Of a stretch of DNA of 64,000 nt, positions 1-64,000 are shown one piece after another. The first letter of the stretch is position 1, and each line of letters begins with the position of its first letter. The notes beneath the pieces are model-generated. The model had not been told where the DNA came from and made no database searches. It saw nothing but the letters and a program-made list of their open reading frames with translations. The stretch lies in contig CATLJY010000241.1 in NCBI GenBank assembly GCA_949987705.1, positions 16,129-80,128 of the forward strand. Reading direction: 5' to 3'. The DNA comes from Thereva unica. Its lineage: Eukaryota; Arthropoda; Insecta; Diptera; Therevidae. The translations under genes were made by a program, and so were the position numbers.

Positions 1-74
1 AACTCCTGCTTCTGTTATATTTTCTTTTTTATATGTATAAATAGGACGATGTTTTTGTTTTTAATTGTTTTTAT

Positions 75-77
<3 letters not shown>

Positions 78-112
<35 letters not shown>
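78..112. repeat. (AT)n microsatellite in the ERV1 3' LTR
   Basis: This is an uninterrupted run of alternating T and A. The matching place in the other LTR (about 19400-19418) is shorter and broken by a G, so the run has changed length since insertion or during assembly. Confidence 0.9.
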
Positions 113-115
<3 letters not shown>

Positions 116-199
116 GTAATATAAAGTTAGTTTAGAATTAGTTAAACTTACGGCCCTTCGCTCCTATTCACGAATGTGGAAATACTACGCATATATATC

Positions 200-1783
200 T
201 TTTTCTTATTATAAATTTGTAGCGCACAAGTAAAATAACCCTTTTTTTTTTCAAAACTAGCTTTCCTTTTCAAACAAAACTGATATTATTTTAAATAAGG
301 CTTGTGGCCCTTCACTTATGTTCGCTAGGGTTAAAACAAAACAACAATTATATTTCGTATCATAAATTTGTAGCGCACAAGTAAAATAACTTTTATCGAA
401 AGTAGTTTTCCTTTTCAAACAGGACTGATACTATTTTAAATAGGACTTATGGCCCTTCACTTATCTTCACTAGGGTTAAAACAAAATTACTATTATATTT
501 CTTATTATAAATTTGTAGCGCACAAGTAAGATAACTTTTATCAAAAATAGCTTTCCTTTTCAAACAAAACTGATATTATTTTAAATAAGGCTTGTGGCCC
601 TTCACTTATGTTCGCTAGGGTTAAAACAAAACAACAATTATATTTCGTATCATAAATTTGTAGCGCACAAGTAAAATAACTTTTATCGAAAGTAGTTTTC
701 CTTTTCAAACAGGACTGATACTATTTTAAATAGGACTTATGGCCCTTCACTTATGTTCACTAGGGTTAAAACAAAATTACTATTATATTTCTTATTATAA
801 ATTTGTAGCGCACAAGTAAGATAACTTTTATCAAAAATAGCTTTTCTTTTCAAACAAAACGGATATTATTTTAAATAGGACTTATGGCCCTTCACTTATG
901 TTCATAAGGTTTAAAACAAAATTACTATTATATTTCTTATTATAAATTTGTAGCGCACAAGTAAGATAACTTTTATCAAAAATAGCTTTTCTTCTCAAAC
1001 AAAACTGATACTATTTTAAATAGGACTTATGGCCCTTCACTTATGTTCATTAGGTTTAAAACAAAATTACTATTATATTTCTTATTATAAATTTGTAGCG
1101 CACAAGTAAGATAACTTTTATCAAAAATAGCTTTTCTTTTCAAACAAAACGGATATTATTTTAAATAGGACTTATGGCCCTTCACTTATGTTCATTAGGT
1201 TTAAAACAAAATTACTATTATGTTTCTTATTATAAATTTGTAGCGCACAAGTAAGATAACTTTTATCAAAAATAGCTTTTTTTTTTTCAAACAAAACTGA
1301 TACTATTTTAAATAGGACTTATTGCCCTTCACTTATGTTCATTAGGTTTAAAACAAAATTACTATTATATTTCTTATTATAAATTTGTAGCGCACAAGTA
1401 AGATAACTTTTATCAAAAATAGCTTTTCTTTTCAAACAAAACGGATATTATTTTAAATAGGACTTATGGCCCTTCACTTATGTTCATTAGGTTTAAAACA
1501 AAATTACTATTATGTTTCTTATTATAAATTTGTAGCGCACAAGTAAGATAACTTTTATCAAAAATAGCTTCTTTTTTTTCAAACAAAACTGATACTATTT
1601 TAAATAGGACTTATGGCCCTTCACTTATGTTCATTAGGTTTAAAACAAAATTACTATTATGTTTCTTATTATAAATTTGTAGCGCACAAGTAAGATAACT
1701 TTTATCAAAAATAGCTTTTCTTTTCAAACAAAACTGATACTATTTTAAATAGGACTTATGGTCCTTCACTTATGTTCACTTTA
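200..1783. repeat. 145-bp tandem repeat array, 11 units, in the ERV1 3' LTR
   Basis: The marker AGCGCACAAG recurs at 221, 372, 517, 662, 807, 952, 1097, 1242, 1389, 1534 and 1681, a spacing of 145-151 bases. Each unit also has CCCTTCACTTATGTTC and a TTTTAAATA stretch. At least two unit variants occur (GTAAAATAAC early, GTAAGATAAC later), and neighbouring units are very alike, as expected from unequal crossing-over or slippage. The other LTR has six units. Repeat arrays in LTRs often hold enhancer or insulator sites. No known protein-binding site was recognised. Confidence 0.95.
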
Positions 1784-1977
1784 AAAACAATCCACCGCCG
1801 CCGATGATGGCTCAAAAAAAAACTCAACTGTTCAAAATTATAATCCCCAAAAATCCGCAACCGCCGACGACCGTGGTTAAGACAACACTTGACAAAATCA
1901 AATTTTCACCCGCCGGTGGTGGCATGGAAAATTGTCCACCGGCTGGGAAAAACGCGCCCTTGAACTTTTTCCCACCT

Positions 1978-2027
1978 GCGCAACTTGCTTACCGCGCGTT
2001 TCTCACGCAGCGTATTGCAAGTTGCGC
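1978..2027. other. 11-bp inverted repeat (hairpin) in the ERV1 LTR
   Basis: GCGCAACTTGC (1978-1988) is the exact reverse complement of GCAAGTTGCGC (2017-2027), with a 28-base loop. The right LTR has the same arms (20554-20564 and about 20592-20603) with one mismatch, and the ERV3 LTR keeps a related pair near 35629 and 35678. Conservation between two related LTRs suggests an RNA structure in the transcribed part of the LTR; this is inferred. Confidence 0.6.
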
Positions 2028-2314
2028 TAGATCGGGTGGGTCAAGTTTCGTTATATTTTAGACGTTTTTAAATTAGCCCCCAAAGGATATTATGAAGTGA
2101 TTCCCAAGTTGAGGATTTTCACTTGCTTGCATTTCTCATAATTCTTGGAAATCTCTTTGCACATTAAAATGTCGTTAAATGTCTTTGAGCATTAAGAAGT
2201 TTCTCCCAACGTAACCCGATACCTCTGCTGATAAGGTATTGGGTTTTCGTTCGGTACTTGTGCTGGCGAGTTGTTTATTAGACTTTTTTTTTGTGTCTTT
2301 TTTTTTATGTAACA

Positions 2315-2330
2315 CTCCTTGGGGGTACCG
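2315..2330 (-). promoter_or_regulatory. Probable polypurine tract of ERV1
   Basis: Directly before the 3' LTR on the minus strand the sequence reads CCCCCAAGGAG and then TGTTACA. The purine run AAGGAG is short for a plus-strand primer, so the assignment rests mainly on its position. Confidence 0.45.
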
Positions 2331-2480
2331 AAAAGAACAAGGCGTCGTCGTGAAACAAAGGCGTCTTGTTCGTTTGAAATTCTTTGGTTTTGTTTACGTT
2401 GCCTTTTCTGGGGTGATAAGGGGCTCGAGATTTGTCCGTTTGTGGCATGTCTTCAGTTGCAGTTTAACGTCTGTAGCATT

Positions 2481-3187
2481 ATGAGGTAAGTTCCCTGGTA
2501 GATTTTCGTATTTATATTTATTTACAAAAAAAAATTTTTTTCTATCTTGTTTTCAGTGATTCAATGGAAAGATCTTTGTATGAGGAGGCGCACCACCAGC
2601 GGGAGTTGGCCCGGGTGCTGAAGGAGAAGGCGAAGTTGGATCAAGAGGAGGCCTTCCACCGGGCTTCGTTGGCCCGGGCTCAAAAGGACTTGGCCAGGAT
2701 GAGACGCCGTGCCCTCCGTGAACGGGGGGGGCAAAACGCTTCGCGTATGGTGGCTTTTGGGAGGCCCGTGCGGGGCGGTGGCGCGTCTTCTTCTTCTTGT
2801 TCCGGGCCCCGCGCTCCCCGGACCATGGGTCCCTGGGACCCCGTGGCTGACTCTGCTAGGAGGAGGGCAGCGAATACTCCCTTGTACCCTCCTGACTTGT
2901 CGGATGACGACTCTGGCGGTTTCGATGATTGGACTGGTGGTTCCGTTCGAGAGGAGAGCGCTCCCCGCCATGTGGGGCCCTGGAACCCCATTGCTGACGC
3001 CCTTGCTTCGATGAGGGCTTTGGAGGTCGACTCGTCCAGGACCGGGGAGGCCAGTAGCATCTTTAGCGAGAACCCTCCCCGGACCGGGGAGGGCAGCGGG
3101 TGCAACACCACTGTGGAGGACCCGGAGGAATATTTGACCGGCCAGTCCCACAACTCCTCCACCCCGGACAATCTTGACTTGGATTAA
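2481..3187 (+). CDS. Antisense, spliced GC-rich gene between ERV1 env and 3' LTR (unknown protein)
   Basis: The gene runs opposite to ERV1. Exon 1 ends ATGAG at 2485, followed by the donor GTAAGT; exon 2 starts at 2557 after CTTGTTTTCAG. Splicing joins ATG-AG to T-GAT-TCA-ATG, placing the exon 1 ATG (2481) in frame with the long ORF from 2564: 211 residues with the intron removed, 207 from the internal ATG. Residues about 5-60 are charged and helix-prone and end in an arginine-rich stretch (RMRRRALRER). Then come a Ser/Pro/Gly-rich part, two copies of a motif around GPW[DN]P[VI]AD, an acidic patch (DLSDDDSGGFDD), two RTGE repeats and an acidic C-terminus. Codons are strongly GC-ending, unlike gag, pol or env. 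AATAAA follows at 3228. No family was recognised. The layout recalls antisense regulators such as HTLV HBZ, but no homology is claimed. Confidence 0.6.
2486..2556 (+). other. Predicted 71-bp intron of the antisense gene
   Basis: It has donor GAG|GTAAGT and acceptor TTGTTTTCAG|T, and is AT-rich with a pyrimidine tract before the AG. A length of 71 bases is ordinary for a small insect intron. Because it is antisense to the genomic RNA of the element, it would not be spliced out during retrotransposition, which explains how it can persist. Confidence 0.6.
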
Positions 3188-3227
3188 GTCCGGGGATGGA
3201 TAGAATACCCAAAAATGTATGGTATTA

Positions 3228-3233
3228 AATAAA
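3228..3233 (+). terminator. AATAAA polyadenylation signal after the antisense gene
   Basis: AATAAA lies 41 bases after the stop codon at 3185-3187. T-rich and GT-rich sequence follows at about 3247-3292, as expected downstream of a poly(A) site. Confidence 0.55.
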
Positions 3234-3692
3234 AAAATTTTTGGAAAATTTTTTTTTTTATTTTGTAGTTTGTTTTTTTTTTGTGTTATTTTTCAGCTTG
3301 TCTAGGGGCGCCTGGGGGTTCTTGCTTTCAGGGTGTTTGTTTTCAGGGCTTCACGACGCTTAGGAGGGGGAGATTTTTTAGGTAAGTATTGTGGTACCGC
3401 CGGTGGGGCGCGTGGTAGTTGGGAGGGGGGGGGGGGGCTGTTTGTCCCTCTCATTTTCTTTTTTATCTATTTTACTGGGAGATTTCCTAGGGGTTTTGGA
3501 GGGTGGCTGTTTGTCCCCCCCCCCTTTTTGTCTTCATATGGCTATTTCGCGATGTATCCCTGTGTATCAGGAATTTTGTTTATTTTTCATCGGGCATGGT
3601 GGTTAGGTAATTATTGTGGTCCCGCCGCGGTGCGTGCGGTAAAGGGTTGGTTGGGTGCCATAGGTGGTACGTTACGGGGCCTATCCCGTAGC
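3234..3692. repeat. G/C-run region with two diverged direct repeats between env and the antisense gene
   Basis: Two blocks resemble each other: GGTAAGTATTGTGGTACCGC near 3380 and GGTAATTATTGTGGTCCCGC near 3605, and GGCTGTTTGTCCC occurs near 3436 and 3508. It contains runs of 10 to 15 G or C. On the minus strand these give long polypurine tracts ending GGACAAACAGCC. A plus-strand open frame (3333-3701) spans the region, follows two CAG acceptor-like sites and reads as a hydrophobic Gly-rich sequence with two LG[KN]YCG motifs. It may be a second antisense exon but is not supported well enough to call. Confidence 0.5.
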
Positions 3693-5597
3693 TTATACTA
3701 ATTGCATGGAAGAGGTCCTGGGTAAGGTGTGTGAGCGGCTAAGCGGCCTGGGTTCGGAGGGTTCTGCCGTGGCTGCGTTGTGTGTTGGTTCCGATTGCAT
3801 TGGGACCCCTACTGGAGCCATTTGGTCCTCGGAGGTGGTTCTCTCATCCGGAGGACTTGCATTTCCGGACCTTCTGGTACATGCAGAACGGGCCATAGCC
3901 GCTAGTAACGGTATGCTTTTGTAGCATGTATACCCTATGAGTACCAGTAAAAGGGTGCCACTGAGCGAGATGGCCGCTGTGGATTGGGTGTGAGTGCGTT
4001 CCCATGTTAGGTGATTCAACTGCGAGTAGATATCTTGCAGGGGCCTTGTGCCTTCCTGAATAATTTTGTTCGTATCGTCACCTGTGAGTAATTTTATGGG
4101 TTCGCCGGGAGATGAAAATGTTGGCCCTGTCCTTTTGGCGGATTCAGCTATATTTAATGTGTCTATTGCCGGGAAGTATGGTGGTTCTAGTATTTGGGTG
4201 GTTCGCGTTGAATGCCCGTTGTACATAAGGATCTTGTCTTCCACTTGTACTTGGCACGGTTGATTAACCCTTAGTATTCCGTGCTTGCCGATTCTTATTG
4301 TATGATTAATTTTATCACACGAGATGCGGAACATCTTAGGTGTACTTAATGAATATAACCACGTGTTCGTTTGTGCCAACTTTGTTATTATATTTTGGGG
4401 ATTGTCATTGGCTCTTATGGGGCAATCCACCTTTTCCCTTAGGGGGTTGTAGAGGAGCTTTATAATACATTCCTTTGTATTGGTAGAAAGTACCATAGGG
4501 ACCTTTAACAGTCCTATGAAGGTGTTGGTCTTTAGGTTCTCCGTGGCTCGTTGTAGGGCTTTTGCCTCTTGGGGGTGGAAGAGTATGAACTTTTCGGCCT
4601 TGAACTCGGAGGCGACATGTGAGTATGGAATGTCGGGAATCAATGAGTACCCTTCCGCAGTATTTAGCGGGAAGACTGTAACTTGATGGTATTGCATTTT
4701 GGGTAAATTAAAAATTGGTAGGGTTATTTTTATTACCAGTTTGTCCTGAATGAGGAGTGCTCGTAGTTGTGTAACCTCAGGCAAGAGTGGGGTGCATTCT
4801 TCGCATTCCGGGTTCGTTTTGGAGTAAATTTTTGACAGTGTACCGGGCGAGATTAGAAGGGGGTGGATTTTGTTGTCTGCACTCGCAAGGATTATATCGA
4901 GGAGCGCTTGTTGTCTGGTTTCTATTTCGGACACCTGCATTAGTAGGTCCGTAACTATCCCTTGCCTTAGTAGGGTATTATATAGGCCCTCGGTCTCGTT
5001 CTGCAGTTTCCCCATCTGCTGAGTTATTTGATCTTGCCGATCTACAAGCGCGATTAACGGTTTTTGAATATCCCGCAGGGTATTGTTTACTACTGTGATC
5101 TGTCGTTTTTCGAGTTCTACTAAAGCTTTCTCGTTACTTTCTAACTCACTTAATCTACTATAAATTTCCTGGGAGTCGTCCGTGTCCATGGTCCCGAACA
5201 GGTAATGTAATGCATGTCCAATGCCGTCGAATAGTGACCTTTTAGGTCGGCTTCTGGGTACCAGTTCCCGTATCGTTTTGGTACGGTCCTTAATATGGGT
5301 GATAATCGAGTGAATGTGTTTCTGTTGGGCCGCGCAGAGTACGGTGGAGTCGCTGGAACATAATTGATGGACCAGCTTCTCGGCTTGTTCCGTTAATTCA
5401 GTGTGCACCTCCAACTCGTGTAGGTCGAGTTCGGTGATCACCTTCCATGTCTGATGATATAGCCACACTTCTCCCACGTGTTCGATAAGGACTCCCGTAG
5501 CCTTGATTGGGGTGAATGTATACGGCATGGGTCCGAGCTCGCTCGTGGCCATTTGTATAAGTAGTAGTACAATTAGCGTCCGCATGGTGCGCTGCAA
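3693..5597 (-). CDS. env: ERV1 env, errantivirus F-like fusion glycoprotein, intact ORF
   Basis: 634 codons from an ATG 30 bases downstream of the pol stop. Residues 1-20 are a hydrophobic signal peptide. A dibasic furin-type site (RSRPKR) lies near residue 120 and is followed at once by a hydrophobic segment with several Gly and Phe, the expected fusion peptide of the errantivirus/baculovirus F-like class. Heptad-rich helices follow (about 140-230). A membrane span lies near residues 545-570, then a cytoplasmic tail of about 70 residues rich in Ser, Thr and Pro. The protein would be cleaved into surface and membrane subunits and mediate membrane fusion. No internal stop or frameshift is seen. 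Env is normally made from a spliced subgenomic RNA; the splice sites were not located. Confidence 0.88.
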   Translation of the reverse strand: MQRTMRTLIVLLLIQMATSELGPMPYTFTPIKATGVLIEHVGEVWLYHQTWKVITELDLHELEVHTELTEQAEKLVHQLCSSDSTVLCAAQQKHIHSIITHIKDRTKTIRELVPRSRPKRSLFDGIGHALHYLFGTMDTDDSQEIYSRLSELESNEKALVELEKRQITVVNNTLRDIQKPLIALVDRQDQITQQMGKLQNETEGLYNTLLRQGIVTDLLMQVSEIETRQQALLDIILASADNKIHPLLISPGTLSKIYSKTNPECEECTPLLPEVTQLRALLIQDKLVIKITLPIFNLPKMQYHQVTVFPLNTAEGYSLIPDIPYSHVASEFKAEKFILFHPQEAKALQRATENLKTNTFIGLLKVPMVLSTNTKECIIKLLYNPLREKVDCPIRANDNPQNIITKLAQTNTWLYSLSTPKMFRISCDKINHTIRIGKHGILRVNQPCQVQVEDKILMYNGHSTRTTQILEPPYFPAIDTLNIAESAKRTGPTFSSPGEPIKLLTGDDTNKIIQEGTRPLQDIYSQLNHLTWERTHTQSTAAISLSGTLLLVLIGYTCYKSIPLLAAMARSACTRRSGNASPPDERTTSEDQMAPVGVPMQSEPTHNAATAEPSEPRPLSRSHTLPRTSSMQLV

Positions 5598-5627
5598 TTA
5601 AATTATAAATAGGAGATTAGTTTTGGC

Positions 5628-8600
5628 TTAAAGTTGGGTTTTATTTTCATAAAACGGTTTCAAGCGGTTATTATGAACGGTGACCAATCTCCTATTTATT
5701 TTGATGGTAGTGTTTACAGCGCTTGGGACCGAAACTACTGTATAGGGCCCGACCCAGATTTGGGATAATTTATGCTTCCGAGCTTCGTTACGTAGGAGGA
5801 CTTTGTCCCCTACGTGGAGTGTGAGTGGGCGTACGTTCCCATCATAATATGCCTTGTAGCGGTTTTTGCTAGCAAGAAGGTTCTTGCGGGCTAGGGCATA
5901 AGATTTTTGCAACTTATACCGGAGTTGGTGGTAGTAACTCTCGTGGTTGTAAAGTGGCTCCGGGTTGCGTTTAAGGTTGGACGGGACGTCGGCAATGAAA
6001 CCATATAGGCAGTCCATGGGGGTAAGTTTGGTCCCCTCGTGTACGCTATTATTGTACACGAACGCTGCCGTGCGCAGAAACTGGTCCCAATTGTTTGGGC
6101 TCTCATCTACTATTGTACGTAGGTACTCGATTAGAGGTCTATGAGCTCGTTCTAGCGCGCCATTGGATTGTGGGTGGTAGGCTGAGGTCTGAAGTTTTTT
6201 AACTTTTAAGAGCCTACACACGCCCTTGAAGAGATCACTCAGGAAATTTGATCCCTGGTCGGTGACTATTTGTTTGGGTATGCGATAGCGCGTGACGATT
6301 TCGTCGAAGAAAATTTGTGCTATCGTTTGGGCTTCCCCATTGGGAATGGCATACCAGTCGACGAATTTTGTCAGGTTATCCTGGAAGGTTAGGATGTATT
6401 TGTTTCCGGAATGGGTTTCTTCCAGGGGACCTACTACGTCTAAATAGACTTTTTCGAAGGGCTTTTCTGCTATGTCTGTAATAACCATGGGCATTCGGAA
6501 TTGTCCAGAGGCCTTCATGGTTTGACATTTCTTGCACCTTCTTATGTAGCGAGTGATATCGCGGAACATGTGTCTCCACCAATATTTACGACGTACGCGA
6601 TTATATGTCTTAACGACTCCCTGGTGTCCGCCGAAAGGGGAGTCGTGGTAGTCTTTCAGTATTGTAGTGATTTCTTCGGGACTTGTAATCACTTCAACTT
6701 TCCTTCGTAGCTCGCTGGAGCTATCCTTGGAGGCTTCGACGGGTTGGGGAATTTCCGTTCCCAAGTCTATTTCTTTAGGCCCTTCGTCGATATTGGGGGC
6801 TTCTGCAGTTGGAACGAGTTCGCCTTTTTCCTCATCCTGCATTTTTTGTGCCTGAGCCCTAGTGACCGCGTTGCATTGTTTCGGTCGTTCACTAGGAGGC
6901 AATGTATTCCCGTTTCTCTCGGGTGATATAGTTAGGGGTTCACCGGGTTGGTGAATTAGAGCTTCCACCGTGAAGGTATTGGACTCTTCTGCTCTTTGGG
7001 GAATCCGGCTGAGAGCATCAGCATTCGTATTGTATTTACCCGGTTTATACTCAATTTGGTAATCGTATTCGGACAGTTTATGGTGAAACCTAACGAGTCG
7101 AGTTGTGGGGTCCTTGACGTTGAAGACTCCCTTGAGAGGTTTATGATCTGTAAAGACCGTAAACTTTCGACCCATCAAATAACACCTGAAGTTTTTAACA
7201 GCCCATACTATGGCTAGCAGCTCCTTTTCGACGGTGGAGTAATTGCGCTCCGCCTTGTTTAGAGTGCGACTTGCATAAGCTATGGGCTGGTCTTGGCCTA
7301 CGATTCCTTGAGAGAGGACTGCTCCGAGTGCCTCACTGCTGGCGTCCGTTGTTAGATTGAACGGTTTTTCGAAATCAGGGTATATCAGCAGTGGTGGGGA
7401 GACTAAAGAACGCTTCACCGTTTGAAATGCTTCCTCGCATTTTGGCGTCCATGAAAATTTCACGCCCTTTCTTAGCAAATTGGTTAGGGGGCGTACTATC
7501 TTAGAAAATTCTGGGATGAATTTTCTATAGTAGTTGGCGAGGCCCAAGAAGGACTGGACTTGTCTGACGGTTCGTGGCGCCGGGAAGTTTTGGACACATT
7601 CCGTTTTTCTGGAGTCTGGTAGGGCTCCCTTTTCAGAGCATACATGGCCCAGGTAGACTACTTCCTTTTTCAAAAATTGGCATTTCTCCGGTTGCAATTT
7701 GAGGTTGTTTTCCCTCAACCGGTCGAATATGCGTCGTAGCTTGGAATTATGATCCTCAAGGTTCTTACCATAGATGACTATGTCATCTAGGTAGACGAAG
7801 CATTCGAGGCCTTGTAGACCCGTAAGGACATAATTCATTAGTCGCTGAAACGTAGCCGGGGCACCTTTTAACCCGAACGGCATACGTTTGAACTCATAGT
7901 GGCCATAGTTCGTGCTAAAAGCCGTCTTGGGGCGATCCTGTGGTTCCACTAGTACCTGGTGGTAACCACTGGCCAAGTCGAGGGTAGAGAAGTATCTCGA
8001 GTGACCGAGCTGGTCCAGGATGTCCTCGATCCTTGGTAAGGGATATGCATCACCTATTGTCTTTTCATTAATTTTGCGGAAATCCACTACTACGCGCCAT
8101 TTTTTCTCACCGTCGGGGCCCGGTTTTTTCGGTACCACTAGGAGGGGTGAGTTCCACGGACTTTTACTGGGTTGGACAATATCGTTGTCCAACATTTCTT
8201 CTAATTGGTCATTAATGACTTGTCTCTGAGTTTCCGGTAGTCTATACATTTTTTGGTTAATGTATTGGTCGTAGACCATGGGGATTTCGTGTCTTAGAGC
8301 TTCCGTGTAGGTTAGCTTGTCCCCTTTTAAGTGGAATATATCGGCATATTCGTAACAAAGATCCCGTATGGACCGCTTCTCGTCGGCCGTTAGAGGGTGG
8401 TCGAGGCTGAGTTCCTCGTCTAGCTGTTTGAAGCGCGTTTCACGCTCAAGGTCCGGATCCTCTTGGTCCGGGAATATGTATCGTAGATGACGGATGGAAT
8501 CGATTTCCTTTTCATTCGTTCCCAACTTCACTTCTGCCCTTTTTCCCTGGGGTATACCTTGCGGGATTGCACCATTATTGGGCATACTTTGGAGTCTTGC

Positions 8601-9662
8601 GTTAGATGACGATGGGGTACTGGCGTTCCTGAGACCGTCTGGTTCAGAGCCTGTAAGATACTCACATACGTCATTAGCATTTGTTGGAGACTTAGGGTTG
8701 TTGTTAGAGGCTAGGTGAATAGTCGTGTAGTCTTTGACTGGGGCGAGCGTAAGGGATAGGCTCGTCAGGACTACTGGTTGGGTGTTAACGTTGATGAGAC
8801 CAACATACACTGTTTTTGTTCCAGCTGGCAAGAGAGAATTGGCGAGGAATACTCCTTCGCTCGGCTCGTAAGATTCACAGAGCATTTCCTCCTCTAATCT
8901 TAGGGGAATGGGGACCACCATTTGAGACCGGCTTGGTAGGCGAATGGATTTCTCCAATGCCACGTTATATTTGCCTGAATTGGCCTCATAGTCGTTGGAG
9001 TTGTTTTCCAACCTTGAACCATCTAGAGATAGGCAGCTGGTATTCCTCTCTGAGGCTACCTGGGAGACACCACCGGGGTTTATATCGGCTACTACGAGTT
9101 GAGATTCCCTAGTTTGGGTTTGCTCCTGCTGCTCTCTAGTGTTTGACTTGGCGGATCCATTGCGTAATGGAATTGCAATTTCTACTGGGTTGATTTCCGT
9201 GCGAGGAAATCGCAGTGTTTGGTTTGGGCCTTCGACGTTACAGTTTTTGGAAAGAAAGTCGTTTCCTAATAGACCATCGTTAGGGATTTCTTGTGTATTT
9301 TGCACAATTTGGAAGGTGCATGGGAGGGGGGCGTTTAGAATGATGTTCCCCTGACAGCTCCCTAATGTTTGTCCTTGGCCGTATGGCGTTTGTAGTGTGC
9401 ATTTTTTAGTGGGATCTGGTAGGTTAGGGTCCTTTAGTTTTTTATGTTTTAATATACTGACCTCAGCGCCGGTGTCCACTGCTAGGTCAGCTTTGCCGTT
9501 AAGGCTTATGTCTAGAGGAAGAGTGACGAGTGGAACACTTGGTTCGGGCGCATGAGGCCCCCCTTTAATATTTTGTGGACTTATTATCGGGCCGGGGTTT
9601 CTTGGTCCGACTGCGGGGAGTTTCCCGCTTGTTGTGATTCCCAGCGCTGTCTTTGATGACAA
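5628..9662 (-). CDS. pol: ERV1 pol: protease, reverse transcriptase, RNase H, integrase
   Basis: The open frame has 1344 codons. The retropepsin motif DTGAEVS is near residue 62 and the RT active site YLDD near 624. An RNase H start (TTDASSEALGAVLSQG) is near 770. The integrase zinc-binding HHCC region is near 1003-1055, with its two Cys in RCKKCQ. The integrase D,D-35-E residues are all visible ([24 protein letters not shown]). The frame overlaps the end of the gag zinc-knuckle frame by 79 bases and is in -1 relative to it, the usual errantivirus gag-pol arrangement. The real protein start comes by frameshift, so the first residues given here are only the open frame. It is the best preserved pol in the window. 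Confidence 0.93.
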   Translation of the reverse strand: MSSKTALGITTSGKLPAVGPRNPGPIISPQNIKGGPHAPEPSVPLVTLPLDISLNGKADLAVDTGAEVSILKHKKLKDPNLPDPTKKCTLQTPYGQGQTLGSCQGNIILNAPLPCTFQIVQNTQEIPNDGLLGNDFLSKNCNVEGPNQTLRFPRTEINPVEIAIPLRNGSAKSNTREQQEQTQTRESQLVVADINPGGVSQVASERNTSCLSLDGSRLENNSNDYEANSGKYNVALEKSIRLPSRSQMVVPIPLRLEEEMLCESYEPSEGVFLANSLLPAGTKTVYVGLINVNTQPVVLTSLSLTLAPVKDYTTIHLASNNNPKSPTNANDVCEYLTGSEPDGLRNASTPSSSNARLQSMPNNGAIPQGIPQGKRAEVKLGTNEKEIDSIRHLRYIFPDQEDPDLERETRFKQLDEELSLDHPLTADEKRSIRDLCYEYADIFHLKGDKLTYTEALRHEIPMVYDQYINQKMYRLPETQRQVINDQLEEMLDNDIVQPSKSPWNSPLLVVPKKPGPDGEKKWRVVVDFRKINEKTIGDAYPLPRIEDILDQLGHSRYFSTLDLASGYHQVLVEPQDRPKTAFSTNYGHYEFKRMPFGLKGAPATFQRLMNYVLTGLQGLECFVYLDDIVIYGKNLEDHNSKLRRIFDRLRENNLKLQPEKCQFLKKEVVYLGHVCSEKGALPDSRKTECVQNFPAPRTVRQVQSFLGLANYYRKFIPEFSKIVRPLTNLLRKGVKFSWTPKCEEAFQTVKRSLVSPPLLIYPDFEKPFNLTTDASSEALGAVLSQGIVGQDQPIAYASRTLNKAERNYSTVEKELLAIVWAVKNFRCYLMGRKFTVFTDHKPLKGVFNVKDPTTRLVRFHHKLSEYDYQIEYKPGKYNTNADALSRIPQRAEESNTFTVEALIHQPGEPLTISPERNGNTLPPSERPKQCNAVTRAQAQKMQDEEKGELVPTAEAPNIDEGPKEIDLGTEIPQPVEASKDSSSELRRKVEVITSPEEITTILKDYHDSPFGGHQGVVKTYNRVRRKYWWRHMFRDITRYIRRCKKCQTMKASGQFRMPMVITDIAEKPFEKVYLDVVGPLEETHSGNKYILTFQDNLTKFVDWYAIPNGEAQTIAQIFFDEIVTRYRIPKQIVTDQGSNFLSDLFKGVCRLLKVKKLQTSAYHPQSNGALERAHRPLIEYLRTIVDESPNNWDQFLRTAAFVYNNSVHEGTKLTPMDCLYGFIADVPSNLKRNPEPLYNHESYYHQLRYKLQKSYALARKNLLASKNRYKAYYDGNVRPLTLHVGDKVLLRNEARKHKLSQIWVGPYTVVSVPSAVNTTIKINRRLVTVHNNRLKPFYENKTQL

Positions 9663-10187
9663 TCGTCTACTTGGTGACCACGTCTGTGGCAGAAATCACA
9701 TCTATATCTAATATTAAACACTGACCTTGTGTTATTGGTTGCCTGTTGACGGTCATTGGGTTGGTTGGTTCCATTATTCATGGGTCGGTTGTTTGGTTGT
9801 CTATTATTATTCTGGTTAGGGGGTTGTTGGTCGGAATAGCGATAATTACCCATAGGTTGTGACCGCGGGTCTGGGTAACGGTTGTTACCTTGGTACTGAG
9901 ACCGCTGGTTGGGGTAACGATTGTTATTGTTATTATTATATGTAGGGCCCTGGTTCTGGTAGCGATTATTACCATTATTGTATGAAGTCCCCTCGTTTCG
10001 GTAACGATTATTATTGTTATTATATGAGGACCTTGGAGGCTCAACTGGTTGGGGGCAGTCCCTCGCGTCGTGCGAGTTGGACCGGCAGATTATGCAGAAG
10101 GGTGTATTTTTGCGTTTCAAACAGTCCGCATAAGTATGCCCTCTGTTTCTGCAATAGCTACAGGTGATGTTTAAGGGTTTATTTTCA
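9584..10187 (-). CDS. gag: ERV1 gag C-terminal part: nucleocapsid with three CCHC zinc knuckles
   Basis: This frame has three CX2CX4HX4C knuckles: CSYCRNRGHTYADC near 10150, CIICRSNSHDARDC just after, and CDFCHRRGHQVDDC near 9680. Between them is an Asn/Tyr/Arg/Gln-rich low-complexity stretch. It binds genomic RNA for packaging. It is +1 relative to the preceding gag frame, which stops at 10185-10187 directly after a run of six A (minus strand). The simplest reading is a one-base length change in that run, so gag once ran through to 9584. It could also be a sequencing error. Confidence 0.8.
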
Positions 10188-11419
10188 TTTTTTGGAACGG
10201 AGCTTAAAGTTGTTACTTGGTTGGCGCTTTGTAGTGGCGCCGCCCGGCGGTATTGTTTGTATTGTGTTTGTTTGGTTTGTGGGTGGGGCGTATGCGGTGT
10301 ACATCACCTGTGGATTTATCGGATTCTGGAGTGTTGTTTGCGGCGTTGTTGGTGTTGGCGGGGCGGTATACTGAGTGTTTGTACTGGGCGTATGTGTTGG
10401 GGCTGTTTGATAGATATTTTCCGGCATATAGGTAGGGACTGGTTGTCCATAAGGGTTATATGCCGGTTGAGGCACTGTCATTTGATAGGAGGCATACATA
10501 GAATTTTGTTGCAGCTTCTCCATATCTAGTGCCTTTTGGGTTAGGCTATCCAATGTGTCTTCTCCCAGAGTCAGGAGATACTGGCAGAGGTGGGGGTTAG
10601 TAACCCCACTTCGCAGGGCATTTTTCGCGAAGTCTTGTAGTTGGGCCTTTACGGCCGGTGCTGCCATCGCACCGTATTTAGTGGTGGCTGCTTCTTCGCA
10701 TAAAGACAATTGTTGTTTGATCCTAGTGGTATAGGCCGTGAGCGGCTCTAAGGGAAACTGGCGTAATTGAATTAATTTGTTGACCAGTTCTTGATATGTT
10801 TCCCTAGGGAGATAGGTCCTGTTTAGGAGGTTTTCTGCCTCCTCAAAAGTGGCGGGTTGGGAGGAGGCAATCAGTTGATAGGCCTCTCCCCGAAGCCTAG
10901 TTGGGTAAATTTGAATAAAGGCGGCCTTTTCTTGTTCTGTCAGGCACTGTAGTACCCGACGGCAACAGCCTAGGAACATTTGCAGTTCAGTTGCCATCGT
11001 TGGGTTTTGGCCGCCAGAGAATAAAGGGACTAGTTGGGCCGTTAATTTGGCGACTTTAATATATTCGTCGGCCATGGCTGTAGGAAATTCTTTTTGTAGT
11101 AAAGATTCGACAAGACGACTGTCTTGAAAGGTCCCCTCCTCTTCCTCTAGGAGGGACAAGGATCGGGTAGAGAGATCGACCCAATCCGCGAGTAGGTCTA
11201 TTGGGGCGTAATCGGGATCGGGCGGTTCAGTGTTACTGTTTTCACAATGGTCCCTATCCTCTATGCTAACCTTATCTACTACTTCAAGGGGGCGTGGGAG
11301 ACTGTTTTTGAAATTGAAGAGGTCCTGTTTAAATTTTAGGGCCTCCTCTTTGAATGCTTCGACTTTAGCCTTTCTTTCTAGGCTGGCCCTTTGGATTTGT
11401 TTATCCACGGCCTCAAAAT
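10185..11419 (-). CDS. gag: ERV1 gag, matrix/capsid part (second piece)
   Basis: The frame continues the N-terminal gag piece (18696-19027) across the CsRn1-A insertion: removing the inserted element and one 5-bp duplication leaves the reading frame unchanged. It is rich in Leu, Glu and Gln with capsid-like helices, including a region like the retrotransposon gag core (CRRVLQCLTEQEKAAFIQI), then a Pro/Thr/Tyr-rich tail. It ends at TGA 10185-10187 after the A run. Gag forms the particle shell. The first open codon near 11408 is not the natural start. Confidence 0.8.
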
Positions 11420-11424
11420 GTACT
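11420..11424. repeat. Left target-site duplication GTACT of CsRn1-A
   Basis: GTACT lies directly before the left LTR. The same five bases follow the right LTR at 18691-18695. Perfect identity shows simple integration into ERV1 gag. Confidence 0.93.
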
Positions 11425-11729
11425 TGTAGACTGGCCTCGTGGTTCTGACCACTTACGATATAACCGGCCGCTACTAGATTTTGGGATTTATTAATAGTTT
11501 TAATTGAAATAACTAATCCGAAATGTATATATATATAGCGTTTATTTAATTCTTAACTATCAATTACTTTTTACTGCGCGCCAACCCGAAACGTCCGAAC
11601 ATCGTGGAAGCTCCAGCAGAAAAGGGACGTTGTTCCGTTCTTCCGGATAATCTTCGAATTTTATACATGTGGTGGATGTCTTCGAAATATGTCTTCGAAA
11701 TGTGAGGTCATAGACACATGACCGCCACA
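11425..11729 (-). repeat. 3' LTR of CsRn1-A
   Basis: 305 bp. On the plus strand it runs from TGTAGACTGG to GACCGCCACA, and it is identical in length to 18386-18690. Confidence 0.93.
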
Positions 11730-12275
11730 TCACTCCCCCTCGGTGAAAGAAGAATATGTTGGAGGTGTTGTGTTGGCTGGCTTTTGTTTGTTCTTAATTG
11801 TGGTTTTTGTTATTGTTTTTATAATTTAATTACAATTCAAATTTATATTTTTACATTTTCTTCAAATTTCTTGATAAATTAATTTTAAGTGTGCTTTTAC
11901 AATTAAATTATAATTCAAATTTGTATTTTTAGAAATGTCTCTATAAAATTTTTTCTTTTAAAAAGGAAATTATTTTACAATTTATGTAGTTAAGCTTGTT
12001 GCGTGCTTATGTTTTACTTTTACATTTAATGCCTATAGCTATAATTCATTTGTTAGTTTACATTGTTTGATTAAATACTTAAAATTTTATGAGAATGAAA
12101 TTTATTGTATCATTTTACCTGAAAAATAAATTTATTGTAATAGTTGAAATTTGCTATTTTTATTAGTAATCCAAAAATTTTTATGTACAACATATTTGTT
12201 TAATCATCTTCTTAATTGATTCTATTTCATTTTATTTTTTACATATCGATATTTTGAAAGTTTTATATTTTTTAT
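11730..12275 (-). other. CsRn1-A 3' untranslated region with polypurine tract
   Basis: On the minus strand GAGGGGGAGTGA abuts the 3' LTR, a good polypurine tract. The CsRn1-B element has AGAGGGGGAGTAC at the same place. The rest is AT-rich, without genes, and holds nothing else recognisable. Confidence 0.75.
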
Positions 12276-15200
12276 TTATAATAGAAACTTGACTCGTTTT
12301 TTATTTTTTGATCTAGTGTTTTGTGCGGGGGTAGACACATCAGGATTTAAAGTGTACGCGGGTTTTAACCTGTCAATGTTAATAAACTCTTGTTTACCGT
12401 TTACTAATATTTTAAAAATTTTATCTTGTCTTGATAATACTTCGTGTGGGCCTGTATATGGGGGATTGAGGCTTCCCTTATAGATTGGGTCTTTTATGAA
12501 AACATGTGAGCATATGGCTAAGTCTTGTGGGACGAAAATGTTATTTTGTTTACGATGTCTAGTATTCTTTGGTTTTATGTCGAGAATCGCGTTTCGAATG
12601 TCTATCGCCATGTTTGAGGTGAGTGTTAGGTCTGTAGGTATTTCCGTAGTTATTAATTGTCCGGGCAAGCGTAAGGCTTGTCCGAAAAGCAGTTGTGCTG
12701 GTGCTATATTTAAGTCCTCAATGATGGCTGACCTGATCCCTAAGAGTATCCATGGGATATTTTTATACCAGTTCTTAGGATCTTGGGTGGCGCGAATTGC
12801 CGTTTTGAGTTGTCTGTGGAAACGTTCTACGGAACCATTGGATTGAGGGTGATATGTGGTTGTGCGAATTTTTTGGTTGCCTAAGACGACAGAAATTTCT
12901 TTAAAGAGGGTTGACTCGAACTGAGTGCCTTGATCCGTGGTTATGGTTTTTGGAACTCCATAAACTGATATCCAACGGCGTGTGAAGGCGTCAACTATTG
13001 TATTCGCGTTCATGTTTCGTAGAGGTATGGCTTCAGGCCAATGGCTAAAACGGTCTTTGATTGTCAACAGGTATGTGTGTCCATTAGAGGGAGGTAAAGG
13101 TCCAACTATGTCCATGTGGACGTGCTCGAATCTCCCACTGGGTACTTGAAAAGTTCCATGTGGAGAAATCGTATGTCGTTGCGTTTTTGCTTTTTGACAA
13201 GCAATGCATGTTTTCGACCAGGAGGTTATTTCTTTGTTCATTTTTGGCCAAAAATATCGTGACGTAATTAGGTTTTTGGTTGCTCGGATTCCCGGGTGGG
13301 AAAGGTTGTGCAGCAGAGCGAATAATTCGTAGCGTAAGGGTTCTGGAACGTATGGCCTGTTTATGTTTGTGGAAGTTTCGCACCATAGCTCTGTTTGTGT
13401 CGTTGAGTCGGGTATTTTTTTTAATGTGAAAGAAGATGGTTTTGAATTTTTGCTAGCTGCCTCTATTAATTTATGAAGCTGTATGTCTTTCTCTTGTTCG
13501 TTAACTAGAGTATGGTGGTCTATGCCTTTTTTGGTTTCTATATTTTCTAAGTGTGCTCTGGATAGTGTGTCCGATACCACGTTTTCACTGCCTTTTATGT
13601 GTCTAATATCCTGCGTAAATTGTGATATGTAATTTAGCTGGTTTATTTGTCGCGGTGATTTTTCCGCTTTCGACGTTAAAGCGTTAGTTAATGGTTTGTG
13701 GTCCGTGTAGACCGTGAAGTTTATACCATCAACGAAATATTTGAAATATTTGATTGCTAGGAAAATTGCTAATAGTTCTCTGTCAAATGTAGAGTATTTC
13801 TTCTCATTCGGTTTTAGCCGTTTTGAGAAAAAACTAATTGGCTCCCAATTTTTGGCACTTTTTTGTTGTAGAACTGCGCCTACGGCGTCGCTTGAGGCGT
13901 CTACAAAAAGACTAATGTCGGCTTGCGGATTTGGGTGTGCCAATAAAGTATGGTTTTCTAAGTCTCTTTTTATTTGTTGAAAAGCTTTTTCGTGATCCGA
14001 GGACCACTCCAGAGAGGTTTTAGTTCGTTCTCTCTTGTTTGAATCTTTGAGTAGAGCGTACAATGAACTTGAAGTTATGGCTATTTTAGGTAGAAAGCGG
14101 TGATAAAAATTTATCATGCCTAGGAAACGTTGCAATTTTTTTATCGTTGTTGGTGTTGGAAAGTCCTTTATGGCCTGGATTCTGTCTTCGGAAGGTGCTA
14201 TACCGTTTGCTGTTATTTTGTGCGAAAGAAAATCTAGCTGATTTACACCTAGTAAACATTTTGCTGGGTTAACGTTAAGTTGATATTGTTCGAGCCTAGT
14301 GAACAGTAAAGCTAAATGTTTCTTGTGTTCTTGGGGGGTTTTGCTAGCAACCAATATGTCATCTACGTAAGTAAAGATAAAATTTAGACCGGATAAAACT
14401 TCGTTGATGAAACGTTGAAATGTTTGCGCACCGTTCTTTACACCGAATGGCATTCGCAAAAATTCAAAAAGCCCAAAGGGTGTTGTCACTGCAGTTTTGT
14501 ATATATCTTCCGGTGCAACCGGGATCTGATGATAAGCTCTGACAAGGTCTATTTTGGAAAAAATTGTGCAACCGTGAAGGTTTATAGTAAAGTCCTGTAT
14601 ATTTGGTAGTGGATACTTATCAAAGACTGTTGCTGCGTTTAACTGCCTGTAATCTCCACAAGGTCTTAGGTCGGTGCAACCTTTCTTGGGTACCAGATGG
14701 AGTGGGGAAGCCACTGGAGAGGCTGACGGACGGCATATTCCTAACTTGACCATTAACTCAAATTCTGCCTTGGCTATGTTGTATTTTTCTGTATTAAGCC
14801 TACGTGGACGGGCGGATGGCAAGGGACCTTCAGTGTTGATTTTGTGAACGACATTGTGTTTTACTTGATCGTTGAAGTTGGGAGGTGTTATTAAAGAAGA
14901 AAATTTATTCAGTATTTTCCCATATTCGTCTTCTAGGGCATAAAGTTTTGGTGGTGAAAAATGAACCTTTCGTGAGATGCCTGTCACCGAAAGTGTAGTT
15001 GTTTGGTCTCTCAGTTGCCTGTGTCTGAGATCTACTAATAGATTATATTTGTATAGGAAATCTGCTCCTAAGATTGGGTGATCTACGGCTGCTATCACGA
15101 AATTGTGAATGAAAACGCGGCGTAACTGAAGGTTTAATGCCAATTGTTTGGTGCCGTAGGTGGATATCAATGAGCCGTTTGCTGAAACAAGTTTGAAATC

Positions 15201-15340
15201 TGTCGTGGCTTGGCTTGGTTTGCATGAGCTTTTTGGTAATACCGAGATTTCCGCTCCTGTATCTACCAAAAAGTGTTTATTGGAATTATTATCAAACACG
15301 AATAGGCGGCGCGATAATTCGGGTGGCTTCGATGCCGCTG
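12276..15340 (-). CDS. pol: CsRn1-A pol: PR, RT, RNase H, IN (intact frame)
   Basis: The open frame runs at least from 15299 (1007 codons) and continues upstream towards gag without a natural ATG; it is in -1 relative to the end of gag. Counting from 15299, the protease motif DTGAEIS is near residue 13, RT YVDD near 311, RNase [11 protein letters not shown] near 465, the integrase HHCC region near 660-700, and integrase DDE residues in HMDIVGP (727), TTDQGTQF (786) and NGSVERFHR. All catalytic residues are present. The sequence pairs closely with CsRn1-B pol (59040-61969) but is clearly a different family. This is the most complete non-env pol in the window. Confidence 0.92.
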
Positions 15341-15355
15341 TCGAAACCGTGCAAG

Positions 15356-16298
15356 TTAGTTTTTTTGGGTTTGATTGTCTACGCTTGTCTTTCTATTATT
15401 TCTGTTGTTGGAGTTTATTACAGCAAAATTGCATGGAGCAAGGCATTTCTTGGCTTTTTCTTTAAATTTGAGGTGATACCAGCAACTATTTTGTACCGAC
15501 GGCGACCGTGAGTGTTGTCTTTCAACTGTTCGACTATTGGAAAACGTTCTGTGTCTAGGTCTTGCGATGCGGGTTTCTATGCGCTTGAGTCTATTTGACA
15601 GACTATAAATGGTTTCACGTAACTTGTCTATGCTCTGTTCCTGTGAGTTGTTTGAAATATTGGTCGGGTTGCGATTGTGGCCTTGCTTTAACGACGATAT
15701 TTGAGCTGTTGACGTCGTGGATTCTATCTGCGATAGAGAAAAGTTTATCTTGATCCGTTGAAGATTCAATGGCTATCAAGCAAGTTTGAGTGTTACTTGG
15801 AAGTTTGCTCATCCATAATTTCTTTAATAATTCTCTGTTTACCAAATTATTTGTGCCTGCTAGCGATTCCATATGGCGGAATAATTCCGACGGTTTGTAG
15901 TTCCCGATTTCTACCTTATGTAACAAAGCATCTAACCTGCGTTCTTCCGAGTCTTGTGTTCGACTTAGGAGATGTGATTTCAAATTTTCGTACTTGTTGA
16001 GCAATGGTGGATTGAGTAAAATATCAGCTACCACTTCCATTGTTTCGGGTGGTAGTGAAGCTACAAGGTGGTCATATTTTGTATTTGAGACAGTTATGCC
16101 TTTTACACGGAATTGTGTCTCTACCTGCAAAAACCACAGGTCTGGCCGGTTGTTCCAAAAAGGTGGAATTTTTAGGGATGCCGCCATGGTTGAGGAAACT
16201 GTCTCTAACACGTTATGCTTTGATGTACCGGGTGTTTGTTGTTGTTCCAAAACTTCCTGTGGGTTTGATCGAGTTTCGTTCGATTGTTCTGTCGACAT
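15356..16298 (-). pseudogene. gag: CsRn1-A gag with one frameshift
   Basis: The first part (16298 down to about 15700) matches CsRn1-B gag over the capsid region (PPFWNNRPDLWFLQVETQFR). After about residue 190 the homologous sequence continues in the +1 frame (15769-15356), which ends with an Arg/Ser-rich part and a CX2HX9CX3C box (CWYHLKFKEKAKKCLAPC). That CHCC box is typical of the CsRn1 clade. The 155-base overlap of the two frames places the frameshift between about 15615 and 15769. Gag would form the particle core. Confidence 0.85.
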
Positions 16299-18370
16299 TT
16301 CGATTGTTTGTAAAGAAATTGAAAACTAATAGTAGCGAAAAGCTTTGGATGTGTGCTGCAATGTGTATTGCGAAAACGATTGGTAGCGCAATTGTACTGG
16401 TATTCACTAATTTTTGTGAATAGTTAAGAAAAACTTTTTAATATGCATATGTATAATATATAAAATGCAAGCGGCGCACCTGTACTCTTCAAAACCGCCT
16501 TTAACCCTTTTTGGAACTTAGCTTGGATGAGACCGTTGTATAATTGATTATTTATCTCAGTAATTTATGAATGCTGATGCTTTTTATTTGTGTGAAAATC
16601 CAATGAATGAAAAGCTTGCTAGGATAATAAGTAGGTGGCTTGGAGAACAAGAAACTATCTAAATTATCCCCTAAAATATGTTTGTTTTAAATTGTATGAT
16701 ATCGCCCTAAAGTCGAGAAGTATTTCCACAATGACGTGTATATTTTATTCAATATTAAAGTTTATCGACTAAAAGATTAAAATTTAAATTGCTTTCTTAA
16801 TGGTTACTTGTTTAAAAGGAATGGCTCTGATATTGGCTGCTGATGTATTTTTAGTTATTGATTTTCGACTTAAGTTCAAATTTTAGTAGATTAATAAGTT
16901 GAGACTTTATTAAATATAAGGAGACCAAATATTGTTAGTTTGTTAAAGTGTAAGCTCAAGTGTCTTAGCGATTGCGATTTGAATAATTATCCACAATATT
17001 GAAACGTGTTATTTGTCTTTTGGCAATGAGTAATAAATGAAATGTTTGTATTCTAGAAAATGGATGAGATAAACATGACCTTTTTTGTTTTACCTTAAAT
17101 AATGCGTTTGCATTTCGATTGTTAAAAATGTGCTAAATGATTACTTGTGTTATTATAACTGTAAAATCGTATTAGTTTTGTCATACTTATTTTTTAACTA
17201 CTTAGGCACACAACGGAAATGAACTTGAAACAACAAAATTTTCAACCAAAAAAAAATAATTAAAATAGTTAATTGAATTATTACTAGAAGCACAATGATT
17301 TCACAATGCGTTACTAATTTTTGTCGACCAGAGAAATGAGTTAGAAAATCTTATTTCCAGGGAACCTCAAAAGCCCCCTTTTTGGCATTATTATTAAACC
17401 TTTTATTATTAATGTAATAATTGTTTTTGTAGTCACTGAGATTCGTATAATCAATTTTAGTTGTTTTTTTTTGTTTTTTCAATGTTTTGATTTTATTTTT
17501 AATCCTGATGTGTCGACCTTTTTCATGTTATTTATTTGCTTTTTTATGATTTATTCCCTAAAAATAAACATCTTTTAGTTAAGTTCTATATTAGTTTAAG
17601 CCTAATTTATTTATTTGACATTGTTAATTAATAGAAAAATATACGTTTTTTGTTTGGTTTTGTTGATTATTATATGTTTTCTTTGCCCTTTTGTTTTGGA
17701 TCCTCCATAGTGTTTTTGTCTTTAAAGTTCTGGGCTGTTTATTGCTGGAATCAAGAGTCGTCAATAGCTGGACCATCCATGGAGTTGTCCTCAAAATTTT
17801 TGATTTTTTATATTGATGTTCGGCTGAGTTCGATGGCTCTTTTGAAAGCGAATTCCACAGTAATTTTTATGTGAAAAAGAAATTTATGTACTTCATAACC
17901 TTGAAATTTTTTATATTCTCTGTCTAGGTTAAGAACTGGTGGTGCTTAGCACTTTGTATGCGTATAAACACAAGCACTAAATTTCGCAACTTTTAACTTG
18001 ATTATGGTTATTACATGCGGTTTTTTTGTGTCACTATCTTGATGACGCAAGTAACTGTTGAATTTTTACACTTTTTATTATTGCATTGTTTTATTTATTG
18101 GAAGATTTTGAATTGAAATTTTTTTGTTGTTATTCAACACGTACAAAGCACGAGAGAACAAAAATGATAAAACCATCTATGAAATCGGAATTTTGCATTC
18201 CCTCATGTTTTATTGTTTCGCACATTTGATGAGAAAAAAAATTTTATTTAACGCGTAGAAAACAAAGATTCACTTGATTTTTTTACTATTTATTTATTTC
18301 CGGCTGATTGTAGACTGATTTTGTTTTAATTGGTTTAGTTTTTTTCTTTTTAAAATTTATGTTCGCACAT
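16299..18370 (-). other. CsRn1-A leader, about 2.07 kb, no gene seen
   Basis: This is the AT-rich sequence between PBS and gag. The leader of CsRn1-B is only about 0.83 kb. No open frame of note, no second element and no tandem repeat was found. An insertion of an unrecognised nonautonomous element cannot be excluded. Confidence 0.5.
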
Positions 18371-18384
18371 GGTCGGGGTCACCA
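18371..18384 (-). promoter_or_regulatory. Primer-binding site of CsRn1-A
   Basis: On the minus strand TGGTGACCCCGACC begins one base after the 5' LTR. It starts with the complement of a tRNA CCA end. From knowledge of the CsRn1 clade this is a tRNA-Trp type primer site. Confidence 0.75.
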
Positions 18385-18385
18385 T

Positions 18386-18690
18386 TGTAGACTGGCCTCG
18401 TGGTTCTGACCACTTACGATATAACCGGCCGCTACTAGATTTTGGGATTTATTAATAGTTTTAATTGAAATAACTAATCCGAAATGTATATATATATAGC
18501 GTTTATTTAATTCTTAACTATCAATTACTTTTTACTGCGCGCCAACCCGAAACGTCCGAACATCGTGGAAGCTCCAGCAGAAAAGGGACGTTGTTCCGTT
18601 CTTCCGGATAATCTTCGAATTTAATACATGTGGGGGATGTCTTCGAAATATGTCTTCGAAATGTGAGGTCATAGACACATGACCGCCACA
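18386..18690 (-). repeat. 5' LTR of CsRn1-A
   Basis: 305 bp, almost identical to 11425-11729. It differs at ATTTAATACATG versus ATTTTATACATG and at GTGGGGGATG versus GTGGTGGATG. Confidence 0.93.
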
Positions 18691-18695
18691 GTACT
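18691..18695. repeat. Right target-site duplication GTACT of CsRn1-A
   Basis: It matches 11420-11424 exactly. Confidence 0.93.
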
Positions 18696-19027
18696 ATATT
18701 AAATTTTCCTGTCTCCTGCGCCCGCTTAAGTATGTATTCTAATCTTGATGTTAAACCTACTTGTTTCTCTCCTTCTCCTAAGATGGTTCCACTTCGGAGA
18801 CGTCTGGGGGATGTTTGGGGTGTTTCTGATGGGGTGGTTGTTGATTGCTGTGTTGATATTGGTGTCGAGGTGATCCCTCGTTGGGTCACCTGGCAGGACG
18901 CTGGAGTGTCGGTGGCTCCTGATGAAGTAGAGGGGCCTGGTGTGGTTAAGTCCCTGGCTGGTGTTTGGTGGTCCCTCGGTGGGGGAGTCTCGTGTTTGTT
19001 GTTGTCCCCTTGTTGGCCCTCGGACAT
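18696..19027 (-). CDS. gag: ERV1 gag, N-terminal piece
   Basis: It starts at an ATG (minus strand, 19027) 254 bases downstream of the PBS and gives 110 codons before the CsRn1-A insertion. It is Thr/Pro/Ser-rich (about residues 10-80), then has a helical segment ending QETGKFNIV. The frame joins that of 10185-11419 exactly, giving a gag of about 523 codons before the A-run stop. The Thr/Pro-rich N-terminus is not diagnostic; identity rests on position and frame. Confidence 0.75.
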
Positions 19028-19280
19028 AGGGCGTCTCCTGGGCAGGGATGAAGCCCACTAAAAGTCCCGCGATGCTATACAATGGGGGGTGAGCGCGTGC
19101 TCGCCTGGAGCAGAGGCACCGTGGTTGTACACCCCCGAGCGAGGATTCGTGGAGGATCTGGGATATTTTATGCGCTGCAGTGGCAGACGCTAACACTGCC
19201 CCCAAGTCAGGCTCAGCCTTGGGTTGGAGGTCAAGGAGCCTAGACCAGCAGTATTAACGTTTTTACTATTTGCGCACCCA
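19028..19280 (-). other. ERV1 leader between PBS and gag
   Basis: About 250 bp of moderately GC-rich sequence. It probably includes the packaging signal by position. A second minus-strand frame (18726-19205) crosses it but has no family resemblance and is not called. Confidence 0.5.
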
Positions 19281-19299
19281 GATCCTACCGGCTGCGCCA
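19281..19299 (-). promoter_or_regulatory. Primer-binding site of ERV1
   Basis: On the minus strand TGGCGCAGCCGGTAGGATC starts two bases after the 5' LTR. A very similar site in the 17.6/297 errantivirus group is assigned to tRNA-Ser, so tRNA-Ser is inferred here. Confidence 0.75.
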
Positions 19300-19301
19300 A
19301 T

Positions 19302-20891
19302 TGTTATATACTTTTTTATCACTAACTCCTGCTTCTGTTATATTTTCTTTTTTATATGTATAAATAGGACGATGTTTTTGTTTTTAATTGTTTTTATTAC
19401 ATATGTATATATATATATTTGTGTAATATAAAGTTAGTTTAGAATTAGTTAAACTTACGGCCCTTCGCTCCTATTCACGAATGTGGAAATACTACGCATA
19501 TATATCTTTTTCTTATTATAAATTTGTAGCGCACAAGTAAAATAACCCTTTTTTTTCAAAACTAGCTTTCCTTTTCAAACAAAACTGATATTATTTTAAA
19601 TAAGGCTTGTGGCCCTTCACTTATGTTCGCTAGGGTTAAAACAAAACAACAATTATATTTCGTATCATAAATTTGTAGCGCACAAGTAAAATAACTTTTA
19701 TCGAAAGTAGTTTTCCTTTTCAAACAGGACTGATACTATTTTAAATAGGACTTATGGCCCTTCACTTATGTTCACTAGGGTTAAAACAAAATTACTATTA
19801 TATTTCTTATTATAAATTTGTAGCGCACAAGTAAGATAACTTTTATCAAAAATAGCTTTTCTTTTCAAACAAAACGGATATTATTTTAAATAGGACTTAT
19901 GGCCCTTCACTTATGTTCATTAGGTTTAAAACAAAATTACTATTATGTTTCTTATTATAAATTTGTAGCGCACAAGTAAGATAACTTTTATCAAAAATAG
20001 CTTTTCTTTTCAAACAAAACGGATATTATTTTAAATAGGACTTATGGCCCTTCACTTATGTTCATTAGGTTTAAAACAAAATTACTATTATGTTTCTTAT
20101 TATAAATTTGTAGCGCACAAGTAAGATAACTTTTATCAAAAATAGCTTTTCTTTTCAAACAAAACGGATATTATTTTAAATAGGACTTATGGCCCTTCAC
20201 TTATGTTCATTAGGTTTAAAACAAAATTACTATTATGTTTCTTATTATAAATTTGTAGCGCACAAGTAAGATAACTTTTATCAAAAATAGCTTTTCTTTT
20301 CAAACAAAACTGATACTATTTTAAATAGGACTTATGGTCCTTCACTTATGTTCACTTTAAAAACAATCCACCGCCGCCGATGATTTCTCAAAAAAAAACT
20401 CAACTGTTCAAAATTATAATCCCCAAAAATCCGCAACCGCCGACGACCGTGGTTAAGACAACACTTGACAAAATCAAATTTTCACCCGCCGGTGGTGGCA
20501 TGGAAAATTGTCCACCGGCTGGGAAAAACGCGCCCTTGAACTTTTTCCCACCTGCGCAACTTGCTTACCGCGCGTTTCTCACGCAGCGTATTACAAGTTG
20601 CGCTAGATCGGGTGGGTCAAGTTTCGTTATATTTTAGACGTTTTTAAATTAGCCCCCAAAGGATATTATGAAGTGATTCCCAAGTTGAGGATTTTCGCTT
20701 GCTTGCATTTCTCATAATTCTTGGAAATCTCTTTGCACATTAAAATGTCGTTAAATGTCTTTGAGCATTAAGAAGTTTCTCCCAACGTAACCCGATACCT
20801 CTGCTGATAAGGTATTGGGTTTTCGTTCGGTACTTGTGCTGGCGAGTTGTTTATTAGACTTTTTTTTTTGTGTCTTTTTTTTTATGTAACA
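19302..20891 (-). repeat. 5' LTR of ERV1
   Basis: 1590 bp, from TGTTATATAC to TATGTAACA on the plus strand (inverted ends TGTTA/TAACA). It has six 145-bp repeat units and is nearly identical to 1-2314 outside the repeat array. LINE sequence follows directly. Confidence 0.92.
19507..20345. repeat. 145-bp tandem repeat array, 6 units, in the ERV1 5' LTR
   Basis: The marker AGCGCACAAG occurs at 19528, 19677, 19822, 19967, 20112 and 20257. The first two units match the first two of the other LTR, and the last matches its last unit, so the five extra units in the other LTR are internal. Confidence 0.95.
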
Positions 20892-21960
20892 CATTCTAGT
20901 TCGGTTAAGTCACGCACAATGATTTCCCTAGCATCGTTCTATTTTTTATGCACACAAGTCCATCCTTCGTAGTAACAGCATGCAGCAGTCCCATTCTGCG
21001 CAAGTTTAAGGCCTCCCGTAGCAGAAAATTGTTATTTTGGGTGAGACTCTCGTTCACATAAACGGGAGAGTCTGCAGTGTAGCCATCCAGTTAACATAGA
21101 GGAAATTTCACTTTCCTATGCATTTTTAAGGCACGCATGAAAGCCTTTCCTCACGCTGACCCGAAAATTTAACTATAATGGGGCTGGAGGCGCCATTTCG
21201 CAGACGGAACGCATCAACGAACGGAGAGAGCTGGTGGGTGACTTTGTTAGCTAGGTTTTTGATTATATTTAGGAGATTCTCTTCCGGTTTAGCTGGTACA
21301 CCACGAATGATAACATCACTGAGCCTCTCAAAACGCTTTGCGTCATCCAGGCCCAGCCTCATGCTAACCAACAGCTTACGGTGATCCTCCACGCAATCAA
21401 TCAGTGCAGCATTTTTGTCCCCGACAGCGGTAACAGTCGACTGCAACTCGACGTCAGTGTTGATTTTGCTCAAGTCTGCTTGGTGTTGTGTGGAGGTGGC
21501 ATTCAGCCCATCAGTAAGTTGCTGCTCCAATGAATCTATTCGTAGTTGGAGAGCACAGAATCCTTCTAGATGCTCAGAGATGCGCATCTCCATTTTTTCG
21601 AAATTACCGGCCAGATCATCCAGCTTAGCTGTGAAACGCGATTCCAAGGCTGCAAGCTGCTCCGCTAGAGAGGTACCAACGGCATTGTTGTCAGTCTCTG
21701 AGGGAGATCGACCACTTCTTGTAAGAACGGGTGACGAATTTGGCACCAGCAGCTTTTTAAGTTTGCCACTCGCGTTTCTGCTTTTATCGGACATTTTTCA
21801 GTTTTTCAGTTCAGTTTAGTTATTTTAGTGGTTTTACGGCAAATGAAAAAGAAAATTGAAATAGCAGCCGGCGAGAAAAAAGAAGCAAATAATTAATTTT
21901 ATACACGGAATAAATTCGGATAAAACTTCGGAGCACTTAGCAAACGTGTTATTCACAACA
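20892..21960 (-). mobile_element. 5' part of a LINE, cut by ERV1
   Basis: ORF1 is on the minus strand with about 165 bp of upstream sequence before ERV2 env ends. The sequence stops at the ERV1 5' LTR, and the remaining 3' part is presumably left of the window. The exact 5' end and a target duplication were not found. Confidence 0.6.
20905..21794 (-). pseudogene. LINE ORF1 (coiled coil plus FP-like C-terminal domain), frameshifted
   Basis: ATG at 21794, 222 codons to 21126. Residues about 40-130 form a coiled coil (LAALESRFTAKLDDLAGNFE), followed by RLSDVIIRGVPAKPEENLLN and AFRLRNGASSPIIVKF, the pattern of ORF1 proteins of insect non-LTR retrotransposons with an FP-type domain. After 21126 the same domain continues in another frame (VYVNESLTQNNNFLLREAL, about 20950-21070) to a stop at 20905. 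At least one frameshift is therefore present. ORF1p is an RNA chaperone. ORF2 is not in the window; it should lie to the left beyond ERV1. Confidence 0.75.
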
Positions 21961-21968
21961 GAACATTA

Positions 21969-23113
21969 CTAGTTGTCTGGATTCTCCGTGGGTTTACCCT
22001 TGCAATTTGGCTTGAATTTGTTCCATACTTTGTAAGTGGTATATATTATTAATATAAAAAGAAGAAAGTAGCCTAAGGCGTAATGGTGTACCGTATGCCC
22101 GTCGAGGGGTTCTAATTTTTCCTCTTCATTATCCTTAAGCGATTGGATTTGTTGTAAAAGTTTTGCAAAATCATCTTTTGAATTGTACTTTAGCACGGCC
22201 GTTTCGCTTGTCTTACCATGGTCATTATATGTGAAACTTAGCAACGAGGTCATTATATTCAAGGGTGGTATATACGAGTTTTTAATTACTTGAGTGTTAT
22301 CAGAGTCATATGCCCGAATTGTGAGATCTTTAGTACGGATACTGCATCCAGGGCTTATGGTTAGTTCGCCTGTGCCATTTAGTTTAATGGAACTAGCCTG
22401 ATTTTGACAAATCACAGTGAGAGTTGTGCTTTCATACGTAGAGTAGAGCCATTTATTTATTTGTGCTAGTTGTAACCATACACTTTTGTAGACGGATTCC
22501 CTGTCGTTGCAGGCCATTGTCTTGCAGGAGTAGTCCTAATTCACAGATATTATTTCTGGCATGAACATTGAAAATAGGGTGTGTTGTATGACATAGATAT
22601 TTCTCGTATTCCTCTATGATGCATTCTATTAAATCGTTTGGGGTTAGATCATGGTAATGCTCCTTCCCATAATTGATCATTATATACTTCATACTAGGTT
22701 GAATGAATACAAATTTTTCTTGCATTCTTACGGGGAGTGGAATGAGATTGTATAGCTGATAAGTTTCTTTAAAAGGTAGCGGAATTTTCATTTCGTAAAG
22801 AACCTTGCCATCGATTATGGCAGCGCTAATTATGACTGACTTTATAAACAGATAAAAGGTTTGCGTCTTTTACGCTGGCGGGTAAACGAGTATCTTGTGG
22901 CAACTCCTTCCGTATTACTGATAATATTTCTGTCAATTGCTCAGGATTTAATATCGTGGGCACCGGTTTGCCTTGTCGAGTATTTGTGAGTAGCTCGATG
23001 GCATTTTGACTTCGCATGATCAATAGAGTAGTTAATGTAGTGAGGGACTCCAATTCTGAATGAGGAACAAAGTCGCTGAACATTGAAACAAAAGAAAGAT
23101 GACTAGGATTCAT
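21969..23113 (-). pseudogene. env: ERV2 env, membrane-subunit remnant in three frames
   Basis: Three consecutive frames (23113-22826, 22791-22453, 22517-21969) read as the C-terminal two thirds of an errantivirus envelope: helical segment, a middle domain, then a membrane span (YFLLFILIIYTTYKVW) and a short tail ending at 21969. The surface subunit, furin site and signal peptide are absent, so the N-terminal part is deleted between integrase and 23113. At least two frameshifts separate the pieces. Non-functional for membrane fusion. Confidence 0.75.
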
Positions 23114-23335
23114 AAGTGTAAACTTGTACTTATGAGTCCAACATGTATGTCGATACGCGTAAGTTACTACTTGAAGGGTAAGAATTTTATCATGATGAAT
23201 TCAAACCTGTTCTGGTTAACTTTAACACTCTGAACAAGCGAGCTTTTATTATATTGTATAAAAGTAAGAAAAAAAAACAACAGTAGGTCATACAAACTAG
23301 GGAAAAGGTTTTTTAATGTAGATTTCCATTGAAAA

Positions 23336-24643
23336 TCAAGAAAGAAAAGATATGGATGATTCAGATGAGTCAAATTTAAGCCCTATTGAGAGCGAATCTT
23401 GAATATAAGTTTTACTCAATAAACAATTTAAGGTCGTTTTTATGTATTTTTTTAGTTTATTCTTTATTTTGATAGTGCAGTCCTCGTTAGAATGAACTTC
23501 TATAATGTCATGGGGTCCAGTCCACAGGAGTGTCATTTTATTATCGCGAGCAAAGTTTCTTAGGAGAACCTTGTCTCCAGGCATGAGTGGTTTCTCTCGC
23601 GTTTTCAAGTCATAGTGGGCTTTTGCCGATTGCTTATTTTTGATTATGTATTGCCTAGCGATTTCATAGCCATGCTGCAGGCGTGCTTTGAGTTCATTTG
23701 AATAATTATCATAGTTATAGCATACCTGCGGTGAATGCATAAGTGGACTTGGTATTCTAGGAGGATAGCAATATAAGAGTTCATAGGGGCTATAGTTAGT
23801 GCTACTATGAGGGGTTGTATTATATACAAACATCGCGTAGGGGATCCAATCTTCCCACGTTAATTGGTCTTTGGAGACGTAATGTCTCAAATATTCCGCA
23901 AGTGTGCGATGGCTTCTTTCTAGAGTGCCATTCGTCTGCGGGTGATAAGGAGTCGTACTAATAGTTTTTATACGAAGTAGTTTGCACATTTCTGTGAACA
24001 TTTTACTAAGGAAATTAGGTAATAGGGATTCAGGTATGCCATGTCGGCAGGCAATGTTCTCGGTAAATGCTCTAGCCACTGTTTGAGCTTCGGCGTTATC
24101 AATTGCTATCGCTTCAGAGAACTTTGTCAAGTCATCTTGAAATGTTAATATGTACCTTTTTGTTGAGTGACTGATGGGCAAAGGGCCCACTATGTCCAAG
24201 GCAATTCTTTCAAAGGGCACTTTACTAGTAGTGGTTAATACCATAGGTACTCTAGGATTTTTCATAAGCTTGTTCTTTTGACATAAATCGCATGTACTAA
24301 TGAATTTGTTTATACTATCAACCATATTAGGCCATTCTTAGTGTATTTTGATGCGCTTCAGGGTACGTGACACTCCTTGGTGACCACCGATAGGTGAAGA
24401 GTGATATTGTAATAATACCTCCTTTATGTCTTCGGGACTTCGGGGGTGAATTTTAGTATAATTGTACAGTGTAACTTTAGTTTTTGATGGGGAGAAAATT
24501 TGCGTTAACAATGACTTTAAGGAGTTTAAAGAACGCTTTTCATTAATAGGTATGGATATATGAAGATCAATTAAATGATTTTCCTTGCTATAGGTAGAAA
24601 TTTCATTCAAGTTGTCCTGATCCTTCCCGGACCGTATTGGAAT
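23336..24643 (-). pseudogene. pol: ERV2 pol, integrase part, with a stop and a missing catalytic Asp
   Basis: The frame reads HHCC (HSSPIGGHQGVSRTL, CDLCQK), then the catalytic core ALDIVGPLP and NGTLERSHR. The second core motif, normally TDQG, is missing: GIPESLL is followed directly by PNFLSKMF, an in-frame loss of about four or five codons removing the second Asp. A TAA interrupts the frame at about 24338 between the first zinc-binding pair and the rest. The C-terminal domain (GDKVLLRN, WTGPHDI) is present. The upstream pol continues at 33805 on the far side of the BEL/Pao element. Confidence 0.85.
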
Positions 24644-24648
24644 AGTTG
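24644..24648. repeat. Left target-site duplication AGTTG of the BEL/Pao element
   Basis: AGTTG before the left LTR equals 33800-33804 after the right LTR. Confidence 0.92.
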
Positions 24649-25137
24649 TGTTCACGTAAAAGGCGCCAATAAGGAAAGAAAGTTCTACAACCAAATAAAA
24701 CACAATTTCCACAAATTCAATAGTTAGTTTAATGCACAATAAATTAAATTATTTTAATACACAATAGATTATACACAAGAAAACTAACACGGTAATTATT
24801 TTAAGGCACAATAGATTACAAAACAAGACAATCATCAACACGGTATCGATAATACTTAAACGTTTCGGCGGACGGTTGTAGTCTTCTTCTCGCCACTTCT
24901 TAAATTTGACTCCTGGTCGTTCTGGTGTTTTGACACTGGACACCTCCTGGTCGTCGATGGTTGTTCCGGGTGGGTCATCAGTCGTTGCTTGCTATTAATT
25001 AATATTCAGGTCGTTCATTCACACTTGATGCAATTGTTGACTAAACATTCGCGTTGAGCAATTCTGCTGATTTTGTTAATTGCTTCATACCGCGAATGTA
25101 TGTCAATTATTTACCTGGGTGAATGAACGCCTGAACA
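24649..25137 (-). repeat. 3' LTR of the BEL/Pao element
   Basis: 489 bp, TGTTCACGTA to GCCTGAACA (inverted ends TGTTC/GAACA). It carries a 64-codon minus-strand open frame without ATG (24749-24943) that is also open in the other LTR. Confidence 0.92.
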
Positions 25138-25572
25138 TTCTGCCCGCCTTGAAATCTGTTAGATTTCAAATGACTTTTCTGAAATAAACAAATGGAGAAT
25201 TACTAATGTTCCGCGTCTAGATAGCATTTCCTCTATTGTCGACTTGGAAACGGTGAAATTGGTGAGAGGTTTTAAGGCGCCTCGACTCGCCCTTCCTGAT
25301 GGTTGTCGGTAGTGAGATTTTAAGAAAAATGCTGGCTAGAATAGAAATTATAGTGAGGGATAAATGGTGCTCAATTGGTTGCGCTCGTTAAGGGTTTGGA
25401 GGCTCCTTTGTATGGTGACGGTTTCGGGATTGTTATTTGCTACTTGGTCTGAGATATCTACTGTGACATTTGTTAGGACCGGTTCCACTGGTGGTGGTTT
25501 TTGCTGGTGGATTTTTATAAAGTAATTTGTCAGAGCATCCCACGAGGCTGCTGCTAGTCTCCGGTTCCAACC
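25138..25572 (-). other. BEL/Pao 3' noncoding region with polypurine tract
   Basis: On the minus strand AAGGCGGGCAGAA abuts the 3' LTR and is the likely polypurine tract. No gene or repeat was seen in the rest. Confidence 0.6.
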
Positions 25573-27317
25573 TTAGGTTGTAAAGATACTGTGTGCATTT
25601 ATTCCCGTAGTTAGAATGCCTTTAATAATTTTGGTGGAGACATATACGCCGATGATACCTAGGTAGATGCCGCCTATCTCTTGAAGGGTGTTCCATAATT
25701 TCAATTTTAAGGAGTGCATATCGTTGGATGTTAGTAGATTTAGAACACTTATGTCTTGATGATCCATATTCCCCTCTAGTAATCTTTGAGTCACGATGTT
25801 ACTTATCGCTTGACGTTCTGATGAAAACATCGCTTGGCTTCTAAGGGCTCCAATTGCTTGTGGAGAATATATTCCCGCTTTCATTAGATTACCTGGATCT
25901 TCGTAGGTCCATTCCTTCGTCGTGGTGGGATGTACTTCATGTGGTGATTTAATTTTATGAATATCTGAGCTCAGTCCATACCATTCGTCCATGATTTGAT
26001 ATCCTGGTGCCAATAATGATGAACATTCAACTTGGGTGCCTAATTTCTGCAATAGGTGGGTTTTAGGAGTCATAAAGAAGCTATTGTTGGCGTAGGTCAC
26101 GGGTAATTCATTATAACAATGATTGGTACTTCGTACGTGCACTTCTACTGGTTGACATTTGATGATATAAATGAGCTCTCCTCTTTGAACGGCGGTATAT
26201 CCCAGTTGCTTCATATGCGTTAATGCAAACTCGGCTGGATTTTGCGGTGCAATACTCATCTGCGTTTTTAAAACTTCTCGTTCACGTTCACATCGTTTTA
26301 ATAATAAACTGATATATAATTTTTCAATCTGTAACTTCCAATGTCTTTCAATGTATACAAATTTTGAATTTACGTAGGTTAGGACATCTAAATTTCTAAC
26401 GTCTGTAGTTTTCTTTGAGAACCAGTATTCTGTTCCTGCCTTAGGGACAACGATTAATCGAGGATGTTCGGTCTGATATCCTTTGAACCTACAGACGAAT
26501 ATTTCTTTTATGACTTCGAGTGCGAATACTATATCATCACTACGTACGGTGTACATTACATTGGTGTGAAAGGATGTGCTATTGCTGAGATTTTTGATTT
26601 TCGTAGCTTGCCCCTGCCACAGGACATGATACTTTGTGTTTTCGCATGATGACTTGATCGCCGTTTCCCAGAATGTGATGCCAAATTCCGGGTCCGTGCA
26701 GGTGCCCGCCAAATATGGGCATGCAATATTGTTACGGATTAGTATGTTATTATCTTCCAATCGTACAGTACTGATGTAATCAGTGATAGTAATTGTGATG
26801 GCGTGAATTACTATGACATCATTCCAAGAGTTAACACCCGATGTGTAGGCGACTCCAGTGCACGCTCCGTTACTGTCGATCACCCCGCTATTACTTCGGA
26901 AAAGTTGTTGGTGCTATTGGGCTTGATATCAGCAATCATTCGTCCATCGCTTAACCTGTAAGTTCCATCAGTGGGCAATTTTAAACAATCGTCCCGGTTA
27001 ATGTCAGCTATATATGTGGATAATCCTCCCGGAACCAGAGATAAGTGGCTAAACATACCACAGTGGAAAACTGATTGGATGATATTTATCTTACATTGAA
27101 ATGTATGTACGGGCGCAGTTTCACTCAACTGCAGGAGTTGAATATCTTCATTTTCATTTTCGATTTTGACGTTTTCAATGTGACACTCGCCTAAGTTAAC
27201 TAGGGATATTGCGGTTATATTTACATGATCGTGACCGCAATCGTAGGCAATGATTGCTTCAGTGGAGTTGACTGCTAGTAGTGTGCTTACTATTGCTATT
27301 AAATGGCTGATGTGCAT
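25573..27317 (-). pseudogene. env: Env-like glycoprotein gene of the BEL/Pao element, one frameshift
   Basis: The first frame (27317-26880, 145 codons) begins with an ATG and a hydrophobic signal peptide, then AYDCGHDHVNITAISLVNLG. The second frame (26883-25573, 436 codons) carries the rest, with many Cys, and a hydrophobic membrane segment near the end (IYLGIIGVYVSTKIIKGIL). The frames meet at a run of four G, so a one-base change there split one gene of about 580 codons. The AYDCG...NIT.ISL opening resembles glycoproteins of chuvirus type captured by BEL/Pao elements; this is from memory of the family and not verified. It would be an entry/fusion glycoprotein. Confidence 0.65.
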
Positions 27318-27432
27318 CTATAAAGGAGAAACATTAATTTAAGAAGTGCTTCTTAGACTATCTTCGTAGTTGAACTTAATCTAGGATATATTTATGATTA
27401 TTGCTACGCTACATTATATGGTATTGGAGTCA

Positions 27433-27783
27433 TTAATTTTTCTCATTGTCTACTATCGGTAGTAAACAAATCTTGGTAATAGGGCGTTTTAATGTCGAAT
27501 CCTTGCACTTTACTGTCACTACCCTCACTAGATTATCTGGTCCAGGATGAGTCTCAATAATACGTCCTAGTAGCCATTTCGTTGGCGGCATTCTTTCATC
27601 TTTTACTAGCACTAGGTTTCCTTCCTTTAGGTTTGGTTGTTGCTGAAGCCATTTGGGCCGTTGTTGCAATCTACTCAGGTACTCTGTATTCCAACGTTTC
27701 CAGAAATCTTGACAACTTTTTTTAATCAATTTCCAACGATCAAGAGAGGTTAGTTTAAGATCCAGTTGATTAATTTTTCTCAT
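27433..27783 (-). pseudogene. pol: BEL/Pao pol C-terminal domain (displaced)
   Basis: It encodes the segment DFWKRWNTEYLSRLQQRPKW, then EGNLVLVKDERMPPTKWLLGRI and VRVVTVKCKDSTLKRPITK, the conserved C-terminal domain after integrase in BEL/Pao pol. It is cut off from the integrase core by a rearrangement: the last 130 bp or so of this domain occur a second time just upstream (27777-27906). Confidence 0.8.
27434..27573. repeat. Direct repeat, copy 1, in BEL/Pao pol end
   Basis: From TTAATTTTTCTCATTGTCTA onward, about 135 bp match 27773-27906 almost exactly (one or two bases differ at TCTGGTCC versus TCTGGGACC). Confidence 0.9.
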
Positions 27784-27907
27784 TGTCTACTATCGGTAGT
27801 AAACAAATCTTGGTAATAGGGCGTTTTAATGTCGAATCCTTGCACTTTACTGTCACTACCCTCACTAGATTATCTGGGACCAGGATGAGTCTCAATAATA
27901 CGTCCTA
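27773..27907. repeat. Direct repeat, copy 2, in BEL/Pao pol
   Basis: The second copy is 339 bp from the first. It lies where the second half of the integrase core should be and ends at the break of the integrase frame. Confidence 0.9.
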
Positions 27908-30900
27908 CGTCCTATTTCGGTTGATATACCCCACTGATCTTGTAACTTTATTTCCTTTAGCTTTCTACTGGCTCCTACAAAATTGGTACCGCAGTCACTG
28001 TAAATGTCGCTACATAGTCCTCGCCTACCACTAAATCTGCGAAACGCTGCTAAAAATGCTTCTGTTGATAGATCGCTGACTGCTTCTAAGTGTATTGCCT
28101 TGGTCGCTAGGCATATAAAAATGCAAATGTAGCCTTTCGATGTTTTTGGTCGACCTCTACATTTGGATTCCTTGAGTGTAAATGGTCCGCAGAAGTCGAT
28201 TCCTGTATGGAGAAATGGTCGCGTCAATTGGACTCGGTGTTCGGGTAAGTCACCCATCAATTGTTGTTGGGTAATTGTTTTTTGTCGATAGCAGCTTAAG
28301 CATCGGTGTATGGCCATTCGTATGGCATTTCTGGCATTAATGATCCAGAATTTTCGTCGGATGGCATTCATCATCAATTGCACTCCTCCATGTAAGGTAT
28401 TTTGATGTGCATCATTTATAATCAATTTGGATAACTGACATTTTTCTGGTAGAATTATGGGATGTTTCTGATTATATACTAGTGATGAATGCCTGAGACG
28501 GCCGCCAACTCGTACTATTTCCTTGGCGTCTATAAATGGATTTAAATTTAGAATGCGGGATTTTGTAGGAAGTGGTTGGTATGTCTTTAACGCCATTATT
28601 TCGGTTTTATATTCATCATGTTGAACTAGCATGATTAGAATTTCTAAGCTCTCGTTTAATTCACGTTTTGTTACATGGTCTTTGAGTCGATGACTTGGCG
28701 TTGTTCTGCAATTATGGATAAATCTTCGGCAGAGTGCTGTAATTCGCAGCAAATTTCCCAAACTTGAAAATCTCGTTATATAGTCTGAACTTATCTCACA
28801 CTGATTGATATGCACAGCTGCTGTACGTTTTAGTTCTATCTTAGTGGTTGGTTGAGTAGGTAGGGGTTTGGGCCATTGAGATACATCTTCCTTCAGCCAC
28901 TGGGGACCCGTCCACCATAGGGGATGGTTGACTAATTCTTGGGGACTTATGCCTCGGCTTGCACAGTCCGCTGGATTATCCTTGGTATTGATGTGTTGCC
29001 AGGTACCATTGTCCATATTTTGGAGTATATCACTGACTCGGTTGGCTACAAACGTTTTCCATCTGGATGGATGACCTTGTAACCAGGCTAATACAATAGT
29101 TGAATCCGTCCACATATATGTCTTGCATTCTGACAGCTGTAACGCATCCTTTACCTGTTTTATGAGCTTTGTTAATAACGTTGCTCCGCATAGCTCAAGT
29201 TTTGGAAGGCTAATTTGTTTGATGGGTGCAACTCTGGTCTTGCTCGTTAAAAGAGTCACGTATCCCCTTGGCTGTTGTACTACACGTAGGTATACTGCGG
29301 CTGCGTATGCTTGTGTAGATGCATCACAAAAACCGTGAATTTCATACTCTGGATTGCTTTTAGTATAATTTATCCATCGAGGTATCGCTATAGATTCAAT
29401 TTGCTTCAACTGGGTTCTGAATGCCTCCCATTCTTTAGCTAATGAATCAGGTACTGGATCATCCCAATTTAAGCCTGACTGCCACAGTCGCTGCATCAAT
29501 ATTTTGGTTACAACAACCATTGGGGCTAACCAACCTAATGGGTCAAATAGCTTCGAAATTTCTGACAGCAGTCTTCTTTTGGTAGTGACTTTCTCGTGGT
29601 CGGAAGTTACCTTGAATTGAAATGTGTCTGTACCTGGTTGCCAATGGATTCCTAATGCCTTAATTGTCTCGTTTATGTCAATGTTCATGAGCTCCTTTAA
29701 TTCCAGTTCATCTTCTGGGATTCCCTTTAAGGCTTGTCTGTTGTTACTGGTCCATTTTCTTAGCCTTAATTTACCACTTGCTAGAATTTTCCTGATGTTA
29801 GTTTGTAGTTCAATAGCGTCTTCAACTGAGTCTGTTCCGGACATGAGATCATCAACATAGAAATCGGTCATTATTGTGTTGGACGCCCTTTGTGATTGTC
29901 CTCTTTCATCACTTGCTATCTGTTGTAACGTACGTATGGCCCGATACGGAGCGCTCGCTGTTCCATACGTTACTGTCAGTAGCTTGTATTCTCGAATGGG
30001 TTGTGAAGGGTCTTCCCGCCACAAAATTCGTTGGTAATCAGTATGTTCTGGCGTCACTAGTATTTGTCGATACATCTTTTCGACATCGGCGGTGAAGGCT
30101 ATTTTATATTTTCTCCACCTCAATAGAATGGTAGCAAGTTCTTGCTGGATTGTTGGTCCCACTAACATGTTATCATTTAGCGATTTGTGATTTGCTGTCT
30201 TTGCTGACGCGTCAAATACTACTCTGGTTTTACTGGTGGTACTATCAGCCTTGAATACAGCGTGGTGTGGTAGGTAGTTAGGTTTACATGCCTTAAGTGT
30301 GTTTTCATGAGGAACACGTATCATGTGCCCCAAACTTTCATACTCCTGCATAAAATGCACATATGCCGTTTTTAATTCCATGTTCCCCAGTAATTTGCGT
30401 TCCACGTTTAGAAAACGCTTGACTGCTAAGTTTCTGGACTCTCCGAGGTCTGGTTTTTGGGTAGAGGTTTTGAATGGAAGTGATACTACATATCGACCCT
30501 CGGCAGTACGGTAGTGTGTGTTAGCGAATATGCTCTCACATGCTTTTTCTTCTGGTGTAAGAAGTGGTTTGGTAGGTAGGTTGTCAATTTCCCTAAATTG
30601 TTTCAAAAGGTCGCTCACATTGGTTTCGGTATGTAGGTTTATTACGTGAGCCGCTTCGACGTCATCTATAGGCCCTGATAAAATCCATCCTAACACTGTT
30701 TTCTGTGCAAAGGGACTTCCATCTTCTCCTTCGATTTGGTCCTTTTTGATGAGCTTTGGGTATATGTCAGCACCCAATAGTACATCGATATCCCCTGGGT
30801 TTAGGTATGATGGATCAGCTAGTTGAATTCCCTCCAGATGACTCCACCGTTGTGGATCAATTTTTGTATGTGGCAGTAAGTCATTTATGGTTTCCATTAC

Positions 30901-31241
30901 TAGAGCTTGAATGTTGACTTTTATGTTTTTGTTACACTTAAAATGGGGTCTAATGTCAAAGCTTACTGCATCTTGGGTAGGATTGGGCAGTTTTCCAATT
31001 CCTCTCACGATAATGTCTGCAGGCATTTTTCTCAATGATAAAAGTTGTGTGGCTCGTTCAGTTATTACAGATACTTGGGAGCCTGGATCGATTAGAGCTC
31101 TTAAGATGCGAGTTCCAGTGGATTCAGATTGCACTTTAACTAATGCGGTTACTAATAGCACGGTTTTTGGAGTATATCCATTCACGAGTAGGTTGTTCAC
31201 TGGAATTTCGTTCACTTCATCGCTCTTATCGACGGTCTGGG
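27892..31241 (-). pseudogene. pol: BEL/Pao pol: PR, RT, RNase H, truncated integrase
   Basis: 1107 open codons from 31215; the frame extends slightly upstream and is -1 to gag. Protease DPGSQVSVI is near residue 42. RT follows, with FYVDDLMSG near 455, then RNase H (GFCDASTQAYAAAVYLR) near 635. The integrase zinc finger (HRCLSCYRQK) is near 970, first Asp GIDFCGPF near 1007 and second Asp SDCGTNFVG near 1077. The frame breaks soon after, so the third catalytic residue (Glu) of integrase is lost with the region replaced by the direct repeat. RT and RNase H are uninterrupted. Confidence 0.88.
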
Positions 31242-32147
31242 TATTGAGATATGACTGTAGTTGTTTTGGATAGGCGGTCTGTCCTGGGATCGTTGAGGAT
31301 TGAATGGTTCAAAATGTATCATGGTGTTATGCCGCTTGTTACATTTTAGACAGCTAACTGGGTGTGGACAATCTTTGGTGGCGTGTTTCAGTGAGAAGCA
31401 GTTGAAGTATCTGCCTTGCTTCTTTATGAATTCATGCCTATTTTGCATATTCATATTGATGAATTTGGTGCACTCTCTTATTCTATGGGACTTTTGGCAT
31501 AACGGACATTTCTGAGAGTTGATGAAGTTGGTTGTACGGCGGCTCTGGTCGTGTTCCTTTTGGATGTGGTGTGATTCTACGCGGCGAGAACTTCCCTCGC
31601 TCCCTTGAAAGGCTTCTAGTGTACGGAAATGGGTTTGTAAAAATTCTAGGAATGCCTGCAGTGTAGGGAGAGATTGGGGATGGCTGCGAGAGCTTAATGT
31701 CATTTCCCACTGAGCAATTGTCTCCTTTGATAGTTTGGCTGTTAATATATGGATCAGTATTGGATCCCAGCCTTCGGTGCTCACTTCAAGTCCTTTAAGG
31801 GCTTCTAGCACTTCATTCACCTTGTCGAGAATTCTACGAGTACCTAGCGCAGTGTCGGCATTCATTGAAGGAATGCTCGTTAGCAGTTGCAATTGGGTAC
31901 TCACTAAGATTCTGCGATTTTGAAATCTATTTTTTAAGATGGACCATGCAGACTTATAATTTGCTTCAGTTAATTGCAAGTGTTTAATAAGGGTTGCAGC
32001 TTCACCACTCAAGCAGGTTTTAAGATAGTGAAGTTTTTGGACCTTGCTAATATGGGGGTTTTTATCTACTATCGCATCAAACAAGTCATGGAATGACGAC
32101 CATGATTCATAGTCTCCTGCGAATTGAGGAATATTTATTCGCGGCAA
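31212..32147 (-). pseudogene. gag: BEL/Pao gag, main part
   Basis: It starts at the LINE junction with PRINIPQFAGDYESWSSFHD, the conserved opening of the BEL/Pao gag core, and continues through LSGEAATLIKHLQL to a Cys/His region with CPLCQKSHRIREC and CLKCNKRHNTMIH-type knuckles. It ends at ATGAAGTGA next to the pol start. The N-terminal gag piece lies at 32757-33131, split off by a LINE. Confidence 0.85.
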
Positions 32148-32752
32148 CCGAATCTCATTAAAATCACGTTTAAAGGAAGAGTAAGACGCGCACGACTGCT
32201 AAAAGCCAACAAAGCCTACTATAGTCTGCAAAGGCTCTTCAAATCCAAATATCTAACCATAACGTCTAAACTTTTACTATATAAGACGATGGTCTTACCC
32301 GTTCTCACATATGCATCCGAAACGTGGGTGCTTAGCAAAAAGCACTCAAACCTCTTGGGCGTGTTTGAGAGGAAAATACTTCGGAGGATTGTTGGCCCCG
32401 TATGTGAGGAAGGACGATTCCGGAGACTCTACAATGACGAGATCTACGAGCGCTATCGCGACATAGATGTTGTGAAGAAAATAAAGCTCGGTAGGCTCCG
32501 GTGGGCAGGGCATCTAGCTCGTATGAGTGAAGATGAGCCTGCTCGTAAAGTTCTCTGCGGTAAGACCTATGGGGTGCGACAGCGAGGGAGGCCCAACCTT
32601 CGCTGGAAGGATGGCGTGGACCAGGACGCTCAGAGTTTAGGGATGCCAAACTGGATGACATCGGCTCAGAATCGGGACCGGTGGAGAGAACAGTTGCGCG
32701 AGGCCAGGACCGGATCCCGGTTGTAGAGCCGTTAAAGAAGAAGAAGAAGAAG
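32148..32752 (+). mobile_element. 5'-truncated RTE-like LINE, ORF2 C-terminus, inserted in BEL/Pao gag
   Basis: A plus-strand frame of about 190 codons ends at 32726 and encodes the extreme C-terminus of a LINE reverse transcriptase: VLTYASETWVLSKKHSNLL, LRRIVGPVCEEG, GRLRWAGHLARM, RQRGRPNLRWKDGV. A short 3' region ends in an (AAG)n tail at 32735-32752. This C-terminal pattern is common in RTE-type insect LINEs; clade assignment is by recollection. Removing it restores continuity of gag protein homology. No clear target duplication was seen. Confidence 0.8.
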
Positions 32753-32756
32753 ATTG

Positions 32757-33131
32757 CTCTGGATTGAAGTTGCTTTGGGAGTCATTGTTGTCTGTGCCGA
32801 GTTTCTTCACTTGGTCTAGCATGAGACCGTTTATTGTGCACTATAGATCCTCCATTTCACTATACTGGTCATTAGAAAAATATGGGTGCTCGGCATAAGC
32901 GCTGGTGTATTGGCTCAGTAGTTTATTGTGAGTGTCTCTACACTCATCCCATGTTTTCTCTAGAAGGTTTTGCCTTCCTTTTATGTAACCTTCTGTGAGC
33001 TTGTCTTTCGCTGTCTTCTTATAATTACGAGCGAAACGTTCAAGCTCATGCTGGTTGTTGGATTGAAGCGTCAGTAATTTTTCTAATTTTGCACCCTCAG
33101 CAGACACCGACATTTTTCTTAATTCTAGCAC
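32757..33131 (-). pseudogene. gag: BEL/Pao gag, N-terminal part with a stop
   Basis: It starts near the PBS with KLEKLLTLQSNNQHELERF, a helical stretch typical of the gag N-terminus of this superfamily. A TAG at 32841 interrupts it; the same frame then runs on to the LINE insertion (LDQVKKLGTDNNDSQSNF). Confidence 0.75.
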
Positions 33132-33289
33132 AACACTTAGCTATAAAAATCTCACTTACCTTGTTGGGATGGTTGCTATTGATGTGGTTGGGGGTTGATC
33201 ACTTCCTTCTATCGCTGGCTTGGGTGGTGGGTGGTTTTTTAATTACTTGCACTGCACTTTTTTTTTTCAATTCACTTCGCGACACGCGA

Positions 33290-33307
33290 ATCCGGCTCGA
33301 AGGACCA
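33290..33307 (-). promoter_or_regulatory. Primer-binding site of the BEL/Pao element (tRNA-Tyr)
   Basis: On the minus strand TGGTCCTTCGAGCCGGAT, 6 bases inside the 5' LTR. This is complementary to the 3' end of insect tRNA-Tyr (acceptor strand TCGAAGG-A-CCA) over 18 bases. Confidence 0.75.
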
Positions 33308-33313
33308 TAAAAA

Positions 33314-33799
33314 TGTTCACGTAAAAGGCGCCAATAAGGAAAGAAAGTTCTACAAACAAATAAAACACAATTTCCACAAATTCAATAGTTAGTTTAATGC
33401 ACAATAAATTAAATTATTTTAATACACAATAGATTATATACAAGAAAACTAACACGGTAATTATTTTAAGGCACAATAGATTACAAAACAAGACAATCAA
33501 CACGGTATCGATAATACTTAAACGTTTCGGCGGACGGTTGTAGTCTTCTTCTCGCCACTTCTTAAATTTGACCGCTGGTCGTTCTGGTGTTTTGACACTG
33601 GACACCTCCTGGTCGTCGATGGTTGTTCCGGGTGGGTCATCAGTCGTTGCTTGCTATTAATTAATATTCAGGTCGTTCATTCACACTTGATGCAATTGTT
33701 GACTAAACATTCGCGTTGAGCAATTCTGCTGATTTTGTTAATTGCTTCATACCGCGAATGTATGTCAATTATTTACCTGGGTGAATGAACGCCTGAACA
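33314..33799 (-). repeat. 5' LTR of the BEL/Pao element
   Basis: 486 bp. It is nearly identical to 24649-25137; a 3-base indel (ATCATCAAC/ATCAAC) and a few substitutions separate them. Confidence 0.92.
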
Positions 33800-33804
33800 A
33801 GTTG
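33800..33804. repeat. Right target-site duplication AGTTG of the BEL/Pao element
   Basis: It is identical to 24644-24648. Confidence 0.92.
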
Positions 33805-34756
33805 TTTTGGCTATAACGTATGTAGTATTTTTATTCTTGTAAATTGACAATTCTCCTACGGAAGAGGTTTTATATTCAGGGATCTGTTGTTTCAGCGAGT
33901 GCTCCTGTTGGGTCTCGATTAGGGGTAGCAGAAATATTTTAGTGTCGACATTTTTCTTAGACAAAAGTGATTCAGACCTTTCTGAAATTGCCTGAGGTTC
34001 TAATTGAACATGTGTTGGGGGTTGAAAAGTTTCTTCGCAAGCCTCACTTTGTTGTTTTGCTTGCGTTTGACTGCGGGTAATGGCTCTTATTATGTGTTCC
34101 TCGTTAAGCTCTTGAGGTATACGACTGAGAAAATCGGCGTTCGCATTTTGCTTGCCTGGTTTATATATGATCTCATATTCATGTTCTTCCAGTTTTATTT
34201 TCCATCGCATTAAGCGCGAGGAAGGCTCTTTGAGATTTATAAGCCATTGAAGAGGACGATGATCCGTAATAATTTTAAACTTTCTTCCGAAAATGTAGGG
34301 ACGAAATTGTTTGATGGCAAAAATTATTGCCAACAGTTCCTTTTCAGTGGTGGAGTACTTCATCTCAGCAGCATTCAATGTGCGGCTTGCAAAATGTATG
34401 GGTTTGTCGGAACCTATTTCACCTTGGGACAAAACTGCCCCTAGAGCATAATCGCTAGCATCCGTTGTTACTAGGAACTCTTTAGTAAAATCTGGATATG
34501 ATAGAATAGGAGATTGGGTAAGCTTTTGCTTTAGGTTTCTGAAAGCTTCATCACAAAGGGCATCTCATTTAAATTTTGTGGTTTTCTTTAATAGGTTTGT
34601 CAATGGTTTTGCTACTTTAGCAAAATCGGGGATGAATCTTCTATAATACACGGCAAATCCAAGAAAGGATTTCACACCTCTCTCTTTATGTGGTACCGGT
34701 GTTATATACTTATTTTCAATCTTTACCTTGGTTATGGAAGAGTCCACTAAATACAC
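33805..34756 (-). pseudogene. pol: ERV2 pol, RT thumb and RNase H
   Basis: On the minus strand it reads KSFLGFAVYYRRFIPDFAK (RT end), then TTDASDYALGAVLSQ and the RNase H/tether DHRPLQWLINLKEPSSRLM, YKPGKQNANADFLSRIP, up to the BEL/Pao insertion. A TGA near 34567 replaces a Trp codon. The main part of RT is missing: homology begins at about 34740 and an ERV3 LTR lies beyond. Bases 34082-34756 recur in the duplicate at 46561-47235. Confidence 0.85.
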
Positions 34757-35883
34757 AAATTTCTTTAGTTGTTCAATAACACAAATTTCTTTTTATTATT
34801 ATTATTTATTAATGCTTTAATATTGAACAGTCCACTAAATATACAAATTTCCTTAACTATTCAATCACACAAATTTCCTTTTACTATTATCATTTGTCAA
34901 TGCTTTAGCATAATTTTATTAATGCTTTAATATTGAACAGTTCACTAAATATACAAATTTCCTTATTAGTCGATAACACAAATTTCAAATTTCTTTTTAT
35001 TATATTATATTTTATTATATTTTTCAGTAACACAAATTTCAGATTTCTTTTTATTATTATTATATTTCATTATATTATTCTATAACACAAATTTCAAATT
35101 TCTTTTTATTATATTATATTCTATTATATTATTCAGTAACACAAATTTCAAATTTCTTTTTATTATTATTATATTCTATTATATTATTCGATAACACAAA
35201 TTTCAAATTTCTTTTTATTATATTATATTCTATTATATTATTCAGTAACACAAATTTCAAATTTATTTTTATTATAGATGCAATAATAATATAACACCAC
35301 CCGATTATTCGCCCGCCGCGGTTACTGGTTAACAAACACACTTCTAAAAGATGGTCGACTCGCTCGCCGCGCGCCGGTGAAGAACAAAACTAGACTCCGA
35401 AAATAAACCACCGCCGCTGGTGAAGATCAAAATAATACTCAACGATCGATCACTCGATCGATCCCCAGTTTCCCGATACTTTTCTTTCCAAAAGATCTTC
35501 CGTTTGCATTTCTCTTCCGGGCCTTCAACCTTGGTGCAAAAGTCACCCGCTGGTGCTTGACCCCAGGTTGAGGTCGCCGGCCGGAAAAATGCATTCGTCA
35601 GATTTTTCTTTAAGTGGCCTGAAACTGGCGCAACTTGCTTACGAGCTTTTTTTTCTTTAGTTTATTAATTTCGCAAGGCAAATTGCGCTAAATATTTGTT
35701 GCCAATTTCCTTTGGCGTTTCAGGTTACACTTAGAACTTGTGCACGGGTCGTTTACCGGCCCCGTGCACATTTAGTGTATATAACATTAAAGGTTCAAGG
35801 TTTTTTGATATTAAGAAATAGTTTTGGAGATTTATGTTGGAATTTGAATAATTTTGAGGGCGGCTCAAAATTTCTACATAACA
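34757..35883 (-). repeat. 3' LTR of ERV3
   Basis: The LTR ends on the plus strand at TCTACATAACA (35883), read TGTTATGTAG on the minus strand. It has an AT-rich part with loosely tandem units containing AACACAAATTTCAAATTTCT (about 34770-35275), and a GC-rich part (35290-35640) related to that of the ERV1 LTR, including GGCGCAACTTGCTTAC and the hairpin. Its left limit against ERV2 is uncertain. Confidence 0.7.
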
Positions 35884-35895
35884 TTCCTTCCCCCC
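35884..35895 (-). promoter_or_regulatory. Polypurine tract of ERV3
   Basis: On the minus strand GGGGGGAAGGAA directly precedes the LTR TGTTATG. This is a strong plus-strand primer sequence. Confidence 0.8.
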
Positions 35896-36256
35896 TGAAG
35901 CAAGAGAATCGCTACGGAGTAGAGCGATTCTCGTACTTGAAGATTATAAAGGTGAGGAGGGTGAATGGAGAAGAGTGTAAAATTGTATGTAAAGAGAGCT
36001 TTGATTAGGAGATGAAAGAACATAATATGATTCTCATAAAAGTGGAGATAAAAGCAAATATATTGCAAATGTGTTAACAGGAAGCTAGCTCTGGTTTGCT
36101 CTTGTTTGAGATATGGAGACATGAGTTGGGGCTTGCTTAGTACGAAGCTCGTTTGGGGGTTGTATTTTGGTAAAGTTTGGTCCTGTGCGATCTATTTAAT
36201 TTAATGTTCTGACATGTGAACGTTAGGAGTATGTATTGTTGTAAGCGGGACCAGTT
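35896..36256 (-). other. ERV3 region between pol and PPT, no env
   Basis: Only about 360 bp separate the pol stop from the PPT. No env homology is seen, whereas ERV1 has about 3.3 kb here. Either an internal deletion or an env-less lineage. A plus-strand frame over the LTR edge (35712-36008) looks incidental. Confidence 0.6.
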
Positions 36257-38095
36257 TTACTCCGGTTGGAGTTGTGTGTCGTGGAACGGTTTTAGGCGGT
36301 TGTTGTGAACCGTTACTAGCTTCTTATTTATCTTAATTGTGGAGTTTACTGGGCTTGGGACAGCGGTCACTGTGTAGGGTCCTATCCATATTTGGGACAG
36401 TTTGTTCTTACGTGCCTCGTTGTGTAGAAGGACCTTGTCTCCTATGTGGAGTGTTAGGGGCCGCGCCTTCCCATCATAGTATCGTTTGGAGCGGTTTTTA
36501 CTGGCGAGTAGATTCTTACGTGCCAGTGCACATGATTTTTGTAATTTATACCGGAGTTGGTGATAATAACTTTCGTGATTGTATATAGGCTCCGGCTCTC
36601 GTTTTAGATTGGATGGGACGTCGGCTGTGAATCCGTAAAGGCAGTCCATGGGGGTTAGTTTAGTCCCCTCGTGTATACTGTTGTTGTACACGAATGCTGC
36701 TGTCCGAAGGAAATTGTCCCAGTTTTGGGGGCTCTCGTCTACGAGAGTGCGCAAGTATTCTATTAAAGGTCTGTGAACGCGTTCTAGGGCTCCATTGGAC
36801 TGAGGGTGGTATGCTGAGGTTTGGAGTTTCTTAACCTTTAAGAGCCTACACACGCTTTTGAAAAGGTCACTCAGGAAGTTTGATCCCTGGTCGGTGACTA
36901 TTTGTTTTGGTATGCGATAGCGCGTGACGATTTCGTCGAAGAAAATTTGTGCTACCGTTTGAGCTTCCCCATTGGGAATGGCATACCAATCGACGAATTT
37001 TGTTAGGTTATCCTGGAAGGTTAGGATGTACTTGTTTCCCGAATGTGTTTCTTCCAGGGGGCCTACTATGTCTAAATAGACTTTATCGAAGGGGTTTTCA
37101 GCTATGTCCGTGATAACCATGGGCATTCGGAATTGTCTAGAGGCCTTCATGGTTTGGAATTTCTTGCACGTTCTTATGTAGCGGGAGATATCGCGGACCA
37201 TTCGTCTCCACCAATATTTTTGACGAATACGATTGTAGGTTTTCACGACTCCCTGGTGTCCACCGAAGGGGGAATCGTGGTAATCTTTTAAAATTGTGTT
37301 TATCTCCTCCTGACTGGTAATGACCTCAACTTTCTTCTTCCCTTTGAGGTTGTTGTCTTTGGGAGGGTCTTCTTGTGTTTCATCTTCGATCTCAGGCGGT
37401 TTGGGCTCTTCCTCTGAGTGGGGGGCTTCTAGAGACGTAGTTCTTTCGTCCTTTTCGTCGTCTTTCTGCTTTTGCGCCTGTGCCCTTGTGATAATGTTGC
37501 ATTGCTTGGGCGCCTCTCCTTGTTTTGTTTGGAGGTGTTTTCCGGGTTGGTGAACTTGAGCTTCTACCGTGAAGGTTTTTGGCTCCTCTGCGAATTGTGG
37601 TATACGGCTGAGTGCATCAGCATTTGTATTATATTTTCCCGGTTTGTACTCGATAGTGTAGTCGTATTCCGACAGCTTGTGATGGAATCTCACTAGTCGA
37701 GTAGTTGGGTCTTTGACGTTGAATACGCCTTTGAGGGGTTTATGGTCCGTGTAGACCGTAAATTTCCGACCCAATAGATAACACCTGAAGTTTTTCACAG
37801 CCCAGACTATTGCCAGCAACTCTTTCTCAATGGTGGATTAGTTGCGTTCTGCCTTGTTTAAAGTGCGGCTTGCATAGGCAATAGGCTGGTCTTTCCCTAC
37901 TTCTCCCTGAGAGAGCACTGCTCCGAGTGCCTCACTGCTCGCATCCGTTGTTAAGTTAAACGGCTTGTCGAAATCTGGATAGATTAGCAGTGGAGGGGAT
38001 ACTAAGTTATTTTTTATTTGTTGGAATGCGTCTTCACACTTTGGTGTCCAAGAAAACTTTACGCCTTTGCGTAGAAGGTTCGTTAAGGGACGGAC
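36257..38095 (-). pseudogene. pol: ERV3 pol: RT end, RNase H, integrase; 5' truncated
   Basis: It is close to ERV1 pol throughout. It begins within the RT thumb (LVRPLTNLLRKG) at about 38095, continues through TTDASSEALGAVLSQ, and has a TAA at about 37840 where ERV1 has Tyr. RNase H and integrase then run open for 520 codons to 36257. Integrase DDE residues are present ([24 protein letters not shown]), but the last zinc-binding Cys is Phe (TCKKFQ instead of RCKKCQ). The 5' break joins a different gag zinc-knuckle sequence. Confidence 0.88.
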
Positions 38096-38150
38096 TAAAT
38101 GTGGTTTTTGCAAGAAAACTGGTCATTGGTGGAAAGAATGTCATGCTCGC
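38096..38150 (+). pseudogene. Short gag zinc-knuckle fragment of another retrotransposon
   Basis: The plus strand reads KCGFCKKTGHWWKECHARL, a perfect CX2CX4HX4C knuckle. It is only about 18 codons long between the ERV3 break and a piggyBac-like end at TTAA 38151. Possibly Ty1/copia, but the piece is too short to assign. Confidence 0.5.
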
Positions 38151-38163
38151 TTAACCCAAGAAC

Positions 38164-38368
38164 ACGCACATGGGTCTCACAGACCCAGAGAACTTTTAAA
38201 AGTTAATTTATTCATAGTAAACGTGTCATCCGAAGGGTGGGAGGTAAACGGGAAATATGTCGAATCTTTGAACCTTCGGAAAATCGCATACCCGGACCTA
38301 CCTGTCAATCTGTCTAGGACAGGTGAGCGATGAAAGTGATTTTTCGGGTCTGTGGGACCCATGTGCGT
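38164..38368. repeat. Subterminal inverted repeat pair of PBLE1
   Basis: The arms are 38164-38186 and 38346-38368: 22 of 23 bases pair. Each arm is itself partly palindromic (GGGTCTCACAGACCC). The spacer is 159 bp. Confidence 0.85.
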
Positions 38369-38539
38369 AACGACTGAAGTTTTTCTACGATTCGTTTTTT
38401 TTTCTAAGTTCAAACCAGGGTTGATGATGACTGTGAAAGCTGTTTGTTCCAAATTGCTGCGAATGCTGTTGCATTCAAATTACTTTCAGGAGCATATTGG
38501 TCCGGCTGCAAAAGCTGTGAAAAGCTATCGCCTATCGCG

Positions 38540-39153
38540 ATTCGAAAGTACTCACATCATACAATCCAAAAAAGAAAAAAATCGTGCTTCTTTTGTCCAA
38601 TGTTCACAGAAAGGGTACGATCGATACAAACACAAACAAACCGAACACTGTAGTTGATTATAACCAGCGAAAAGGCGGTACTGATGTGTTCGATCAATTA
38701 TGTCACGAGTACACGGTTGCGCGAAAAACTAGAAGGTGGCCTCTGCGATTTTTTTACGGAATGTTAGATCAATCGGGCGTCAATTCTTACATTTTGTACA
38801 TTCAAAACAGTCGCAACGGAAAAATGAAACGCGATGATTTTCTCGAGGGCCTTGCAATGGCATTGGTACTGCCAAATATGAGACGACGCTTGACGCAAAA
38901 TATCCCGGCTTACCTGCGTACATCCATCTCTTATATCATGTCGGAACACGATGGTTATGATGAAGATGTTGAAGGGTATGTTGATTATATCACTGAGAGC
39001 AACCAAATGGAAAAGAGAAAAAGGTGCTCCTTTTGCGAGTCTAGGTCGGACAGGAAAACTCAATATAAGTGTTTGAGATGCAATAATGCTGTTTGTCTCG
39101 AACACAGAGCAAAATTGTGTCTCCAATGTGCGGATGAACTATGCAGGAGATAA
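38540..39153 (+). pseudogene. PBLE1 transposase, C-terminal 205 residues
   Basis: The frame reads PKKKKIVLLLSNVHRKG, then VVDYNQRKGGTDVFDQLCHE with the third catalytic Asp region of piggyBac transposases, RRWPLRFFYGMLDQSGVNSY, and a C-terminal Cys-rich finger (CSFCESRSDRKTQYKCLRC, CLQCADE). The N-terminal two thirds, with the first two catalytic Asp, are missing. Copy 2 (51019-51556) has a further 76-bp deletion. Confidence 0.85.
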
Positions 39154-39277
39154 CTTTAGTATGTAGTTTTAGATTAGTATAACATATTTTATTATAATAA
39201 CTAATTATTACATTATAATTATTCATGTGAATACTTTGAATAAAACAATTTTCTCTATCTGTAGTGTTTTTGTTTAT

Positions 39278-41718
39278 AAAAATATTGCTGAGGTTACGTC
39301 ACAGTGACACCCTATTCTTTTTAATCTTTATTAAAAAAAAAAAAACTTGTGAAACCCTTTTTTACCTAAAAGATTAAACATTCAAGATTTAGATGTATAG
39401 ATAGTATGAAAACAACAAAAATAAATCATAAATTCTTTTAATTTCAAAATTATAAAAATGGCACATTTTTAGGAACTTAATTATCAGTCTTCATGAAAAA
39501 CGAGAGAAATCTTAAAATATCTAAGTATTATAATTTTTTTTTTAGAATTAAAAAAATTAACTTCTGACAAACAAGAAAAAATAAACATTTTATAAATTAA
39601 TAGCACAAATCTGGCACACTTTTTGGGCACACTGGAGACATACATATGTATTTCTTGCACTTGATGCACCGATGCGGAGTCTTCCTTTTGAATTTAGATG
39701 GACAGATGACACAACTTCCTCGTTGGATTGACTACATCTTCTGCATGGTGTTCTTGTTCTTTGGGTATTAAATCCTTACCAAGAATACGTGTTATTGTTT
39801 GTGTCAGCTCCCTTGGCAAGTGAGTATTATAGACTCGTCGATTCAAATGTGGTATAACCAACTCTCTGGCAAGGCTTTGCAAGAAACTGCCACGTTCAAT
39901 TGCACGTGCATTTGTACAGGATTTATAGACCACAAATGCATTTATGCCACTCAAATCCAGAATCCTGTAAAATATGGCCATCGGCCATCTTTGAGTGCGG
40001 CGACTACAAGAATAATTTGAGCATTTTTTGTCAACTTCATCGACGCCACCTTTGGTCATATTGTAGTCCATAATGATTTCTGGTTTATTAGTTACTGGAT
40101 TAATTTCCGCTGAATGGTGCATAGATGATATCAACAAAACTGCTCTATACTTCTTTGGAACATACGAAACGAGAGTGAAATCTTTGGTAAAACCATGCAA
40201 ACTTGTTTCAGGTTGTCGAGTTTTTGATGCTTGAAATGCAGGTGGTATGTGCCGCTTGTTTTTTTTTCAGTGTACCAACATAAGTCAATCCTCGTTGCAA
40301 TAGCTTCTCCATCAGTTCAACGGAGCTAAACCAATTATCGGCTGTCACATTTCTGTTTGTGTTTTCAAAATCATTGCACAAGCGAAAAACTGTGTGCGTT
40401 GGTATAGCCAATTTCTGCTCTTCATCGGAAAGACCAACACCATCAGAATTTTTGCCATAGTAAATGTATGCATTATATACATAAAAGGTCTACACATACT
40501 AATATGATCTTTAGGCCATATTTAGCTGGTTTTTTCGGCATATACATTTTAAGCTTGCATCTGCCTCTGAACGGTACGAGCATTTCATCAACGCAAAGGT
40601 AAGCGCTAGGGACATATGCTGCTTTGCACTTTTCAATGAATTTTCCAAATACTTCTGAAATAGCTACTAATGGGTCTTCTTGAACGCATTGAGATCTAAT
40701 TTCGATGTCATCAAACCGGAGGGCAGTGAGCAAATTCAAAAATCTATTTTTAGATAGTACACTTCTGAAAATTTCACGCCCCGTTCCGTCGGTTGCGAAA
40801 AGGTAATTGATGTTTTCACGATTGGATTTATACACTGAAGTATAAAACAGCAGGCCGAAAAGTGCGTTTATTTCCACAGAATCTGTATCACGCATCTCTG
40901 TTCGTTCCGTCTCTTTATACTTTGCTCTCATGAAACTGACCTTTTTGTTGGTAAATAGCCAATTTGATCTATCATTTCAGAATCAATAAACTCTGGCCAT
41001 AAAGTTACTAGCTTTGTACATTCTCGCTGCCTCTGAGGTACATTTCGGACTATATTGCGACTCGAGCATCGGGTGGATCTTGGTACCGGCTCGGAAGAAC
41101 TCCACTTATATCCATTTTTACCATAATATGATTTTCCTGACCTTCCGCGTGTTTCGGAGCTTATGATGAAAGAATCTTGTGATAATATCTTACTAACCTC
41201 GGGAGCTTCCACAAGTATTTCCGGTTGATTTTGGGCCACAGTGGATTCTTCTTCCTCCTCAGACTCTTCCGACTCTGTATCATGATAGCTGACCAGCTCG
41301 AAGTTAGGGTCAACGACTTCGTCATCGCAGTCACTAAAATCTTCCAATTCGTCTAACCAGCCCTCTAAGATTTTTTCGTGATCAAGATTATCTAAACTTA
41401 CTTGCCGTTTTCTTTTGCGCCCAATTCCTGAAGTACTTGGTTGCGACATCTAAAAATAATTAGCATATTTCAAGGTAGTCACAAAAAATACAAAATTATA
41501 AAATAGTCACATTAACACCGACCTTAGGTTATCGTGACACCAGAGGTCCGAAATAGAGAACACTTGTGAACTTGCCGCTTGCGCGAGACCGACTAACGAA
41601 AGGTCAAGTCAAAACAAGCAGCTACTGAAAGACTCAGATGTATAAGTTTGATAGTTCTTGAAATATTGCAGTTTCAACCCGCGCGGTGTCACCGTGACAC
41701 CGCCTCTGCAATTAAAGG
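39278..41718 (-). mobile_element. piggyBac-like element PBLE2, about 2.44 kb (copy 1)
   Basis: The right end is flanked by TTAA (41719-41722). Read inward, the right terminus is CCTTTAATTGCAGAGGCGGT and then GTCACGGTGACACC. The left terminus has ATTGCTGAGG and GTCACAGTGACACC (39284-39312) in matching order, with a decayed TTAT flank. The length equals that of typical autonomous piggyBac elements. The transposase is on the minus strand. Confidence 0.8.
39597..41449 (-). pseudogene. PBLE2 transposase, copy 1 (four or more breaks)
   Basis: The N-terminal frame (41449-40928, 173 codons) is acidic (EESEEEEE). The core follows in another frame, with VDEMLVPFRGRCKLKM (first Asp), TADNWFSSVELMEKL (second), and MTKGGVDEVDKKC (third). 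The C-terminal Cys-rich finger (CVICPSKFKRKTPHRCIKC) is again out of frame, ending at 39597. Two breaks, near 40930 and near 39710, are shared with copy 2. Two more, a 2-bp loss in a T run near 40260 and a 5-bp loss at 40491, are specific to this copy. Confidence 0.88.
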
Positions 41719-42160
41719 TTAAATCAAATTCATAATAACTTCTTCATCAAATTTCTTCAAACTTTCAACTTAACTTTAATATTTTTCAAATTAATTGTAA
41801 ATTTTTCAAAATCAAATTCATAATAACTTCTTAATCAAATTTCTTCAAACTTTCAACTTAACTTTAATATTTTTCAAATTGTAAATTTTTCAAAATCAAA
41901 TTCATAATAACTTCTTAATCAAATTTCTTCAAACTTTCAACTTAACTTTAATATTTTTCAAATTAATTGTAAATTTTTCAAAATCAAATTCATAATAACT
42001 TCTTAATCAAATTTCTTCAAACTTTCAACTCAACTTTAATATTTTTCAAATTAATTGTAAATTTTTCAAAATCAAATCCATAATAACTTCTTAATCAAAT
42101 TTCAAATTCATAATAACTTCTTAATCAAATTTCTTCAAACTTTAAATTACATTCTAACAC
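41719..42160. repeat. AT-rich tandem repeats of about 85-90 bp
   Basis: The phrase CAAATTCATAATAACTTCTT recurs about five times (near 41725, 41812, 41896, 41982 and 42103), each followed by AATCAAATTTCTTCAAAC and a TTTAATATTTTTCAAATT stretch. The array starts at the TTAA of PBLE2. No coding potential. Origin unknown. Confidence 0.85.
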
Positions 42161-43128
42161 TTTTCAAAAACTTAATAAATACTTGTCACCTCAATTTCCG
42201 AATCCACTTTTTGTTATTTCATATTCTATCAAATCAAAATTATATCTTCGTTGGGCCGGATCAAACTATATCCTTTTGGGCCAGATCAAATTATCCAGTT
42301 AGATCCCACTTCTGATATTTGTAGGGGGTTTTCCTTTTTCATAAAAGTGCGCGTTCTGACGTTCTTCTGCTTTTAAGACTTCCTCTTGTTTTTAAAATGA
42401 AACTCACTAGCTACTATTTAAACTTTATTCTTCAAATTCGCAGGATGAACCTGCTTCCTTCACAACTGTCTAATAACTAATTTCACAACTTTGAATCTTA
42501 CTAATGATTCTCAAAGCTTCTCTTACATACACATAACTTGCTTCGCCGTACATGGCTTAAGCCCTTGGCGCAGACATAAGTGAGACATGTTAATTAAGGG
42601 TAAAGGAGACACACGAGCATCCCCTGATGTTTTTCCTATTTACTATTTATGTACTTCTTCGTACTTCTAATGATGGGGTGATGCTTGGGTATTTTCTTTT
42701 TACACAATACATTTACATTGACCTCAATTTATCAAGGCGTTGTCTGGAAATAATAATTTACTGTTATTTACACCAGTGTCTCGAATAAATTTGAGTTTTA
42801 TAAAAGGGGGCAATTTTTATTTAAGTTTGTTTCTTTAAAAGACCTCAAAATGACTACAGATTAAGCAGGGCAAAAAGGTTATCTGAAAATGCATCTGGCA
42901 TTTTGACCCAACAATTTCGTATCTTTATGAAACCGCTTCAAGGTTCACCTTATAATATAGCAAAGGTCGTACTTGCGCCATGTAACTTGCACAACTTTAT
43001 TCGATAAGCTGAAAGTTGCGACGTGTCTCAACAAACTGAAATAATTGATTCGACACAAGAGATTTCACGTAATCTTCAGATATTACCTCGCCGTCGAGGA
43101 AGAGCTACACAGGAAGCATTTAGTGTAA
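42161..43128. other. No gene or repeat recognised
   Basis: AT-rich sequence with a short imperfect repeat GGGCC[GA]GATCAAA near 42255 and 42280. No open frame, tRNA, or transposon end was recognised. The same sequence recurs in the duplicate at 54571-55538. Confidence 0.5.
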
Positions 43129-43808
43129 AGGCGCGTCCACACCAAAGAAACATTTATGAAACATAAACATTTTTGAAACAAACATGTATCCGACACATTT
43201 TTTAAATATTTTTAAAATGCTCAAAAACAATTCAGAAACATTTTTGAAACATTTGAGAAACACCCGCCACTGTTTCTTTGGTGTGTACGTGATTTTTCAA
43301 GTTTCTGGAAACAGAAATGTTTACCCAGTGTTTTACAATTAATGTTTCTATTGTGTTTCAATCAATTAAGCCACAGTGTTTATGCATATTTGTCAGTGGA
43401 ATCGCAATCTTCAAAGCATAAACATGGATAACTTCAAATGGGATATGGTTAAATTCACAAAATACTCAAAATCATTGGAAGAAATTCGGGTAAAATTTCT
43501 AAAGCCGTAAAGAGCATCGATCTTAAGGTCACTTAGTAGATTTAAACCACTGTACTCAGTTCTACTTTTTAAAAACTTTCTCTGCCAAATTAATCTTCTC
43601 TTTTTAATTTTTTTTTAGCAGAAATGTTCATTACTATGTAACAAGCAGAAAATAGTGCCGCGTGATCAGGCGAATACATTTTACAACACTGAAACAAATC
43701 AGAAACAAATTCGTTTCATCATTTTTGTACAATTGTTCTTCAAATGTTTTAAAAACGTTTTTCAAAACATTTATTAAACATTTATTCACACGCTTTTCTA
43801 AGTCCCCC
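43129..43808. repeat. Possible MITE-like inverted-repeat sequence
   Basis: CACACCAAAGAAAC (43139) is matched inverted by GTTTCTTTGGTGTG (43272). The whole stretch is dense in GAAACATTT and its complement. The right side ends AACATTTATTCACACGCTTT, loosely complementary to the left start AAAGGCGCGTCC...AACATTTATG. Looks like a nonautonomous DNA element or the remains of one, but ends and target duplication are not proven. A 28-codon frame at 43423 was not recognised. Confidence 0.35.
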
Positions 43809-43885
43809 GAGGGTAGTGTAGTAGAGCAGCATCTAGTGTAACTAATTTCTAATAGAGTTACTATTCTGAAAGTGTTTTACATAAG

Positions 43886-46282
43886 GTCTGTTTCTTTACT
43901 TTCCGTTCAATAATTTTTTGGGTAAAAACTTTCTCATGTGGTGGGGGAAATAACAAGAAAGTAAAGAAACAATTTTCGTGCAAGTTCATTAAAAATAAGA
44001 AGAAGAAGTTTATTTTGAAGTTTCGTTTATTTTGAAGTGAACGTGCGTGTAATAGATCGTTTTTTGTGAATAAACTTATTTTTGAATTTAAATTAGAGAA
44101 ATCTATATTTTAGTGCGATGGAAAATTTAAATGACCGTGAAAATCAGTTAGGAGTATTAGCTGTAGCGCTAGGAGAAGAGGACAGTAGCGGTGAAGAGAT
44201 GGAGACATTACTCTCTGGCCAAAATTACGAAGATATCCTATTAATGCTATCGCTTCGGGTCAAGAGGAATAAAAGAAATTGGGTGTTGAACTATGTCGAC
44301 GAAGTTGTTCCGACATATACGGAAACAGAGTTCAGGACACACTTTAGAGTCAGTTCTGATGTTTATAAAACACTAACAACAAAATTCGAAAATAGCGAAT
44401 TCCTTGCTAATCTCCGCTCCGACAAACGGGTTGCTGCTTCCAAGCATATGCTTGTATTTTTATGGTTTGCTGTCCATGAAGCATGAAGCTTCAGAGATGT
44501 CGGAGATCGTTTTGATATATGCATAGCCACAGTGCATCGTTTCATTACCAGGGTGACCATGTTCCTTAGTTTTATGGGTGATGAAATAATCACTTGGCCA
44601 GACAGTGTAGGAATGACTAGAGCTTCAACACATTTTCAAGGAAAATATGGGTTCCCAAACATTATTGGTACGAATAGTAAAATTTATGTTTAACAAACAA
44701 GTTATTTATATATTTCAGGAGCCATCGACGGAACCCATATCGTCATAGATCCTCCTAAGGAAGGTAAAGACGATTACATAGATCGCAAAGGTTCCACTAG
44801 CATATGTTTGCAGGCGATTTGTGATCACAACAATACAATAAATTTATAGATATTTTTGTTGGGTATCCCGGCTCTGTCCATGACAGCAGAGTATTTAAAA
44901 ATTCATTTATACATACATATATCCTAAATTTGAAGCGCTTTGCAAAGGTTTATTATTTAATTAATCTTGAAATTATTTTTTAAGTACTTCAATTTTAGAT
45001 TATTACAGTGTGGGCGACTCCGCATACCCTTTAATGACAAATTTGTTAACGCCGTATAGGGATAATGGTATGTTAACAGGAGCTCAAAAATTATACAACA
45101 AAAAATTGAGCTCTTGCCGTGTGGTCATTGAACATTCCTTTGGAATGCTGAAACAAAGATTTCGGCAGCTATATTACTGCAAATTAAAGGGTATGGACAA
45201 ATTATGCCACTTCATCAAAGCTTGCTGCACGCTTCATAATTTATGCAGTTCTACAGACTTGCCTTTCACTGAAGTACTTGAGAATACGTTGGAGCAAGTA
45301 ATACCAGGTGAAGTAGTGCGAAATGCATCTTTAGCAAAATCAAATCGCGACCATATTTGCGCTCAACTCCAGGAGAATAATTAAACGTAACAAGTCTCTA
45401 AGTTAACAAAAATGTATTTCAATATAAAAAATCAAATGTTTCTTCAAAAAATAAATTAAAATAAAATAAAAATTCTCTATTATTAAAAAAGTTCATTTAA
45501 ATTATATGTATAACACTAAAACTCAATTTTTATTGAGAGCTCCCGCAACGCTCCTCAATATTTCATTGCGCTCTTCCTTCAGTTTATTACTTTTTTGGAT
45601 TTCTTTTAAAATGTTGTCGTTCCGTGTTTGCATGAGTTCCCTCAATTCTTCTAAAACGTCTTCCGTTTTCCTTTTTCTCTGCTTATCGGATGAATTCGAC
45701 ATCTCCCTCTCTTTACCTGCAGTGCAGAAGTGAAATAAAATTATTTTATTGTTTTTAACATAATAATTGTTCATACCATAATTTGACACGCTACTTTCAC
45801 TGTCCCTATCATTGGAGCGTTCGCAAAACAAATCATTTTTTGTCAATATATTGCCTGGCCCTGTTCCCGCAAGGAAGGTGGGAAACACGGACGGCCTCTC
45901 ATTCAAAATTTCCGCAAGTTCCCTTTAGAAATATAATAACACATTTATAAAATATAATTCAATTATTTTACTTTTCGTAGGCGCACACTGCCCTGTCTCT
46001 GCCTGTTTTTGAATTGTGCTGTTTTGTTTTTTTAAAGGCCCGTTCCAGTGCACGGTATTTATTTTCTATTTGTATATGCGTAAAATTGAAGCCTTTTCCA
46101 GTCAATTTTTTCTCAATTTCCTTCCACATTTTCAATTTGTTTTTAAAGCGGAGAGATTTGCCAAGTTTGGGCCGAAATTCTGCAACCAAGGACAGCATTA
46201 ATTTTACGGCTGCGTCAACCCAAACTACTTTTTCCGCTGAACTGGAAGTGCCTTGTAACATGCTTGCTGGATCGGTGGCGTC
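43886..46282 (+). mobile_element. PIF/Harbinger element, copy 1, right end lost to CsRn1-B
   Basis: The probable left end is GGTCTGTTTCTTTACTTTCC directly after TAA (43883-43885), fitting the 3-bp TWA target of PIF/Harbinger. GTTTCTTTACTTTC is repeated inverted at about 43957-43971. It carries a transposase on the plus strand and a Myb/SANT-like gene on the minus strand, the usual Harbinger pair, convergent here. The right end is not seen because the CsRn1-B LTR begins inside the Myb gene. Confidence 0.75.
44118..45384 (+). pseudogene. Harbinger transposase, copy 1, three exons
   Basis: ATG at 44118. Exon 1 runs to 44667, intron 44668-44718 (GTACG...TTTCAG), exon 2 44719-44947, intron 44948-44998 (GTTTA...TTTTAG), exon 3 to 45384. 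The DDE residues are in GAIDGTH, GSVHDSR and VVIEHSFGMLKQRF. A TGA at 44484-44486 interrupts exon 1, after which the frame continues (SFRDVGDRFDICIATVHRF). In exon 2 one base is gained near 44840, so the second Asp motif is in another frame. Related to HARBI1-type nucleases. Confidence 0.8.
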
Positions 46283-46294
46283 TGTACCGATCAA
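45523..46294 (-). pseudogene. Harbinger Myb/SANT-like DNA-binding protein, copy 1, 5' truncated
   Basis: Minus strand. The first exon (46294-45975 or so) has WVDAAVKLMLSLVAEFRPKLG, MWKEIEKKLTGKGFNFTHIQ and IENKYRALERAFKKTKQHN, the Myb/SANT-like trihelix pattern of the second Harbinger protein. An intron (GTAAAA...TTTCTAAAG, about 45922-45974) leads to a second exon ending in a coiled coil (KRKTEDVLEELRELMQTRND, KLKEERNEILRSVAG). A further intron may lie at 45720-45778. The N-terminus is cut at 46282 by the CsRn1-B LTR; the frame opens within the LTR. Confidence 0.75.
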
Positions 46295-46488
46295 TTAAAT
46301 AAAATTAATAACACCGTTATTTAACTTCAATACTTTTATTCAATATATTTACAATGTTATCGGCCCGGCAGCAAAGTAAAGACTGACTGAATATATTCGC
46401 AAAACAAGGTTTCTAGCTGCTTCTTCTATTTTCGAAATTCAATTGCATTTAACGTCATTCTAATATGGGTATTCTAGTGTACGCCACA
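46283..46488 (-). repeat. CsRn1-B 3' LTR in duplication copy 1
   Basis: 206 bp, TGTACCGATC to TGTACGCCACA. It matches 58694-58899. Only 72 bp of internal CsRn1-B sequence, including the PPT, follow before the duplication breakpoint at 46560. Confidence 0.93.
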
Positions 46489-46560
46489 GTACTCCCCCTC
46501 TGTGAAAAGCTACCATTTATATTGTAAAAAATAAAAATTCATTTCTTTTAAATATCATTT

Positions 46561-47235
46561 GGCTCTTATTATGTGTTCCTCGTTAAGCTCTTGAGGTATA
46601 CGACTGAGAAAATCGGCGTTCGCATTTTGCTTGCCTGGTTTATATATGATCTCATATTCATGTTCTTCCAGTTTTATTTTCCATCGCATTAAGCGCGAGG
46701 AAGGCTCTTTGAGATTTATAAGCCATTGAAGAGGACGATGATCCGTAATAATTTTAAACTTTCTTCCGAAAATGTAGGGACGAAATTGTTTGATGGCAAA
46801 AATTATTGCCAACAGTTCCTTTTCAGTGGTGGAGTACTTCATCTCAGCAGCATTCAATGTGCGGCTTGCAAAATGTATGGGTTTGTCGGAACCTATTTCA
46901 CCTTGGGACAAAACTGCCCCTAGAGCATAATCGCTAGCATCCGTTGTTACTAGGAACTCTTTAGTAAAATCTGGATATGATAGAATAGGAGATTGGGTAA
47001 GCTTTTGCTTTAGGTTTCTGAAAGCTTCATCACAAAGGGCATCTCATTTAAATTTTGTGGTTTTCTTTAATAGGTTTGTCAATGGTTTTGCTACTTTAGC
47101 AAAATCGGGGATGAATCTTCTATAATACACGGCAAATCCAAGAAAGGATTTCACACCTCTCTCTTTATGTGGTACCGGTGTTATATACTTATTTTCAATC
47201 TTTACCTTGGTTATGGAAGAGTCCACTAAATACAC
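46561..47235 (-). pseudogene. pol: ERV2 pol RT/RNase H fragment, copy 2
   Basis: It matches 34082-34756. On the minus strand the frame stops right at the fusion with CsRn1-B sequence (HIIRAK then stop near 46555). Confidence 0.85.
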
Positions 47236-48362
47236 AAATTTCTTTAGTTGTTCAATAACACAAATTTCTTTTTATTATTATTATTTATTAATGCTTTAAT
47301 ATTGAACAGTCCACTAAATATACAAATTTCCTTAACTATTCAATCACACAAATTTCCTTTTACTATTATCATTTGTCAATGCTTTAGCATAATTTTATTA
47401 ATGCTTTAATATTGAACAGTTCACTAAATATACAAATTTCCTTATTAGTCGATAACACAAATTTCAAATTTCTTTTTATTATATTATATTTTATTATATT
47501 TTTCAGTAACACAAATTTCAGATTTCTTTTTATTATTATTATATTTCATTATATTATTCTATAACACAAATTTCAAATTTCTTTTTATTATATTATATTC
47601 TATTATATTATTCAGTAACACAAATTTCAAATTTCTTTTTATTATTATTATATTCTATTATATTATTCGATAACACAAATTTCAAATTTCTTTTTATTAT
47701 ATTATATTCTATTATATTATTCAGTAACACAAATTTCAAATTTATTTTTATTATAGATGCAATAATAATATAACACCACCCGATTATTCGCCCGCCGCGG
47801 TTACTGGTTAACAAACACACTTCTAAAAGATGGTCGACTCGCTCGCCGCGCGCCGGTGAAGAACAAAACTAGACTCCGAAAATAAACCACCGCCGCTGGT
47901 GAAGATCAAAATAATACTCAACGATCGATCACTCGATCGATCCCCAGTTTCCCGATACTTTTCTTTCCAAAAGATCTTCCGTTTGCATTTCTCTTCCGGG
48001 CCTTCAACCTTGGTGCAAAAGTCACCCGCTGGTGCTTGACCCCAGGTTGAGGTCGCCGGCCGGAAAAATGCATTCGTCAGATTTTTCTTTAAGTGGCCTG
48101 ACACTGGCGCAACTTGCTTACGAGCTTTTTTTTCTTTAGTTTATTAATTTCGCAAGGCAAATTGCGCTAAATATTTGTTGCCAATTTCCTTTGGCGTTTC
48201 AGGTTACACTTAGAACTTGTGCACGGGTCGTTTACCGGCCCCGTGCACATTTAGTGTATATAACATTAAAGGTTCAAGGTTTTTTGATATTAAGAAATAG
48301 TTTTGGAGATTTATGTTGGAATTTGAATAATTTTGAGGGCGGCTCAAAATTTCTACATAACA
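47236..48362 (-). repeat. ERV3 3' LTR, copy 2
   Basis: It matches 34757-35883, with at least one substitution (CCTGACACTGG here, CCTGAAACTGG in copy 1). The polypurine tract follows at 48363-48374 and an env-less spacer to 48735. Confidence 0.75.
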
Positions 48363-48735
48363 TTCCTTCCCCCCTGAAGCAAGAGAATCGCTACGGAGTA
48401 GAGCGATTCTCGTACTTGAAGATTATAAAGGTGAGGAGGGTGAATGGAGAAGAGTGTAAAATTGTATGTAAAGAGAGCTTTGATTAGGAGATGAAAGAAC
48501 ATAATATGATTCTCATAAAAGTGGAGATAAAAGCAAATATATTGCAAATGTGTTAACAGGAAGCTAGCTCTGGTTTGCTCTTGTTTGAGATATGGAGACA
48601 TGAGTTGGGGCTTGCTTAGTACGAAGCTCGTTTGGGGGTTGTATTTTGGTAAAGTTTGGTCCTGTGCGATCTATTTAATTTAATGTTCTGACATGTGAAC
48701 GTTAGGAGTATGTATTGTTGTAAGCGGGACCAGTT

Positions 48736-50574
48736 TTACTCCGGTTGGAGTTGTGTGTCGTGGAACGGTTTTAGGCGGTTGTTGTGAACCGTTACTAGCT
48801 TCTTATTTATCTTAATTGTGGAGTTTACTGGGCTTGGGACAGCGGTCACTGTGTAGGGTCCTATCCATATTTGGGACAGTTTGTTCTTACGTGCCTCGTT
48901 GTGTAGAAGGACCTTGTCTCCTATGTGGAGTGTTAGGGGCCGCGCCTTCCCATCATAGTATCGTTTGGAGCGGTTTTTACTGGCGAGTAGATTCTTACGT
49001 GCCAGTGCACATGATTTTTGTAATTTATACCGGAGTTGGTGATAATAACTTTCGTGATTGTATATAGGCTCCGGCTCTCGTTTTAGATTGGATGGGACGT
49101 CGGCTGTGAATCCGTAAAGGCAGTCCATGGGGGTTAGTTTAGTCCCCTCGTGTATACTGTTGTTGTACACGAATGCTGCTGTCCGAAGGAAATTGTCCCA
49201 GTTTTGGGGGCTCTCGTCTACGAGAGTGCGCAAGTATTCTATTAAAGGTCTGTGAACGCGTTCTAGGGCTCCATTGGACTGAGGGTGGTATGCTGAGGTT
49301 TGGAGTTTCTTAACCTTTAAGAGCCTACACACGCTTTTGAAAAGGTCACTCAGGAAGTTTGATCCCTGGTCGGTGACTATTTGTTTTGGTATGCGATAGC
49401 GCGTGACGATTTCGTCGAAGAAAATTTGTGCTACCGTTTGAGCTTCCCCATTGGGAATGGCATACCAATCGACGAATTTTGTTAGGTTATCCTGGAAGGT
49501 TAGGATGTACTTGTTTCCCGAATGTGTTTCTTCCAGGGGGCCTACTATGTCTAAATAGACTTTATCGAAGGGGTTTTCAGCTATGTCCGTGATAACCATG
49601 GGCATTCGGAATTGTCTAGAGGCCTTCATGGTTTGGAATTTCTTGCACGTTCTTATGTAGCGGGAGATATCGCGGACCATTCGTCTCCACCAATATTTTT
49701 GACGAATACGATTGTAGGTTTTCACGACTCCCTGGTGTCCACCGAAGGGGGAATCGTGGTAATCTTTTAAAATTGTGTTTATCTCCTCCTGACTGGTAAT
49801 GACCTCAACTTTCTTCTTCCCTTTGAGGTTGTTGTCTTTGGGAGGGTCTTCTTGTGTTTCATCTTCGATCTCAGGCGGTTTGGGCTCTTCCTCTGAGTGG
49901 GGGGCTTCTAGAGACGTAGTTCTTTCGTCCTTTTCGTCGTCTTTCTGCTTTTGCGCCTGTGCCCTTGTGATAATGTTGCATTGCTTGGGCGCCTCTCCTT
50001 GTTTTGTTTGGAGGTGTTTTCCGGGTTGGTGAACTTGAGCTTCTACCGTGAAGGTTTTTGGCTCCTCTGCGAATTGTGGTATACGGCTGAGTGCATCAGC
50101 ATTTGTATTATATTTTCCCGGTTTGTACTCGATAGTGTAGTCGTATTCCGACAGCTTGTGATGGAATCTCACTAGTCGAGTAGTTGGGTCTTTGACGTTG
50201 AATACGCCTTTGAGGGGTTTATGGTCCGTGTAGACCGTAAATTTCCGACCCAATAGATAACACCTGAAGTTTTTCACAGCCCAGACTATTGCCAGCAACT
50301 CTTTCTCAATGGTGGATTAGTTGCGTTCTGCCTTGTTTAAAGTGCGGCTTGCATAGGCAATAGGCTGGTCTTTCCCTACTTCTCCCTGAGAGAGCACTGC
50401 TCCGAGTGCCTCACTGCTCGCATCCGTTGTTAAGTTAAACGGCTTGTCGAAATCTGGATAGATTAGCAGTGGAGGGGATACTAAGTTATTTTTTATTTGT
50501 TGGAATGCGTCTTCACACTTTGGTGTCCAAGAAAACTTTACGCCTTTGCGTAGAAGGTTCGTTAAGGGACGGAC
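48736..50574 (-). pseudogene. pol: ERV3 pol, copy 2
   Basis: Same content as 36257-38095, with the same in-frame TAA (near 50319) and the same Cys-to-Phe change in the integrase zinc finger. The defects therefore predate the duplication. Confidence 0.88.
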
Positions 50575-50629
50575 TAAATGTGGTTTTTGCAAGAAAACTG
50601 GTCATTGGTGGAAAGAATGTCATGCTCGC
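50575..50629 (+). pseudogene. gag zinc-knuckle fragment, copy 2
   Basis: It is identical to 38096-38150, ending at the TTAA (50630-50633) of PBLE1. Confidence 0.5.
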
Positions 50630-51663
50630 TTAACCCAAGAACACGCACATGGGTCTCACAGACCCAGAGAACTTTTAAAAGTTAATTTATTCATAGTAAA
50701 CGTGTCATCCGAAGGGTGGGAGGTAAACGGGAAATATGTCGAATCTTTGAACCTTCGGAAAATCGCATACCCGGACCTACCTGTCAATCTGTCTAGGACA
50801 GGTGAGCGATGAAAGTGATTTTTCGGGTCTGTGGGACCCATGTGCGTAACGACTGAAGTTTTTCTACGATTCGTTTTTTTTTCTAAGTTCAAACCAGGGT
50901 TGATGATGACTGTGAAAGCTGTTTGTTCCAAATTGCTGCGAATGCTGTTGCATTCAAATTACTTTCAGGAGCATATTGGTCCGGCTGCAAAAGCTGTGAA
51001 AAGCTATCGCCTATCGCGATTCGAAAGTACTCACATCATACAATCCAAAAAAGAAAAAAATCGTGCTTCTTTTGTCCAATGTTCACAGAAAGGGTACGAT
51101 CGATACAAACACAAACAAACCGAACACTGTAGTTGATTATAACCAGCGAAAAGGCGGTACTGAATGTTAGATCAATCGGGCGTCAATTCTTACATTTTGT
51201 ACATTCAAAACAGTCGCAACGGAAAAATGAAACGCGATGATTTTCTCGAGGGCCTTGCAATGGCATTGGTACTGCCAAATATGAGACGACGCTTGACGCA
51301 AAATATCCCGGCTTACCTGCGTACATCCATCTCTTATATCATGTCGGAACACGATGGTTATGATGAAGATGTTGAAGGGTATGTTGATTATATCACTGAG
51401 AGCAACCAAATGGAAAAGAGAAAAAGGTGCTCCTTTTGCGAGTCTAGGTCGGACAGGAAAACTCAATATAAGTGTTTGAGATGCAATAATGCTGTTTGTC
51501 TCGAACACAGAGCAAAATTGTGTCTCCAATGTGCGGATGAACTATGCAGGAGATAACTTTAGTATGTAGTTTTAGATTAGTATAACATATTTTATTATAA
51601 TAACTAATTATTACATTATAATTATTCATGTGAATACTTTGAATAAAACAATTTTCTCTATCT
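50630..51663 (+). mobile_element. piggyBac-like PBLE1, copy 2
   Basis: It has the same left end and inverted repeat pair (50643-50665 and 50825-50847). It carries an additional 76-bp deletion between 51163 and 51164. Confidence 0.65.
51019..51556 (+). pseudogene. PBLE1 transposase C-terminus, copy 2, with 76-bp deletion
   Basis: The deletion removes the segment from the catalytic-Asp motif GGTDVFDQ to RFFYG and shifts the frame. The remaining 130 codons from 51164 keep the Cys-rich finger. Confidence 0.85.
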
Positions 51664-51680
51664 GTAGTGTTTTTGTTTAT

Positions 51681-54128
51681 AAAAATATTGCTGAGGTTAC
51701 GTCACAGTGACACCCTATTCTTTTTAATCTTTATTAAAAAAAAAAAAACTTGTGAAACCCTTTTTTACCTAAAAGATTAAACATTCAAGATTTAGATGTA
51801 TAGATAGTATGAAAACAACAAAAATAAATCATAAATTCTTTTAATTTCAAAATTATAAAAATGGCACATTTTTAGGAACTTAATTATCAGTCTTCATGAA
51901 AAACGAGAGAAATCTTAAAATATCTAAGTATTATAATTTTTTTTTTAGAATTAAAAAAATTAACTTCTGACAAACAAGAAAAAATAAACATTTTATAAAT
52001 TAATAGCACAAATCTGGCACACTTTTTGGGCACACTGGAGACATACATATGTATTTCTTGCACTTGATGCACCGATGCGGAGTCTTCCTTTTGAATTTAG
52101 ATGGACAGATGACACAACTTCCTCGTTGGATTGACTACATCTTCTGCATGGTGTTCTTGTTCTTTGGGTATTAAATCCTTACCAAGAATACGTGTTATTG
52201 TTTGTGTCAGCTCCCTTGGCAAGTGAGTATTATAGACTCGTCGATTCAAATGTGGTATAACCAACTCTCTGGCAAGGCTTTGCAAGAAACTGCCACGTTC
52301 AATTGCACGTGCATTTGTACAGGATTTATAGACCACAAATGCATTTATGCCACTCAAATCCAGAATCCTGTAAAATATGGCCATCGGCCATCTTTGAGTG
52401 CGGCGACTACAAGAATAATTTGAGCATTTTTTGTCAACTTCATCGACGCCACCTTTGGTCATATTGTAGTCCATAATGATTTCTGGTTTATTAGTTACTG
52501 GATTAATTTCCGCTGAATGGTGCATAGATGATATCAACAAAACTGCTCTATACTTCTTTGGAACATACGAAACGAGAGTGAAATCTTTGGTAAAACCATG
52601 CAAACTTGTTTCAGGTTGTCGAGTTTTTGATGCTTGAAATGCAGGTGGTATGTGCCGCTTGTTTTTTTTTTTCAGTGTACCAACATAAGTCAATCCTCGT
52701 TGCAATAGCTTCTCCATCAGTTCAACGGAGCTAAACCAATTATCGGCTGTCACATTTCTGTTTGTGTTTTCAAAATCATTGCACAAGCGAAAAACTGTGT
52801 GCGTTGGTATAGCCAATTTCTGCTCTTCATCGGAAAGACCAACACCATCAGAATTTTTGCCATAGTAAATGTATGCATTATATACATAAAAGGTCTTGGC
52901 ATCACATACTAATATGATCTTTAGGCCATATTTAGCTGGTTTTTTCGGCATATACATTTTAAGCTTGCATCTGCCTCTGAACGGTACGAGCATTTCATCA
53001 ACGCAAAGGTAAGCGCTAGGGACATATGCTGCTTTGCACTTTTCAATGAATTTTCCAAATACTTCTGAAATAGCTACTAATGGGTCTTCTTGAACGCATT
53101 GAGATCTAATTTCGATGTCATCAAACCGGAGGGCAGTGAGCAAATTCAAAAATCTATTTTTAGATAGTACACTTCTGAAAATTTCACGCCCCGTTCCGTC
53201 GGTTGCGAAAAGGTAATTGATGTTTTCACGATTGGATTTATACACTGAAGTATAAAACAGCAGGCCGAAAAGTGCGTTTATTTCCACAGAATCTGTATCA
53301 CGCATCTCTGTTCGTTCCGTCTCTTTATACTTTGCTCTCATGAAACTGACCTTTTTGTTGGTAAATAGCCAATTTGATCTATCATTTCAGAATCAATAAA
53401 CTCTGGCCATAAAGTTACTAGCTTTGTACATTCTCGCTGCCTCTGAGGTACATTTCGGACTATATTGCGACTCGAGCATCGGGTGGATCTTGGTACCGGC
53501 TCGGAAGAACTCCACTTATATCCATTTTTACCATAATATGATTTTCCTGACCTTCCGCGTGTTTCGGAGCTTATGATGAAAGAATCTTGTGATAATATCT
53601 TACTAACCTCGGGAGCTTCCACAAGTATTTCCGGTTGATTTTGGGCCACAGTGGATTCTTCTTCCTCCTCAGACTCTTCCGACTCTGTATCATGATAGCT
53701 GACCAGCTCGAAGTTAGGGTCAACGACTTCGTCATCGCAGTCACTAAAATCTTCCAATTCGTCTAACCAGCCCTCTAAGATTTTTTCGTGATCAAGATTA
53801 TCTAAACTTACTTGCCGTTTTCTTTTGCGCCCAATTCCTGAAGTACTTGGTTGCGACATCTAAAAATAATTAGCATATTTCAAGGTAGTCACAAAAAATA
53901 CAAAATTATAAAATAGTCACATTAACACCGACCTTAGGTTATCGTGACACCAGAGGTCCGAAATAGAGAACACTTGTGAACTTGCCGCTTGCGCGAGACC
54001 GACTAACGAAAGGTCAAGTCAAAACAAGCAGCTACTGAAAGACTCAGATGTATAAGTTTGATAGTTCTTGAAATATTGCAGTTTCAACCCGCGCGGTGTC
54101 ACCGTGACACCGCCTCTGCAATTAAAGG
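51681..54128 (-). mobile_element. piggyBac-like PBLE2, copy 2
   Basis: It matches 39278-41718, with the TTAA at 54129-54132. This copy is the better preserved one. Confidence 0.8.
52000..53859 (-). pseudogene. PBLE2 transposase, copy 2 (core intact, two frameshifts)
   Basis: The core of 414 codons (53341-52097) is open and includes all three catalytic Asp (CVDEML, ADNWFSS, GGVDEVDKK). The acidic N-terminal frame (53859-53338, 173 codons) meets it through a one-base frameshift just upstream of 53341: homology in the core frame extends upstream of its ATG (LFTNKKVSFMRAKYKE). The C-terminal finger (about 52120-52000) is out of frame. The transposase would cut and paste at TTAA. Confidence 0.9.
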
Positions 54129-54570
54129 TTAAATCAAATTCATAATAACTTCTTCATCAAATTTCTTCAAACTTTCAACTTAACTTTAATATTTTTCAAA
54201 TTAATTGTAAATTTTTCAAAATCAAATTCATAATAACTTCTTAATCAAATTTCTTCAAACTTTCAACTTAACTTTAATATTTTTCAAATTGTAAATTTTT
54301 CAAAATCAAATTCATAATAACTTCTTAATCAAATTTCTTCAAACTTTCAACTTAACTTTAATATTTTTCAAATTAATTGTAAATTTTTCAAAATCAAATT
54401 CATAATAACTTCTTAATCAAATTTCTTCAAACTTTCAACTCAACTTTAATATTTTTCAAATTAATTGTAAATTTTTCAAAATCAAATTCATAATAACTTC
54501 TTAATCAAATTTCAAATTCATAATAACTTCTTAATCAAATTTCTTCAAACTTTAAATTACATTCTAACAC
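54129..54570. repeat. AT-rich tandem repeats, copy 2
   Basis: Matches 41719-42160 with one substitution noticed (AATTCATAA versus AATCCATAA). Confidence 0.85.
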
Positions 54571-55538
54571 TTTTCAAAAACTTAATAAATACTTGTCACC
54601 TCAATTTCCGAATCCACTTTTTGTTATTTCATATTCTATCAAATCAAAATTATATCTTCGTTGGGCCGGATCAAACTATATCCTTTTGGGCCAGATCAAA
54701 TTATCCAGTTAGATCCCACTTCTGATATTTGTAGGGGGTTTTCCTTTTTCATAAAAGTGCGCGTTCTGACGTTCTTCTGCTTTTAAGACTTCCTCTTGTT
54801 TTTAAAATGAAACTCACTAGCTACTATTTAAACTTTATTCTTCAAATTCGCAGGATGAACCTGCTTCCTTCACAACTGTCTAATAACTAATTTCACAACT
54901 TTGAATCTTACTAATGATTCTCAAAGCTTCTCTTACATACACATAACTTGCTTCGCCGTACATGGCTTAAGCCCTTGGCGCAGACATAAGTGAGACATGT
55001 TAATTAAGGGTAAAGGAGACACACGAGCATCCCCTGATGTTTTTCCTATTTACTATTTATGTACTTCTTCGTACTTCTAATGATGGGGTGATGCTTGGGT
55101 ATTTTCTTTTTACACAATACATTTACATTGACCTCAATTTATCAAGGCGTTGTCTGGAAATAATAATTTACTGTTATTTACACCAGTGTCTCGAATAAAT
55201 TTGAGTTTTATAAAAGGGGGCAATTTTTATTTAAGTTTGTTTCTTTAAAAGACCTCAAAATGACTACAGATTAAGCAGGGCAAAAAGGTTATCTGAAAAT
55301 GCATCTGGCATTTTGACCCAACAATTTCGTATCTTTATGAAACCGCTTCAAGGTTCACCTTATAATATAGCAAAGGTCGTACTTGCGCCATGTAACTTGC
55401 ACAACTTTATTCGATAAGCTGAAAGTTGCGACGTGTCTCAACAAACTGAAATAATTGATTCGACACAAGAGATTTCACGTAATCTTCAGATATTACCTCG
55501 CCGTCGAGGAAGAGCTACACAGGAAGCATTTAGTGTAA
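54571..55538. other. No gene recognised (duplicate of 42161-43128)
   Basis: Same sequence as copy 1 and no features recognised. Confidence 0.5.
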
Positions 55539-56218
55539 AGGCGCGTCCACACCAAAGAAACATTTATGAAACATAAACATTTTTGAAACAAACATGTATC
55601 CGACACATTTTTTAAATATTTTTAAAATGCTCAAAAACAATTCAGAAACATTTTTGAAACATTTGAGAAACACCCGCCACTGTTTCTTTGGTGTGTACGT
55701 GATTTTTCAAGTTTCTGGAAACAGAAATGTTTACCCAGTGTTTTACAATTAATGTTTCTATTGTGTTTCAATCAATTAAGCCACAGTGTTTATGCATATT
55801 TGTCAGTGGAATCGCAATCTTCAAAGCATAAACATGGATAACTTCAAATGGGATATGGTTAAATTCACAAAATACTCAAAATCATTGGAAGAAATTCGGG
55901 TAAAATTTCTAAAGCCGTAAAGAGCATCGATCTTAAGGTCACTTAGTAGATTTAAACCACTGTACTCAGTTCTACTTTTTAAAAACTTTCTCTGCCAAAT
56001 TAATCTTCTCTTTTTAATTTTTTTTTAGCAGAAATGTTCATTACTATGTAACAAGCAGAAAATAGTGCCGCGTGATCAGGCGAATACATTTTACAACACT
56101 GAAACAAATCAGAAACAAATTCGTTTCATCATTTTTGTACAATTGTTCTTCAAATGTTTTAAAAACGTTTTTCAAAACATTTATTAAACATTTATTCACA
56201 CGCTTTTCTAAGTCCCCC
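55539..56218. repeat. Possible MITE-like inverted-repeat sequence, copy 2
   Basis: Duplicate of 43129-43808 with the same CACACCAAAGAAAC/GTTTCTTTGGTGTG pair. Confidence 0.35.
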
Positions 56219-56295
56219 GAGGGTAGTGTAGTAGAGCAGCATCTAGTGTAACTAATTTCTAATAGAGTTACTATTCTGAAAGTGTTTTACATAAG

Positions 56296-58693
56296 GTCTG
56301 TTTCTTTACTTTCCGTTCAATAATTTTTTGGGTAAAAACTTTCTCATGTGGTGGGGGAAATAACAAGAAAGTAAAGAAACAATTTTCGTGCAAGTTCATT
56401 AAAAATAAGAAGAAGAAGTTTATTTTGAAGTTTCGTTCATTTTGAAGTGAACGTGCGTGTAATAGATCGTTTTTTGTGAATAAACTTATTTTTGAATTTA
56501 AATTAGAGAAATCTATATTTTAGTGCGATGGAAAATTTAAATGACCGTGAAAATCAGTTAGGAGTATTAGCTGTAGCGCTAGGAGAAGAGGACAGTAGCG
56601 GTGAAGAGATGGAGACATTACTCTCTGGCCAAAATTACGAAGATATCCTATTAATGCTATCGCTTCGGGTCAAGAGGAATAAAAGAAATTGGGTGTTGAA
56701 CTATGTCGACGAAGTTGTTCCGACATATACGGAAACAGAGTTCAGGACACACTTTAGAGTCAATTCTGATGTTTATAAAACACTAACAACAAAATTCGAA
56801 AATAGCGAATTCCTTGCTAATCTCCGCTCCGACAAACGGGTTGCTGCTTCCCAAGCATATGCTTGTATTTTTATGGTTTGCTGTCCATGAAGCATGAAGC
56901 TTCAGAGATGTCGGAGATCGTTTTGATATATGCATAGCCACAGTGCATCGTTTCATTACCAGGGTGACCATGTTCCTTAGTTTTATGGGTGATGAAATAA
57001 TCACTTGGCCAGACAGTGTAGGAATGACTAGAGCTTCAACACATTTTCAAGGAAAATATGGGTTCCCAAACATTATTGGTACGAATAGTAAAATTTATGT
57101 TTAACAAACAAGTTATTTATATATTTCAGGAGCCATCGACGGAACCCATATCGTCATAGATCCTCCTAAGGAAGGTAAAGACGATTACATAGATCGCAAA
57201 GGTTCCACTAGCATATGTTTGCAGGCGATTTGTGATCACAACAATACAATAAATTTATAGATATTTTTGTTGGGTATCCCGGCTCTGTCCATGACAGCAG
57301 AGTATTTAAAAATTCATTTATACATACATATATCCTAAATTTGAAGCGCTTTGCAAAGGTTTATTATTTAATTAATCTTGAAATTATTTTTTAAGTACTT
57401 CAATTTTAGATTATTACAGTGTGGGCGACTCCGCATACCCTTTAATGACAAATTTGTTAACGCCGTATAGGGATAATGGTATGTTAACAGGAGCTCAAAA
57501 ATTATACAACAAAAAATTGAGCTCTTGCCGTGTGGTCATTGAACATTCCTTTGGAATGCTGAAACAAAGATTTCGGCAGCTATATTACTGCAAATTAAAG
57601 GGTATGGACAAATTATGCCACTTCATCAAAGCTTGCTGCACGCTTCATAATTTATGCAGTTCTACAGACTTGCCTTTCACTGAAGTACTTGAGAATACGT
57701 TGGAGCAAGTAATACCAGGTGAAGTAGTGCGAAATGCATCTTTAGCAAAATCAAATCGCGACCATATTTGCGCTCAACTCCAGGAGAATAATTAAACGTA
57801 ACAAGTCTCTAAGTTAACAAAAATGTATTTCAATATAAAAAATCAAATGTTTCTTCAAAAAATAAATTAAAATAAAATAAAAATTCTCTATTATTAAAAA
57901 AGTTCATTTAAATTATATGTATAACACTAAAACTCAATTTTTATTGAGAGCTCCCGCAACGCTCCTCAATATTTCATTGCGCTCTTCCTTCAGTTTATTA
58001 CTTTTTTGGATTTCTTTTAAAATGTTGTCGTTCCGTGTTTGCATGAGTTCCCTCAATTCTTCTAAAACGTCTTCCGTTTTCCTTTTTCTCTGCTTATCGG
58101 ATGAATTCGACATCTCCCTCTCTTTACCTGCAGTGCAGAAGTGAAATAAAATTATTTTATTGTTTTTAACATAATAATTGTTCATACCATAATTTGACAC
58201 GCTACTTTCACTGTCCCTATCATTGGAGCGTTCGCAAAACAAATCATTTTTTGTCAATATATTGCCTGGCCCTGTTCCCGCAAGGAAGGTGGGAAACACG
58301 GACGGCCTCTCATTCAAAATTTCCGCAAGTTCCCTTTAGAAATATAATAACACATTTATAAAATATAATTCAATTATTTTACTTTTCGTAGGCGCACACT
58401 GCCCTGTCTCTGCCTGTTTTTGAATTGTGCTGTTTTGTTTTTTTAAAGGCCCGTTCCAGTGCACGGTATTTATTTTCTATTTGTATATGGGTAAAATTGA
58501 AGCCTTTTCCAGTCAATTTTTTCTCAATTTCCTTCCACATTTTCAATTTGTTTTTAAAGCGGAGAGATTTGCCAAGTTTGGGCCGAAATTCTGCAACCAA
58601 GGACAGCATTAATTTTACGGCTGCGTCAACCCAAACTACTTTTTCCGCTGAACTGGAAGTGCCTTGTAACATGCTTGCTGGATCGGTGGCGTC
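56296..58693 (+). mobile_element. PIF/Harbinger element, copy 2
   Basis: It matches 43886-46282: left end after TAA, right part cut by the complete CsRn1-B element at 58694. Confidence 0.75.
56528..57795 (+). pseudogene. Harbinger transposase, copy 2
   Basis: Same exon layout as copy 1, introns at about 57079-57129 and 57359-57409. One extra C near 56851 shifts exon 1 before the point where copy 1 has its TGA, so this copy has an additional frameshift. The final 124 codons (57421-57795), with the catalytic Glu region IEHSFGML, are unchanged. Confidence 0.8.
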
Positions 58694-58705
58694 TGTACCG
58701 ATCAA
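57934..58705 (-). pseudogene. Harbinger Myb/SANT-like gene, copy 2, cut by CsRn1-B
   Basis: It is identical in structure to 45523-46294; one noticed difference (TATGGGTAAA versus TATGCGTAAA). The 5' end is missing at the LTR border. Confidence 0.75.
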
Positions 58706-58899
58706 TTAAATAAAATTAATAACACCGTTATTTAACTTCAATACTTTTATTCAATATATTTACAATGTTATCGGCCCGGCAGCAAAGTAAAGACTGACTG
58801 AATATATTCGCAAAACAAGGTTTCTAGCTGCTTCTTCTATTTTCGAAATTCAATTGCATTTAACGTCATTCTAATATGGGTATTCTAGTGTACGCCACA
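58694..58899 (-). repeat. 3' LTR of CsRn1-B
   Basis: 206 bp, TGTACCGATC to TGTACGCCACA. The polypurine tract AGAGGGGGAGTAC (minus strand) adjoins at 58900-58912. Confidence 0.93.
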
Positions 58900-59039
58900 G
58901 TACTCCCCCTCTGTGAAAAGCTACCATTTATATTGTAAAAAATAAAAATTCATTTCTTTTAAATATCATTTGGTTATAGTTCAATTCAAAACTTAATTTA
59001 ATTATATTCAATTCTTTTTACTTAAATACATATATTAGG

Positions 59040-61442
59040 TTAAAGGAGAAAAGATACTTTTCTTTGTGTTTTTGAACGTGTAAGTTTTTCTGTGCCTTCC
59101 GAATTCAATATGTGTGCGGGTTTGAGTCTATCTATTGTTATATTATGTTCCTTGCCATTGATCAATATGGTATAAAATTTGTCATATCGTTTTGCTATTT
59201 GATACGGGCCTTTATATGGGCGACTAAGACTCTTGCTATTGGTTTCTTCTCTGACCAGGACGTGCGAACAAGATTTGAGATCTTTTGGCACGAAAATGTA
59301 ATTTTGTTTTCGAACTCGCTTAGCTTGAGGTCTTAGTTGAGCTAAATTATCTTTTATTTCTTGCGAGATGCTGGAGGTTAAAACTGTTTCGTTCGACTTT
59401 TCTCGGATAACTAGTTCTGTTGGTAGACATAGTGCCTCACCGTATAGAAGTTGTGAAGGAGATACGTTAAAATCTTCGATTAAAGCAGTTCGTATTCCTA
59501 ACAAAATCCAAGGAAGGTGATGATACCAGTTTTTGTTATCGTCATATGCTTTAATGGCATCTTTCAATTGTCTATGTAATCTCTCTACTAAACCATTTGC
59601 TTGGGGGTGGTATGTAGTAGTTCGTATTCGGTTGATCCCCAAAATACCTGATATTTCCTTAAATAGACGGGATTCAAACTGTGCCCCTTGATCGGTTGTT
59701 AGTGTTCTAGGGGTACCGTATCTAGAGACCCATTCGCGTATGAAAACTGAGGCTATGGTGAAGGTGTTTATATTTTTAATGGAAATCGCTTCTGGCCAAA
59801 AAGAAAAACGATCTTTAAAAGTTAAAAGATATGAATGACCGTTTGATTGAGGCAGTGGCCCTACAATGTCCATGTGGACGTGCTCGAAGCGGCCTTTGGG
59901 GATTTTGAAAGTGCCAAATTCGGATTTAGTGTGTTTGGTTATTTTGGATTTTTGGCATTCCAAACATGTTTTTGCCCATCTTGTACAATCTTTGTTAATG
60001 GATGGCCAAAAGTATTTTTGGGTGATTAGCTTTCGCGTGCCTCTAATGCTGGGATGTGACAGATTGTGCACCGAATCAAAGACTGTTCGCCGCAATATTT
60101 CAGGTACATATGGTCGGTTAATGCCCGTAGATGTTTCACACCATACGTCTATGTCATTTATTGGAATGTGTTCCTTAACGAGAGAAAATGATTTATCTTG
60201 AACTGATAAAAGTTGCTGAAGTTCATCGTCTTTGCTTTGAGTCGCGGCTAGGGAGTTAAGATCGAGTTTTGAGAAATTTATTAAGTCCAAGTGTGATCTA
60301 GACAAGGTATCAGCGACAATATTCTCACTACCTTTTATATACCGTATGTCTGTGGTAAATTGCGCAATGTATTCGAGATGGCGATTTTGTCTGGGTGATT
60401 TTTCCGTTTTGGAACAAATTGCCATCGTGAGGGGCTTATGATCCGTAAAAATTGTGAATTCTTTGCCCTCCACAAAGTAGCGGAAATGTTTGATGGATTT
60501 GAAAACCGCGAGCAATTCCCGATCAAAAGTGGAATACTTTTGCTCTGCTTGTGATAATCGTTTCGAAAAGAAACCAAGAGGTTCCCAGCGGTCTCCAGTC
60601 AGTTGTTGTAGAGCTCCACCTAACGCATCATTGGATGCATCTACCATTATGCAAAGCTTCGCGTCTGATCTGGGATGTGCCAGCAGCGTGTGTTTCTGCA
60701 AGATATGTTTGAGGTCTCGAAAAGCTTTGCCGCAGTTATCTGTCCAGACTATTTTCGAGTTCTTTTTATCTTGGCCTCGATTCTTTTTGAGAAGGTCGTA
60801 CAGCCCCTGCGCTACATGAGCTATGTGAGGAACGAATCTATTGTAGTAATTGACCATTCTCAAGAATCGTTGGAGTTTCTTGATCGAGTCGGGAATCGGA
60901 AACTCTGCGATGGCTTTGACTCTGTCTGTGGATGGTACAATTCCCTCATTCGTTATGGTGTAACCTAGAAAATTTATTTCGGAAACGCCTAGCGTGCATT
61001 TCGTAGGATTTACGCTCATTCCGTTTTCACTAAGGATGGAGAAAAGGGTTCTTAGATGTTTCTTGTGTTCGTCGATTGATTTACTAGCGATTAAAATATC
61101 ATCAACGTATACAAATAAGAAATCGTGGTTGCCCACGATACTGTTCATAAAGCGTTGAAAAGATTGTGCGCCGTTTTTAACCCCGAAGGGCATCCGAAGG
61201 AACTCGTATAGACCGAAAGGGGTAATTACAGCTGTCTTGTAGATGTCTTCTGGTGCTACGGGGATCTGATTATAAGCGCGTACTAAATCGATCTTTGAAA
61301 AAATGATGCATCCAACTAAATTGTTTGAGCAATCTTGCAGGTTCGGTAATGGGTATTTGTCTGGAATTGTCACGGCATTAAGTTGTCTGTAATCAGCGCA
61401 GGGTCTCCAATCGTTCGATCCTTTTTTAGGTACCAAGTGCAA
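59040..61442 (-). pseudogene. pol: CsRn1-B pol: RT, RNase H, integrase
   Basis: 800 open codons starting [26 protein letters not shown] is near residue 115, RNase [14 protein letters not shown] near 268, the integrase HHCC region ([14 protein letters not shown]) near 465-505, and DDE residues in [15 protein letters not shown] and NGLVERLHR. It ends KVSFLL, as does CsRn1-A pol. It is separated from the protease frame (61451-61969) by a shift: compared with CsRn1-A about 15 residues between protease and RT are missing or scrambled at 61443-61500. Confidence 0.9.
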
Positions 61443-61450
61443 TGGCGAAG

Positions 61451-61996
61451 CTACTGGTGATTCCGAGTTGGATCATTTGTTGGAACCCGCTTGGCCGGAT
61501 GTAGTCTTCTAGCGCGAGAGCAAGGCAATGAACCATTCGTTATTATGCGATGAACTACATCATGTTTGATTGGAGTTGTGAAATCAACAGGAGTTTTCAA
61601 AGAAGGAAATTCGTCTAAAATTGGAATGGAATAAAGTCGAGGCGAAGCGGAATCTACTCGTTTGGAAAAACATTTTACGGAAAGTAATGTTTGTTTGTCG
61701 ATCAGCTTCCTTGCTCGTAGGTCAACTAGTAGGTTAAATTTGTATAAAAAATCAGCTCCAATAATGGGGAAGTCAATCGAGGCAATGACGAAGGTGTAAT
61801 CAAAAGATCGTCTTAAGTTCAGTTCTACTGAGAGTCTTTTGAGTCCGTAAGTCGAAATATTAGCTCCATTTGCTGCTATAAGGATTAATTCGGATTTGTC
61901 TTTAATTTTGGGGTAATATTTTTTGGGTATCACGGAAATTTCGGCGCCTGTGTCTATGAGAAAATTCATTTTAGTTTTTTTATCGTGAATAAAAAG
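61451..61996 (-). pseudogene. pol: CsRn1-B protease region of pol
   Basis: It reads [20 protein letters not shown] with the retropepsin DTG, then IIGADFLYKFNLLVDLRARK as in CsRn1-A. It is in -1 relative to gag, the expected frameshift arrangement, and loses frame before RT. Confidence 0.85.
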
Positions 61997-62046
61997 GCGG
62001 CGCGGGACGTTTGCCAGCCTCGGTACCGCTTGCGAGGTGGTTAATA

Positions 62047-62928
62047 TTAATTTTTTGGATTGGTGGTAAAAGAATTTTCAGAATTTTGGGAGCAAGGTGT
62101 TGTGCACTTCTTAGCCATTGGGCCGAAACGTCTGTGGTACCAACACTTTGCATTGCCATTGTGTGAGTCCTCTCGGCTTTTAGACTTGGATCTGGATGGA
62201 GATCGACTGCGACAGAATGTTGATCTTCGTTCATGGGTGGCTTCCAGACGTTTAATGCGCTCTGTTAATTTTCGAATTTCTTGATCAACAGAGTAGTCAC
62301 CGAAAGAGCGAGAAGGTTTGATGGCAGAGACATTTGCTTTTCCCGAGGAATCATATATCTTATCTGCGATCTGAAATACTTCCTCGCGCGAGTGGGCGTC
62401 TTCAATTGCGATTATGCAAGATTGTATTGATGATGGTAATTTATTTAACCATAATTTATTTAAAAGGGAAGGGTTGACAAGACTATTACCTCCTGCTAAA
62501 GATTCCATTTGTCTATATAGTTCTGATGGCCTTTGATCTCCAAGCTCCACTTTGTTGAGAAGAGTATCTAGCCTTCTTTCTTCTGAGTCCCTACTTCTTT
62601 CCAAAAGAGCTTTTTTGAGGTTTTCGTATCTGTTTGTAAGTGGGGGGCTAATTAATATGTCCGCAACCATTTCCATGGTTTCTGCGGAGAGTGATGAAAC
62701 TAAATAATCATATTTCGTGTACGAAGTTGTGATATTTTTGATGCGAAATTGGGTTTCAATTTGAATAAACCACAAATCAGGACGGTTATTCCAAAAAGGT
62801 GGTATTTTTATTGAAACCAAGGCTGACGTTGCTAATGCATCACCAGAATTAGGCGCCTCCTGTGGGTGAGATTCGCTTTTCTCACCAAGTGATGATGCAT
62901 TCTCGGAAGAGTCTTCGTCGTTACGCAT
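62047..62928 (-). CDS. gag: CsRn1-B gag with CHCC zinc box
   Basis: 293 codons from an ATG at 62928. The capsid-like region PPFWNNRPDLWFIQIETQFR is near residue 45. The middle is helical (EERRLDTLLNKVELGDQRPS), then an Arg/Ser-rich stretch (RSRSPSRSKSKSRED) and CWYHRRFGPMAKKCTTPC, a CX2HX9CX3C box. That order of ligands is the CsRn1-clade variant of the gag zinc knuckle. The frame looks complete, unlike gag of CsRn1-A. Confidence 0.88.
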   Translation of the reverse strand: MRNDEDSSENASSLGEKSESHPQEAPNSGDALATSALVSIKIPPFWNNRPDLWFIQIETQFRIKNITTSYTKYDYLVSSLSAETMEMVADILISPPLTNRYENLKKALLERSRDSEERRLDTLLNKVELGDQRPSELYRQMESLAGGNSLVNPSLLNKLWLNKLPSSIQSCIIAIEDAHSREEVFQIADKIYDSSGKANVSAIKPSRSFGDYSVDQEIRKLTERIKRLEATHERRSTFCRSRSPSRSKSKSREDSHNGNAKCWYHRRFGPMAKKCTTPCSQNSENSFTTNPKN

Positions 62929-63755
62929 AATATGGCTCGATGTTTTAGATTATAAACGTTAAATTTTACAGCTAAGTACAATTGAATTCGGAACTCACCT
63001 GGTTTGCTTGGCTTGCAATATTTATACGAGTGTCAAACTGCACTTAGTATTACTTGCGTAGTTCACAGAGTGAGGCTGGTCGTACTTACAAGTTGAAAAA
63101 AACGAAAACTTTAAATAATTGCATAATTCCTTAAAAGAAAAGAAATGAAAGTGAAAAGAGCAAAATTAAATAATACAAACAAAATACTATTGCCGGTGCC
63201 ACCTATTTCATGATAAAAATTATTATTTTTTTATTTTTTTTTATTTTGCTGTTCTATGTCTGCTTATTGTTCTTGAAAACTTGGAGATGTCTGGTGTTCT
63301 TGAATTGATCGACTGTTGTCCTTTGTTCTGATTATCCCGTAAATTTGTGCTGCTGCCGTCACTGCACTGGTGCATGGAAATTCCAGTGTTGTATGTACTG
63401 CAAGTTGTATTAATGGTGAATTCATGTATTGGGTGAAATCGTTTTCCGGTTATCCCTAGAGGTCAACGGAAGGTTTTGTGCTGCCGCTGTAGTTAGGTAA
63501 TATGCGGAGCATTATAGAAACGTGTATGATTCAAAGCTCCTTTCATTCCATTCCTTTTTTGGGATCATGTTCGCAATTGTATGATGAATATTGCCCTTAT
63601 AATTGATATGCTGTCGCCGGTGTGCCTATCTAATTGATCACACAGAGTTGCTTTGTACGAACACGTGATGGGAATGTGGTTTTTCACTACACTATGTGTT
63701 TTAATTCTTAAAGATTTTTTTTGTCTTTATTTGGAGATTATTATAATATTTGTTA
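62929..63755 (-). other. CsRn1-B leader
   Basis: About 830 bp between PBS and gag. No gene recognised. Confidence 0.6.
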
Positions 63756-63768
63756 GTCGGGGCCACCA
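63756..63768 (-). promoter_or_regulatory. Primer-binding site of CsRn1-B
   Basis: TGGTGGCCCCGAC on the minus strand, three bases inside the LTR. It differs by one base from the corresponding CsRn1-A site (TGGTGACCCCGAC). Confidence 0.7.
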
Positions 63769-63771
63769 ATT

Positions 63772-63977
63772 TGTACCGATCAATTAAATAAAATTAATAA
63801 CACCGTTATTTACTTCAATACTTTTATTCAATATATTTACAATGTTATCGGCCCGGCAGCAAAGTAAAGACTGACTGAATATATTCGCAAAACAGTAGCT
63901 GCTAGCTGCTTCTTCTATTTTCGAAATTCAATTGCATTTAACGTCATTCTAATATGGGTATTCTAGTGTACGCCACA
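63772..63977 (-). repeat. 5' LTR of CsRn1-B
   Basis: 206 bp, nearly identical to 58694-58899 except for one base missing (TTATTTACTTC) and a changed stretch, AACAGTAGCTGC versus AACAAGGTTTC. Confidence 0.93.
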
Positions 63978-64000
63978 ATGGGTATCAAATGAAAGGATAT
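63978..64000. other. Right flank of CsRn1-B, unassigned
   Basis: The last 23 bases begin ATGGGTATCAAATGAAAGG. They do not continue the Harbinger Myb gene that flanks the other side of the element. Confidence 0.4.

Follow-up and report, generated by a model that had tools for sequence, protein, structure and literature searches.

Evidence for a spliced antisense accessory gene between env and the 3' LTR of an insect errantivirus

Introduction

Antisense accessory genes at the 3' end of LTR proviruses have already been described in deltaretroviruses and in LTR elements of plants. HBZ and APH-2, -3 and -4 of the deltaretroviruses are antisense protein genes at the 3' end with spliced transcripts (accessible text of PMC10186651), and in the primate T-lymphotropic viruses such genes affect sense transcription (parts of PMC10186651 and PMC7264820). 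The plant aORF-3R genes, which include maize Grande gene23, rice RIRE2 and Silene Retand TRP28, lie antisense in the interval that separates the 3' LTR from the final sense gene and are present in most copies of their elements, according to the accessible portions of PMC7264820 and PMC11963269. Grande gene23 is described as having an upstream promoter and a nuclear product (PMC7264820, in a passage that cites Gomez-Orte 2013).

Among animal LTR elements, the mussel Steamer-like MchSLE-1 has an antisense mRNA and ORF (accessible text of PMC10974842), and the gypsy-like Cer1 of C. elegans has a spliced accessory gene, CERV, that is divergent between species and without a homologue outside the nematodes (accessible text of PMC10309623). 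A 2023 review found that endogenous retroviruses had yielded no evidence of antisense proteins (PMC10186651). No errantivirus with an antisense gene was found in the open-access literature searched, as far as its available text extends; this includes the accessible parts of accounts of Drosophila errantiviruses and insect endogenous retroviruses (PMC13172572, PMC12992720), and no comparable antisense gene appears in those of the rotifer and annelid work (PMC5408684, PMC8220671). The Drosophila elements have an env-F tree that mirrors that of pol, against exchange between lineages, and recombination among rover variants has been reported (accessible text of PMC12992720).

Here the analysis of a 64,000-nucleotide stretch of Thereva unica DNA (the window) is described. 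From its sequence, and that of related copies in the same genome, an errantivirus in it almost certainly has a real spliced antisense gene.

The provirus and its neighbourhood

The element that hosts the antisense gene is an errantivirus on the minus strand (Table 1), with matches to Baculo_F in env, to reverse transcriptase, RNase H and integrase in pol, and to Retrotrans_gag. Its pol is gypsy-type (RVT_1 3.7e-39, RT_RNaseH 5.7e-39, Integrase_H2C2 1.7e-21), its F-type env is downstream of pol, and its LTRs are paired, 528 of 532 positions being identical outside tandem repeats. These repeats of 145 bp number about 11 in the 3' LTR (1-1850) and about 6 in the 5' LTR (19406-20450), and despite this unequal number the two LTRs of the provirus are ~99% identical outside them.

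Table 1. Features of the errantivirus and its antisense gene, in window coordinates
Feature	Position	Strand	Basis or remark
3' LTR	1..2314	-	begins before window base 1; direct repeat of the 5' LTR
Conserved block from LTR to exon 1, candidate antisense promoter	2315..2437	+	contains GATAAG and an inverted repeat
TCAGTT, candidate initiator	2453..2458	+	AGTT kept in 35/35 aligned copies
Exon 1, coding part ATGAG	2481..2485	+	ATGAR in 40/40 copies having exon 1
Intron, 71 nt, GTAAGT...TTTTCAG	2486..2556	+	GTAAGT/CAG in 34/35 + 5/5 copies
Exon 2, coding part	2557..3187	+	omega 0.45 in the antisense frame; spliced product 211 aa
Long predicted helix, residues 2-65	2567..2758	+	AlphaFold2; heptad hydrophobics; conserved EAHHQREL core
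PWNP tail motif	2978..2989	+	invariant in 7/7 sequences of alignment A1
AATAAA polyadenylation signal	3228..3233	+	sequence of the window
env, baculovirus F type	3693..5597	-	PF12259, E 2.1e-20; downstream of pol
pol (RT, RNase H, integrase)	5628..9662	-	Pfam domain matches
gag part (gag at least)	10185..11408	-	PF03732, E 4.6e-6
5' LTR	19302..20891	-	adjoins a PBS-like stretch; repeat of the 3' LTR

The surrounding DNA is rich in other elements. A gypsy-type element carrying a DUF7041 ORF is nested at 11424-18690 (LTR pair 99.3% identical over 306 bp), and a BEL/Pao element lies on the minus strand at 24649-33799 with an env that matches Monjiviricetes_fusion (PF24664, E 1.4e-131), which we take to be a chuvirus-type glycoprotein. 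From 34081 to 58973 a 12.4-kb unit, 99.8-99.9% identical, is repeated in tandem and holds pieces of an errantivirus pol; within this region, at 52097-53341, is a DDE_Tnp_1_7 transposase, presumably of piggyBac type. Seven antisense sequences gave no match at E ≤ 0.1 to the window's other elements, including the related one at 34-59 kb.

Layout and conservation of the antisense gene

The antisense gene is located on the plus strand between env and the 3' LTR, opposite gag-pol-env. A preliminary description of the window had put here an ATGAG exon 1 before GTAAGT, a 71-nt intron, an in-frame join to 207 codons and a following AATAAA, and every one of these coordinates checks out. The splice join yields MSDS followed by 207 residues, and unspliced exon 1 would read ATG AGG TAA; exon 2 has an ATG of its own at 2564 and a stop codon at 3185-3187. 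The GC-rich composition said to set the gene apart from the rest of the element is likewise borne out, exon 2 having 62% GC vs 47% in env and pol. The same GC-rich block leaves frames of 196 and 163 aa open on the opposite strand, and when the block was shuffled 500 times with dinucleotides preserved, 34 of the shuffles attained the stop-free length of the observed frame; consequently the frame by itself is not beyond chance, and ORF length was dropped as evidence for coding. It is conservation in other copies, as read from their aligned sequences, that puts the antisense frame beyond chance, unlike its length.

A DNA search of the 910-Mb genome found 49 matches, and the 30 best were taken as loci; one of these is the window itself, and the window sequence was substituted for it in the 30-row alignment. 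(Counts of matching stretches over the whole genome, 118, 85, 69 and 72, come from overlapping searches and are not additive.) Of the 30 aligned rows, which come from these best 30 of 49 matches, 16 keep a frame of at least 189 aa open, 12 have a shortened one and 2 are only partial. The protein ends as in the window in seven of the 16 open copies (in L018 with a stretch shifted internally), and the remaining 9 have another C-terminus in common that is reached through a frame shift.

The 5' part of the gene was compared in 35 copies (the window, 28 close and 6 divergent), all of which pass a screen for ATGARGTA that L048 fails. Six more divergent copies were fetched, five of which have exon 1, for a total of 40; L038 and L048, without exon 1, were excluded. 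The exon 1 ATG joins in phase with the conserved core in 40/40 copies (35/35 + 5/5), and GTAAGT...CAG is present in 39/40 (34/35 + 5/5), the exception, L039, having GTAGTT...TAG. Intron length ranges between 62 and 129 nt and includes every remainder modulo 3, and therefore the frame is not maintained by read-through. Moreover, in 7/40 copies (4/35 + 3/5) the interval from acceptor to core is without an ATG, so that translation of the core there would require the exon 1 start, i.e. splicing. The search of related copies for the ORF and its splice sites that had been proposed in the preliminary description thus found sites and phase kept throughout the 40 copies, apart from the altered sites of L039.

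Of the 12 divergent copies fetched, 9 have the gene flanked by the LTR and by env. L039 is without an env match, L043 is without an LTR match and has only 26 residues of env, and L048 has neither flank. Of 11 divergent copies, 8 have an AATAAA no more than 65 nt from the stop, and L041, L043 and L052 have none there. The possibility, also raised earlier, that the block is an ordinary host exon fragment present in one copy does not hold, the gene being found in many proviral copies. L048 was considered as a standalone host copy and rejected: it is a fragment, because its homology starts within the intron and takes in the 3' flank of the antisense gene. This fragment (L048:1346-2031), without env or LTR, has beside it a terminal sequence, which we take to be pogo/Tigger-like. 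Other antisense-gene fragments lie in a single orientation at C1:5.88-6.15 Mb and C1:47.32-47.67 Mb (18/18 and 6/6 rows), and both of these graveyards resemble unistrand piRNA clusters of the flamenco kind.

Selection on the antisense frame

In all counts of selection, codons with gaps or stops were removed, and some of the pN/pS sets include frameshifted copies. Pairwise pN/pS in the antisense frame is 0.32-0.43 over six comparison sets. The comparison of dN/dS between copies, which the preliminary description had named as a check, gave omega 0.449 in a codon model of 12 distinct copies and 159 codons, with lnL -1070.77 vs -1075.81 when omega is fixed at 1 (5.04 log units, statistic 10.1, one parameter). 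For the window-like group by itself omega is 0.462 (lnL -968.49 vs -970.49, statistic 4.0), and for the second group by itself it is 0.493 (lnL -801.73 vs -803.22; 1.49 log units, statistic 3.0), which is not significant. Bootstrap intervals exclude 1 in 4/5 pair sets, the interval for L025-L028 (0.22-1.83) including it. As estimated from these codon comparisons, purifying selection on the antisense frame is moderate.

The antisense frame is also the best-scoring frame in 8/8 divergent comparisons. The other five frames have omega values of 1.06, 2.02, 0.86, 2.96 and 0.51. The last of these belongs to the opposite-strand frame with the 163-aa ORF (pN/pS 0.43-0.62), which is expected to mirror the antisense frame because third codon positions are common to both. 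This frame too seems to be under constraint, to a lesser degree than the antisense one. The opposite-strand frame with omega 2.96 deviates from 1 by 7.05 log units; its second positions fall on the antisense third positions, and we take the deviation to be the same mirror effect.

Exchange of the coding cassette

Six divergent copies (L039-L044) were read first with their flanks. Their antisense proteins are 31-54% identical to that of the window. L040 illustrates how sharply the divergence is confined: its env is 97.6% identical over 634 aa, its pol, in a separate piece of the same place, 94.7% over 471 and 98.9% over 89 residues, and its DNA 98% identical over 2301-2400 but only 43-67% over 2401-3300. 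L015 has the opposite arrangement, with the window's antisense type (97% of nucleotides) and a pol, in a separate piece, that is 95.9% identical over 635 residues, but an env only 47% identical over 141 and 62% over 224 residues. Env exchange in this errantivirus is seen when L015 and L045 are compared with the window, a divergent env lying between similar pol and antisense genes.

Where fetched, the pol backbone is 94.7-98.9% identical. Six antisense types were counted, without a formal threshold: window; L039; L040/L041, counted as one; L042/L051; L043/L050/L052; and L044/L048/L049/L053. The window's env type (~89-98% identical across the bulk of the matched length, dropping to 77% in short segments) is paired with four antisense types, namely those of the window, L040/L041, L044/L049/L053 and L050/L052. 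Conversely, two kinds of env accompany the window's antisense type: the window's own, and a second group whose identity to it is 47-71% over long matches and 74-85% in short C-terminal stretches; L037 and L038 retain first-type env ends. By these sequence comparisons the antisense gene is a unit that behaves as an exchangeable cassette, separate from env, and such diversification and exchange would be fitting for a protein engaged against a partner that itself changes.

The encoded protein

The basic N-terminus, internal repeats and acidic C-terminus attributed earlier to the window product are all confirmed: residues 1-60 contain 15 K+R and 10 D+E, and residues 131-207 contain 4 K+R and 14 D+E. 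Tail charge varies among types, being acidic in 4/7 sequences and basic in 3/7. In a single-sequence AlphaFold2 prediction pLDDT is 97-98 for residues 11-50 and 83 for 51-60, falling after 60 to values mostly near 50 in the predicted tail (mean of the whole model 63.9, pTM 0.30). Hydrophobic residues at 15, 18, 25, 36, 39, 43 and 46, read by eye from the alignment, form a heptad pattern on the long predicted helix, and the protein therefore most likely forms a coiled-coil dimer through it. An arginine-rich stretch lies near the end of the helix. The tail is of low complexity; its PWNP is kept in 3/5 further copies, being lost in L051 and L052, and a PWDP occurs earlier, ending near residue 93.

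A search of a 5.8-billion-sequence protein collection with the single protein and with the seven-sequence alignment found nothing. Elements of this kind are scarcely represented in that collection, in which the env of this provirus has no more than three relatives at E ≤ 1e-10, so a lack of matches there is weak evidence and says little about other insects. At E ≤ 1 the window protein has no Pfam match, and neither the bZIP family nor TRP28 (PF04195) is among the Pfam matches of the seven sequences. Weak hits of single members at this threshold (YscX 0.0057, Zwint 0.079, CENPU 0.17) were rejected. A profile search of solved structures matched two chains of V-type ATP synthase subunit I (E 0.14), which were dismissed as generic helix matches. 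Since neither a homologue nor a known domain was found, proposals on function are drawn from the form of the protein alone.

A candidate control region

Just inside the LTR, upstream of exon 1, is a block of ~120 bp that is 93-98% identical over 2301-2400 in 5/6 divergent copies (54% in L043), unlike the coding part of the six, which is ~39-73% identical. L037, L043, L050 and L052 have a variant form of the block. Within it, at 2335-2371, is an inverted repeat, GAACAAGGCGTC...GGCGTCTTGTTC, which is nearer perfect in some types (GGCGCCTTGTTC in L040 and L044) and might bind a protein or form a hairpin in RNA; the plus-strand RNA fold of the block has no marked excess stability (z -1.2). The block is followed by ~17-23 variable bases, a motif centred on AGTT, and then ATGAR|GTAAGT. 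The TCAGTT form of this motif in the window resembles, we assume, an insect initiator. The arrangement suggests an internal promoter just inside the 3' LTR, and the internal block at ~2315-2437 is more likely to be that promoter than is the LTR itself.

Proposed expression and function

The preliminary description's proposal of an antisense spliced accessory gene agrees with the phase kept in 40 copies, the selection on the frame and the seven copies whose only available start is reached by splicing, and also with the location between LTR and env in most of the divergent copies fetched. Very probably, then, the errantivirus has here a genuine accessory gene that codes for a protein and is under selection, with expression, protein form and a regulatory role along the following lines. 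Transcription would proceed opposite gag-pol-env, probably from the gene's own promoter just inside the 3' LTR, and the transcript would be spliced once and polyadenylated before env. Since the intron is not an intron when read in the sense genomic RNA, the gene would survive retrotransposition. The protein would dimerise through its long N-terminal helix, bearing the arginine-rich stretch near its end, and the disordered tail would present the short docking motifs PWNP and PRTG. Most likely the protein regulates the provirus or the host response to it, and regulation and counter-defence taken jointly probably cover its function.

The likeliest single role, which nevertheless falls somewhat short of an even chance, is that of a nuclear regulator like HBZ or the APH proteins that tunes or dampens sense transcription from the LTR and so aids persistence of the provirus. 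Position beside the 3' LTR, splicing near the start, the predicted long helix with its arginine-rich stretch and the acidic tail of some types all suit such a role; so do, in the accessible text of PMC10186651 and PMC7264820, the effects of the primate T-lymphotropic antisense genes on sense transcription and the nuclear location of the Grande gene23 product. Against it, the protein matches neither bZIP nor another DNA-binding family, and the gene-proximal part of the LTR is 85-100% identical in L040, L041, L042, L044, L049, L051 and L053, which represent three other types, so that nothing in these copies points to an LTR target specific to the type; the same part is only 78-79% identical in L039, L050 and L052.

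It is possible, with rather less confidence, that the protein counteracts a factor of host silencing or restriction and that its types have diversified in an arms race. This would account for the strong divergence of coding sequences where env, pol and flanks of the proviruses are almost the same, for the cassette exchange and for conserved short motifs on a disordered tail, and fragments of the gene do lie in same-orientation arrays that resemble unistrand piRNA clusters; purifying selection within types and the lack of a known suppressor domain in the protein argue the other way. A broader and still more tentative reading is that an infectious insect retrovirus here carries a polymorphic module for conflict, the antisense gene, whose six or more types are traded independently of env, mostly behind one conserved promoter block. 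Its proteins might then serve in counter-defence, directed at a host factor that diversifies, or might be regulators specific to their type that determine which of the co-resident proviruses can be expressed, and the regulator version may be compared with heteroimmune phages that swap immunity regions. If true, this would be, according to the searches made, the first antisense protein gene in an animal endogenous retrovirus. The exchange of the cassette apart from env provides a natural variant series for testing the role of such genes, and insects offer accessible genetics and piRNA biology for their study.

A factor for RNA export or packaging, in a role like that of Rev or of the CERV of Cer1, is unlikely. 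The helix end is arginine-rich, and Cer1 is a gypsy-like element that needs its own nuclear export protein (accessible text of PMC10309623), but CERV is longer and comes from a spliced mRNA sharing gag exons and frame, and the plus-strand fold of the block here is ordinary. There is very little to recommend a non-coding antisense RNA whose open frame is a by-product of the GC-rich block: shuffled sequences do match the frame in length, and the micropia element of Drosophila hydei offers a precedent in antisense RNAs without coding capacity (accessible text of PMC7264820), but such an RNA accounts neither for a phase kept across a variable intron in every copy with exon 1 and the low omega, nor for the protein similarity retained between types. 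Least credible of all is a constrained sense-strand frame, an env extension or overlap mirrored by the antisense one, since of the 196- and 163-aa frames open in the window the first has omega 0.86 and the second 0.51 against 0.45, the latter scores below the antisense frame in every divergent comparison, and splice and polyadenylation signals are both on the antisense strand.

Comparison with known systems

The kinds of gene closest to the protein-coding antisense accessory gene favoured here are HBZ and the APH genes and the plant aORF-3R genes. With HBZ and the APH genes it shares the antisense orientation at the 3' end of a provirus. The likeness to HBZ drawn in the preliminary description stands for position and predicted splicing and fails for the bZIP domain, of which no match was found; APH-2, -3 and -4 also lack that domain (accessible text of PMC10186651). 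The deltaretroviruses are, moreover, an unrelated virus family whose antisense transcripts start in the 3' LTR, whereas the candidate promoter here is outside the LTR, and the errantivirus gene is a divergent cassette, unlike HBZ and APH.

With the plant aORF-3R genes the position of the ORF is shared, and presence in most copies holds barely, a frame of at least 189 aa being open in 16 of the best 30 matches. Those genes are known from plants and one fungus, the main texts of PMC7264820 and PMC11963269 never use the word intron, and the TRP28 domain of Retand has no counterpart among the matches of the errantivirus proteins. MchSLE-1 differs in having a 67-aa ORF with a proposed 3' LTR promoter, and no evidence of an intron or of selection is given in the accessible text of PMC10974842. 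CERV, at 517 aa, is not antisense and has exons and frame in common with gag (accessible text of PMC10309623). Finally, the Drosophila errantiviruses and insect endogenous retroviruses share the gag-pol-env(F) backbone, but env and pol of the element studied here disagree, unlike the mirrored trees of the former. As far as the searches go, it is thus the errantivirus host, the intron-dependent start and the exchangeable cassette that are new in this gene.
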